From IMG/VR virus record IMGVR_UViG_3300007735_000543, positions 1 through 26,061 of that record: 26,061 nt of DNA; one strand, given 5' to 3'. Positions 1-26,061 of the stretch are shown here, piece after piece; positions within the stretch are counted from its first letter, which is position 1, and each line of letters begins with the position of its first letter. The position numbers and the translations under genes were made by a program. The stretch is from a virus. The notes under the pieces were generated by a model. The model saw only the letters and a program-made list of their open reading frames with translations. It made no database searches and had not been told where the DNA came from.

Positions 1-49
1 TTCCAAATTTAATCGGGATAGTCGTGTTGGCAATTACTATTGTTTTCAT
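1..49 (-). CDS. N-terminus of the next tail gene (cut by window edge)
   Basis: A minus-strand ATG at 49-47 opens a frame of 16 codons that runs off the left edge; the peptide reads MKTIVIANTTIPIKFG. It follows the tail tube gene by 15 bases in the same direction, so it is the next gene of the late operon. In siphoviruses the gene after the tail tube is usually the tail assembly chaperone. The 'PIKFG' start resembles chaperone-type proteins I associate with phages of this host group, but 16 residues are too few for a firm call. Confidence 0.5.
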   Translation of the reverse strand, partial: MKTIVIANTTIPIKFG

Positions 50-64
50 GTTAGGTAATTTTTA

Positions 65-493
65 TTATGCTTTAACTGTCTTTGTAATTGCACCAGTCAC
101 CTCAAAAGATGCTGAATAGCTTGTATTCTCTTCCACACCTGCGTTCAAGTCTAATGATGTACAAATAGCACTCATTGTAAAGACATTGTCACCTTGCACG
201 TCTGTAGTAAATTTGATGGTCAATGCAGTACCGGAAATTAAATCGGTAAAGAGATCATCAAATAGGTAATTGGTAGAAGAATCGCCAGGGCCTGCATACA
301 ATGCCTCAGTGGACAATGTGCCAGAAAGCTGACCTTTCTTTACTTCCCTCCATCCTCCAGCTGCTGAATCCTTTGTAAGAATTTCACGCATGGCTGCGGA
401 GATGTTCATTTGGCAAGATGTTGCGTAACCGATAGCAGTGCTATCCTTGTATAAGCGCATCAGCGTGCCATTAATTATGCCAGTAGTTGCCAT
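65..493 (-). CDS. Major tail (tube) protein
   Basis: This 142-residue protein most likely polymerises into the tail tube of a siphovirus. It starts MATTGIINGTLM and has the features of small phage tail tube proteins: a short N-terminal strand, a central stretch on incorporation and scale (LSGTLSTEALYAG, residues about 56-68), and a C-terminal strand pattern ending in a 'SYSASFEVTGAI' segment, as in proteins of the TP901-1 major-tail family. It lacks membrane segments and cysteine-rich motifs. Position supports the role: it comes after the gp10-like and tail-terminator genes and before the cut-off gene at the left edge. Assignment rests on fold-like sequence character and gene order; a direct homology search was not possible. 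Confidence 0.72.
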   Translation of the reverse strand: MATTGIINGTLMRLYKDSTAIGYATSCQMNISAAMREILTKDSAAGGWREVKKGQLSGTLSTEALYAGPGDSSTNYLFDDLFTDLISGTALTIKFTTDVQGDNVFTMSAICTSLDLNAGVEENTSYSASFEVTGAITKTVKA

Positions 494-495
494 GT

Positions 496-747
496 TTATT
501 TATTTTTTGGTTTATTAATTTTCTCTTCATCTGCCTCATCATTGAAATATGACATAGGCACTGGAATAGGAATGTACATTGGAGCTGGCTCAACTTCCTG
601 CTTTTGCGGCATTTCTTCAACGATAAAAGATTCATCAAGTAGTTCTGCAATTCCATCCTTTATCATTTGCTCACCATATTCAGATAAAAATACACCTACT
701 TTACCAGGTGCTTTTCCATTCCATTCTTTTAATAATCTTAGTTTCAT
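496..747 (-). CDS. Small hypothetical protein in the tail module
   Basis: An 83-residue protein that I do not recognise as an enzyme. The N-terminal 45 residues (MKLRLLKEWNGKAPGKVGVF...) look like a compact domain with a lysine/glycine-rich strand pair followed by a helix that ends 'IAELLDES'. The rest is low-complexity, rich in Glu, Pro and Met (PAPMYIPIPVPM, residues about 55-66), and probably disordered, with a lysine tail. Similar short 'K-L-x-W-x-G' proteins sit beside tail or head genes in many phages. The gene overlaps the tail-terminator-like gene upstream by 4 bases and lies 2 bases from the tail tube start, so it is translationally coupled to both. Confidence 0.55.
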   Translation of the reverse strand: MKLRLLKEWNGKAPGKVGVFLSEYGEQMIKDGIAELLDESFIVEEMPQKQEVEPAPMYIPIPVPMSYFNDEADEEKINKPKNK

Positions 748-1133
748 CGTTTCATTTTTGCCATAAAATCAATGCTCATCCAATATACAGATAATTCAGC
801 GTTAAAGACCTGTGAATCACTGGACATATATTTAATAGTTTGGACATCTATACCTTCTACAATGCCTGTAAATCTGTCTAATCTATTCCTAATAAGATTA
901 GCTAAGTCTTGTGTATCATCATAACTCTGTGTATATACATCTATTTGTAGTGTAATTTCTTCCAGGTTACTTTGTCCATCTTTAAAATCAACTGGTAAGC
1001 TATTTACAATAGTATATACAACAAATGGATATTGCACATTCTGTGGAGTAATGTCCGGATATATCTTTGTCCCAACATAAGCCGTTATTGATCCATCTGT
1101 GGATAACCTACTATATATTAATTTACCTATCAT
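744..1133 (-). CDS. Tail terminator/completion protein, DUF3168-like
   Basis: A 129-residue protein with the layout of the DUF3168/gp17-like tail completion family: an N-terminal helix that packs on a 'YPFVVYTIV' strand (residues about 36-44), a middle strand typical of 'EITLQIDVYTQSYDDTQDLANLIRNRL' type sequences (about 59-85), and a C-terminal strand before the end. Family members cap the head-proximal end of the tail tube and set the junction with the head. It overlaps the gp10-like gene upstream by 4 bases (ATGA) and the small unknown gene downstream by 4 bases. The order gp10-like, DUF3168, tail tube is the common siphovirus order and agrees with the call. Confidence 0.75.
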   Translation of the reverse strand: MIGKLIYSRLSTDGSITAYVGTKIYPDITPQNVQYPFVVYTIVNSLPVDFKDGQSNLEEITLQIDVYTQSYDDTQDLANLIRNRLDRFTGIVEGIDVQTIKYMSSDSQVFNAELSVYWMSIDFMAKMKR

Positions 1134-1747
1134 AATACTTGCCAGAATTTTTTAGGTCTCTCCTGCATAATAAATATACATTCATCACGCATTTGCTTAA
1201 TAACTTTCTCCCTACTTAAATTCCTTGCCTTCACCACTATCTTGTTGTACCATGCTCGCGTACTTCCGTAAACCATGTGAGCATAGAATCCATTTGTTCC
1301 TTCACTACTATTAATGCCTCTGTTCATTGTATTTCTTTTATACAACGGCCCAATAGCACCTACTGCTCTTTTGTATGATACAAGATTTTTAGATAAGTCA
1401 ATAATTGACTTTCTTAAATTACCTGGTTGAACTATCATTGATGCACGATCGTTTTTCTCCCAGCCTTGCATCTTTTTATTTTTAAAAGGATTGGTGGAAA
1501 TACGATGTGCTTTACTACTAACTGGTACTAAAGATTTATAAACCTCTAATGCAATGGGAGTAGCAGAATCAATTACTCTACTTTGCTCTTTCAATGTACA
1601 TTGTTCCATCAACTCAGCAAATTCAATAACAGCATCGGCTAAACCTACTATTCGTAAGCTCATACCTTGAAAACTCCTCCTACCTGCGTAATTAGATTTT
1701 TGAAGGTCTTTAAGATGATTTATTTGCTTTGCCGAAAGATAACCCAT
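1130..1747 (-). CDS. HK97 gp10-like head-tail/tail completion protein
   Basis: This 205-residue basic protein is likely a head-tail junction or tail completion protein of the HK97 gp10 type. The N-terminal half has the typical helix around 'IVGLADAVIEFAELMEQ' (residues about 32-48), followed by 'IALEVYKSLVPVSS', the usual start of the core, then 'GNLRKSIIDLSKN' and a 'YAHMVYGSTRAW' segment (about 152-163), which corresponds to the conserved 'Y..-v-eyGT' region near the C-terminus of the family. It is longer than the usual 110-150 residues because of a basic insertion around residues 85-105. A 45-base gap with a hairpin separates it from the upstream gene; it overlaps the next gene by 4 bases. 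Confidence 0.65.
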   Translation of the reverse strand: MGYLSAKQINHLKDLQKSNYAGRRSFQGMSLRIVGLADAVIEFAELMEQCTLKEQSRVIDSATPIALEVYKSLVPVSSKAHRISTNPFKNKKMQGWEKNDRASMIVQPGNLRKSIIDLSKNLVSYKRAVGAIGPLYKRNTMNRGINSSEGTNGFYAHMVYGSTRAWYNKIVVKARNLSREKVIKQMRDECIFIMQERPKKFWQVL

Positions 1748-1762
1748 TGTAATGTTTTAAAC

Positions 1763-1786
1763 TCCTGCCTATATTTCAAGGCAGGA
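1763..1786 (-). terminator. Intercistronic hairpin in the late operon
   Basis: Seven perfect base pairs (TCCTGCC at 1763-1769 with GGCAGGA at 1780-1786) enclose a 10-base loop in the 45-base gap between the fibre-like gene and the gp10-like gene. Read on the minus strand it is followed by GTTTAAAAC, a weak U tract, so it could be a partial terminator or an RNA processing/stability element. The plus-strand side has ATATTTTT. Because the downstream tail genes need transcription through it, full termination is unlikely. Confidence 0.4.
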
Positions 1787-1792
1787 ATATTT

Positions 1793-2191
1793 TTAAGCCA
1801 CAGTTAGAGTTAATGCACTGGCATTAAATTTCACCTCATCACCAACTGCAATAGTTTTAGAAGTTGACAATGCACCATAGAATAATTTATCACCACCTGT
1901 TGATGATGTAAATACAGCAAAGTGCGTTGCAGAAGCCGTAGCTGTTGCAGATGAAGTAATGGTAATAGCTGAAGCATTGGTAATTGTACCAGCTCCACCT
2001 GTTCCCCTTGTCCATGAACCTGCGCCACTTGCTACACTTACTCTTGAATAAAGAGCAGTACCGCCTGATGAACCATCCGTAGGATCGCCATTAAATAACT
2101 GTACAAATGTTGCAGATGGAGCACCAGCAAATGTTGTTCCTGCTATCCATCCAGTTATTTGGTCTTCTAAATAATCACTAAAAGCTGCCAT
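1793..2191 (-). CDS. Small phage tail fibre-like structural protein
   Basis: A 132-residue protein that matches the pattern of a widespread family of short phage structural proteins often labelled tail fibre or minor structural protein. The marks are the start 'MAAFSDYLEDQITGWI', a strand 'TFVQLFNGDPTDGSSGGT' (residues about 28-45), an arginine-containing 'YSRVSV', then a Thr/Ser/Ala-rich beta region, 'HFAVFTSSTGGDKLFYGAL' (about 89-107) and a final 'DEVKFNASALTLTV' strand. The family fold is all-beta. It lies between a glycosyltransferase-like gene and the gp10-like gene, so it is made with the virion proteins. Exact location in the particle cannot be told from sequence. Confidence 0.68.
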   Translation of the reverse strand: MAAFSDYLEDQITGWIAGTTFAGAPSATFVQLFNGDPTDGSSGGTALYSRVSVASGAGSWTRGTGGAGTITNASAITITSSATATASATHFAVFTSSTGGDKLFYGALSTSKTIAVGDEVKFNASALTLTVA

Positions 2192-2197
2192 AATTTA

Positions 2198-3169
2198 TCA
2201 GTTTAAATTGTTTAAAATTTGTTGCCTCAATTGGTTTACCTTGTCAATGCGCAAAACATCGTTAAGGTATTGCCTTCCTTCTCTGACAATGTTTTCCCTG
2301 TCAAATGTCCTATCTTTCATGATGCGTAACACATCATTAAATTTATCGTATTTCAATACACCAGGTATATTATACTCTGGTATGCCAATAGGAGCAATAA
2401 CTACTCCTCCTGCGGCTAACATCTCAATAGCAAATATATTGCTTTTAGCTAAGTTAAAGTCATTCTTAAGTAACGGAAATACACCGTAGTGACATTGACT
2501 GTTATTTAATAATTCAAAGTAGCTAAATAAATTATTTGTCCATTCTTTCACATAAACCTTTGGGAATAAATGTCCCATTAAAAAGTCCTGTATTCCTAAC
2601 ATCGCCACCTCAAAGGTATTTGACTCTGCCATAATATTTATCTCATCCTTTATCGTTGCAATGTCATCAAGGTGATGCATACTTCCCCTCCATATAACTC
2701 TGACCTTGTCCTCTATCTTTGGCACTGGCATAAAAGGCTGTAATATTGGATTCCAAGCGTTAGGAATAACAAGGCTTGGGCATTCGTGAAAGCCTTTGTA
2801 ATATTCCTGTAAGGCAGGAGTAGAATAGCTAACAAAGTTAGCCATCGACAAACATTCCTCAACTGTCTTCTTTGATGCCTCTGTGGACAATGCCTTGTGC
2901 GATGGATTAACTCGCTCTGTTCTGTGCAAGTTATCGTCATGATCAATGATTATCTTCTTGCCCATGCGTTTACAGTCACGTAGCATATCAAGGTACAACT
3001 GTCCGTTAGGTGATTTAGCTATGATAACATCGCAGCTAAAAATATCATACCATTTTGTATTCTGTATGTCAAGGTACTTTACCTCATGTTCAAGATAACT
3101 ATATGTGCCAACTGTCCGATAGAAGTCGGTAGCAGGAGCCTCAATGTTTGTAAAAATGCCAAGTTTCAT
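2198..3169 (-). CDS. Glycosyltransferase-like protein (GT-B type), paralogue 2
   Basis: A 323-residue protein that appears to be a GT-B-type glycosyltransferase. It is clearly paralogous to the protein at 12666-13655: both share 'F(T)...ATD(F/Y)YR', 'RMGKK(I/V)IID(H/F)DD' (the N-terminal domain), a 'P(S/M)..VIPN(A/G)WNP' linker and 'KSNIFAIE' followed by '(I/F)PE(Y/F)NIPGV' in the C-terminal domain, the usual nucleotide-sugar region of GT4-like enzymes. I start at the ATG at 3169 because it gives MKLGIFTN, which aligns with the start of the paralogue, and lies 4 bases after the preceding stop; the longer frame from 3226 would overlap that gene by 53 bases. The acceptor is unknown; a virion protein or host surface glycan is possible. 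Confidence 0.65.
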   Translation of the reverse strand: MKLGIFTNIEAPATDFYRTVGTYSYLEHEVKYLDIQNTKWYDIFSCDVIIAKSPNGQLYLDMLRDCKRMGKKIIIDHDDNLHRTERVNPSHKALSTEASKKTVEECLSMANFVSYSTPALQEYYKGFHECPSLVIPNAWNPILQPFMPVPKIEDKVRVIWRGSMHHLDDIATIKDEINIMAESNTFEVAMLGIQDFLMGHLFPKVYVKEWTNNLFSYFELLNNSQCHYGVFPLLKNDFNLAKSNIFAIEMLAAGGVVIAPIGIPEYNIPGVLKYDKFNDVLRIMKDRTFDRENIVREGRQYLNDVLRIDKVNQLRQQILNNLN

Positions 3170-3173
3170 TGTG

Positions 3174-3398
3174 TTAGGTATTAAAAGGATTTGTTGGAAT
3201 AGGTGGTATATATTCTTTTTGCTCACATTCTAACAACCAATTAAAATCAGTTGTGGCAATAATTGCCTTGTCATCATCAGTCAAAAAAGTAAACCAAATG
3301 CCATTTATATCTTGCACACAATTTATAAATTGGTGTGGTGTATAAAATTTATTATATATAAAATTCTTTTGATTTTCAGTTAATTTGTATCCTATCAT
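3174..3398 (-). CDS. Small hypothetical protein
   Basis: A 74-residue acidic protein starting MIGYKLTENQ. Its core, 'FINCVQDINGIWFTFLTDDDK' broken over residues about 22-43, reads as alternating strands and turns, and the C-terminus 'EYIPPIPTNPF' is proline-rich. I do not recognise the family. The start overlaps the stop of the large head-closure fusion gene by 4 bases (ATGA), and the stop lies 4 bases before the glycosyltransferase-like start, so it is coupled to both. A small accessory or partner of the neighbouring long protein is possible, without direct support. Confidence 0.5.
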   Translation of the reverse strand: MIGYKLTENQKNFIYNKFYTPHQFINCVQDINGIWFTFLTDDDKAIIATTDFNWLLECEQKEYIPPIPTNPFNT

Positions 3399-5431
3399 AC
3401 TTGTCGATTAAGTGTTGTTTGAAATGCTTGTACTGCCGTATAAAAATTACTTGCATCTGTAGTTGTTAATCCATCCCCTATTGATGCAAATGCACATTGT
3501 TTTGTATTAAAAAATTCAGCATTATTATTTATACTGGCTGCAAGAATGTATACTTTAACATTGTTTCTTGACTCTGACAAGCTACCATTTGTAGCTGTAT
3601 TATTATTTCTTTTGCCAAATATTGATGTAGAACTTGTTCTTGAGGCTAAAAATAAGCCTTGTGAATTAGTTTCATTGACTCTTACTTGTGCGTCACTTGT
3701 CCCATTTGGATTATAATAAGTAAGTCCTCCACCATAGTGAATAGCTATTTGATTTGGATTTGTATAACCGCTACCATAACAACCTATATCGACTTTTGAT
3801 TCTGTTACTGCCGTACGAGAATAATAAGATAAATGACTTGAACCAGCACTATTGTGTAAAGATGGATTAAATCCAGTGTCCATGTACCCAGTTGTTCCGT
3901 TTGAAGTTATTCCATTTACACTATAAGTTATTGCGCCTCCAAATGTAGCAGTATAACTTGCTGATTTAAGATTTTGCGCACACGCAGCCGCGCTTGCTCC
4001 AACCATTGGATAAATAGCTTGCATTTTAGTCCATATTCCATTGGTTTTTAAATCGTTAATAAGTGTAGTAATTGCATTTTTTTCCGTTGTTGATAAACTT
4101 CCTCCAGCAGTTGTAACTCTTGCAAAGAAAGCCGCTGCATCACCATCTAATACATTTATATCAGATACCTGTGTTGCCGCTGCGTTTACACTTGCCGCTA
4201 CATTATCAACGGTGGTAAGCGTTGCACCTGTGATATTTGCACTTCCCGTAACACTTGCCGCCATCGTTGCCGTTCTAAACAAGTCAGCATTTGTACTTGT
4301 TGCCGTTGCTACCGCAGCTGCGACAAAGGTTACACCGATGCCAGCCTCTGCGCTACTGTTAGCAGTTGCCGTAGCACTTGCACTTATTATCCTTGTAATA
4401 AATGCATCTGCACTCGTTTGAGCCGTTGCCTCTGCCGCAGCGTTAACCGTGTAACTTAGTTGAGCATTAGCCGAAGTATTTGCCGTTGCCGTTGCATTAG
4501 CATTGACTGGTATAGTGATTTGTGCATCAGAAGATGTCTGAGCCGTAGCCGTAGCCGAAGCCTCAAGTACGCGCGTAAGTGTTGCAATGGCAGATGTATC
4601 AGCAGCCGTAGAAGGGCTACTTGCTAATGTAGCAATTCTTAGTATATCTGCCGTAGCTATGCCTGTTGCTGTAACACTTGCCTCAAATGTTACAAGACCT
4701 TGTTGTATAACATCAATGGCACTTGTAGCCGTAGCATTAGCAGTAAAGCTTGATGCTAATACTTTAGTAAGTTGGACATCTGCTGTGCTTGTAGCCGCAG
4801 CCTGTACGCTTGATGCAATATTTTCTACAATAGTAGCCGTTGCGCTAAGATTAGCACTTGCTGCTATGCTACTATTTATAGGAATAACTTTCGTAACATT
4901 TGCTGTAGATGTGCCATTGGCTAGAACAGAGGAAGCCACTTCGACAACACCTTGTTGTGCTGTTACAATTTCACCGATGGCAGAGGCAATAGCATTAGCC
5001 TGTCCAATAACAGACATTATTATTTTAAGATTAGCCGAAGTTGTAGCAATGCCTGTAACAGAGGCAGCTACGTTTACACCGGTAAGGATGTAGGAATCGT
5101 AGAACACACCTTGGAAGGAAATAAACCTTCTATCGTGACTAACTTTAATATTTTTAACTTGATATAACTTATCTCCCCACACTACACGAGATTCCTCTGT
5201 AATGGTGGATATATAACGAATGGTAAAATCACATACATTCTTTGCTGTGTTTTTACCATCTATAATAGTCTCATTTGATCCTGGTAACTTGCTTTCTGCA
5301 AATGCCCAGATAGTAGCCGTATCTGCCCAACTCTCGGAAGCAAAACCAGTTAAACTCCGTGACCGGTTAACATTCTGCAAGATAATCCTATCTCGCATTT
5401 TTCCAGTAACTTCGTTTTTGTTATACTTCAT
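3395..5431 (-). CDS. Head-closure protein fused to tandem repeats and adhesin-like C-terminus
   Basis: A 678-residue, three-part protein. Residues 1-115 look like a complete head-tail joining (SPP1 gp16/HK97-like head closure) protein: 'MRDRIILQN' start of the barrel, 'ESWADTATIWAFAE', 'DFTIRYISTI', 'WGDKLYQVKNI', 'RRFISFQGVFYD'. Residues about 119-427 are Ala/Thr/Ser-rich repeats, six of them exactly 20 residues long (291-410). Residues 428-678 form a different domain ('FFARVTTAGGSLSTTEK', 'GIWTKMQAIYPMVG', 'NGTTGYMDTGFNPS') of a type I associate with the ends of large tail or fibre proteins in Bacteroidota phages. The usual head-closure length is about 110, so the rest is an extension expected to project from the neck. 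It follows the gp6-type connector with a 1-base overlap, the normal place for head closure. Confidence 0.75.
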   Translation of the reverse strand: MKYNKNEVTGKMRDRIILQNVNRSRSLTGFASESWADTATIWAFAESKLPGSNETIIDGKNTAKNVCDFTIRYISTITEESRVVWGDKLYQVKNIKVSHDRRFISFQGVFYDSYILTGVNVAASVTGIATTSANLKIIMSVIGQANAIASAIGEIVTAQQGVVEVASSVLANGTSTANVTKVIPINSSIAASANLSATATIVENIASSVQAAATSTADVQLTKVLASSFTANATATSAIDVIQQGLVTFEASVTATGIATADILRIATLASSPSTAADTSAIATLTRVLEASATATAQTSSDAQITIPVNANATATANTSANAQLSYTVNAAAEATAQTSADAFITRIISASATATANSSAEAGIGVTFVAAAVATATSTNADLFRTATMAASVTGSANITGATLTTVDNVAASVNAAATQVSDINVLDGDAAAFFARVTTAGGSLSTTEKNAITTLINDLKTNGIWTKMQAIYPMVGASAAACAQNLKSASYTATFGGAITYSVNGITSNGTTGYMDTGFNPSLHNSAGSSHLSYYSRTAVTESKVDIGCYGSGYTNPNQIAIHYGGGLTYYNPNGTSDAQVRVNETNSQGLFLASRTSSTSIFGKRNNNTATNGSLSESRNNVKVYILAASINNNAEFFNTKQCAFASIGDGLTTTDASNFYTAVQAFQTTLNRQV
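4151..5077 (-). repeat. Tandem repeats coding for about fifteen 20-residue Ala/Thr/Ser-rich units
   Basis: This part of the fusion gene codes for about fifteen units of 17-23 residues. From residue 291 to 410 the phase is an exact 20 residues (60 bases): units begin ASATATAQTS, ANATATANTS, AAAEATAQTS, ASATATANSS, AAAVATATST and AASVTGSANI. Each unit is A-x-A-x-A-T-A-x-T-S, then A-D/N-A and a hydrophobic strand with one basic or polar residue. The alternation suggests stacked beta strands, as in fibrous or solenoid proteins. On the plus strand the repeats appear as recurrent gccgttgc-type motifs. Copy number may vary between related phages. Confidence 0.75.
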
Positions 5432-5991
5432 TATAATACTTGAACGCGATATTGGTCTAATAAATACTCTGATGCTGTTGGTAATCTTTTGACATAATCT
5501 TGTCTGTTATCGTAGGCATCTGTAACCATTAATAAAATGGCTTGTCTTATTTGTGCAGGTACACCAGATGGCTCTGTGCCGTAGCCTGCTGTATAGGTAA
5601 TGGTAACATCATTTATATTACCGTACAATGTCGGCCATGTTGAGCCGTATGCTAACGCTAATCTTGCAGGCTTTATAAAATTATCTACCACATAATTAGC
5701 AGCTGCAAATGTTTGTGTAGTATTATCACCATCCTTATATTGGAATGATGAAACAGCAATAACAGGAGATACCGATAAATAAATCGTAGGATCAGAAAGT
5801 TTGTCTAACTTCTCTGTAATAGTCTGAGTAATCAATGCCTGGTTAAGATAACTTTCAGCTGCCTGCCTTGCACTTTGCAACAAAGTAGAAATCAGATTAT
5901 CCTCTGTTGAATCATCAACTTTTAGATAATCTTTTACTTCTTGTAATGTGAAGATTTCTTTTGCAGGTGCCGTTGTTACTTTCCAAGCCAT
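5431..5991 (-). CDS. Head-tail connector protein, HK97 gp6-like
   Basis: A 186-residue protein with the recognisable start of gp6-type DNA-packaging/connector proteins: 'FTLQEVKDYLKVDDSTEDNLI' split over residues 15-35, followed by 'LLQSARQAAESYLNQALI' (about 38-55), the two helices that open the fold. A beta-rich middle ('IYLSVSPVIAVSSFQY') and a C-terminal helix ('IRQAILLMVTDAYDNRQ', about 149-165) complete it. Proteins of this family form a ring below the portal. It lies between capsid and head closure, the standard position. The length is within the range of fused gp6-like connectors. Confidence 0.8.
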   Translation of the reverse strand: MAWKVTTAPAKEIFTLQEVKDYLKVDDSTEDNLISTLLQSARQAAESYLNQALITQTITEKLDKLSDPTIYLSVSPVIAVSSFQYKDGDNTTQTFAAANYVVDNFIKPARLALAYGSTWPTLYGNINDVTITYTAGYGTEPSGVPAQIRQAILLMVTDAYDNRQDYVKRLPTASEYLLDQYRVQVL

Positions 5992-6008
5992 GTCTATATT
6001 TTTAATAA

Positions 6009-6032
6009 GGGATGGATATTGCTACCCATCCC
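6009..6032 (-). terminator. Hairpin after the capsid gene
   Basis: GGGATGG at 6009-6015 pairs perfectly with CCATCCC at 6026-6032 around a 10-base loop in the 54-base gap between the capsid stop and the connector start. On the minus strand it is followed by TTATTAAAAATA, which is a poor U tract, so partial termination or mRNA end protection is more likely than a full stop. A structure here would let capsid mRNA exceed that of the downstream genes. Confidence 0.42.
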
Positions 6033-6045
6033 TATACTATCCCTA

Positions 6046-7275
6046 TTACGCTTTATTAGCCAAATGCTTTATTGCAGCAGTTTGAATTAATTTGCCATCA
6101 AATCTTGCATACATCAAGAAACCTAATTCCATCTCATCCATAAAACGCTCACGCAATGGCACAAGCACATTGTTAGCCACCTGGCGGATGATGTATTTAG
6201 ACCAATCTCCAAAGTAAATAATCTTTGCAGCTGATGCCTGTGCAGATGGAAGATCATTGTTTACATAAAAGTTGTAGCCTAATAATCTATCTGGTGTTCC
6301 TTCACGAAGTGATGGCTGGAACAAAGTAGTATTATTAGTGTCCAAGTTTAACTTTCTAACCGCGCTTAAAATCTGGTCATGCATCATAAATGCAGCAGAT
6401 GGTGAGTTACGGTAAGCAATGTCAACAGAGTGAACAAGTTCAACTAAGTTAGCAGCTGTAAATGCACCGCTTGATGCACTTATTACACCAGAAGGTGCAG
6501 CGTCTTTAAATCCTGTTGGCTTTCCAGAACCATCACCAGTTGTAAATGCAGTGTTTAAGCCACGACCTAAACGCTCACCTAACATAATTGGTAGCTCTGT
6601 ATTCAAAAGACCAAACTCGTCATTTGCCCATTCAACAGACACTTTTACAAGTGTGTTTAAAACGTGAGCAGAGAAAGTCTCTCTTGTGAAAGTCATGTCT
6701 TGTACAGTAACTGCTCCTCCTTCTGTATGCCATGTGCCAGCAGTAGATGTATCGTTAACCTTTGGCCAGTACAAAGTACCTGCCTGTGGAGTAGTGATTA
6801 TACGGCTAACATTAAGCATTGGGCCATAATAAGCCATTGTCTTCTCCAACTCATAAGAGAATTGGTAAGGAATAACATAACCACCTGCAAGACCAGTCTC
6901 CGCAGTCGTAATCGTAGCAGTGCCACGCATCTCTCTAAGCATTGATTGCTCATTGCTTGTCAAGTCACGCTTTGCAAGTGCTTTCATGAATGCAGTGTGA
7001 TACTCTGGTGACTTTACAATCTCCCTGGCATCTCTTGGCATTGCAGCAATAGTCTGCTCTACTGGATTAATACCTCTTTCCTCAGAGTTAATCTCACTCC
7101 ATCTTTCAAGACGAGAAATCTGCTCTGTATAATTTTTAAAGTTAGCATCTGCGGCATCCCATTGTGCCAATTCCTCGGCATTCATTAGACGACCTTCGCT
7201 AGCTGCTCTCTTCTGCAAGTCTTCCATTATAGCATAATCGGAAGCCCGCTTTTCTCTTAACAACTTAGAGTTCAT
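6046..7275 (-). CDS. Major capsid protein, HK97 gp5 family
   Basis: A 409-residue HK97-fold capsid protein. Residues 1-95 are helical and charged ('LLREKRASDYAIMEDLQKRA', 'ISRLERWSEINSEER'), which corresponds to the delta/scaffold domain cut off by the protease during maturation. After it come the typical 'YHTAFMKALAKRD', 'GGYVIPYQFSYELEKTMA' (N-arm and E-loop start), 'TTPQAGTLYWPKVNDT', 'NTLVKVSVEWANDEFGLL' and the 'LGRGLNTAFTTGDGSGKPTGF' region (broken here over residues about 236-256), all hallmarks of gp5-type capsids. The end 'FDGKLIQTAAIKHL' matches the family C-terminus. It overlaps the protease stop by one base, giving the canonical portal-protease-capsid order. Confidence 0.93.
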   Translation of the reverse strand: MNSKLLREKRASDYAIMEDLQKRAASEGRLMNAEELAQWDAADANFKNYTEQISRLERWSEINSEERGINPVEQTIAAMPRDAREIVKSPEYHTAFMKALAKRDLTSNEQSMLREMRGTATITTAETGLAGGYVIPYQFSYELEKTMAYYGPMLNVSRIITTPQAGTLYWPKVNDTSTAGTWHTEGGAVTVQDMTFTRETFSAHVLNTLVKVSVEWANDEFGLLNTELPIMLGERLGRGLNTAFTTGDGSGKPTGFKDAAPSGVISASSGAFTAANLVELVHSVDIAYRNSPSAAFMMHDQILSAVRKLNLDTNNTTLFQPSLREGTPDRLLGYNFYVNNDLPSAQASAAKIIYFGDWSKYIIRQVANNVLVPLRERFMDEMELGFLMYARFDGKLIQTAAIKHLANKA

Positions 7276-8207
7276 TATTTTGTTTTTAAATTAAGTAAAT
7301 GCAGGGCATTCCTGCGTAGCTCGTTCTGTATATTAATTTCTGATTTAACAGATATTTCAATCACTTTTTTCAAATCTTCATCTATCTCCTTAGTAGCCTC
7401 ATAACTTCTTTTAGCTACCATTGTATCTGGATTAGCTGGATAAGTTACAGGAGAAACATCATACACTTTTTTAATAGAGCGTATAACTCTTTTAGGTTTC
7501 ATGCCCGATCTTTCTTGCCAGTCTTCTTTTTCAACAGTAAAGGCAAAACTACTTTGATACACATCACCACGCTTAACCATCTCCAAGAGATCATTGCCTA
7601 AAGTTGTGTTTGGTGCTTCAAATTCATATTCCATTGAATTACCGGTAACATTTAATTTTAAGGTGCCAGATGATGTCCTTGCAAGTACCATATTTTGGTC
7701 ATGGTTAAATAAAGCTACAACATCTTTCATGTCAGCTTCATTTAATGATTCTGGTGCCATTTCTTCATCATACCATCCCATGTCATAGGCAGAGTTAAAC
7801 ACTGTGGCAGTGCCAAAGATAGTGCGGCTTTCTGGTTTAGCCCTTAGTTCGAAATTTATACTCCTTTTTTCCATATTATTTTCTTTAGACCTTTCGTCCA
7901 TTATTTTCTTTGCTCTTGACTCTGCCCATGGCAACATACTACTTCCTCCCCAGGCATCGTACATAATGCTTCCACATATCTCATTCTCGTTCTCGTCAAA
8001 ATATTTGCCTTGGTCATATACCTTTGCTCTGCTTAAAAAACTATATGTCCTAATCACCTCGTCATCACTTAATGATTCCCTATTAGCTAACTGCCTTGCT
8101 CTTGTCCAGCCAACAGATGTACCACAAGAAGAACCATTGTCTTCCTTGTGTTTCCTTGCTTTCTTTGCAGCATTAGTCGCTGCCTGTGGATAATCACTGT
8201 GCGCCAT
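7275..8207 (-). CDS. Prohead protease, HK97 gp4-like, with extra N-terminal domain
   Basis: A 310-residue maturation protease. Residues about 113-275 are the U35/HK97 gp4-type protease: 'RTIFGTATVFNSAYDMGWYDE', the catalytic His in 'ALFNHDQNMVLART' (H169) and the catalytic Ser in 'VYQSSFAF' (S219 or S220), then 'DVSPVTYPANPDT'. It cuts scaffold domains from capsid subunits. Residues 1-105 form a separate domain (MAHSDYPQAATNAAKKA, CGTSVGWTRARQLA, IMYDAWGGSSMLPWAESRAKKI) that is not part of the protease; a similar domain occurs in phages of this host group. M112 (MEKRSINF) could be an internal start giving the protease alone. The start overlaps the end of the portal gene by 14 bases. Confidence 0.88.
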   Translation of the reverse strand: MAHSDYPQAATNAAKKARKHKEDNGSSCGTSVGWTRARQLANRESLSDDEVIRTYSFLSRAKVYDQGKYFDENENEICGSIMYDAWGGSSMLPWAESRAKKIMDERSKENNMEKRSINFELRAKPESRTIFGTATVFNSAYDMGWYDEEMAPESLNEADMKDVVALFNHDQNMVLARTSSGTLKLNVTGNSMEYEFEAPNTTLGNDLLEMVKRGDVYQSSFAFTVEKEDWQERSGMKPKRVIRSIKKVYDVSPVTYPANPDTMVAKRSYEATKEIDEDLKKVIEISVKSEINIQNELRRNALHLLNLKTK

Positions 8208-9471
8208 TATCTTCGTTTATATCTAACTCATCCTCTTCTTGCTCATGTGCAATACCTTCAGAGGATGGCTCTATCTTTATATTAGATGCCAATGGTAACT
8301 CATAGCTATCTCCTCCTTCGTAAGGATTCATATTCTCCTTAATCCTAATCTCGTTAGGTGACATTGCCAGTACATTACGCATAGTAGTGTAGTAGGAAGA
8401 TCTTGCTGCTATATCGCCACGAAGTAACCCATCAAGATTAAATCTTGTGCAATACTGATACTTTTCTGCTTCGAAAAATAACTTTCTATTAAATTCTGCC
8501 TCTATTGTTTCGCAAAGTGGCATGATAGTATAATTGACAAACATTTGGCTTAACTGTTCCATATTGCCAAATGTAGCTTTATCCATATCTTCTAACAAAA
8601 TACCTGGTACACCGGTAATCCTTGCTATGTCGGAGATGGTAGCTTTCTTTGTTTCATTAAATGCTGCATCAGAAGGATTAAGTCCTACTTTTTGGAAATC
8701 CATTCCTTCCTCTAAAATAGCTGTACCTCCAGCGTTTTGACTTCCACCAAATGCCCTGTTAAAGCTACTTTTTAATCTGTCGTATGCCTCGTTAGTTAAT
8801 CTTCCAGGATGTTTTAATACTCCATTAAGATGCGCACCATTTTTATAAAAGTTAGCACCGTAGTTTCTGTTGGCTAATGCTAACCCAAAATTGTCACGGT
8901 GAAGATCTGGCACTAACAAAGCCTTAATCCCATCCCATGCAAGATTGGGAATGTAAAGTATATTTTCTCCCTTATATGTTTTATTAGTTTCTTTAGACTT
9001 AAAAATTAATTCATTCCTACTATTATATCCTATCTCCATTTTTGTTGGATTTAGAATAGTAAGACTGTTTACTCTATTAGTTAAAGTATTTCTATTGATT
9101 ACTGCGTAAAATGCACCATGTGCAAGATAGTGCAGAACCATAGTTTTATAAAAAGTATGAGAAGTATATAACTCTGATGGCTCTCTGCTAACTATTTTGT
9201 AGTTGGGATGATCTACTGCTATTCTTACTCCTCCATTATTTAATTTCTCAATAATATCAAAAGGAATAGAAGCTACTACACCTCCAAGAATTTGTGTCGC
9301 ACGATAAAAGGCAGGAAGACCTATGATTGCATATTCATCTACTGCCACACCAGCAGCACTGCCACGCTGAAACAATGCACCTAAAGTGTCTCCATTTATA
9401 GGTGTAGATGGATTTTCTATCGAACCTCGCTTCGTAGAAAAAAAAGACCGCATGGTATCAAGTATTGCCAT
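8194..9471 (-). CDS. Portal protein, HK97 gp3 family
   Basis: A 425-residue portal protein that forms the dodecameric vertex ring for DNA entry. Family signs are 'VDEYAIIGLPAFYRATQILGG' (broken here across residues 44-65), 'IPFDIIEKL', 'HYLAHGAFYAVINRN', 'GIKALLVPDL', 'NFYKNGAHLNGVLKHPGRL', 'AILEEGMDFQKVGLNPSDA', and 'RITGVPGILLEDMDKATFGNMEQ' around residues 284-306, the classic portal core. The C-terminus after residue 385 is acidic and probably disordered. It follows the 87-residue gene by 51 bases and precedes the protease, as expected for HK97-type heads. The start at 9471 gives a normal-length N-terminus. Confidence 0.93.
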   Translation of the reverse strand: MAILDTMRSFFSTKRGSIENPSTPINGDTLGALFQRGSAAGVAVDEYAIIGLPAFYRATQILGGVVASIPFDIIEKLNNGGVRIAVDHPNYKIVSREPSELYTSHTFYKTMVLHYLAHGAFYAVINRNTLTNRVNSLTILNPTKMEIGYNSRNELIFKSKETNKTYKGENILYIPNLAWDGIKALLVPDLHRDNFGLALANRNYGANFYKNGAHLNGVLKHPGRLTNEAYDRLKSSFNRAFGGSQNAGGTAILEEGMDFQKVGLNPSDAAFNETKKATISDIARITGVPGILLEDMDKATFGNMEQLSQMFVNYTIMPLCETIEAEFNRKLFFEAEKYQYCTRFNLDGLLRGDIAARSSYYTTMRNVLAMSPNEIRIKENMNPYEGGDSYELPLASNIKIEPSSEGIAHEQEEDELDINEDNGAQ

Positions 9472-9522
9472 GCGGTAAAAATAAACAAAATCAGTATGAA
9501 AAATACAACTTACAGTAACAAA

Positions 9523-9786
9523 TTAAACAAACCTAATGTCCATGTATGTTTTCTTTGCCTTTCGAAAAGAATTATAGCTACTATACTTCTCATCAAGACC
9601 TAACTCACCTCTTTCCTCCTCTAATTTCTGCCAAGCATCCTCATGCCTGGGATAATCGCTCACAAGTTCGTAAAATCTGTGAAAATAACCACTTGTACAA
9701 TTAATTTGCCTTACTTGCTCGGCATACTCGTGTTTCTTCATTAATATCTCCATAATTGACATTTTTAGCTTTTCAATTAGGTACAT
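9523..9786 (-). CDS. Conserved-looking small protein between terminase and portal
   Basis: An 87-residue protein of unknown function. The central part 'FHRFYELVSDYPRHEDAWQK' (residues about 36-55) and the end 'KYSSYNSFRKAKK' are rich in aromatic and basic residues and look like a helical domain that could bind nucleic acid; I associate this type of protein with phages of Bacteroidota but know no function. It lies directly after TerL (the stop and start share position 9786). Alternative internal starts at M9 (MSIMEIL) and M12 are possible because the first residues are poorly constrained. Confidence 0.6.
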   Translation of the reverse strand: MYLIEKLKMSIMEILMKKHEYAEQVRQINCTSGYFHRFYELVSDYPRHEDAWQKLEEERGELGLDEKYSSYNSFRKAKKTYMDIRFV

Positions 9787-11453
9787 TACAACATTAATAA
9801 TCCTTGTTCACGTTCGCCAGATGTGTAGATCGTAGGTCTATCTTCAACCATGATTTGAGCATAAGCCATAACCATAGCAACCGGCCCATCTACCTTCTCT
9901 GTTGACTTAGCTTTATCTATCTTTATATTTCCAGCCGGATCAAATCTAAGCATTACATTTGTCATCATCCATTCCATTACTGGATTACCATCATGAGTAA
10001 TCTCATTGGATAAAAACATCTTCTCTATCTCTTTTGTTGGAGCAGACATTGAAATAAAACCTTGACCGAAAGGCTTCATGTTAGCACCATCATTTGTCAG
10101 CTGTATAACTAATTGTGATGCATTCCATCTATCAAACGCTATACACTCTATTTTATACTTTACTGTTAACTCAATTACTTTAGCTTTTATAAAGTCATAG
10201 TCTGTAACATTACCTTCTGTCATTATTATATCTCCATCCTGCGCCCATTGTACATAAGGCACTCCATCAGATAGCGATCTCTCCCTTACGTTATCCTCTG
10301 GACAAAAGAAATAGGATTTAATATGTGGCTTATCAAGTCCTTGTTGCACAGGGAAACAAAGCACTAAGGCTGCAATGTCACGAGTAGAGGCAAGGTCTAA
10401 CCCAGCAAAGCATTTTTTATTATATAGAATGTCATCATCTACTTTTAACCTTGTTTGCTCAATATAACTGTTAGATATCCAAACACTGGAAGTAGTTGTC
10501 CATACATTTAGATTCTTTGTCATAAATTGTATCTGCTTAGCTGCTCCTTCGTTCAATGCCTTTTGATACTGATCATCCATGTAACTAATATACGGAGTAA
10601 CTCCCAGGTTAGGATTGCTTTTAGTCCAATTCTTTTTATCCTGCCAGTCATCACCTTCATCCAGGCAAAATAGCAAAGGGAAAACGCTATTATCTACTTT
10701 CCTATTTTCTAATATGTCAACCATTACCTTGCGAAATTGGTAACAAGGTGATTCACGGTTAAATCCAGCAGTAGTGGTAATAAGTAGTAAAGGCTGTGAT
10801 CTCGAACCCATACCTGTCTCCATTACCTCTAATACGTCACTTGTTTTATGCGAATGGTATTCGTCGATTCCTGCATAGTGTGGATTAAGTCCATCCAGTG
10901 TATCTGCCTCCGAGGCAACTGCCTCAAATTTAGAATTAGTAGATGGAACATTGCAATTATACTTTAATACATTAACTAACTTGTTAAATGTGCGTGAATC
11001 TGCCTTTAGTGATTTAAGCATCACCTTTGCCGTATCAAATGCAATGCGAGCCTGATCTCTCGTAGTCGCAGCTGTGTACACCTCCGCTCCAGTTTCATTG
11101 TCACATAGGAAGCAATACACAGCAATGGCAGCAGCTAATTCTGTCTTACCGTTTTTCCTTGCTATTTCAAGGTATGCCTTGCGGAAGCGTCTGCCTCCAT
11201 CTTTTCTCTGCCATCCAAACAATACTTTAATAAAAAACTCCTGGAAAGGTTGGATATTAAACCTTTGCCCAGCAAATTCTCCCTTGGTATGTCGTAAAGC
11301 AGAGATAAAGCCGAAAGCCCTATTTGCGTGAGCTTCGGAGTAGGTATATTCCCAATCTTTGTTTTTTAAATCATTCAGATGCCGTTCAACTGCCAACCTT
11401 GCATAGTTGCCTAACAATAACTTCCCACTAACAACATCCTCAATAAATTTCAT
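9786..11453 (-). CDS. terL: Terminase large subunit (TerL), Terminase_1 type
   Basis: A 555-residue packaging motor. The ATPase has Walker A 'ARKNGKT' at residues 98-104, Walker B with the catalytic glutamate in 'AGIDEYHSH' (D197, E198), and the coupling motif region 'LLLITTTAGF'. The C-terminal nuclease has the RNase H-like start 'CFAGLDLASTRDIAALVL' and later acidic residues ('IECIAFDRWNASQL'). It cuts and translocates genome DNA into the prohead through the portal. The start overlaps the small membrane protein gene by 4 bases (ATGA). The full length and intact motifs suggest a working enzyme. With an HNH protein and a P27-type TerS nearby, cos-type packaging is likely. Confidence 0.95.
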   Translation of the reverse strand: MKFIEDVVSGKLLLGNYARLAVERHLNDLKNKDWEYTYSEAHANRAFGFISALRHTKGEFAGQRFNIQPFQEFFIKVLFGWQRKDGGRRFRKAYLEIARKNGKTELAAAIAVYCFLCDNETGAEVYTAATTRDQARIAFDTAKVMLKSLKADSRTFNKLVNVLKYNCNVPSTNSKFEAVASEADTLDGLNPHYAGIDEYHSHKTSDVLEVMETGMGSRSQPLLLITTTAGFNRESPCYQFRKVMVDILENRKVDNSVFPLLFCLDEGDDWQDKKNWTKSNPNLGVTPYISYMDDQYQKALNEGAAKQIQFMTKNLNVWTTTSSVWISNSYIEQTRLKVDDDILYNKKCFAGLDLASTRDIAALVLCFPVQQGLDKPHIKSYFFCPEDNVRERSLSDGVPYVQWAQDGDIIMTEGNVTDYDFIKAKVIELTVKYKIECIAFDRWNASQLVIQLTNDGANMKPFGQGFISMSAPTKEIEKMFLSNEITHDGNPVMEWMMTNVMLRFDPAGNIKIDKAKSTEKVDGPVAMVMAYAQIMVEDRPTIYTSGEREQGLLML

Positions 11454-11665
11454 TTATCTTTTTTAGACTTTACAGTTAATCCAAAAATACTATTTAGTAA
11501 TACTGCAAATGCCATTAATCCCCATGCCTCAACATAGTCAATGTATGGCAGATTAAAAATATTAGGTATCAACCAATTCCACATTATGTACACCGGCACG
11601 GAGATCAGTGCCAGAGCAACGGCAGAGGCAAAGATGGAGATGGCAATGTCTTTAATTTCTTCCAT
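11450..11665 (-). CDS. Small two-helix membrane protein
   Basis: A 71-residue protein with two predicted membrane segments: residues about 8-32 (IAISIFASAVALALISVPVYI) shown here up to the limit, and about 46-63 (AWGLMAFAVLLNSIFG). The middle 'WNWLIPNIFNLPYI' and the basic end 'KSKKDK' recall a family of tiny 'LWNWLMP' membrane proteins common in Bacteroidota genomes. It sits between TerS and TerL, an unusual place for a membrane protein; a holin-like or membrane-association role is imaginable but not shown. It begins 2 bases after TerS ends and overlaps TerL by 4 bases. Confidence 0.65.
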   Translation of the reverse strand: MEEIKDIAISIFASAVALALISVPVYIMWNWLIPNIFNLPYIDYVEAWGLMAFAVLLNSIFGLTVKSKKDK

Positions 11666-11667
11666 TT

Positions 11668-12117
11668 TTAATTCATTTTAAGAAGTTTAGCAATTTCATC
11701 TTCTTCATCTCCACTACCATCCTGGAAATATTCTAAAGTTAACCGTGACTTCGGATCGAGCCCTAAAGTCTTGCTTAATTCAAGAAATAACTCAAAACCT
11801 TGCTTAAATGCTGTCCATTCGGCACTTACCTGCCTTGCACCATTAGGATGCACCATAACTGCACCATCTTTGCTCAATATCTCGGCATTATGCAATAAAT
11901 GACCAATAGCACGCGCTGCTATTGAAAGGTAAATCTCATCAACTTGCTTTCCAGCCTTGTGAAGGTGAAGGTGTTCACGGATTCTGTTGTAGATTCTTTG
12001 CTCGCCTGCGTCAAGGTTGAACATAGGATCACCGATTTCACCGGGAGTGAATGTCTTAACGCGTGATTTCTCCAAGGTGCCTTGAAGTAGTTTTGTCTTT
12101 ATGCTCTTTTGTGCCAT
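11668..12117 (-). CDS. terS: Terminase small subunit, P27-like
   Basis: A 149-residue protein that should recognise the packaging site and load TerL. The pattern fits P27-type small subunits: a basic N-terminus, 'GEQRIYNRIREHLHLHKA' (residues about 38-55), 'DEIYLSIAARAIGHLLHNAEIL' (broken over about 60-81), 'SAEWTAFKQGFELFLELSKTLGLDPKSR' (about 98-125) and an acidic tail. Position directly before the membrane protein and TerL genes supports the call. The 113-base gap just upstream holds the likely recognition site. Confidence 0.85.
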   Translation of the reverse strand: MAQKSIKTKLLQGTLEKSRVKTFTPGEIGDPMFNLDAGEQRIYNRIREHLHLHKAGKQVDEIYLSIAARAIGHLLHNAEILSKDGAVMVHPNGARQVSAEWTAFKQGFELFLELSKTLGLDPKSRLTLEYFQDGSGDEEDEIAKLLKMN

Positions 12118-12230
12118 GTTATTTTACTTTATAAAATTTTTTATTAACCCCCCTTTTGAGCCTGCGCAAGTGCGAGATAATTTTGACGCAACGATTATCC
12201 TGTGCTTTCCTAAGTTTTGACCCCCGCGCG
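12118..12230 (-). other. Non-coding gap with cos-like features
   Basis: This 113-base stretch between the HNH and TerS genes has no open frame. It holds a G run on each side when read on the minus strand (GGGGG near 12221-12225 and GGGGGG near 12148-12153), an imperfect dyad CTGCGCAAG at 12162-12170, and three TTTTGA repeats on the plus strand (12154-12159, 12181-12186, 12215-12220). HNH-terS-terL phages usually carry cos here, so TerS binding repeats plus a cleavage site are the natural reading. The exact nick positions cannot be told. Confidence 0.45.
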
Positions 12231-12665
12231 TCACTCCATGCCTCCCTCGATCTCTGCCCTCTTCCGCACCTTGTCCGCTAACCATGCTATGACCTGTGCC
12301 TTGTCAGCAGGTACATACTTGCCATCGCTGTCTATATGCAAGGTAACTGGTGCAATGGATGTCTTCTCATTGATAGACTTAGTATCATGACAAGACTTAC
12401 ACAATGCTAATAGATTGTTTAGATTATACATCGAACCATTGCGCGTGATAGGTATCATGTGATCCACGCATCCCTTGTAATCTCCTGGTGTTATGTCAGT
12501 CATAATACCTAATACTATACAGCATTCACATAATGGATTAGCACGACGATAAGCCTTACTCATCTTATGCCATGCGTTGTTATAACTGCCTTGCTCACCA
12601 CTTGGTGTGCGCTGCATCTTAGCTTTGTGTATAATACTACCTATTCCCTTGCTTATGTATGGCAT
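12231..12665 (-). CDS. HNH endonuclease associated with terminase
   Basis: A 144-residue HNH nuclease. The zinc-binding cysteines are C46/C49 (CECC) and C89/C92 ('ALCKSCH'), the HNH residues are in 'GCVDHMIPITRNG' (D68, H69), 'NLNNL' (N83/N84) and H93. Such proteins beside terS are known in HK97 (gp74) and similar phages, where they cooperate with the terminase in cutting cos DNA. Its stop lies next to the cos-like gap and its start adjoins the end of the first glycosyltransferase-like gene. All expected residues are present, so it is probably active. Confidence 0.88.
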   Translation of the reverse strand: MPYISKGIGSIIHKAKMQRTPSGEQGSYNNAWHKMSKAYRRANPLCECCIVLGIMTDITPGDYKGCVDHMIPITRNGSMYNLNNLLALCKSCHDTKSINEKTSIAPVTLHIDSDGKYVPADKAQVIAWLADKVRKRAEIEGGME

Positions 12666-13655
12666 CTATATCCCTTTTAATATCTCCCATCGTTTCTTAT
12701 TCAGTAAGTCTATATGCAACACCTCCTTAACGTAACTCCTTCCTGCTTTAACGTTTGCTGCTTTGTCAATGTTGCCATTAACTATATCAGTAACTAATTG
12801 TAAAAACTGTGTAGGATTATCATAATGTATAACACCAGGTATATTAAACTCTGGGAAGTAATGATCTGCTAATACTGGCATACCATTAGCGATACACTCT
12901 ATGGCAAAGATATTACTTTTAGATAAGTTAAAATCATTACGAACTAATGGATAGAATCCAAAGTCACCTTCTATACGCTGCATAAATGTAAAGTAAACAA
13001 ACATAGAAGACCAATCAACATTAATAGCCTTCTTGTTTAAGTCATACATCATAAACTTATTTAAGCCAAAGAAAGTAACTTCTGTATCCATCTCTATCAT
13101 CTGATTTATTTCAGCCTTGATAGTATGTAAATCTGCAAAGTGTGTTGATCCTCCTCTCCATACAAACCTTGTAGGTGTGTGTCTTTCCTTTACTTCAAAC
13201 ATTGGTAAGTCAGTAGGATTCCAGCCATTAGGTATGACAAACATAGGTATCTTTCCCTGGCACATAGGATAGTACAAATCATATAACTTTCTTGTAGATA
13301 CTATGACAGCATCAGCAAATAGGAAAGTATCTTGTATTTGTTTCTGCACTTGTGGATTAGCAAAGTAATGATTAGCCGGATTATCCTCTGGCACATCCAA
13401 CAGATGATCATCAAAATCAATAATAACTTTCTTTCCCATCCTTTTCGCATCTGCCATTATTCCAAGTGATGCAGTTGAGTTAGGTCGTTGTATTAGGACA
13501 ATATCAGTGTTGTAAATGTCATGCCACTGCGCTCTTTCCTGTTGACAAATAACGTGTTCAAATTTCTTCTGTAAAGCTAACCTTGTAAATGGGCCAAGTG
13601 ACCGATAATAATCAGTTGCCTGACTTTTAGATGATGTGAATGTGGTTAACTTCAT
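12666..13655 (-). CDS. Glycosyltransferase-like protein (GT-B type), paralogue 1
   Basis: A 329-residue protein with a GT-B-like two-domain plan. The N-terminal half has 'FTSSKSQATDYYRSLGP' and 'AKRMGKKVIIDFDDHLL' (residues about 87-103), the middle has 'VIPNGWNPTDLPMF', and the C-terminal half has 'NDFNLSKSNIFAIECIANGMPVLADH' across residues about 244-269, which resembles the donor-sugar region of GT4 enzymes. It is homologous throughout to the protein at 2198-3169. The ATG at 13655 overlaps the TGA of the RHH-like gene (ATGA), so translation is coupled. Substrate unknown; a virion component or a host surface sugar are the main options. Confidence 0.68.
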   Translation of the reverse strand: MKLTTFTSSKSQATDYYRSLGPFTRLALQKKFEHVICQQERAQWHDIYNTDIVLIQRPNSTASLGIMADAKRMGKKVIIDFDDHLLDVPEDNPANHYFANPQVQKQIQDTFLFADAVIVSTRKLYDLYYPMCQGKIPMFVIPNGWNPTDLPMFEVKERHTPTRFVWRGGSTHFADLHTIKAEINQMIEMDTEVTFFGLNKFMMYDLNKKAINVDWSSMFVYFTFMQRIEGDFGFYPLVRNDFNLSKSNIFAIECIANGMPVLADHYFPEFNIPGVIHYDNPTQFLQLVTDIVNGNIDKAANVKAGRSYVKEVLHIDLLNKKRWEILKGI

Positions 13656-13810
13656 TTCTTATAACTATCTAAAACGTGTTCAATAGTCTTTTCAAGTGAT
13701 ACTCTTTTCCTTGTTTTGTAAGAAATATCAATTTGTATCTTCAGTAGCTTTTCGTGAATATCATCACTTAATAACACACCTTTCTTTTTAGCCAACATAA
13801 TTTTTTCCAT
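13652..13810 (-). CDS. Small ribbon-helix-helix-like DNA-binding protein (first late gene)
   Basis: A 52-residue basic protein starting MEKIMLAKKKGVLLSDD. The order strand (KGVLLSD, residues 10-16), helix (IHEKLLKIQIDIS, 18-30), turn, helix (SLEKTIEHVLDSY, 38-50) fits a ribbon-helix-helix repressor of the Arc/CopG/MetJ class, although the family match is by eye. The start is 21 bases from the leftward -7 box and the stop overlaps the glycosyltransferase start by 4 bases, so the short frame is in operon register. As the first product of the leftward promoter, and beside the rightward one, it is a good candidate regulator of the switch. Confidence 0.6.
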   Translation of the reverse strand: MEKIMLAKKKGVLLSDDIHEKLLKIQIDISYKTRKRVSLEKTIEHVLDSYKK

Positions 13811-13827
13811 ATTTATTATTTTTTATG

Positions 13828-13857
13828 TTGCAAATATATAATAAATATATAACTTTG
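13828..13857 (+). promoter_or_regulatory. Rightward (early) promoter, Bacteroidota type
   Basis: TTG at 13828-13830 and TAACTTTG at 13850-13857 match the Bacteroidota -33/-7 consensus (TTG and TAnnTTTG) with a 19-base spacer. Transcription would start near 13863, about 11 bases before the SSB start codon, giving a very short AT-rich leader. It shares DNA with the leftward promoter at 13831-13860. Confidence 0.75.
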
Positions 13858-13860
13858 CAA
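13831..13860 (-). promoter_or_regulatory. Leftward (late operon) promoter, Bacteroidota type
   Basis: On the minus strand, TTG at 13860-13858 and TATATTTG at 13838-13831 match the same consensus with the same 19-base spacer. The start would fall near 13825, about 15 bases before the RHH-like start codon. The flanks TTGCAAA (13828-13834) and TTTGCAA (13854-13860) form an inverted repeat, so the two promoters are near mirror images. Confidence 0.7.
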
Positions 13861-13873
13861 AAAATAAATTTTT

Positions 13874-14260
13874 ATGATAAAATTAATCGTTTCGGGAAGA
13901 GTAGGACAAGACGCTGAATTAAAAAGCGTTGGTGACACTACTGTATGTTCATTTAGTGTAGCTCACACTGAAAAGGTGTATGGCCCTAATCCATCAGAGA
14001 AAACAATCTGGGTAGGTTGTAATATTTGGGGAGAAAGAGGAGAAAAGTTAAAGCCATTCATTATTAAAGGCACTTACATAGTAGTTGAAGGAAGTGGTGG
14101 AGTTAATGCTTATTCACAAAAGAATGGAGAGCCAGCCGCTGTTATTAATTGCCGCGTGACTTCCCTTGAGTTTGGTGGAAAGCCTACCGCAGAACCTACA
14201 CCATTAACCACGATGCCTCCAGTTGGCAAGGTTGACATGGATGGTGATTTACCATTTTAA
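13874..14260 (+). CDS. ssb: Single-stranded DNA-binding protein
   Basis: A 128-residue SSB. The OB-fold part runs from 'MIKLIVSGRVGQDAELKSV' through 'VCSFSVAHTEKV', 'KTIWVGCNIWGERGEKL', 'FIIKGTYIVVEGSGGVNAY' to 'INCRVTSLEF' (residues 1-102). A Pro/Thr-rich linker leads to the acidic tip 'MDGDLPF', the standard SSB tail that recruits replication and repair partners. It coats single-stranded DNA during phage replication. It is the first gene after the rightward promoter, so it is made early. The length is short for a bacterial SSB but normal for phage versions. Confidence 0.93.
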   Translation: MIKLIVSGRVGQDAELKSVGDTTVCSFSVAHTEKVYGPNPSEKTIWVGCNIWGERGEKLKPFIIKGTYIVVEGSGGVNAYSQKNGEPAAVINCRVTSLEFGGKPTAEPTPLTTMPPVGKVDMDGDLPF

Positions 14261-14281
14261 TAAAACATTAAACAAATCAGT

Positions 14282-15082
14282 ATGAAAAAAAACACTTTCG
14301 AATGGGAGATAATAACTCCCATCACACCAACTAAAACAAAAATTAAAGGCTATTTGCTTTTATTTATGATTGTTTCTTCCGTGTTCATCTCCCTTGTTGG
14401 ACAAGGCTACAAAGCTACAAAGGTATCAGCTCCTAATCCTGCAAACGAATATCCGCAAGATAATTGGGAGACTATTGATATGAATAATCTACCAGGTAAG
14501 CAGATAAAAAACATGGATACAGAGGAGTTAAGAGTATTTTTAGAGGAACAAGGCTTTAGAAGATTACAGAATAAAAGTCTGGTAGAGTTAAGACGAATTT
14601 GGTTAGGCTTTATGTATGAAGATTTTTTTTACACGATGCACAAGAAAACAGATCTTCCTATCTCTGTTATCTATGCCTTCTTTATCATTGAGGCTACCAA
14701 TGCCGGAATAGAAAGTAAGTTGATGGCAAAGGCACTTAATCCTGGTGGAATTAAATACAGAGGCACCGGTAAGAAGATGAATGCGATGGATGATTGCTAC
14801 AAGAATGGTAAAAAGATACCTTGCGCCTTCCAGGCTTTCTCTTCCTACAATGCCATGGTGCAAGGTTGGGCAGATGTTTTAAACTTACCGAGATATAAGA
14901 ATTGCAAGAGATTTGTGTTTAGTAAATACAACAGAGGCATGAGCGCAAAGCAGATAGTAGATGCTACTTGTAAATGCTTTTATAAGTCTGGATACCACAC
15001 AAGTAATCTGTGGAAAGTAAGGTCTAATTTATCAACAGAATACTGGACAGTTAAAGCCAGTTTCCCCGAAATGGAATATTAA
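14282..15082 (+). CDS. Membrane-anchored glucosaminidase-like lysin (GH73-like)
   Basis: A 266-residue protein with an N-terminal cytoplasmic stretch, one membrane segment at residues about 23-42 (YLLLFMIVSSVFISLVGQG) and a GH73/N-acetylglucosaminidase-like domain from about 110. The putative catalytic glutamate is E137 in 'YAFFIIEATNAGIESKLMAK' (131-150), followed by 'ALNPGGIKYRG' and 'AFQAFSSYNAMVQGWADVL', the family's usual segments, and 'RYKNCKRF'. It should cut peptidoglycan glycan strands. The hydrophobic segment is short and rich in Ser, Gly and Val, which would also fit a signal-arrest-release anchor. It lies in the early rightward cluster right after SSB, rather than in a late lysis cassette. 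Confidence 0.72.
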   Translation: MKKNTFEWEIITPITPTKTKIKGYLLLFMIVSSVFISLVGQGYKATKVSAPNPANEYPQDNWETIDMNNLPGKQIKNMDTEELRVFLEEQGFRRLQNKSLVELRRIWLGFMYEDFFYTMHKKTDLPISVIYAFFIIEATNAGIESKLMAKALNPGGIKYRGTGKKMNAMDDCYKNGKKIPCAFQAFSSYNAMVQGWADVLNLPRYKNCKRFVFSKYNRGMSAKQIVDATCKCFYKSGYHTSNLWKVRSNLSTEYWTVKASFPEMEY

Positions 15083-15083
15083 A

Positions 15084-15359
15084 ATGATTAAGATAACAAA
15101 AATGACACCTGTTGAATGGCTTGAAATGGATTTCAAAGAATGCTATGATTGGGATCAAAGCGTAGAAAATACTTTTAATAAAGCTAAACAGTTTGAATTT
15201 GATATTATGGATGAATTTGGTAAATTTATTTACGACAAAAAATTTATTTTTAATAATGAAAATAATTGCTTGGAAAGTGTATGTCATAATTGGAAATATA
15301 ATACACTAAGCGGTTTATATAAATATTTTTTAAGAGAAAGAAACAAATACAATGATTGA
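15084..15359 (+). CDS. Hypothetical protein
   Basis: A 91-residue acidic and aromatic protein starting MIKITKMTPVEWLEMDF. The first 50 residues look helical ('NTFNKAKQFEFDIMDEFGKF'), the last part is mixed and ends 'YKYFLRERNKYND'. No known motif is visible. It begins one base after the lysin stop and overlaps the methyltransferase start by 8 bases, so it is translated as part of this cluster. Confidence 0.55.
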   Translation: MIKITKMTPVEWLEMDFKECYDWDQSVENTFNKAKQFEFDIMDEFGKFIYDKKFIFNNENNCLESVCHNWKYNTLSGLYKYFLRERNKYND

Positions 15360-15945
15360 TAACAAATTCTTTTTTGACAAATCAGTAGAACTTGGCTTTA
15401 CAACGCGTAATTATGAATCACTTGTAAATCTGCACATTAATGGTGCAAGAACATTGCAGATAATGGGCTGCAAAAGTGTGTTTGAGTTTGGTAGTGGGTT
15501 AGGTTTCTTTTTATCTGCCTGCCAAAGGATCGGTTTATATAATTATGTTGGCTATGATATTAATCCTTATGAAAGAGACTTTGCTATAAGTAAAGGTATT
15601 GAGCCATCTAAATATACTTTAGCAAAAGATAAGTTTAAATTATCTGGTAAGTATGATGCTATTTATTCTACTGAAGTCTTTGAACACATGGTAGATGGAG
15701 AACTAAATGCTGTTTTGCCTAAATTATACAAAGCCTGTAATAAGTATTTTTATTTTACATCTACTCCTTTTACATCTACTATTCCAGAATGGGACATTGA
15801 ATGGGGACATATAAACATTAAGCAAAAAGACGAATGGATAGCATTGTTTAAAAAGCATGGCTTTGACTATTTACAAGATGCTACTGATGTGTGTTCCTGG
15901 GGATTGTTATTTAAAAAGAATGAGAATCATGCAAAAGGTAAGTAA
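15352..15945 (+). CDS. Class I SAM-dependent methyltransferase
   Basis: A 197-residue methyltransferase. Motif I is 'SVFEFGSGLGFFLSA' (residues 42-56, with the glycine-rich loop 47-51), the acidic residue after strand 2 is D69 in 'VGYDINPY', and 'YDAIYSTEVFEHMVDG' (about 100-115) is the motif IV region of small-molecule type methyltransferases. There is no NPPY/DPPY motif, so it is unlikely to be a DNA adenine or N4-cytosine methyltransferase, and no PCQ motif of C5 enzymes is seen. The substrate is unknown; sugar or protein O/N-methylation are options. It overlaps the next gene slightly. Confidence 0.78.
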   Translation: MIDNKFFFDKSVELGFTTRNYESLVNLHINGARTLQIMGCKSVFEFGSGLGFFLSACQRIGLYNYVGYDINPYERDFAISKGIEPSKYTLAKDKFKLSGKYDAIYSTEVFEHMVDGELNAVLPKLYKACNKYFYFTSTPFTSTIPEWDIEWGHINIKQKDEWIALFKKHGFDYLQDATDVCSWGLLFKKNENHAKGK

Positions 15946-16552
15946 AAAGAGATATACTCCAGAAGAAATAGAGTACATAAAAAATAACTTTCCTTTTAAG
16001 CCAACCAAGGAATTACAAGCAGTTTTAAATCATTCTGTAAGTTCTATTTCTGTCGTTGCTCACAAACTTGGTTTAATTAAAAATAGAGCATACATAACTG
16101 AGCATTACAGAAAAATATCTTTAAGAGCATGGACAAAAGATCGGGAAAGAATAAATTGTTTTAAAAAAGGCAGCACACCCTGGAACAAAGGAAAGAAGCT
16201 ATCTCCCGAACACAGAGCAAAGATTGTAACCACATTTGTAAAAGGTAATAAACCTCACAATCAAAAGCCAATAGGTACATTGAGATGCAATTATGGATAC
16301 AATGAGATTAAATACACTAATCACAAATGGATGGCTGTTTCCCGTTACAACTGGGAACAAGTGCATGGCCCTGTGCCCAAAGGCATGGTAGTGTTTAAAA
16401 TGGATGGTGATAGGTTAAATGATGACATCAACAACCTCTGCCTTGTTTCCAGGAAGGACTTGGCTGTGTTGAATCGTAACCATGCTAAATTGCCACAGGA
16501 ATTAAAAGAAGTGCAAATCTTGGTAAACCAGATTAAAGACAAAATAAAATGA
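15920..16552 (+). CDS. HNH endonuclease with N-terminal helix-turn-helix-like domain
   Basis: A 210-residue protein. Residues about 11-55 ('YTPEEIEYIKNNFPF', 'LNHSVSSISVVAHKLGL') resemble a Myb/HTH-like DNA-binding part. Residues about 88-105 ('WNKGKKLSPEHRAKI') are typical of NUMOD-type linkers. Residues about 134-178 form an HNH_3-like core: 'HKWMAVSRYNWEQVHGPVP', 'GMVVFKMDGDRLNDDINNL' (one residue short of the limit each). In it the second histidine position is occupied by F-K, a variation seen in some phage HNH proteins. It is probably a free-standing homing-type nuclease. I chose the ATG at 15920, which overlaps the methyltransferase by 26 bases; 15929 is possible, 15857 unlikely. Confidence 0.72.
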   Translation: MRIMQKVSKKRYTPEEIEYIKNNFPFKPTKELQAVLNHSVSSISVVAHKLGLIKNRAYITEHYRKISLRAWTKDRERINCFKKGSTPWNKGKKLSPEHRAKIVTTFVKGNKPHNQKPIGTLRCNYGYNEIKYTNHKWMAVSRYNWEQVHGPVPKGMVVFKMDGDRLNDDINNLCLVSRKDLAVLNRNHAKLPQELKEVQILVNQIKDKIK

Positions 16553-16710
16553 GTAATGAACTATTGGATGAATTTAGCCTATGGATTGCTAAAGAAGAAT
16601 ATTTCCTAAGTTATATAAAAGGAACATGGATGAAGGATTTATACAACAAACCTTTGCAGATGTCAGAGTTATATCAAGTATTTTTAAAAAGTAAACAAAA
16701 ACAAAAATGA
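16549..16710 (+). CDS. Small hypothetical protein (53 residues)
   Basis: A 53-codon frame starting MSNELLDEFSLWIAKEEYF and ending KSKQKQK. It is fixed by ATGA overlaps at both ends (start with the HNH stop at 16549-16552, stop with the next start at 16707-16710), which is strong support for a real gene despite the size. It is aromatic and charged and probably helical. I do not recognise it. Confidence 0.6.
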   Translation: MSNELLDEFSLWIAKEEYFLSYIKGTWMKDLYNKPLQMSELYQVFLKSKQKQK

Positions 16711-16934
16711 GAATTACCAAAGATGAAGCTCGCATATTAGCTCAAGCATTAAATGAGTATAAGTACAATGTAGTTAATGAATTTAAAGAGTTTAAAGAGT
16801 TAGGTGTATTTAATAAACTACACGATTTACAGTATAAATTAGAAATGTTTGGCGATGATAAACGCAGATATGGCAGAACATCGCAGGATAGTTTAATTGA
16901 TTGTTTTAAAAGATTTGTAAACCAAAATAAATAG
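16707..16934 (+). CDS. Small hypothetical protein
   Basis: A 75-residue protein starting MRITKDEARILAQALNEYK. It looks mostly helical, with a long amphipathic helix at residues 4-35 and 'RTSQDSLIDCFKRFVNQ' at the C-terminus. Similar 'ITKDEARILAxAL' starts occur in other phages of this host group, to my knowledge without assigned function. It shares an ATGA overlap with the preceding small gene. Confidence 0.6.
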   Translation: MRITKDEARILAQALNEYKYNVVNEFKEFKELGVFNKLHDLQYKLEMFGDDKRRYGRTSQDSLIDCFKRFVNQNK

Positions 16935-16941
16935 TAATCAG

Positions 16942-17181
16942 ATGAAAAACAAAATAAGCGACCTCCGCAACCACCTTTTCGTTGTACTCGAAGAACTCAG
17001 CGACCCCGACTCCCACTATGACCTTGAAAAAGCAAAGGTCATTGCCAACGTTGCCCAGACTATTATAAACTCTGCCTCTGTAGAGAATCAGTATTTAAAG
17101 ATAGTAGGAGGTAGTCAGGGCAGTGGATTTATTGAGGAGGGGAAAATGGAGAATGTTAAACAGTTAAACGAAAAGAACTAA
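16942..17181 (+). CDS. Conserved-type small phage protein
   Basis: A 79-residue protein. 'KISDLRNHLFVVLEELSDP' (residues 4-22) and 'DLEKAKVIANVAQTIINSA' (about 27-45) are two helices that match a small protein found near replication or regulatory genes in many phages; function unknown to me. Codon use is more GC-rich here than in the neighbouring genes (a run of Cs and Gs at about 16955-17025), which may mark a recent arrival. The stop overlaps the next start (TAATG). Confidence 0.65.
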   Translation: MKNKISDLRNHLFVVLEELSDPDSHYDLEKAKVIANVAQTIINSASVENQYLKIVGGSQGSGFIEEGKMENVKQLNEKN

Positions 17182-17438
17182 TGTATATGATTAACGAATT
17201 TATTATATTAAGGTTAAAGGTGTATGAAATATGCTTAATTTTTCATGAAGTCATGCCAGACAATTATGAATTTATTGATTTAGATGATATTTCAATTTCT
17301 TTAGATACTGAATTAAATTATATATGTGTTAGAAATAATCACCCTTTTTATAATGCAGAACATTTAAGATTTGGCGCAGAATGGTTAAATAGGTCAAATA
17401 CTGAAATTACTAAAATGGTGAAAAAATTAAATACCTAA
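17181..17438 (+). CDS. Small hypothetical protein
   Basis: An 85-residue acidic protein starting MYMINEFIILRLKVYEIC. The N-terminal third is hydrophobic but contains charged residues, so a membrane segment is uncertain; 'YEFIDLDDISISLDTELNY' is acidic and beta-like. No family recognised. The next ATG at 17187 is an alternative start. It follows the preceding gene with a 1-base overlap and precedes a 45-codon gene by 14 bases. Confidence 0.5.
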   Translation: MYMINEFIILRLKVYEICLIFHEVMPDNYEFIDLDDISISLDTELNYICVRNNHPFYNAEHLRFGAEWLNRSNTEITKMVKKLNT

Positions 17439-17452
17439 CAAAAGATTAGTAA

Positions 17453-17590
17453 ATGGAAAACTTCATCAAAACATCCCTTGACAAAGTTTTGACATACGAA
17501 ACTCCTCCAGCCATTGTAAAATACATGGAAATGCAAAGCGCACTTGGGAATCCGCCGTGGAAAAAAAAAGGGAAAACAAAAACAAAATAA
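17453..17590 (+). CDS. Small hypothetical protein (45 residues)
   Basis: A 45-codon frame starting MENFIKTSLDKVLTYETPPA and ending NPPWKKKGKTKTK. The Trp plus lysine-rich end and a helical start suggest a small nucleic-acid- or protein-binding peptide. Position supports it: it fills the gap between two clear genes, with the next start one base after its stop. A run of nine A lies near the end (17561-17569). Confidence 0.5.
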   Translation: MENFIKTSLDKVLTYETPPAIVKYMEMQSALGNPPWKKKGKTKTK

Positions 17591-17591
17591 T

Positions 17592-18005
17592 ATGAAAATT
17601 AACATGAATGAAATTTGGAATGAAGAGTTTTTAAGCTATGAAGCTAAATATGGAGAAGAACCGAAAATTATAGGGAAACACAATGTTTTTAAACATGTAA
17701 TTATTTGGCATGACCCAAAAACTACTCCAGTTTCTCAAGTCGTTCACTGGTCAAAATCTGAAGATTTGCAGCGTGATATGGTTGATTTAATGTTATTGAT
17801 AAAACATGAATCAGAAGATGAAAACGTTTTACAATTTGCAACAGGTATTTACATTGAAAGAGATAATATTCCAGAACCTATTTATGAATTTAGATATTGC
17901 GATGAAACAAAGAATTATATGTATGCTCCACCAGAGGGAGAAATTATTGCTTTTTCTTTAGTTTGTGATTTGCCTTTAATTATGAAATTTAATGAAAATG
18001 AATAA
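17592..18005 (+). CDS. Hypothetical protein
   Basis: A 137-residue acidic protein starting MKINMNEIWNEEFLSY. It is rich in Glu, Asp, aromatic residues and beta-like stretches ('VFKHVIIWHDPKTTPVSQVV', 'IAFSLVCDLPLIMKF'). I do not recognise a family; small SUFU-like or other acidic proteins would look similar. The start at 17592 gives 1-base spacing from the preceding gene; a start at 17544 would read out of frame through it. It is the last gene before the non-coding RNA region. Confidence 0.5.
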   Translation: MKINMNEIWNEEFLSYEAKYGEEPKIIGKHNVFKHVIIWHDPKTTPVSQVVHWSKSEDLQRDMVDLMLLIKHESEDENVLQFATGIYIERDNIPEPIYEFRYCDETKNYMYAPPEGEIIAFSLVCDLPLIMKFNENE

Positions 18006-18023
18006 TATCTAAAAGAAATTTTG

Positions 18024-18034
18024 TATATTTTTTG
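18024..18034 (+). promoter_or_regulatory. Promoter-like sequence before structured RNA A
   Basis: TATATTTTTTG at 18024-18034, within a block from about 18012 that closely repeats the sequence at 18241-18267 in front of RNA B (GAA, ATTTTGTATATTT, then GATTAAA). Here three extra Ts separate TATATTT from G, so the TAnnTTTG match is broken. No -33 TTG is evident. Confidence 0.4.
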
Positions 18035-18040
18035 ATTAAA

Positions 18041-18216
18041 AAATATAATTAACGGTAAGTAGGCTTGAAAGTAGCCAGCTTTTAAAGAGTTGTCCCTGAA
18101 ATAATGGGAGCGTACGGACAAAAAGTCAGCATCCTGGGAATATCGTTATAGGGTGTCGCACGTAGGTTGTAACGAGCCTCGTATCTTGGTGTTAAAACAC
18201 ACCGTTAATTTTTTAT
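18041..18216 (+). ncRNA. Structured RNA A, candidate novel ncRNA
   Basis: A 367-base gene-free stretch begins here. A perfect 10-base-pair closing helix joins AATTAACGGT (18047-18056) to ACCGTTAATT (18201-18210). Inside are hairpins GGCT/AGCC (18062-18065/18073-18076), TTGTCC/GGACAA (18090-18095/18116-18121), CATCCT/AGGGTG (18130-18135/18150-18155), ACG-AGG/CCT-CGT with one bulged T (18160-18166/18177-18182), and GTGT/ACAC (18189-18192/18197-18200). The loops of the third and fourth pair over 7 bases (TCGTTAT 18143-18149 with GTAACGA 18169-18175), a kissing interaction. A T run follows at 18209-18214, as in a terminator. Base composition is GC-richer than the flanks. It contains no plausible open frame. 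I cannot match it to a known RNA family from memory. Confidence 0.6.
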
Positions 18217-18253
18217 TATTAAAAAACAAAAGAAATAAGTAAAAAGAATTTTG

Positions 18254-18261
18254 TATATTTG
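18254..18261 (+). promoter_or_regulatory. -7 promoter element before structured RNA B
   Basis: TATATTTG is an exact TAnnTTTG match. A start about 6-7 bases later places the first base at about 18267, two bases before the first hairpin of RNA B. No -33 TTG is seen at the expected position. The surrounding block is a near copy of the one at 18012-18040. Confidence 0.55.
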
Positions 18262-18266
18262 ATTAA

Positions 18267-18366
18267 ACTTTTTGCAGGAAGCACTACCCAGCAAAAGGTA
18301 TTTGAGGAAATCATTTACCTCATAAGCCCGTAAAGAGTAGTGCCTTTATGGGCTTTATTAATTTTA
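18267..18366 (+). ncRNA. Structured RNA B with loop-loop pairing, candidate sRNA or leader
   Basis: Three hairpins: TTTTGC/GCAAAA (18270-18275/18291-18296, 15-base loop); GAGG/CCTC (18304-18307/18318-18321), with AGGTA/TACCT as an alternative; and a 12-base-pair stem AAGCCCGTAAAG/CTTTATGGGCTT (18324-18335/18344-18355, one G-U) with loop AGTAGTGC. The first loop contains GCACTAC (18281-18287), which is perfectly complementary to GTAGTGC (18337-18343) in the last loop, a 7-base kissing or pseudoknot contact. The last stem is followed by TTATTAATTTTAT, a terminator-like tail. The GIY-YIG-like gene starts 7 bases later, so it may be a leader that controls that gene rather than a separate RNA. Confidence 0.6.
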
Positions 18367-18372
18367 TAGATT

Positions 18373-19131
18373 ATGACAGAAAATAAATATACTTACGTTT
18401 TATTTACACAAAACAGAGATAACAGCACTATAGGTGCGTATAAATTTGGATTTTCAAGAGATATAGAAGGAGTTTATAAAAGATGTAAAAATGGTAATAC
18501 ATGGTTAACTCATCTTGAAGTTGTATGTTATTGCGATTTTAATATTATTACAGAAAAACAATTAAAACATAAATATAAAAATAGTAGGAAAACTAAAGAA
18601 TGGTTTTCATTAACTAAAAGTGATTTGCAAGAAATACAATCATTTATGTCAAAGAAATTTAGACATGAAAATGTTGAAAATAATAATTTGATATATTTAA
18701 AATCAAATAACAATTTATTGTATAATGAAAAAATTATTAATAAAAAAATAGATAATAATATTACAAGGGAAGTTCATAAAGAAATTTATTTTATTGATGG
18801 AATATCATATGGATGGGGATGTGTTATATCAAGTGGTTTTGGCAAATTTTCTAAAGGATTTGCAAAATTAAATAATAATTTTTGTGATTTTATTACAGAA
18901 AATTATAGTATAGAAAACGAAAGATTTTATCATTTTTATAATGAGTTTTTAAATTGTCATAAAATGTACCCATATCATTTACTTAGAGTATTATTATTTT
19001 CTGTTTTAATGAGTGAAATACTTACTGATAAAGTATTAGGTACTGATATATTTATAAAACACGCATTAAAAAATTGCAATGGTAATCCTGAGGATTATGT
19101 TTACGGAAAAAAATATTTAGCATTACAATAA
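18373..19131 (+). CDS. GIY-YIG-like protein (T5orf172/Mug113 type N-terminus)
   Basis: A 252-residue protein. Residues 6-90 fit the T5orf172/Mug113 branch of the GIY-YIG nuclease fold: 'YTYVLFTQNRD' (first strand), 'YKFGFSRDIEG' (23-33, the degenerate YIG strand with K24 and G26), R37, 'TEKQLKHKYK' with E61, and 'TKEWFSLTKSDL' (74-85, W77/F78). Residues 100-252 are Asn/Lys/Ile-rich and of unknown function. Codon use is extremely AT-rich (long A and T runs), unlike the neighbouring replication genes, which suggests separate acquisition. It follows structured RNA B directly and precedes the initiator gene by 5 bases. Confidence 0.6.
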   Translation: MTENKYTYVLFTQNRDNSTIGAYKFGFSRDIEGVYKRCKNGNTWLTHLEVVCYCDFNIITEKQLKHKYKNSRKTKEWFSLTKSDLQEIQSFMSKKFRHENVENNNLIYLKSNNNLLYNEKIINKKIDNNITREVHKEIYFIDGISYGWGCVISSGFGKFSKGFAKLNNNFCDFITENYSIENERFYHFYNEFLNCHKMYPYHLLRVLLFSVLMSEILTDKVLGTDIFIKHALKNCNGNPEDYVYGKKYLALQ

Positions 19132-19136
19132 ATAAT

Positions 19137-20069
19137 ATGATAAACATAGATACAAGGCTTTTAAATCAGGTAACACCTGACCAACTTTACCTACTCTGCC
19201 AGATAGTTAATTTTATGAATGAGAATAAAATGTGTTTTCCTTCAAACAAAAAACTAATAATGCATAGTAAATTTTCAGAATCTAAAATTTTAAGAGTTAA
19301 AAATGAATTGGTAGCTAAGAAAATTATAAGCGTTAAGCAAAGATTTAGAGCAGATGGCAGCCAAACATCTAACCTTTATAGAATAGAATCTGATTACATT
19401 GGTGTGTTTGTAACAGGTAAAAATATGTCAAATTTGGATACCTCCCCATTCACTGATGAAGAGGGGGACACCTTCACCACTGAAGGGGGGACACCTTCAA
19501 GACAGAAGCCCCTTGAAGTATTAGCTAATAGAAGTATTAACAACAAAGAAGTATTAGTAGGTTGTGAATTTGAAAATTCACCGCCTTTTGAAACAGAAAT
19601 TAAAAATCCTTTCTCCCGCCAATCTTACCATGATTCTCTGTCCTATGAGCAAGGTGAAAAAGAAAAAGAGAAAATTTCCGGTAAAAGAGAAAAAGAAAGA
19701 GAGCCTTCGGAAACCTACCTCTGTTTCTCCGCCTTCGCCTCTACCTATGAACGCTTAGCCGGTGTTACCTATCCCTCTGACAATGGCAATTACATTATGA
19801 CTGCAAAGGATGGTTCAAACTGTAAAAAGTTAGTAGCATGGCTAAAGAAGGTAAGTGCCAGTGAACAGGCACCAGAGGACATGGTCACAATGTTTACAAC
19901 GGCTGCATGGCAGATAAGCGATAAGTGGCTAAAGGCTAATTTCACTATTAGCAACATCTACTCCCAGGCAAATAACATTTATACTAAATTTATGTATGCC
20001 AACCCGATAGCAAAGGAAAGGAAAAGGCAGGAGGAGATTGACAAATTAGTAAATGAATTTACATTATGA
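19137..20069 (+). CDS. Replication initiator with winged-helix N-terminus (DnaD/O-like)
   Basis: A 310-residue protein of phage replisome-organiser type. Residues 1-90 form a winged-helix-like domain: 'TPDQLYLLCQIVNFMNENKM', 'FPSNKKLIMHSKFSESKILR' (recognition helix), 'KNELVAKKIISVKQRF', then 'TSNLYRIESDY'. Residues about 95-190 are a disordered charged linker ('GEKEKEKISGKREKE'). Residues about 195-300 form a helical domain ending 'WLKANFTISNIYSQANNIYTKF' across about 268-289, which would bind the helicase or its loader. The linker codons carry iteron-like repeats (19457-19556), as the lambda O gene does. It overlaps the next gene by 4 bases. No helicase or polymerase gene is in the window, so host enzymes may be used or the genes lie outside. 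Confidence 0.7.
   Translation: MINIDTRLLNQVTPDQLYLLCQIVNFMNENKMCFPSNKKLIMHSKFSESKILRVKNELVAKKIISVKQRFRADGSQTSNLYRIESDYIGVFVTGKNMSNLDTSPFTDEEGDTFTTEGGTPSRQKPLEVLANRSINNKEVLVGCEFENSPPFETEIKNPFSRQSYHDSLSYEQGEKEKEKISGKREKEREPSETYLCFSAFASTYERLAGVTYPSDNGNYIMTAKDGSNCKKLVAWLKKVSASEQAPEDMVTMFTTAAWQISDKWLKANFTISNIYSQANNIYTKFMYANPIAKERKRQEEIDKLVNEFTL
19457..19556 (+). repeat. Candidate replication origin: iteron-like repeats within the initiator gene
   Basis: Two long direct repeats, TGAAGAGGGGGACACCTTCA (19457-19476) and TGAAGGGGGGACACCTTCA (19481-19499), each an imperfect dyad, lie 24 bases apart. An inverted pair CTTCAAG/CTTGAAG follows (19495-19518). Then come three exact GAAGTATTA repeats at 19515, 19531 and 19548, spaced 16 and 17 bases, in AT-rich DNA. 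The layout (repeats then AT-rich DNA, all in the linker codons of the initiator) parallels the lambda origin. Confidence 0.55.
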
Positions 20070-20299
20070 CACAATCACCCAAACAAAAGGCGAAAGAACT
20101 TTTCAACCATTACCACAACATCATCCAGGACATCGGAGGAGAACTTGGACAAGAGATCCTTGTATCTATCCTGGCAAGGCACTGCGCTCTGTTTGCGGTA
20201 AACACATTATTAAACGATAAGCATCCAACAGAAGATTTCAATGAGACATATTATTATTGGACAGAAGTAGAACACGAATTAGAACACTATGAAGAGTAG
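20066..20299 (+). CDS. Small hypothetical protein of the replication cluster
   Basis: A 77-residue, mostly helical protein: 'PKQKAKELFNHYHNII' (residues 5-20), 'ILVSILARHCALFAVNTLLN' (about 31-50), and 'YYYWTEVEHELEHYEE' at the end. This layout of three helices with 'KQKAKEL', 'A..CAL.AV' and 'YW.EVE.EL' is a common small phage protein of unknown role. The start overlaps the initiator stop by 4 bases, and its end overlaps the next gene by 11 bases. Confidence 0.65.
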   Translation: MTQSPKQKAKELFNHYHNIIQDIGGELGQEILVSILARHCALFAVNTLLNDKHPTEDFNETYYYWTEVEHELEHYEE

Positions 20300-20507
20300 G
20301 GAGGAATACAACGCATACATGAAAGCGTATATGCAAAATAGGAGAGATAATATGACATTTGAAGAATGGAGGGAATTTAGAGACAAAAACAACGCTTACA
20401 AAAGAAAGAAATATGCTGAACGCACACCGGACCAAATTGAAAAACACAGGGAATATCAGAGGAATAAACAAAAATTTTATTACTTTCTAAAAAAACAAAG
20501 CAAATGA
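20289..20507 (+). CDS. Charged helical protein, short relative of its downstream neighbour
   Basis: A 72-residue, very basic protein made of helical units with aromatic and charged residues: 'YNAYMKAYMQNRRDNMT', 'EWREFRDKNNAYKRKKY', 'EKHREYQRNKQKFYYFL'. The pattern Y-x-R-N-(K/R) recurs here and in the protein at 20504-21016, so the two are related. Proteins of this kind often precede HNH or other nucleic-acid enzymes; a DNA-binding role is plausible. It overlaps both neighbours by a few bases. Confidence 0.55.
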   Translation: MKSREEYNAYMKAYMQNRRDNMTFEEWREFRDKNNAYKRKKYAERTPDQIEKHREYQRNKQKFYYFLKKQSK

Positions 20508-21016
20508 ACTACACAGATTTACCGGAAGAAAAAAGAGAAAAACTAAAGGAATATCAAAGGAATTATCAAAGGAATAAGCGCGCGAATATGACAGAGGAGG
20601 AAAAGCAGAAAAAGCGCGATTATTTTAAACTGTATAGAATAGCTAATAGGGAGAAAATTAATACTTATGCAAGCAACTGGAAATACAACATACCTGCTGA
20701 TAAATTAGAGAAAAGAAAGCGATGGCAAAAGGAATATTATGAAAAGAACAAAGAAAAGATAATACAGCGAATAAAAGAAAGATATGCCTCATTGACAGAT
20801 GAACAGAGGGAAAAGCACAATGAGAACAAAAGGCAGCGGCATAAAATATGGTATTTTCTTCTGGATGATGATAAAAAAAGAAAGAAGATAGATATATGTA
20901 GAAGGTGGATTGATAAAAACATGGAACACCACAAAGAAAGAATGAAACAATATTACCAACAAAACAAAAAAAAGAAAGATGAATCTGGCAAAGTACCAAC
21001 CGCAAAACCAGGATGA
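20504..21016 (+). CDS. Charged helical repeat protein
   Basis: A 170-residue protein with Lys, Arg, Glu and Tyr as dominant residues. Motifs recur at roughly 25-residue steps: 'KEYQRNYQRNKRANMTEEE', 'KRDYFKLYRIANREKINTY', 'RKRWQKEYYEKNKEKI', 'EKHNENKRQRHKIWYFL', 'ERMKQYYQQNKKKK'. The series 'M(T/S)xEE..' followed by a basic helix suggests long, partly coiled-coil DNA or RNA binding. Similarity to the preceding 72-residue protein suggests duplication. The C-terminus overlaps the start of the next gene by 38 bases, longer than other overlaps here. Confidence 0.55.
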   Translation: MNYTDLPEEKREKLKEYQRNYQRNKRANMTEEEKQKKRDYFKLYRIANREKINTYASNWKYNIPADKLEKRKRWQKEYYEKNKEKIIQRIKERYASLTDEQREKHNENKRQRHKIWYFLLDDDKKRKKIDICRRWIDKNMEHHKERMKQYYQQNKKKKDESGKVPTAKPG

Positions 21017-21704
21017 AAAAACCATCATTGAAGCAAGGCCTAACAGGATAGCCAACATTGAGCCTAAAGACGCATTCAGAAATGTACTCAATGTTATCAG
21101 CAGTATCTTCCCAGTGTATGGCATTGATGGTGATCTGACATTTTATTCAACAGTTACAAAAGAAATAGTAAAAACCTTTGGGCAGATAGCTGCCAATGAA
21201 ATTGAAATTGCCTTCCGCCTCTTCGCTGCCCAGTCCCTTGACCTGGATGATGATGTTAAATTTTATGGTAAGGCAAATATGCACACGATAGGAAAAATAC
21301 TAAATGCCTACCTTGTTTACCGGAGGAAGATCATTGCAGCTCACGACAACGAAGTTGCTGCCCTTCGGCACAATGCCAACATGGAAGAAAAGGCAAGGAA
21401 ATCAAGGGAGGAACTATATGCCAACTTTCCAACCATGCTAAAGGAATTTAAAGGGAAAGACTACACCACAGTGCCATTATATTGGTATGATATGTGTATT
21501 CAATTTGGCATGATAGAATACCAGGAAGGAGAAAAAAGAGCATTATGGGAGGAAGCACAGGCCATAGCATTGAAAGAACCACCAGAGAGCAAGGATCTTA
21601 TGACCATCAGAAGCCATGCAAAGAAAATAGAACAGGGCAATACAAAGAGAGCAGCCGTTATTGCCCAGCAACTGGCAGTATGGAGGAAGGTGTTAAAGAA
21701 ATAG
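20979..21704 (+). CDS. Replication-cluster protein of unknown function
   Basis: A 241-residue, mostly helical protein starting MNLAKYQPQNQDEKTI. It contains 'FYSTVTKEIVKTFGQIAANE' (residues about 53-72), 'AFRLFAAQSLDLDDDVKFYG' (about 77-96) and 'MHTIGKILNAYLVYRRKI', then a coiled-coil stretch ('HNANMEEKARKSREELY') and a lysine-rich end. I do not recognise a domain, but proteins of this shape follow the initiator in phages of this host group and might help load the helicase. It is the last gene of the long rightward operon; an intrinsic terminator follows within 25 bases. Confidence 0.6.
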   Translation: MNLAKYQPQNQDEKTIIEARPNRIANIEPKDAFRNVLNVISSIFPVYGIDGDLTFYSTVTKEIVKTFGQIAANEIEIAFRLFAAQSLDLDDDVKFYGKANMHTIGKILNAYLVYRRKIIAAHDNEVAALRHNANMEEKARKSREELYANFPTMLKEFKGKDYTTVPLYWYDMCIQFGMIEYQEGEKRALWEEAQAIALKEPPESKDLMTIRSHAKKIEQGNTKRAAVIAQQLAVWRKVLKK

Positions 21705-21727
21705 TAACTGGTTTAAAATGTGTTTAC

Positions 21728-21759
21728 AAGGTGTGGGGAGTTGACCTCACACTTTTTTT
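21728..21759 (+). terminator. Intrinsic terminator closing the replication operon
   Basis: GTGTGGGG (21731-21738) pairs with CCTCACAC (21745-21752), 8 base pairs with one G-U and a 6-base loop, followed by seven Ts (21753-21759). A-A on the 5' side can extend the stem with the first Ts. Confidence 0.85.
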
Positions 21760-21812
21760 AAATTATTTTTATATTTTTATATAATTTATATACATTGTAT
21801 TTATTTTATTTG

Positions 21813-21820
21813 TATCTTTG
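21813..21820 (+). promoter_or_regulatory. Promoter for the isolated small gene
   Basis: TATCTTTG matches TAnnTTTG exactly in a very AT-rich stretch (21758-21812). A TTG at 21795-21797 is only 15 bases upstream, shorter than the usual 19, so the -33 element is uncertain. The start would be near 21827, leaving a leader of about 40 A-rich bases before the start codon at 21868. Confidence 0.65.
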
Positions 21821-21867
21821 AAAGGTCAACAAGACAAAAGCATTCATCACAACAAAAAACAAACATC

Positions 21868-22005
21868 ATGAATCAGAAAGTTATTTTAACAAACAAGACA
21901 ACAAACAAAGTATCCTTACGCGTATTTCGTTCAAAAAAAGAATGTAATTCATTTATGAATAATTGGGCTAATACATACACATTTAAAGTTTTAACTACAT
22001 TTTAA
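21868..22005 (+). CDS. Isolated small basic protein (45 residues)
   Basis: A 45-codon gene starting MNQKVILTNKTTNKVSLRVF and ending TYTFKVLTTF. It is basic, with a two-strand N-terminal half and a helix around 'KKECNSFMNNW'. No family recognised. It stands alone between an intrinsic terminator upstream (21728-21759), a TAnnTTTG promoter (21813-21820) and another intrinsic terminator directly downstream (22011-22038). A dedicated transcript suggests high or specially timed expression, as for host-takeover or counter-defence peptides, but that is inference. Confidence 0.65.
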   Translation: MNQKVILTNKTTNKVSLRVFRSKKECNSFMNNWANTYTFKVLTTF

Positions 22006-22010
22006 TTTAA

Positions 22011-22038
22011 AGGGCAGTCCATCAACTGCCCTATTTTT
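22011..22038 (+). terminator. Intrinsic terminator after the isolated small gene
   Basis: AGGGCAGT (22011-22018) pairs perfectly with ACTGCCCT (22025-22032) around CCATCA, followed by ATTTTTTA. Eight base pairs, GC-rich, with a six-T tract, 5 bases after the stop codon. Confidence 0.88.
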
Positions 22039-22059
22039 TATCACTATAAACAAAACATC

Positions 22060-22308
22060 ATGACACCACAAGAAAGAGATGAAAAAATTGTAGGTATTCT
22101 TACAAAATGTTGTATTAATACCCTTGTGAGTAATCTATTTGACAAAAATGGAGTAAAAGTTTACGAGGAATTTTTATACGAACTTAACCAACTACCGGTA
22201 AACGAACAAGATTATACGCGCTGTAATAGTTCTCACGCTTTTTTACATAAAACTGCAGTTGAGTATTTGCAAAAAACAATAGTATTTAACGAAGAACACA
22301 GAAAATAA
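22060..22308 (+). CDS. Small hypothetical protein
   Basis: An 82-residue protein starting MTPQERDEKIVGILTKCC. It is helical at both ends, with 'LFDKNGVKVYEEFLYELNQL' in the middle (residues about 27-46). I do not recognise a family. It starts 22 bases after the preceding terminator tract with no clear promoter match in between, so how it is transcribed is open. The last base of its stop is the first base of the next start codon. Confidence 0.55.
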   Translation: MTPQERDEKIVGILTKCCINTLVSNLFDKNGVKVYEEFLYELNQLPVNEQDYTRCNSSHAFLHKTAVEYLQKTIVFNEEHRK

Positions 22309-22574
22309 TGAACCAGGCATCCCAAGACATTTTAGATTATATTGTAGATAATCACCTTGCCCTCCGTGACATTACCGATGAAGGCATAAGCAAGGCTATT
22401 GACGCACTGTTTAATTTTAATGATCTATTACCAAAAGAACAAGTGTTATTTAATAGCATAATGGCACAGGCAATAGATTTTGAATGGATTGCCCAGCAGT
22501 TGCAAAATTGGGCAGAAGAAGAAGAATTAAAAAGATTAGACGCTCAAAGAGAAGATTATTATGACAATCACTAA
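22308..22574 (+). CDS. Small hypothetical acidic protein
   Basis: An 88-residue acidic, helical protein: 'SQDILDYIVDNHLALRDI', 'DEGISKAIDALFNFNDLLP', 'QAIDFEWIAQQLQNWAEEEE'. It has no recognised motif. The start shares a base with the preceding stop and it overlaps the next gene by 14 bases, so this trio is coupled. An adaptor or inhibitor role would suit the acidity but is not supported by more. Confidence 0.55.
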   Translation: MNQASQDILDYIVDNHLALRDITDEGISKAIDALFNFNDLLPKEQVLFNSIMAQAIDFEWIAQQLQNWAEEEELKRLDAQREDYYDNH

Positions 22575-22977
22575 AGCCAAAGTTAAATATAGTGCAGGCG
22601 CACCAAGAGAAGGACAATATGGCCCATCCATTAACATCCTCGTTGTCTTTGCCGATGGCAAGGAAGCAAGAATATATGGAAAGCCTGGCGATCCGATACA
22701 GAGTTTAAAGCAGGGAGAAGTAATAGATGTCATAGATGATAAAGGTAAATTAAAGTATGTTCAAAGCGAGCCAACGACACAGCAGGCATTGGCATCAATG
22801 GAAGATACAGATAAAGAGAAGCCTGACCTTGCAGCTATTGCCTTTGAAATATCTTCTATTTATACACAGGCATACATTGACATTTATAATAAATTAATTG
22901 AGGCAGAGATACCACATGACAATGCAACTGCAGCAACTTCTACTATCTTTATACAAGTGTTTCAAAAATTGAGATGA
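22561..22977 (+). CDS. Hypothetical protein with OB-like N-terminus
   Basis: A 138-residue protein. Residues 1-66 ('ITKAKVKYSAGAPR', 'INILVVFADGKEARIYGKPG', 'LKQGEVIDVIDDKGKLKYV') read as a small beta barrel of OB type, which would fit binding of DNA or RNA. Residues 70-138 are helical ('DLAAIAFEISSIYTQAYIDI'). It precedes the PD-(D/E)XK nuclease gene, and such OB-type proteins often accompany phage recombination nucleases, but this is inference. A terminator hairpin begins 13 bases after the stop. Confidence 0.58.
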   Translation: MTITKAKVKYSAGAPREGQYGPSINILVVFADGKEARIYGKPGDPIQSLKQGEVIDVIDDKGKLKYVQSEPTTQQALASMEDTDKEKPDLAAIAFEISSIYTQAYIDIYNKLIEAEIPHDNATAATSTIFIQVFQKLR

Positions 22978-22989
22978 ATGACTCTATAT

Positions 22990-23017
22990 GTGCCAGTATC
23001 TGCACTGGCACTTTTTT
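22990..23017 (+). terminator. Intrinsic terminator/attenuator before the nuclease gene
   Basis: GTGCCAGT (22990-22997) pairs perfectly with ACTGGCAC (23004-23011) around ATCTGC, followed by six Ts (23012-23017). It lies in the 59-base gap before the nuclease start at 23037. No promoter matching TAnnTTTG is seen between the terminator and the start, so the nuclease may depend on read-through. Confidence 0.85.
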
Positions 23018-23036
23018 AAAAATTAAAACAACTACT

Positions 23037-23939
23037 ATGCTTAAATTACCAAAAGAACACTTATCTGTATCACAGATTAATCTCTGGGAAAGCGATCCCA
23101 TTGCATACCAAAAGAAATACTTTATCGGCATTCCCGATCCTCCCTCTCCTTTCCTTGAATTTGGCAAACAATTTGCAAAAGACATAGAAGATTATGCGGC
23201 AGGTGTGCAAAGAGATTTTAACTTTCCAGAAGGCTTTTTAGATATGACTTTGATTTATCCTTATGTAGAATACAAATTAGAACATGATTTTGGAGATTTC
23301 AAAATGTTAGGATATATAGATAATTGTTCTAAAGATTTTGAAATGGTTATAGATTTCAAGACCGGCACTGCTCCCTGGTCAACACAGAGACTGCAAGAGT
23401 CTTTGCAAATGCAGACTTACTCTTTAATACTTTGGTACAAATTCGGAGTAATGCCAACCTCTGTGATCAGCTACTGGAAGACAAAGTTAAAAGGTAAAAC
23501 ATTGTCATGGGCTGGTGAACATGAAAGTTTTATGTATGTATTTAATACTGAAGAATTAACTGCCACAGAGGCAAGAATAAGGAAAGCAGCGAAAGAGATA
23601 AGTGAAGCATACGAAAGATATCAAAATAGTGCAATAGGTGAAAGATTTTTCAAATATGCTGAGATTACAAAAGAGTTAAAAGAATTGGAAACAAAAAAGG
23701 AATTAATAAAAAGTGATTTAATTGATTTATTGAAAGATAATAAAATGGCTATGGATGTGCATGGTAGTTTAGTATCTTATTCCACATACCAAAGAAAGTC
23801 TTATTCATTCTCTAAAAATATATTAGATAAGGAATGTGAAATAGAGGCAATGAAGAAGGAAGAAATAGCCACCGGTATAGCAGAAGAGAAAACAAAGACA
23901 GTCACACTTATATTAGTAAAAGATGAAGGAGTGGAATAG
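23037..23939 (+). CDS. PD-(D/E)XK nuclease, RecB/Cas4-like
   Basis: A 300-residue nuclease. After 'LSVSQINLWESDPIAYQKKY' (residues 9-28, the helix typical of RecB-family domains) the active site reads G92-Y-I-D95 and D106-F-K108 in 'VIDFKTGTAPW', followed by the QxxxY-type motif 'QMQTYSLILW' (Q124, Y128). Residues about 195-240 are helical and charged. The family degrades or trims DNA ends, often in recombination with a partner. I start at ATG 23037: the in-frame ATG at 22974 would place the terminator hairpin within the coding region. The gene ends 4 bases before the next likely start. Confidence 0.82.
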   Translation: MLKLPKEHLSVSQINLWESDPIAYQKKYFIGIPDPPSPFLEFGKQFAKDIEDYAAGVQRDFNFPEGFLDMTLIYPYVEYKLEHDFGDFKMLGYIDNCSKDFEMVIDFKTGTAPWSTQRLQESLQMQTYSLILWYKFGVMPTSVISYWKTKLKGKTLSWAGEHESFMYVFNTEELTATEARIRKAAKEISEAYERYQNSAIGERFFKYAEITKELKELETKKELIKSDLIDLLKDNKMAMDVHGSLVSYSTYQRKSYSFSKNILDKECEIEAMKKEEIATGIAEEKTKTVTLILVKDEGVE

Positions 23940-23943
23940 TAAG

Positions 23944-24333
23944 ATGTTAGAGATACAGGCTTTCTGCGAAGAAGTAAATGCCTGGATAACTACTGCACCA
24001 TCAGCAGAGATGTTGGATGAATGCGACGAATACCTACGACAGTTATCTGCCTACTATTCCAGGTACACAGTGATAAGCGGAATGAATGAAAGTATCTTTG
24101 CCCAGATGATGATGATCTGCATTCGCGATATGCCAGAGGAGGAGTATAAAAGAATAAAACATTCCTCTACTTTGACAGATTACTACGTTAAAGGAAAGTA
24201 TCCTAAAGCCACAGCTATCTTTGAACAGTGCAGAGCTGTGCAAAAGTTACTACTTGTCACATCTGATAATTACAGAACATTGCTTAGTAGCTTTAGACAG
24301 GAAAGAATATTAGTTAGCCATATGGCAACATAA
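23944..24333 (+). CDS. Hypothetical helical protein
   Basis: A 129-residue protein from MLEIQAFCEEVNAW, mostly helical ('DECDEYLRQLSAYYSRYTVI', 'SIFAQMMMICIRDMPEEEYK', 'FEQCRAVQKLLLVTSDNYR'). I do not recognise the family, although its place after the nuclease suggests a partner. I start at 23944, 4 bases after the nuclease stop; an ATG at 23923 would extend it by 7 residues and overlap the nuclease by 17 bases. Confidence 0.58.
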   Translation: MLEIQAFCEEVNAWITTAPSAEMLDECDEYLRQLSAYYSRYTVISGMNESIFAQMMMICIRDMPEEEYKRIKHSSTLTDYYVKGKYPKATAIFEQCRAVQKLLLVTSDNYRTLLSSFRQERILVSHMAT

Positions 24334-24442
24334 AGATATTTGCAGACCTCGGAGTTAGGTGATTTACTTAATCAATTAAGCATTTCATTCACATTTAACT
24401 GCGTCAGAGGATGAATTGACAGCTTGGAATAGACAGGCAAAT
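24334..24442 (+). other. Non-coding gap before the tRNA-like genes
   Basis: These 109 bases have no convincing frame or promoter. They hold weak hairpins (TGATT/AATCA near 24369-24383, CTTAAT/ATTAAG near 24377-24390, and GTCA/TGAC enclosing GAGGATGAAT near 24404-24421), which might be leader structure for the tRNA-like transcripts. Confidence 0.4.
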
Positions 24443-24603
24443 AGCAAGGTGGCGGAATTGGTAAACGCTAATTGAAATGACCATTATAGAGCAAGATAAA
24501 CGCCAGCTAAGTAATGTTTAATGCCTTTGGGTACTGGGTTTTAATAATGGAGATTGTAAATACAAGTATGTTGCTCATGCAGGTTCGAATCCTGCCCTTG
24601 CTA
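24443..24603 (+). tRNA. tRNA-Leu-like gene with a 110-base middle
   Basis: The ends are those of a leucine-type tRNA: acceptor AGCAAGG (24443-24449) with CCTTGCT (24596-24602), TG at 8-9, D-arm GCG/CGC (24452-24454/24466-24468) with loop GAATTGGTAAA, and T-arm GCAGG/CCTGC around TTCGAAT (24579-24595), discriminator A603. No CCA is encoded. Between D- and T-arms there are 110 bases instead of about 34, with no clear 5-base-pair, 7-base-loop anticodon arm. Two strong helices in the middle conflict: GAGCAA/TTGCTC (24489-24494/24571-24576, adjoining the T-arm) and CCATTAT/ATAATGG (24481-24487/24544-24550), which together would make a pseudoknot. It may be an intron-bearing tRNA, a decayed one, or a tRNA-like RNA. 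Confidence 0.55.
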
Positions 24604-24617
24604 CTAAAATTGTAATT

Positions 24618-24734
24618 ATGGAAAAAGATAAATCATGGTTGATATTTCCAATGCTTACTTATAGAAAATATAAAGACGGTACAAATGAAATCGGGTTTGG
24701 CTGGTTAAATAGAACTTATTGGGTTAAATGGTAA
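24618..24734 (+). CDS. Tiny Trp/Tyr-rich frame between the tRNA-like genes
   Basis: A 38-codon frame starting MEKDKSWLIFPMLTYRKYKD and ending NRTYWVKW. It contains four Trp and three Tyr, and fills the gap between the two tRNA-like genes with 6 bases left before the second. No family recognised. The size makes it uncertain, though many verified small genes in this window are like it. Confidence 0.4.
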   Translation: MEKDKSWLIFPMLTYRKYKDGTNEIGFGWLNRTYWVKW

Positions 24735-24740
24735 ATAAAA

Positions 24741-24863
24741 AGCAAGGTGGCGGAATTGGTAGACGCAAAAAACTGCAATCAGGTTTATGAATCCTGACGT
24801 TAAACAAAAAACTATCAGCGCAGGAGTGCGGAAGCTATGCGGGTTCGATTCCCGCCCTTGCTG
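24741..24863 (+). tRNA. tRNA-Leu-like gene with a 72-base middle
   Basis: The ends duplicate those of the gene at 24443: acceptor AGCAAGG (24741-24747) with CCTTGCT (24856-24862), D-arm GCG/CGC with loop GAATTGGTAGA, and T-arm GCGGG/CCCGC around TTCGATT (24839-24855). The position after the acceptor is G (Leu tRNAs normally have A) and no CCA is encoded. The middle has 72 bases. It contains TCAGG/CCTGA (24779-24783/24793-24797) with a 9-base loop TTTATGAAT, CGCA/TGCG (24819-24822/24827-24830) like a variable arm, and CTGC/GCAG (24773-24776/24820-24823). The repeat AAAAAACT occurs at 24767 and 24806; removal of one repeat plus spacer (39 bases) leaves 33 bases, near normal. No canonical anticodon arm follows either way. 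Confidence 0.55.
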
Positions 24864-24895
24864 CTTTTTGTACACAAGTAATATTAAACCATTTC

Positions 24896-24907
24896 GTTGA
24901 CGTCAAC
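24896..24907 (+). promoter_or_regulatory. Perfect 12-base palindrome just before ThyX
   Basis: GTTGACGTCAAC is a perfect dyad ending 3 bases before the likely start codon at 24911. It could be an operator. Its placement over the ribosome-loading region would allow repression of transcription or translation. Confidence 0.45.
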
Positions 24908-24910
24908 AAA

Positions 24911-25573
24911 ATGATAAAAACAAAACAAATGAAAGTAGAACTTTTAGACACATTTGGCAACGATGACATGGTAGCCAATGCTGCCCGTGTGTCCTTCGGC
25001 AAAGAAGCCAGTAATTACACGGTTGAGCAGAATGCAAAGCTGATAAAATACCTTGCAGAACACAACCATACTTCTCCCTTTCGCCATCCACAGTTACAGT
25101 ACCGGATCACCTGCCCTATCTTTGTGGAAAGGCAGTTATTTAAGCACCAGGTAGGATTGACTGCTAATAGTATTTCTGGCAGATATGTAGACTTCCAGGA
25201 TAACTATTATAAGATAGAAGACTTTAGATTACAGAGCAAAAGTAGTAAGCAAGGCAGCCAAGGACATTTAGAGATGTACGATAATGATGCAGCACTAATG
25301 ATACAAGATGCTGTAATTAATTATTGCTCTACTGCTTACCATGAACTGTTGCAGCTGGGAGTAGCAAAGGAACAAGCGCGCACTATTTTGCCATTAAATT
25401 TAGAAACAACATTTATTTGGACTGGCAGTTTATTAGCTTACATCAACTTTTGGAAGCTAAGAATCACACGAGATACACAATTTGAAACAATGCAGATTGC
25501 TATGGATATGTTGTGTGAATTAAAATTGCGTTCTAATTGTTTTCAATACTCTTTAAAAGCATTTCATATATGA
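24911..25573 (+). CDS. thyX: Flavin-dependent thymidylate synthase
   Basis: A 220-residue ThyX that makes dTMP from dUMP with methylene-tetrahydrofolate, FAD and NADPH. Signs are 'MVANAARVSFG' (residues 20-30), 'LAEHNHTSPFRHPQLQYRI' (48-66), 'PIFVERQLFKHQ' (69-80) with the motif region 'VGLTANSISGRYVDF' (81-95), and the C-terminal 'KEQARTILPLNLETTFIWTG' zone. The usual RHR is KHQ here and the spacing to the signature Ser is one residue longer than in the classical RHRx7S motif, as in some phage relatives I recall. The start at 24911 gives MIKTKQM; M7 at 24929 is an alternative. It is the first gene after the tRNA-like pair. Confidence 0.88.
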   Translation: MIKTKQMKVELLDTFGNDDMVANAARVSFGKEASNYTVEQNAKLIKYLAEHNHTSPFRHPQLQYRITCPIFVERQLFKHQVGLTANSISGRYVDFQDNYYKIEDFRLQSKSSKQGSQGHLEMYDNDAALMIQDAVINYCSTAYHELLQLGVAKEQARTILPLNLETTFIWTGSLLAYINFWKLRITRDTQFETMQIAMDMLCELKLRSNCFQYSLKAFHI

Positions 25574-25935
25574 TAATTAATGTTAATGAATTAATGAACT
25601 CAGCTGTAAAAGAATACGATGAAGTAAGAGGACTTCGTTATAACTCTGATAAAATACGATATGATCTTATTCCACCATTAGCTAATAAAGAATATGCCAA
25701 AGTATGGACACAGGCACTTGGTAAATATCCGGAGGGTAACTGGGAGAAAGGTATGCCATGGACAGAGGTGATAGCCAGTGCAATGAGGCACTTGGAATCG
25801 ATAAGGCTGGGAGAGGACATTGACGGAGAATCAGGGCTACTCCATGCTGCACACCTGCAAGCCAATGCTGCAATGCTTACTGAATATTATTTTACTAAAA
25901 AGGAATTTGATAACCGAAAAAAATACGATTTATGA
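25570..25935 (+). CDS. dATP/dGTP diphosphohydrolase-like protein (DUF5664 type)
   Basis: A 121-residue protein that fits the family now described as dATP/dGTP diphosphohydrolase N-terminal (formerly DUF5664): 'LRYNSDKIRYDLIPPLANK' (residues 22-40), 'GNWEKGMPWTEVIASAMRHL' (56-75) and 'GEDIDGESGLLHAAHLQANA' (81-100). Members occur in phages, some with 2-aminoadenine DNA, and may hydrolyse purine dNTPs to shape the pool. With ThyX beside it, a nucleotide-metabolism pair is likely. The ATG at 25570 overlaps the ThyX TGA (ATGA), favouring it over the longer frame from 25537. No PurZ-type adenylosuccinate synthase is in the window. Confidence 0.72.
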   Translation: MIINVNELMNSAVKEYDEVRGLRYNSDKIRYDLIPPLANKEYAKVWTQALGKYPEGNWEKGMPWTEVIASAMRHLESIRLGEDIDGESGLLHAAHLQANAAMLTEYYFTKKEFDNRKKYDL

Positions 25936-26061
25936 AACAAACGGCAGTTGAATGGTTTAATGATGAAATAATAATTCATTTAAATTTTGACCAAAGATTA
26001 TATCTTAAAGATATTTTTAAACAAGCCCTTAAAATGGAAAAGGAGCAGATAAGGCAGGCGT
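25932..26061 (+). CDS. Small phage protein, cut by window edge
   Basis: A frame starting MKQTAVEWFNDEII runs to the right edge (43 codons visible). The start overlaps the preceding stop by 4 bases. The pattern 'KQTAVEW' followed by 'FKQALKMEKEQIRQA' matches a small helical protein very common in phages of Bacteroidota, without known function. Its start context and coupling agree with the rest of the operon. Confidence 0.7.
   Translation, partial: MKQTAVEWFNDEIIIHLNFDQRLYLKDIFKQALKMEKEQIRQA

Follow-up and report, generated by a model that had tools for sequence, protein, structure and literature searches.

A siphophage head-closure protein extended by a putative neck fibre with exchangeable tips

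In siphoviruses, receptor binding is usually sought at the tail tip, whereas head-closure proteins are treated as fixed plumbing. Appendages of the neck have been described elsewhere. According to the accessible part of PMC6669499, the neck proteins of lactococcal 936 phages (NPS) are separate proteins around the neck with a BppU-like N-terminus; their CBMs combine a constant N-terminus with seven C-terminal groups, one binds host cells weakly, and the appendage is found in only some phages and is generally exclusive with other adhesin decorations. The neck fibres of cyanophage A-1(L), a phage with a contractile tail, are likewise long and end in a carbohydrate-binding-type module, but consist of three separate proteins on a 15-mer neck ring, and no host binding was found for the distal sugar-binding module, as far as the available portion of PMC10966104 goes. 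An adaptor with an outward lectin-type domain is also known, which is likewise a connector ring protein but is not a head-closure protein, carries the domain as a 101-residue insert and lacks a stalk. In the PF05521 stopper family (SPP1 gp16, HK97 gp7, 80alpha gp50), the known members that we compared have ~100-130 residues and no fibre. In the open-licence literature (titles and the starts of abstracts, with subscription journals mostly outside the search), no report of a head-closure protein carrying a fibre was found.

Here, we describe such a candidate in a 26,061-nucleotide stretch of viral DNA (hereafter the window). The first 114 residues of the protein resemble SPP1 gp16, HK97 gp7 and 80alpha gp50 in family, fold and single copy, and the gene order adaptor-Hc1-...-terminator-tail tube is also alike; in contrast, complete fusions of this type span 478-737 residues. 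As with the 936 NPS, the putative siphophage neck appendage has a constant base and unrelated C-terminal ends of sugar-binding type, and occurs in only some phages (the comparison being limited to what PMC6669499 makes accessible). However, the base here would be the head-closure ring itself, the fusion brings its own adaptor and terminator variants, and no BppU family was found among the Pfam or PHROG matches of the fused protein, whose N-terminus is Hc1. Because the base is a different protein, the fusion is not an NPS member, although it may work in an analogous way.

The fused head-closure gene and its parts

The initial annotation had placed at 3395-5431 a full head-closure protein followed in frame by 560 extra residues. 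The coordinates hold, and the gene lies on the minus strand: a single unbroken frame runs from the ATG at 5431 to the stop at 3395-3397 and encodes 678 residues, comprising a complete Hc1 domain of the SPP1 gp16 type, ~14 repeats and a tip with a predicted concanavalin-A-like lectin fold. The full Hc1 domain is supported by three profile libraries, and the extension past its 114 residues amounts to 564 residues. The surrounding genes are arranged as in HK97-like siphophages, in the order terminase, portal, protease, capsid, adaptor, fused Hc1, small genes, a 205-aa gene, terminator and tail tube. Directly upstream lies the head-tail adaptor ring protein (5431..5991, minus strand; PF05135, PHROG 442), and the tail terminator ring protein is encoded at 744..1133 (minus strand; PF11367, E 2.5e-15; PHROG 347).

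The Hc1 domain (residues 1-114; 5090..5431, minus strand) matches Pfam PF05521 Phage_HCP over residues 10-103 (E 4.5e-14, 53.3 bits against a cut-off of 25), PHROG 25 'head closure Hc1' (E 3.2e-13) and NCBIfam TIGR01563 gp16_SPP1 (25.3 bits against a cut-off of 20.6). Its predicted fold resembles the neck rings of SPP1 gp16, GTA, SaPI1/80alpha, Milano and others in Foldseek, where the top matches were neck proteins or isolated relatives (2kz4, 7z4w, 9rks, 6tba, 8fwe and 9mu3). Structure prediction of each part had been proposed as a check in the initial annotation: the tip was modelled well (pLDDT 85), the neck-ring fold of the Hc1 part with only modest confidence, and the full-length protein poorly (mean pLDDT 43.6), so that the last model was used only for the strand pattern and the Hc1 part. 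By sequence, the first 114 residues are a member of the Hc1 family. PF05521 was present as a single copy in 23/23 genomes tested, plain and extended alike, and no second, plain Hc1 was found elsewhere in any of them. As a single-copy gene between adaptor and terminator, the fusion occupies the position expected of Hc1; its 678 residues exceed the usual ~110, which is a customary length and not a functional criterion.

The stalk (residues 115-424; 4160..5089, minus strand) has a 20-residue period, scored against 300 shuffles, with z = 9.4 at lag 20, 8.1 at 40 and 6.7 at 60. The repeats had been put at about fifteen; the period was borne out, and the count came to ~14 units. They are rich in Ala (25%), Thr (16%) and Ser (12%) and are predicted, in the low-confidence model, to form short regular beta strands.

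The tip (residues 425-678 plus the stop; 3395..4159, minus strand) matches PHROG 17104, of unknown function, over residues 425-666 (E 1.1e-12) and has no match by sequence to solved structures. Its model (pLDDT 85, pTM 0.81) gave 90 PDB matches in Foldseek with E no higher than 0.001, and most of the best 50 of these carry lectin domains of the ConA-like, LamG or CBM type; the TM values by query were low (0.27-0.47). The tip is accordingly modelled as a concanavalin-A-like lectin jelly-roll, from which sugar binding itself is only inferred. A domain of this sort had been said to occur elsewhere at the termini of tail or fibre proteins, which the relatives mostly do not bear out: although it ends the protein in 76 complete tip relatives (73 with zero residues after it), 70 of the 76 have <40 residues ahead of it, and most are stand-alone proteins of ~265 aa.

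Plain and extended head-closure genes among relatives

All relatives identified are metagenomic contigs. No DNA-level relatives were found among named phages, in which protein-level matches covered the tip alone or Hc1 alone (23 records), and a search of genome contigs for a host, with the fused protein and with the terminase, returned no relative. Tips related to these occur in Flavobacterium phages, which makes a Bacteroidota host no more than a guess. Scanning with the whole fused protein, we found the joined frame in 43 loci, which have Hc1 and stalk in common and differ in their tips, within the reach of the contigs. A scan with the capsid protein found 217 relatives, 80 of which were kept (capsid proteins 84-97% identical to that of the window); 27 of them carry an extended Hc1 and 38 a plain one, while the contig breaks off inside Hc1 in 2 and before reaching it in 13. 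The plain Hc1 in the 38 has 114 residues, is 38-42% identical to the fused type and lies in the same slot, and both types occur among phages with a 97% identical capsid protein. Four further loci (L243, L245, L250 and L251) have a plain Hc1 of 117 residues, which shares 69-71% identity with the fused type and ends where the latter continues into its extension. In six pairwise alignments of plain or extended loci, plain-extended DNA similarity of 83-94% was lost ~64 nt into Hc1 and regained further on, either at the 205-aa gene or at the terminator. Behind Hc1 and ahead of the 205-aa gene, extended loci add a small companion gene, a 132-aa gene and sometimes a glycosyltransferase, none of which was present there in the ten plain loci compared.

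These data bear on whether the fusion might be an assembly or frameshift artefact joining two genes, which the initial annotation had named, near residues 115-120, as a refutation of its claim. One contig (L253, which is the same as L389) does have an interrupted frame of 158 aa. On the other hand, the joined frame recurs in the 43 loci, and in 53/97 loci scored for co-variation, and plain homologues end at the start of the extension. The fusion is not a sequencing error, because 27 of 80 capsid relatives carry it while 38 have a plain Hc1 in the same slot. We therefore rule out a frameshift or misassembly and give this explanation practically no weight.

Whether the fused protein still works as a neck ring was addressed through the genes around it. 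Two sets of loci were used: one of 97 (some contigs entered twice), for which Hc1 had to be scorable and adaptor coverage >=85%, and one of 66, which also required MCP and left out duplicate adaptors as well as the copy of the window itself (L044), a step that also excludes three plain loci of the fibre-type lineage. Among pairs of the 66 loci, deduplicated by adaptor sequence, with MCP >=93% identical, the median identity of the adaptor was 95.1% within the same Hc1 type versus 79.6% between types, and that of the terminator 92.2% versus 72.1%, with non-overlapping ranges. In contrast, no effect of type was seen for portal (94.2% same, 93.6% different), MCP (96.3%, 96.1%) or MTP (98.6%, 98.6%). 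Similarly, the fewest Hc1-type changes required were 1 on the adaptor tree and 1 on the terminator tree, versus 14 for MCP, 12 for portal and 10 for MTP, although MCP and MTP sequences are so alike that their trees are weakly resolved and these counts may be inflated.

Linkage could partly explain the co-variation of the adaptor, which is the adjacent gene, but less so that of the terminator. The protein of 205 aa between Hc1 and the terminator (1130..1747, minus strand) has two variants, and variant A occurs in 15/31 extended and 16/44 plain loci, that is, independently of Hc1 type; simple linkage is therefore an insufficient cause. According to the accessible part of PMC11661146, the Hc1 hexamer of 80alpha plugs into the ring of the adaptor and holds that of the terminator in a clamp; the co-varying pair are the two proteins that Hc1 should touch. 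Plain and extended Hc1 alternate in one slot, each with a matching adaptor and terminator, which is the behaviour expected of a ring protein in contact with both; the comparison with relatives lacking the extension, proposed as a further check, came out in favour of the original interpretation. Because the fusion is the sole Hc1 and travels with a matching adaptor and terminator, while capsid and tail tube assort freely, it is most likely a working neck ring, and the co-variation gives indirect support for a ring that closes the packaged head. This evidence consists of gene and protein comparisons alone.

Exchange of tips, companions and anchors

The 38 full-length fusions end in five types of tip, assigned from sequence signatures (L020 by a looser rule): 24 Gly-rich, 5 arabinofuranosidase-like, 4 LamG, 3 ConA-type and 2 repeat/propeller-like. 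In profile scans, PF21722 was found in all four Gly-rich tips scanned, PF13385 in both LamG tips scanned, PF21959 in the one propeller-like tip scanned (L110), and PF09206 in 2 of 3 arabinofuranosidase-like tips scanned (L031 and L037), the third of which (L033) lacked it.

Most types have their own neighbour. A gene of 74 aa, at 3174..3398 (minus strand) in the window, adjoins the ConA tip in 3/3 full-length family members; a PHROG 7759-like gene lies next to 22/24 Gly-rich tips, a 79-82-aa gene next to 4/5 arabinofuranosidase-like tips and a 278-287-aa gene next to 2/2 propeller tips, while 3/4 LamG tips are directly followed by a glycosyltransferase, the fourth having no next gene in reach. 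The glycosyltransferase-like gene of the window (2198..3169, minus strand; PHROG 7162, E 1.7e-21) encodes 323 aa counted from the ATG of its relatives, within a 342-aa frame that opens at 3226. We excluded it as an essential part of the fibre, since it is missing from several fibre-bearing loci (L023, L033, L069 and L001).

The Hc1 tree requires a minimum of 11 changes of tip type, and a tree of Hc1 plus stalk a minimum of 6; the latter has 30 rows and omits eight fusions with divergent stalks (L281, L276, L104, L232, L031, L035, L036 and L037). For instance, the Hc1 of the window is 100% identical to that of L255, and the first 400 residues (Hc1 and stalk) of the two agree at 92%, but their tips are ConA-type and Gly-rich, respectively. 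Exchangeable tips of this kind would fit a binding fibre. A different possibility is that the extension forms a whisker at the neck that serves structure or sensing (in assembly, protection, fibre holding or environment sensing; compare T4 fibritin) and does not bind receptors. Neck fibres elsewhere indeed need not bind, as the distal module of A-1(L) illustrates within the available portion of PMC10966104. However, a purely structural whisker would be expected to be constant, whereas five tip types swapped on one base with matched companions are the usual signature of host-range selection, and the distribution of the tail-tip fibre given below also speaks against it; we consider a non-binding whisker unlikely.

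Rather more improbable to us is that the tip is an enzyme or a depolymerase aid that trims surface polysaccharide at the neck. Some tips match PF09206 ArabFuran-catal (E 9e-8 and 6.5e-8), but these matches span only 78/315 profile positions. The ConA tip resembles a domain of the arabinanase AbnA, yet this is domain 4 (entry 5hon), which we take to lie away from the catalytic domain, and the Gly-rich and LamG tips belong to no enzyme families. A binding tip remains the preferred reading.

The 132-aa gene (1793..2191, minus strand) is a clear homologue of fibre I gp80 of the podophage GP4, matching PF23140 (E 3.7e-24, 85.9 bits against a cut-off of 27) and PDB 8jou chain a (E 1.1e-11). The accessible text of PMC13243795 describes the chain g protein of 8JOU as a fibril that links an adhesin to the nozzle collar. 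The gp80-like gene was present in 14/14 extended genomes and 0/11 plain ones. When 67 further loci were fetched by this gene, 40 had Hc1 in reach, all with a frame of >150 residues, including L389, interrupted at 158; the remaining 27 had no Hc1 in reach or belonged to the second group described next. The same association bears on whether the extension is removed, or the fusion lies outside the particle and has its function elsewhere, perhaps on the surface of the host. The phage group has no proteomics that could contradict that idea, but with a single Hc1 in the genome the particle must contain at least the N-terminal part of the protein, and the extension is retained in all fibre lineages, with perfect co-occurrence of the gp80-like gene. 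We regard such a fate as very improbable and retain a fibre based on the ring as the better account.

The second phage group is unrelated, with a different terminase family, and none of the 5/5 genomes tested contained PF05521. Its genomes carry, behind a different, 157-residue N-terminal domain, the stalk, tips and companions described above together with the gp80-like gene. All 25/25 loci are extended, 24 of them complete, with several near-duplicates, and the gp80-like gene follows in every locus (as a partial frame in L439). The tips comprise 4 ConA, 9 Gly-rich, 10 arabinofuranosidase-like, 1 propeller and 1 cut, and the companions match in 9/9 Gly-rich, 10/10 arabinofuranosidase-like, 1/1 propeller and 2/4 ConA cases. 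L411 of this group and L281 of the window's group share one stretch of 1,489 nt at 93.8% DNA identity and nothing else at that identity threshold across loci of ~20 kb. Profile comparisons of the 157-residue anchor with terminator, adaptor or Hc1 were not significant, and it has no PDB relative. A separate Hc1 fusion, 514 residues long, occurs in a third, distant group (L378 and L379; tail tube 47% and adaptor 41% identical). As judged from these comparisons, the stalk end, tip, companion and gp80-like gene form a cassette that moves between phages and can use another anchor protein.

The tail-tip fibre and the proposed role at the neck

In plain genomes, the tail-tip genes are often followed by one for a protein containing an S74 chaperone domain, together with a 200-aa gene. 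On contigs with both Hc1 and the gene behind the S74 module, this S74 fibre was found in 0/13 extended and 7/10 plain genomes. Three further contigs found via the 200-aa gene have a plain Hc1, and a distantly related version of that gene (26%) is present in a single extended genome, G002. Fisher's test of 0/10 versus 7/10 gave p 0.003, but ignores kinship; after correction, six independent pairs remained (3 opposite, 0 same, 3 undecided; p 0.25). The exclusion between S74 and neck fibres is thus suggestive only and not significant once kinship is corrected.

The movement of the cassette and the S74 distribution can be combined in a broader reading, in which a portable fibre cassette is grafted onto any neck ring protein and the takers lose S74, so that primary host recognition shifts from tail tip to neck. 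The anchors would be Hc1 in two related groups and the unrelated 157-residue protein in another. This reading is not excluded, but we hold it to be doubtful.

The interpretation that we consider probable gives the protein two roles: it supplies the only head-closure ring subunit that the phage has, and it anchors a neck fibre that binds the host. Once the DNA is packaged, a ring of six copies would assemble between the adaptor, a 12-mer, and the terminator, a hexamer, by analogy with 80alpha/SaPI1. From this ring the C-termini would project outward as stalks, either as six single chains or as two trimers. The tips may bind cell-surface sugars with avidity and, once bound, could hold or orient the particle before, or besides, contact by the tail tip. 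The gp80-like protein might link or brace the stalks, and the small companion gene might aid folding of the matching tip or cap it. Location in the virion, copy number, outward fibres, sugar binding and the roles of the companions are all inferred; there are no virion, proteomic or binding data. The original suggestion of a neck ring with binding fibres is supported by the alternation in one slot, the matched neighbours and the exchangeable tips, while fibres on virions have not been shown. The proposed crown of six to twelve fibres has to be revised: the corresponding 80alpha/SaPI1 ring is a hexamer, as given in the accessible part of PMC11661146, which would yield six chains, free or as two trimers.

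The head-closure ring itself appears to carry an adhesin, and the label 'head closure protein' given by annotation tools would then hide a host-range determinant, one that predictions of host range based only on tail genes would overlook. Pairs of near-identical phages, one fibre-bearing and one plain, each with matched rings, offer a natural experiment on which neck contacts must change together upon remodelling of a ring protein, and the portable cassette provides natural chimeras for the study of how a fibre is joined to a ring. The same phage group may also inform whether neck binding can replace tail-tip binding. Overall, the swap between fibre and plain Hc1 among relatives suggests a virus able to hold its host by the neck as well as by the tail.

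A fibre cassette on a different anchor

The stalk-tip cassette found in the head-closure protein (Hc1) fusions is also borne by an unannotated anchor domain of 157 residues at loci of other phage genomes (L369, 8022-9764; L411, 7976-9595; L415-L439). No relatives of this domain were found in Pfam, PHROG or PDB, and the phages carrying it contain no recognisable Hc1. Because the anchor gene precedes the tail genes, its position suggests that the anchor is a neck or terminator ring.

Genes around the structural and tail modules

A 205-aa gene lies between Hc1 and the tail terminator (window 1130-1747, minus strand; L049 7072-7656) and occurs as two variants, about 34% identical to each other, which assort freely relative to Hc1 type. 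Glycosyltransferase-like genes, one of them within the fibre cassette, flank the window's structural module on both sides (2198-3169 and 12666-13655, both minus strand; about 37% identical); the Ser/Thr-rich stalk would be a possible substrate. The window also encodes an SSB (13874-14260), a glucosaminidase-like protein (14282-15082), a methyltransferase (15352-15945) and, on the plus strand, the flavin-dependent thymidylate synthase Thy1 (24911-25573).

In the tail regions of two compared genomes (L207 and L206), the putative tail-tip and S74 proteins (691-1276 and 419-462 aa) have signal-peptide-like or membrane-like N-terminal stretches. Such starts are uncommon among virion proteins, and these proteins may be exported or membrane-attached prior to assembly.

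Relatives of the ConA-like tip beside portal genes

Relatives of the ConA-like tip are encoded directly after the portal protein in Flavobacterium phage FL-1 (L047, 5001-5333) and Microcystis phage Mwe-JY13 (L045, 2505-3230), and the domain may therefore have a broader head-side use.

Follow-up and report, generated by a model that had tools for sequence, protein, structure and literature searches.

A predicted pair of interlocked, mirror-image divergent promoters where the two genome arms of a Bacteroidota-type phage meet

In phage lambda, three operators separate the back-to-back promoters PR and PRM. In Tn10, the overlapping divergent promoters of tetA and tetR lie beside the regulator gene that controls both directions. 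Bidirectional promoters, often located between divergent genes, have been described in E. coli and other prokaryotes (Warman, Grainger; PMC12825309, PMC10268837). The two directions of the E. coli promoters share a -10 element and have starts approximately 10, 18 or 23 bp apart. Polymerase competition between them was detected only when one direction was strongly activated, so in E. coli loss of one promoter under basal conditions usually leaves the other unaffected (PMC12825309). The housekeeping sigma factor of the Bacteroidota recognises a different consensus, with TAnnTTTG at -7 and TTTG or TTG at -33 (PMC7366714, PMC9723704); the portions of these two papers used here describe single promoters and no mirrored pairs.

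The stretch of viral DNA analysed here (the window; IMGVR_UViG_3300007735_000543, 26,061 nt) contains a 33-mer, TTGCAAATATATAATAAATATATAACTTTGCAA, at positions 13828-13860 (assigned to neither strand), in which two predicted promoters of the Bacteroidota type are interlocked. The rightward promoter (13828-13857, + strand) consists of a -33 TTG (13828-13830) followed after 19 bases by the -7 box TAACTTTG (13850-13857). The leftward promoter (13860-13831, - strand) consists of a -33 TTG (13860-13858; TTTG when 13861 is included) followed after 19 bases by the -7 box TATATTTG (13838-13831). Both boxes match TAnnTTTG, and both -33 elements fall within the sigma-A spacing of approximately 19-21 bases. 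Each -33 element directly adjoins the -7 box of the opposite promoter: CAAATATA starts at 13831, right behind the rightward TTG, and CAA starts at 13858, right behind TAACTTTG. The ends form a perfect inverted repeat with 7-base arms (TTGCAAA, 13828-13834; TTTGCAA, 13854-13860), and 22 of the 33 positions are identical between the 33-mer and its own reverse complement. This symmetry follows from the Bacteroidota consensus itself, because the TTTG of one -7 box runs into CAA, the reverse of the TTG of the other promoter. An 11-bp AT-rich core (13839-13849, no strand) separates the two -7 boxes.

A preliminary description of the locus had reported both promoters, their consensus matches with 19-base spacers, the abutment of each -33 to the opposite -7, and the inverted repeat. 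When the sequence was re-read, all coordinates proved exact and each of these features was present at base level. With the -7 box placed at -12 to -5, as in F. psychrophilum (PMC9723704), starts are predicted near 13862 (+) and 13826 (-), approximately 36 bp apart and each 1 base off the positions given previously (13863 and 13825).

The mirrored pair occurs once in the window and is not a product of chance, as neither 300 simulated windows nor 200,000 random 63-mers with matching base composition produced one. The window has 3 and 6 individual matches to TTG-17-21-TAnnTTTG where simulations give 2.0 and 2.7, close to the number expected by chance. Since such single matches are common by chance, we give weight only to the mirrored pair and its conservation. 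A scan for E. coli sigma-70 promoters gave no signal above shuffles.

The geometry differs from that of the E. coli bidirectional promoters. Instead of a shared -10 element with starts approximately 10-23 bp apart, the phage element has two -7 boxes 11 bp apart, abutting -33 and -7 elements, and predicted starts approximately 36 bp apart. Two-way promoters are already known, and the interlocked -7/-33 geometry is a variant of them. Like the Bacteroidota sigma promoters, the element has a complete -7 consensus with TTG 19 bases away, but it does so in both directions, with two promoters interlocked on 33 bp. It resembles tetA/tetR of Tn10 in having overlapping divergent promoters that adjoin a regulator gene, here a candidate one; the Tn10 regulator has another fold, its promoters lack the -7/-33 mirror symmetry, and binding of a regulator to the phage element is presumed. 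It resembles lambda PR/PRM in that divergent phage promoters lie where two transcription arms meet, but no tyrosine integrase was found in 13 records and no CI/Cro pair was identified.

The host is probably a Bacteroidota-type bacterium. Shine-Dalgarno-like sites were found for 2 of the 36 genes in the window, and scarcity of such sites is the expected state for a Bacteroidota phage. When named phages were searched by tblastn with TerL, SSB and the glycosyltransferase, only distant matches were returned, mostly outside Bacteroidota phages, and no infected host was identified, so the host call is based on the promoter type and the lack of Shine-Dalgarno sites.

The two arms of the genome diverge from the element. 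The rightward arm (13874-25935, + strand) begins with the gene for a single-strand DNA-binding protein (SSB; 13874-14260; Pfam SSB 4e-13, phrog_44) and includes an endolysin-like glucosaminidase, a methyltransferase, a replication initiator, an exonuclease and thymidylate synthase. The leftward arm (13810 to 65, - strand) begins with the gene for a 52-aa ribbon-helix-helix-like (RHH) protein (13652-13810), a candidate regulator of the element, followed by a glycosyltransferase, an HNH endonuclease, the small and large terminase, the portal, the head protease, the major head protein and the connector. From the gene names only, we presume that the replication genes are early and the structural genes late. 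Two relatives of approximately 37-38 kb (the records behind L007, 38,236 b, and L019, 37,235 b, the latter with a different starting point on the same map) each have a single divergent junction, which is the element, and a single convergent one; the structural and replication arms both begin at the element. Furthermore, the element is the only gene-proximal site in the window and the two relatives that has both a -7 box and TTG at 19 bases. It is reasonable to conclude that both arms depend on the 33-base segment, with the caveat that -7-like boxes also occur internally (for example at 18254, +, and 9528, -). The preliminary description had gone further, proposing that the whole early/late decision hangs on this segment. 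The single divergent junction and the two arms agree with that proposal; that exclusion itself sets the timing is a hypothesis.

Several other features of the arms were observed. In the ~38 kb relatives the arms converge at one junction, near 17979-18039 in L318 (37097-37157 of the record) and at 16881-16941 in L319, where a two-way terminator is expected. In the presumed early arm of the window, the glucosaminidase/endolysin-like gene (14282-15082) immediately follows SSB, where a lysis gene is not usually found. Two glycosyltransferases of one family (phrog_7162; 12666-13655 and 2198-3226) are encoded in the structural arm. There are also two HNH endonucleases, one beside the terminase genes (12231-12665) and one overlapping the end of the methyltransferase gene (15857-16552); both are candidate homing endonucleases.

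To compare the element among relatives, we gathered 78 loci from IMG/VR via SSB. Among 13 close phages, including the window, none of the 33 positions varies, while the two flanking genes vary at 58 of 101 third-codon positions (31/52 and 27/49; Fisher 2e-10). The same is true of the 17 positions outside the consensus boxes (0/17; Fisher p 4e-6); relatedness inflates these p-values, and the contrast with adjacent codons is an internal one. The element is thus strongly conserved, and of the earlier description the divergent promoters, their Bacteroidota-type consensus and their physical overlap are supported. The invariance of the non-box positions goes beyond what a promoter needs, which suggests an additional constraint on the element such as protein binding. 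For the same reason the 11-bp core, invariant in the 13 phages though outside the promoter consensus, is a candidate site for a regulator. Across distinct loci in both orientations, the -7 boxes are kept with a gap of 11 or 12 bases. In remoter relatives (15 loci), divergent boxes are kept 41-46 bases apart, showing that interlocking is not obligatory; in others, SSB lies within an operon.

The element occurs in two orientations. A specific pattern written from these sequences, TTGCAAATATAN{7,12}TATAACTTTGCAW, gave 51 matches in the 2.9 million contigs of IMG/VR, all between SSB and an RHH-like gene. In the lineage of the window (orientation A), TAACTTTG faces SSB; in the other lineage (orientation B), it faces the RHH gene. 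The closely similar element of the second lineage is always accompanied by another type of RHH protein, and element orientation agrees with RHH type at all 41 distinct loci. Orientation changes once on the RHH tree (100/100 support) and two to three times on the SSB tree. We interpret the difference as an ancient inversion of the element or as convergence under the same regulator, linked to the RHH gene, rather than as an active switch. Core alignments between A and B score 21-27 when flipped and 11-21 when unflipped; as 98 unrelated mirror elements score up to 25 (median 17), the cores by themselves give moderate support for a flip. Stronger support comes from the location of all 51 specific matches at the SSB/RHH junction, although the pattern was derived from these same sequences.

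The rightward -33 TTG is present in orientation-A relatives and is ATG in orientation B, and the leftward TTG is ATG in the L015 group. In both cases it is the TATATTTG promoter that lacks its TTG (leftward in the L015 group, rightward in orientation B), so the two directions are probably unequal in strength. The choice of TTG or ATG at the -33 of the TATATTTG promoter may provide a built-in stronger and weaker direction.

The explanation that we favour, and consider fairly probable, is a two-way promoter at which polymerases exclude each other and a regulator tips the balance. The host housekeeping Bacteroidota RNA polymerase would read the 33-bp element in either orientation. Polymerase bound rightward would produce the replication-arm transcript, with SSB as its first gene, and polymerase bound leftward would produce the structural-arm transcript, headed by the RHH-like gene. 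One bound polymerase would cover both promoters and so make the two directions mutually exclusive. Such exclusion is very likely on steric grounds, since each -33 abuts the -7 of the other promoter and the predicted starts are so close together, and the full consensus match in both directions would favour competition. How much exclusion matters depends on promoter strength, given that competition in E. coli appears only on activation (PMC12825309). To act as a switch, the element would need a regulator. A DNA-binding protein specific for the conserved AT-rich centre would shift the balance and restrain the operon that encodes it; the RHH-like product is the likeliest such protein, and we entertain this role for it with some doubt.

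The same layout could be a compact two-way promoter with no switch. One element would then fire both arms too weakly for polymerases to compete to any extent, and timing would be controlled by other means such as internal promoters, replication, a late activator or RNA decay. The E. coli two-way promoters without competition at basal strength (PMC12825309) are a precedent, internal -7-like boxes exist (for example at 18254, +, and 9528, -), and the relatives with 41-46 bp between their boxes manage without interlocking. However, the invariance of the non-box spacer positions exceeds the needs of a plain promoter, and the window and the two ~38 kb relatives contain no second gene-proximal site that combines the two elements at 19 bp. 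We consider this reading rather unlikely. It is improbable that TTGCAAA/TTTGCAA mainly binds a dimeric phage repressor as its operator, with only one of the promoters genuine. While an operator would account for a repeat that is perfect over 7 bp and adjoins an RHH-like gene whose type tracks orientation (41/41 loci), in either orientation both -7 boxes keep a constant distance to the two start codons. Furthermore, one repeat end has decayed to ATG in several lineages, and the same mirror layout is found beside other genes in unrelated phages and genomes.

Closely similar cores that are oppositely oriented to the SSB and RHH genes in two lineages, with ends that form an inverted repeat, might also be expected of an invertible, phase-variable promoter that flips within the phage population. 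Invertible promoters of the Bacteroidales are recognised by the presence of both orientations in one lineage together with a recombinase. Here, orientation is constant for each RHH type and changes a single time on the RHH tree, the inverted repeat is just 6-7 bp long, and no tyrosine recombinase/integrase (PF00589) was found in the 13 records, which are possibly incomplete. Active phase variation was rejected because orientation is fixed per RHH type, and we regard it as very improbable.

The model of the 52-aa protein (pLDDT 80) has an extended stretch followed by helices at residues 16-33 and 39-51. The two structures that align best, MatP (Z 4.3) and NikR (Z 3.2), do so weakly and both through RHH domains. 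A Foldseek search with the model gave no significant match, and the protein had no sequence match in Pfam or PDB. The RHH-like product is the best candidate regulator of the element. In one contig (L011, upstream of SSB at 4670; L354, near 3096), the RHH gene is shortened near its start (MEKIISFKTGKR...) and has lost the strand and first helix. The 33-bp element in this contig is unchanged, which counts against an essential role of the RHH protein.

We also looked for the mirror layout beyond this phage. A strict mirror pattern with gaps of 0-30 had 80 matches in viral contigs, 19 of them at gaps N11-13. Matches at N11-13 lie between divergent genes far more often than those at other gaps (14/19 compared to 3/61; Fisher 4e-9). 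Four of the 19 belong to this phage group, and the unrelated ones include portal-gene and helicase-gene junctions. Matches in bacterial genomes (gaps 10-14) were mostly in records titled Bacteroidota (73/80), with gap 12 dominant (56/80) and, by a crude gene call, 39/80 between divergent ORFs. With the genomes used to define the groups left out, 10 of the 13 matches in 197 Bacteroidota genomes (gaps 0-30) were at N11-13 (p 2e-8), and 298 Bacillota genomes had only 2 matches. By these counts the strict mirror form is rare per genome, but its spacing is clearly non-random. A loose two-box pattern at N11-13 that omits TTG was barely above its reversed control (~284 compared to ~240 in 99 genomes), so any claim of a class depends on the strict form.

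The preliminary description had also presented this switch as one not seen described in phages of the phylum. Our searches of the open-access literature turned up no account of interlocked promoters in this phylum or its phages, although this does not prove that none exists; given the similar mirror elements in other phages and in Bacteroidota genomes, the novelty was overstated. We tentatively propose, with considerable reservation, that interlocked mirror promoters with 19-21-base spacers form a distinct, Bacteroidota-specific class of two-way promoter enabled by the TTTG-rich consensus. The element described here would be a member that is tuned by an RHH protein, drives both genome arms, and has been flipped in evolution yet functions both ways. 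Should the element be active both ways, polymerase would have to choose, on 33 bp of natural DNA, between the replication and structural genes of the virus, and the whole ~38 kb genome would depend on the outcome. The known two-way promoters would be joined by a geometry to which the Bacteroidota consensus readily lends itself, examples for testing could be listed across the phylum, and the element could serve as a small bidirectional part in genetic tools for Bacteroidota. With its flipped element, the second lineage offers a natural test of whether the two halves can replace each other.

Other sequences were noted during the scans. In viral contigs, an excess of matches at gap N5 (11/80) was rejected as promoters, as these lie inside genes and six are copies of one sequence. 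A recurrent inverted repeat, TTGCAAATGTAATTCATACCTTTGCAA, was found inside a reading frame in L082, L084, L095, L102, L104 and L128. In other phages, a mirror promoter separates a portal-like gene from the gene that diverges from it (L086, 1470; L110, 3470; L144, 1792), a second case of the layout at the start of structural genes.

Follow-up and report, generated by a model that had tools for sequence, protein, structure and literature searches.

The window analysed here is a 26,061-nt stretch of viral DNA (IMG/VR record IMGVR_UViG_3300007735_000543, positions 1 to 26,061). Between a small gene that ends at 18005 and a GIY-YIG-like gene that begins at 18373 lies a stretch without genes (18006-18372). 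The first-pass annotation had placed two strongly folded RNAs here, A and B, each behind a near-identical block and each closed by a stem with a T-rich tail. The sequence, the coordinates and the absence of genes all checked out, and both RNAs fold better than dinucleotide shuffles, RNA B by a wide margin (z = -2.5 for RNA A and z = -4.7 for RNA B). Within the window, the 11-mer TTTGTATATTT has just two exact copies, at 18020 and 18250; the complete blocks read ATTTTGTATATTT-TTT-GATTAAA (18018-18040) before A and ATTTTGTATATTT-GATTAAA (18248-18267) before B. The stem and T-rich tail were seen at the end of each RNA, and a Pfam MUG113 domain was found in the next gene, in agreement with its description as GIY-YIG-like. 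The refined limits are 18046-18213 for RNA A, from the covariance model, and 18268-18355 (P1 to terminator) plus a U-tract for RNA B. The features are as follows, with GAC denoting the GTPase-associated centre and 23S rRNA numbered as in E. coli.

18018..18040, + strand: promoter-like block of RNA A, ATTTTGTATATTTTTTGATTAAA, with an imperfect TAnnTTTG element; near copy before RNA B
18046..18213, + strand: RNA A, a stand-alone GAC RNA with an insert in H44 (cmsearch, 73.9 bits, E = 2.1e-22)
18047..18055, + strand: 5' strand of P1, equivalent to distal H42 of 23S rRNA; partner 18202-18210
18057..18081, + strand: H43 of the GAC (E. coli 1057-1081), with the top covarying pair 1058-1080 (covariation, window pairing)
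18082..18089, + strand: segment 1082-1089, with the tertiary pair 1082/1086 and the invariant A1088 (covariation, window pairing)
18090..18184, + strand: variable insert of 95 nt in the 5' strand of H44 (family range 24-365 nt)
18185..18204, + strand: conserved 3' block CTTGGTGTTAAAACACACCG, comprising the H44 apical stem-loop (1091-1100) and the return strand
18202..18217, + strand: 3' strand of P1, then a T-rich terminator-like tail (sequence; P1 pairing)
18248..18267, + strand: promoter-like block of RNA B, containing TATATTTG (-7 element of Bacteroidota type); such an element lies ahead of nearly every B homologue
18268..18298, + strand: RNA B hairpin P1, loop GCACTAC (18281-18287)
18303..18322, + strand: RNA B hairpin P2 (TGAGG...CCTCA)
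18324..18363, + strand: RNA B hairpin P3, an intrinsic terminator with U-tract, loop GTAGTGC (18337-18343)
18373..19131, + strand: cargo gene after B, GIY-YIG-like protein with a MUG113 domain (Pfam)

RNA A is almost certainly a free-standing RNA with the GAC fold, a copy of the 23S rRNA centre at E. coli 1051-1108. The first lead came from a permissive BLAST search with a 373-nt query, which gave short, weak intergenic matches in two unrelated phages, Acinetobacter phage ME3 and Aeromonas phage 4_4572; the 3-kb region, used directly as a BLAST query against phages, gave no match. Both phage loci contain the blocks GGAAGTTGGCTTAGAAGCAGCCATCTTTTAAAGAGTG and CTTTGGCGTAATAGCACACC, with a variable stretch between them and a stem that closes both. 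Each position of the two conserved blocks of RNA A has its counterpart in E. coli 1046-1089 and 1091-1113. At its positions 1081-1156, the Rfam model of the bacterial LSU (RF02541) matched the RNA of phage 4_4572 (E = 8.3e-6, below the gathering score), and no match to this model was listed for the window copy. We also searched with the 58-mer of the E. coli GAC. It matches 5375 of 5426 E. coli genomes, where 23S is the annotation among the matches listed, and it also matches GAP32, XacN1, CBB, BF, pf16 and others outside rRNA genes. The sites in these jumbo phages are unannotated or, in two cases, assigned to a hypothetical protein.

Pattern searches extended the family considerably. The 5'-block pattern alone gave 39 viral contigs, 36 of them with the 3' block downstream, and the 3'-block pattern alone gave at least 120 viral stretches. 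By descriptor or covariance model, 148 of the 152 viral stretches fetched by the two short patterns are members, and homologues of RNA A occur in more than 140 viral contigs besides the group that bears RNA B. A covariance model built from 38 members, with the window and its two close relatives left out, found the window copy at 18046-18213 with 73.9 bits (E = 2.1e-22). RNA A is present in twelve cultured phages, including GAP32, CBB, ME3 and pf16. The scores are 75 bits for ME3, 92 bits for 4_4572 and 42-103 bits for ten cultured phages with Xanthomonas, Vibrio, Serratia, Pseudomonas, Erwinia, Cronobacter and Pectobacterium hosts. In the twelve examined, the RNA is intergenic by annotation or overlapped by antisense hypothetical ORFs only; in GAP32, for example, it occupies the gap between GAP32_395 and GAP32_396. 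The rest of the 23S sequence is absent around RNA A, which is flanked by genes or tRNAs with no other LSU match.

Several related observations were made in the course of these searches. In Xanthomonas phage XacN1 (L304, 29-679), RNA A lies directly after a gene annotated as 2'-5' RNA ligase. One phage locus, L200, contains several GAC-type copies (2700-2896, 3887-4051 and 4760-5057), and L308 and L313 likewise contain more than one (357-684 and about 693-870); the extra copies are sometimes weak. A free-standing GAC-like RNA without the insert was seen at Nostocales loci (L246, L258, L267, L271, L280, L300 and L303), inside a conserved RNA located 5' of a conserved protein of about 276 aa that has no Pfam match above the cut-off. 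The L246 copy matches the Rfam LSU model at 1093-1148 with 52 bits. Finally, 58 matches in genome_contigs with the phage-type 5' block are for the most part real 23S rRNA from mycoplasmas, phytoplasmas and bacteria of candidate phyla. Because these genuine rRNAs carry that block, the A1058-U1080 pair alone is not phage-specific.

We then calculated mutual information on 96 distinct RNA A cores in a fixed frame, with no structure presupposed. The pair 1058-1080 ranked first, followed by the pairs at the base of the insert, the pairs of P1 (1046-1113 to 1054-1105, the H42 tip), 1082-1086, and 1092-1099 with 1072. The triple 1072/1092/1099 is C/C-G in 65 cores and U/U-A in 31, with no exceptions, and U1060 and A1088 are each found in 96 of 96. 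The triple was also obeyed in all 36 members (24 + 12) of the subset fetched by the 5' pattern, which leaves 1072, 1092 and 1099 free. In the 3'-pattern subset, all 72 members have a standard pair at 1058/1080, and 69 of the 72 have one at 1082/1086. The covariation score, by count of RNA A pairs, was 0.651, compared with 0.178 for shuffled data and at most 0.174 with slid partners. Two-sided changes were found in 17 of the 21 pairs. For the H43 stem (1057-1064/1074-1081), 99.6% of cells are paired and four of six pairs show two-sided changes, while 1082/1086 are paired in 97% of cores and also in the window copy. The first-pass annotation had named a lack of compensatory base changes in homologues and a conserved reading frame among the results that would speak against it. 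Both checks favour structure: compensatory changes are many in both RNAs, and no conserved frame runs through RNA A, whose insert lengths are not multiples of three.

The contacts 1072-(1092-1099), 1082-1086 and U1060-A1088 are tertiary contacts in crystal structures of the GAC with L11. Given that both the stems and the contacts 1082/1086 and 1072/1092/1099 covary, selection maintains the three-dimensional fold of RNA A. A functionless relic of 23S rRNA taken up by phages would account for the sequence similarity, but not for a triple that covaries without exception, for the replacement of pairs across very diverged phages or for the common site of the insert; the covariation excludes this explanation.

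The window copy is a divergent member, with G1067, U1095, G1078 and non-standard pairs at the base of the insert. All P1, H43 and inner H44 pairs are nevertheless possible in it, including the nine pairs of P1, all of which show two-sided changes across the family. Its triple is U/U-A, with 1092/1099 at window positions 18190/18197, and the partner of A1088 is U1060 at 18060. Unconstrained folding gives other local pairings (-46.4 kcal/mol versus -38.2 kcal/mol with the GAC stems enforced), a preference that is unsurprising where a fold depends on tertiary contacts and protein.

RNA A and the bacterial 23S GAC (H42 tip, H43 and H44; RF02541) share both blocks, the secondary structure, the covariation at 1082/1086 and 1072/1092/1099, and the invariant U1060 and A1088. 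RNA A differs in being a free-standing phage gene with its own closing stem, an insert of 24-365 nt in H44 and A at position 1101. This A occurs in all members, and the 23S copies compared have U, so that RNA A and rRNA differ in the outer part of H44. All phage members have the insert, which lies in the 5' strand of H44 and begins directly with the covarying stem that closes it. Clustering gave two larger groups of 15 and 6 members and many singletons. Most inserts are unrelated to those of other members, and on average they fold hardly better than shuffled sequences (mean z = -0.8). A recurring insert subfamily with the motifs GCACCCCGTAA and TGGTAAGGC was seen in L068, L075, L080, L097, L147, L149, L151 and others.

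The neighbourhood of RNA A was also analysed. A tRNA gene lies within 10 nt at 30 of 96 loci, always on the same strand, compared with 3.3 at random placement; the 3' side often holds a tRNA gene a few nucleotides away, or unrelated proteins. GOLLD and ROOL are likewise non-coding, structured and often found in phages near tRNA genes. Unlike them, RNA A has an rRNA domain as its core, and the member loci scanned gave no Rfam match to either. In the window itself, two tandem tRNA-Leu-like RNAs lie on the + strand at 24444-24603 and 24741-24865, with matching acceptor stems (AGCAAGG/CCTTGCT) and with D and T arms, but with an anticodon/variable region enlarged by long insertions. The Rfam tRNA model accepts the second only (36.8 bits, 123 nt), and ARAGORN calls neither.

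The GAC is the ribosomal site that is bound by uL11 and serves EF-G, EF-Tu, IF2 and RelA. As the tertiary contacts are kept outside the ribosome, the partner of RNA A would be a molecule that reads this tertiary fold, and uL11, which does so in the crystal structures, is the obvious candidate. The known RNAs that imitate rRNA sites are the leaders of ribosomal protein mRNAs (L10(L12)4, L1 and S15), which, like RNA A, reproduce a protein-binding site of rRNA outside the ribosome. We considered whether RNA A could be a cis-regulatory leader of a ribosomal-protein-like gene, such as an autoregulatory leader of L11. However, no L11 gene was found in 50 phage records with RNA A, although the control was positive in 14 of 14 genomes, and what comes next is often a tRNA gene or else unrelated proteins. 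RNA A differs from these leaders in being phage-borne, in imitating the uL11 site and in having no ribosomal-protein gene behind it, so that a cis-acting role is very improbable. Without an L11 gene in the phage records, the target would be the protein of the host.

On these grounds we propose that RNA A is transcribed, would fold into the GAC and would bind host uL11 in trans. We infer this partner from the known recognition of the GAC tertiary fold by uL11, and such binding seems reasonably likely from the conserved contacts. The insert, which interrupts the helix of H44, would probably prevent a role as rRNA, carry an effector part, or both. The least certain step is that, during infection, uL11 may be diverted or kept away from ribosomes, which would change how factors bind and how starvation is signalled through RelA. 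That RNA A acts by withholding or diverting uL11, with effects on translation factors and the RelA-dependent response, is offered tentatively.

Two other trans-acting roles were weighed against this proposal. RNA A could be a decoy for an agent that attacks or modifies the GAC, such as a host defence RNase or toxin, a methyltransferase or a thiopeptide antibiotic. The fold and most loop residues match such a target, and RNA A sits among phage tRNAs, which often replace tRNAs cut by defence enzymes. However, thiopeptides need A1067 and A1095, which are changed in 24 and 4 of the 96 cores, respectively, and we know of no defence enzyme that cuts the GAC; we consider the decoy distinctly improbable. 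Somewhat less improbable, but still unlikely, is a scaffold in which uL11, with or without the stalk, serves as cofactor of a phage RNP, so that the function resides in the insert and interference with the ribosome is incidental. The presence of an insert in every phage member, its covarying closing stem and the recurring subfamilies of 15 and 6 members are consistent with this, and the recruitment of bS1 and uS10 by other phages is a precedent (PMC10931766). On the other hand, inserts that are mostly unrelated and fold barely better than shuffled sequences are not what a scaffold would lead one to expect. In a review of what ribosomal proteins do outside the ribosome, uL11 is mentioned solely as a member of its operon and of the base of the stalk (PMC10931766).

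RNA B belongs to a separate family that occurs in Bacteroidota-type phages. It lies behind TATATTTG, which we take to be a host-type promoter with the Bacteroidota -7 element TAnnTTTG; a TAnnTTT element stands ahead of nearly every copy. The loop of the terminator hairpin P3, GTAGTGC, is complementary to the P1 loop, GCACTAC. A descriptor that calls for a hairpin-loop 7-mer complementary to the terminator loop gave 69 units in phage loci of the Bacteroidota type, whereas about 210 loci of other kinds gave none; in named phages, only short chance matches to B-type RNA were seen. Because a MAFFT alignment placed P1 off by one column in part of the set, loop pairing was tested with an alignment-free descriptor that did not require complementarity. 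Of the 29 promoter-hairpin-terminator units it gave, 28 showed loop complementarity over 7-8 nt, compared with about 10% of shuffled loops, and the single exception does not resemble the family. About a dozen loop alleles were found: GCACTAC, GTGCAAG, GTGATAG, GTAGACA, GTAGGAG, GTAGCAG, GTGGAAG, GTGAAGG, GTAGAGC, GTCGAGC, CTAGACA and GTGGACG. Two-sided changes occur in 15 of the 17 predicted P1 and P3 pairs, and L130 and others have a different complementary stem in place of P2.

The layout of RNA B is that of an attenuator, with a promoter, a leader and a terminator directly before the start codon, an ATG lying within about 20 nt of the U-tract. Nine groups of genes follow it in relatives, among them those for MT-A70, Dam and N6/N4 methylases and for HNH, GIY-YIG and replication-type HTH proteins. 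Since it precedes so many unrelated genes, RNA B looks like a leader or attenuator, and from its layout we infer a portable leader whose loop-locked terminator would control termination. The P1 loop would pair with the terminator loop, most likely intramolecularly, and so set the read-through into whichever gene follows. Where a genome has two copies, their loop alleles differ, and this favours intramolecular pairing. The same observation is what one would expect of self-specific pairing in a stable trans-acting sRNA that ends at the terminator, with the next gene expressed from another promoter or by incidental read-through. Such an sRNA would also explain the separate promoter and the strong terminator; however, the next ATG lies near the U-tract whatever the gene, as in a leader, and we regard the sRNA as a rather unlikely alternative. 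RNA B as a leader shares with terminator attenuators the promoter, the leader hairpins and the intrinsic terminator before a start codon, and with loop-loop RNAs (phi29 pRNA, ColE1 RNA I/II) the complementary loops that change together. What sets it apart from both is that the terminator loop itself would pair with the first loop, in about a dozen alleles and before unrelated genes. No mutually exclusive stem, as for an alternative antiterminator pairing, was found in RNA B; the loops would kiss instead.

What is the relation between the two RNAs? The first-pass annotation had suggested a coordinated pair, possibly forming a unit with the nuclease gene. The stretch does have two independent RNAs with structure, and a promoter-like block lies in front of each, but the coordination did not hold: the two occur apart, and among 35 viral records of the group with RNA B, RNA A was found in just two. 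In these two (L070 and L098), A is followed by a B with a different allele, GTAGCAG. In L130, the same upstream gene runs directly into B with no A between, so that A looks inserted and the promoter block duplicated. The arrangement in the window is thus best seen, on the comparison of these loci, as a probable insertion of RNA A between the upstream gene and B that duplicated the block. The proposed RNA-plus-nuclease unit was abandoned, given the nine groups of genes after B and the varied neighbours of A. An RNA of an RNA-guided nuclease (omega- or HEARO-like) was rejected for the same lack of a constant nuclease partner. In other words, both RNAs are real and structured, their pairing is not, and the link of either to a nuclease is incidental.

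With Rfam 15, neither RNA in the window matched a family at gathering or permissive thresholds; in the phage loci scanned, only tRNA scored above gathering, and the Nostocales L246 RNA matched the LSU model as given above. No earlier description of either RNA was found in the open full-text papers searched. RNA A is thus a widespread and apparently undescribed family of phage RNAs. Taken together, we consider it probable that RNA A is a GAC copy that would capture host uL11, and that RNA B is an unrelated promoter-leader-terminator unit in which loop pairing would set read-through. The chances seem evenly balanced that many diverse phages, some of them in culture, carry trans-acting RNAs that imitate the GAC in three dimensions, capture host uL11 or factors acting at that site and may thereby reprogramme translation or starvation signalling.

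RNA B adds a compact leader family with about a dozen loop-loop alleles that change in step. The RNA A family is a natural set of GAC variants outside the ribosome, and it cautions against reading every short 23S-like stretch in a phage genome as contamination. RNA A is common, it occurs in cultured phages with harmless hosts (pf16, for example, infects Pseudomonas putida), and the atomic detail available for its fold allows a guess at the partner, which makes the proposal directly testable. If it is true, viral RNA imitation of a ribosomal functional centre would be a new way to manipulate host translation.

Follow-up and report, generated by a model that had tools for sequence, protein, structure and literature searches.

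A predicted phage leader RNA with two kissing hairpin loops that may gate a built-in terminator ahead of an early operon

Just upstream of a gene for a GIY-YIG-like protein, the window (the whole stretch of 26,061 nt analysed here, positions 1 to 26,061 of the virus record IMGVR_UViG_3300007735_000543) carries three consecutive hairpins, the last of which looks like a terminator. The sequence-only reading had noticed that the loops of the first and last hairpins are exactly complementary and had proposed either a riboswitch-like leader or a stable sRNA. Is this loop pairing a conserved feature of an RNA, and what could it do at the head of an operon? The element and the two genes behind it are arranged as follows.

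18254..18261, + strand: predicted promoter -7 box TATATTTG, of the Bacteroidota type TAnnTTTG (family-wide box position and published consensus, PMC7366714)
18268..18298, + strand: hairpin 1, CUUUUUGC-A-GG loop CC-A-GCAAAAGG (two-sided changes at 8/10 pairs)
18281..18287, + strand: kissing loop 1, GCACUAC, partner of 18337-18343
18303..18322, + strand: hairpin 2, UGAGG...CCUCA (two-sided changes at 5/8 pairs)
18324..18355, + strand: predicted terminator hairpin 3, AAGCCCGUAAAG loop CUUUAUGGGCUU (two-sided changes in 10/10 pairs of the core, 18326-18353)
18337..18343, + strand: kissing loop 3, GUAGUGC, partner of 18281-18287
18354..18366, + strand: T-rich tail of the terminator (from the sequence; U tract kept across the family)
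18373..19131, + strand: GIY-YIG-clan protein, 252 aa, first operon gene in this phage (Pfam MUG113, E 1.5e-5)
19137..20069, + strand: replication initiator (HTH_36 / phage O-like), second operon gene (Pfam HTH_36, 1.4e-8; PHROG replication initiation)

Both 7-mers are exactly where they had been placed (GCACTAC at 18281-18287, GTAGTGC at 18337-18343), each inside a hairpin loop: the apical loop of hairpin 1 is AAGCACTAC and that of hairpin 3 is AGTAGTGC (8 nt). For random loops of the same sizes and composition, the chance of 7 contiguous complementary bases is about 6e-4. The minimum-energy fold of the region consists of the three hairpins and beats 200 of 200 shuffles (z -4.1). A spacer of 6 nt separates the box TATATTTG from hairpin 1, and the ATG of the next gene, at 18373, follows the T-rich tail.

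A pattern with both loops fixed retrieved 14 further copies from viral contigs, all of the same loop type. Their stems already covary and their loops are constant, so that these copies alone do not prove the pairing; searches demanding the loop letters reach one loop type only, a result that could have passed for plain conservation. In the same phages, a covariance model (R1) describing the three hairpins but no loop pairing, trained on this one loop type, detected a second, divergent set of copies with wholly different yet complementary loops (among them GGTGCAAG/CTTGCACC, GTAGGAG/CTCCTAC and GTGAAGG/CCTTCAC); its clear sense-strand matches include no counter-example to loop matching. Further loop types were added by stem-only patterns and by a scan that looks for two hairpins with complementary loops and gives 5 chance matches per 1 Mb of shuffled sequence. 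A second model (R2), built from 40 copies with 28 stem pairs and no loop pairs, recovered 85 copies in 68 loci, corresponding to 60 distinct sequences and 19 loop types. True copies all score above 46 bits, and the other matches (96 loci, E <= 1) are at or below 32 bits, on the opposite strand or overlapping a true copy. No R2 match breaks the loop-matching rule, although its 40 training sequences had been pre-chosen by a scanner demanding complementary loops, a bias that R1 does not share.

A sample blind to the RNA was assembled from 64 viral loci fetched by their replication initiator protein only. The element is present in 57 of them, to which R2 adds none; 6 of the 7 loci that lack it have under 0.45 kb of sequence ahead of the initiator match, and L277 is the only one with 6 kb upstream and no element. 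A hairpin-1 pattern with a free loop returned known copies and unrelated matches only, two pattern searches of genome contigs gave no genuine copy, and a loop-agnostic hairpin scan was too unspecific for use. R2 gave no match on 395 Bacteroidota genomes in a loose first look, which is a weak test for prophages. Neither the GIY-YIG gene nor the initiator has a relative among 50,697 annotated phage records, and the phages carrying the element are known only from metagenomes.

The kissing interaction seen in the window recurs throughout this family. Loop complementarity is 100% in a fixed register, with none of the 85 copies (19 loop types) lacking it. Among the 60 distinct copies, 415 of 415 cells in loop columns 14-20 versus 80-86 are Watson-Crick, with no G-U pair, no mismatch and no one-sided change, and two-sided changes occur at 7/7 kissing pairs. 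All three stems covary too (paired cells: 88.8% in hairpin 1, 94.3% in hairpin 2, 98.8% in hairpin 3), with G-U tolerated. The register is precise: sliding the partners by 1-3 columns lowers whole-structure pairing to 33-47%, and the kissing helix alone, measured on the 40-sequence alignment, falls to 25-45%. When mutual information is computed over all column pairs, free of any assumed structure, kissing pairs make up 5 of the top 7. Two copies with a common backbone, L186:2689 and L250:4219, differ solely in one kissing pair, which is G-C in one and C-G in the other. Across the family the kissing helix spans 7-9 bp and has a mean energy of -8.6 kcal/mol when its 7 bp are treated as a plain duplex. 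The kissing pair is thus as well supported as the stems, and the structure of hairpins plus kissing pair, as read from these alignments, is close to certain.

The strict absence of G-U pairs from the 7-mers is also what DNA symmetry would predict, and the two could be operator half-sites of a regulator, with the RNA structure secondary. However, the 7-mers sit exactly in apical loops, the stems covary as RNA with G-U pairs, and 19 types within one phage group would need many regulators. Such an inverted repeat acting at the DNA level is highly improbable.

In a search of the whole window against Rfam 15, only a tRNA reaches the gathering threshold; the best score for the kissing RNA itself is 21 bits, against a threshold of 59, for the trpB motif. 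Three further loci (L180, L145 and L258) likewise gave nothing but tRNAs. The kissing RNA represents an undescribed and well supported family. Neither an alternative antiterminator helix that covaries nor a conserved unpaired aptamer core was seen in the family alignment. With no mutually exclusive covarying helices and no conserved unpaired core, a ligand riboswitch is not supported, and the lack of a covarying alternative helix also argues against a classical two-state attenuator. The alternative partner proposed for the middle hairpin, AGGTA/TACCT, does exist in the window (18296-18300 / 18316-18320) but is absent from members with other middle hairpins, and a switch built on it was discarded. 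Of the riboswitch-like leader proposed earlier, the leader role is supported, with promoter box, RNA, terminator and start codon at fixed spacing in 85 copies, and the ligand switch is not.

This spacing is tight. Hairpin 1 follows the end of a TAnnTTT[G/A] box by 5-7 nt in 85/85 copies. The box matches the -7 element of Bacteroidota promoters (consensus TAnnTTTG, PMC7366714); the profile of our promoter regions shows no clear -33 box, in agreement with what is reported for Flavobacterium johnsoniae (PMC7366714). Judging from promoter type only, the hosts are probably Bacteroidota. The linkers flanking hairpin 2 are kept at 3-5 and 2-6 nt, in keeping with a single fold made of all three hairpins. 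Hairpin 3 is GC-rich, is followed by a U tract as in an intrinsic terminator, and has a mean energy of -15.5 kcal/mol over the 60 distinct copies, all of which have 5-8 T within the first 8 nt after the stem. The terminator-like last stem noticed in the window, of 12 bp if outer A-T pairs are included, thus proves to covary and to keep its U tract in the family.

The start codon of the downstream gene lies 11-31 nt 3' of the terminator stem in 85/85 copies. This gap leaves no room for another promoter, which means that the downstream gene could be transcribed only by readthrough, and this argues that the element is the control region of an early replication operon rather than an independent sRNA. 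A stable, free-standing sRNA with its ends locked by the kiss, acting elsewhere while the downstream gene is read through from upstream, would account for the predicted promoter, the compact fold and the strong predicted terminator, and hairpin 2 could carry its target site. However, hairpin 2 has no conserved loop, and the start codon keeps its distance despite differing genes. The sRNA option raised by the sequence-only reading is therefore doubtful.

At least nine unrelated gene families occupy the slot behind the element: ParB-like proteins, HNH endonucleases, the GIY-YIG protein, unassigned proteins and replication initiators of different types. An element specific to the GIY-YIG gene is ruled out by this diversity. 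The earlier identification of a GIY-YIG-like gene 7 bases downstream was correct (start at 18373, with a Pfam match in the GIY-YIG clan), but the control relationship is not particular to it, as other families take the same place. The slot (18373-19131 in the window) looks like a cargo hotspot under one control region, where homing-endonuclease-like, ParB-like and other genes are swapped freely. The comparison supports the element as a predicted leader RNA of an early operon, often one with a replication initiator.

Many phages have a single copy; in others, a second lies immediately ahead of the initiator, about 0.6-2.5 kb beyond the first. Records of 33-44 kb contain one or two copies each. 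Co-resident copies never share a loop type (17/17). G421 (IMGVR 3300044619_000813, 43.8 kb) has elements at 397 and 36134, 36 kb apart; they differ in loop type, and both have an initiator gene nearby (L294 and L275). The contig may be a chimera or contain two replication modules.

We favour, with a probability of roughly 55%, the reading that 18254-18373 comprises a predicted promoter and a 5' leader RNA of about 95 nt, whose kissing pair gates the built-in terminator of the early operon by attenuation or readthrough. Transcription would start at or just before hairpin 1, from the TAnnTTTG box, and the three hairpins would be made in turn. The built-in terminator would stop most of the transcripts begun there, releasing them as compact kissing RNAs, and expression of the operon (here the GIY-YIG gene and the replication initiator) would depend on readthrough. 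The strong U tracts of nearly all copies suggest that basal readthrough may be low. The kissing pair could set the readthrough frequency because hairpin 1 would be complete before the terminator loop emerges and could seize this loop while the 3' arm of the terminator is still to be transcribed. A 7-bp loop pairing formed ahead of the 3' arm may either hinder the terminator or lock it. Since no antiterminator helix covaries, the on/off mechanism would lie in the kiss itself, in a contact with RNA polymerase or in another factor. If confirmed, a terminator loop always held by an upstream hairpin would be a simple way for RNA tertiary structure to control termination by itself.

P4, with its CI RNA (PMC4825925), and pT181 (PMC4878617) are examples of leaders whose termination can be controlled by RNA-RNA pairing, and the put RNA of HK022 is a leader RNA acting on RNA polymerase (PMC9378689). 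The P4 CI RNA and its seqA-seqC leader offer the parallel of a replication-operon leader with complementarity within one transcript, where premature termination controls the replication genes (PMC4825925); such a leader with internal complementarity was found in 57/64 initiator-selected loci, with 100% complementarity. However, lysogenic immunity in P4 relies on a processed RNA that has two distant pairing sites, whereas in the present family a single 95-nt RNA supplies both partners as apical loops, one of them that of the terminator, and no tyrosine integrase was found in 17 records. The pT181-type attenuator likewise associates kissing hairpins with an intrinsic terminator in a plasmid leader controlling transcription (PMC4878617), but it depends on a second, antisense RNA and on an antiterminator sequence. 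The phage RNA has its partner in cis, and its family shows no covarying alternative helix that could be a competing antiterminator of the pT181 type. Covarying kissing loops, some between molecules, are known in the phage RNAs ROOL and GOLLD (PMC12286853). These are much larger and are not terminator-bearing leaders, and the window RNA has no Rfam match. To our knowledge, none of P4 CI, pT181 and put has a terminator loop as kissing partner within one RNA.

The put RNA, too, is structured; with about 70 nt, against 95 nt here, it lies close to the 5' end of an early phage transcript and acts on termination, as is presumed here (PMC9378689). A related explanation is a site of antitermination like lambda N/nut or HK022 put, where RNA polymerase or a phage protein would recognize the kissing fold and pass this and later terminators. 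The element is the first part of its predicted transcript, much as putL lies just downstream of PL (PMC9378689). However, no recognition sequence is conserved except parts of the stems, and put consists of two stem-loops with neither a kissing pair nor a terminator of its own. This possibility appears very unlikely.

In the leader reading, kissing may also take place between separate RNA molecules, which would allow the released RNA to act back on leaders still being transcribed. A straight coaxial stack of hairpin 1, kiss and hairpin 3 (about 28 bp) would stretch the linkers almost fully, which would leave room for pairing in trans. One explanation makes this the main function: the short RNA released at the terminator would kiss nascent leaders of the same type and cause termination, giving negative feedback or exclusion of related phages, with loop types as specificity groups. 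The loops are self-complementary as a set, and any two RNAs of the same type could pair; there are 19 loop types, differing between co-resident copies in 17/17 loci. Like the leaders of P4 (PMC4825925) and pT181 (PMC4878617), this one lies ahead of a replication initiator, and a 1x1 internal mismatch is frequent close to the loop of hairpin 1, a feature that recalls the flexible interior loops reported for antisense kissing hairpins (PMC4878617). However, the loops are hardly hypervariable: their rate of change is about that of the stems and exceeds it threefold only when the closest pairs are compared, a pattern that does not establish diversifying selection. One co-resident pair (L151) still matches at 6/7. 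Lysogenic immunity is not indicated, since a scan of 17 records of 21-44 kb for two families, tyrosine integrase (PF00589) and HTH_3 repressor (PF01381), detected neither. We regard this trans-acting function as unlikely. The same holds for a self-recognizing leader with a private kissing code in each lineage, whose terminated RNA would sense copies of the same code and adjust termination before the replication genes; if it exists, it would provide copy-number or superinfection control by one RNA, with neither antisense promoter nor protein. With 19 loop codes that occur naturally, differ from one another and sit on similar frames, the family also offers a ready-made set for building orthogonal RNA regulators. 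It belongs to a broad group of phages that probably infect Bacteroidota, in which little is known of phage RNA regulation.

Other features stand out besides the kissing RNA. A second structured RNA (RNA A, 18046-18214, + strand), closed by AATTAACGGT/ACCGTTAATT and ending in a U tail, lies just upstream of the leader. It has no Rfam match, and none of the other fetched loci contains it. Acinetobacter phage ME3 and Aeromonas phage 4_4572 both have, in intergenic DNA close to tRNA genes, a match of 84-89% identity to 36 nt from its 5' part (GGTAAGTAGGCTTGAAAGTAGCCAGCTTTTAAAGAG). Three Vibrio genomes (L122, L128, L131) carry an element of 63-70 bp with the ends AAAGGCACTACT / AGTAGTGCCTTT, or near variants, conserved in three species; it is unrelated to the phage RNA and is perhaps a small terminator or mobile element. 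Finally, the Rfam tRNA model matches 24741-24863 of the window at 36.8 bits; the match covers 123 nt, includes a long insertion and has no counterpart among the ARAGORN predictions. A tRNA match of equal length exists in L258 (12159-12281), and the window sequence is possibly an intron-bearing or decayed tRNA.
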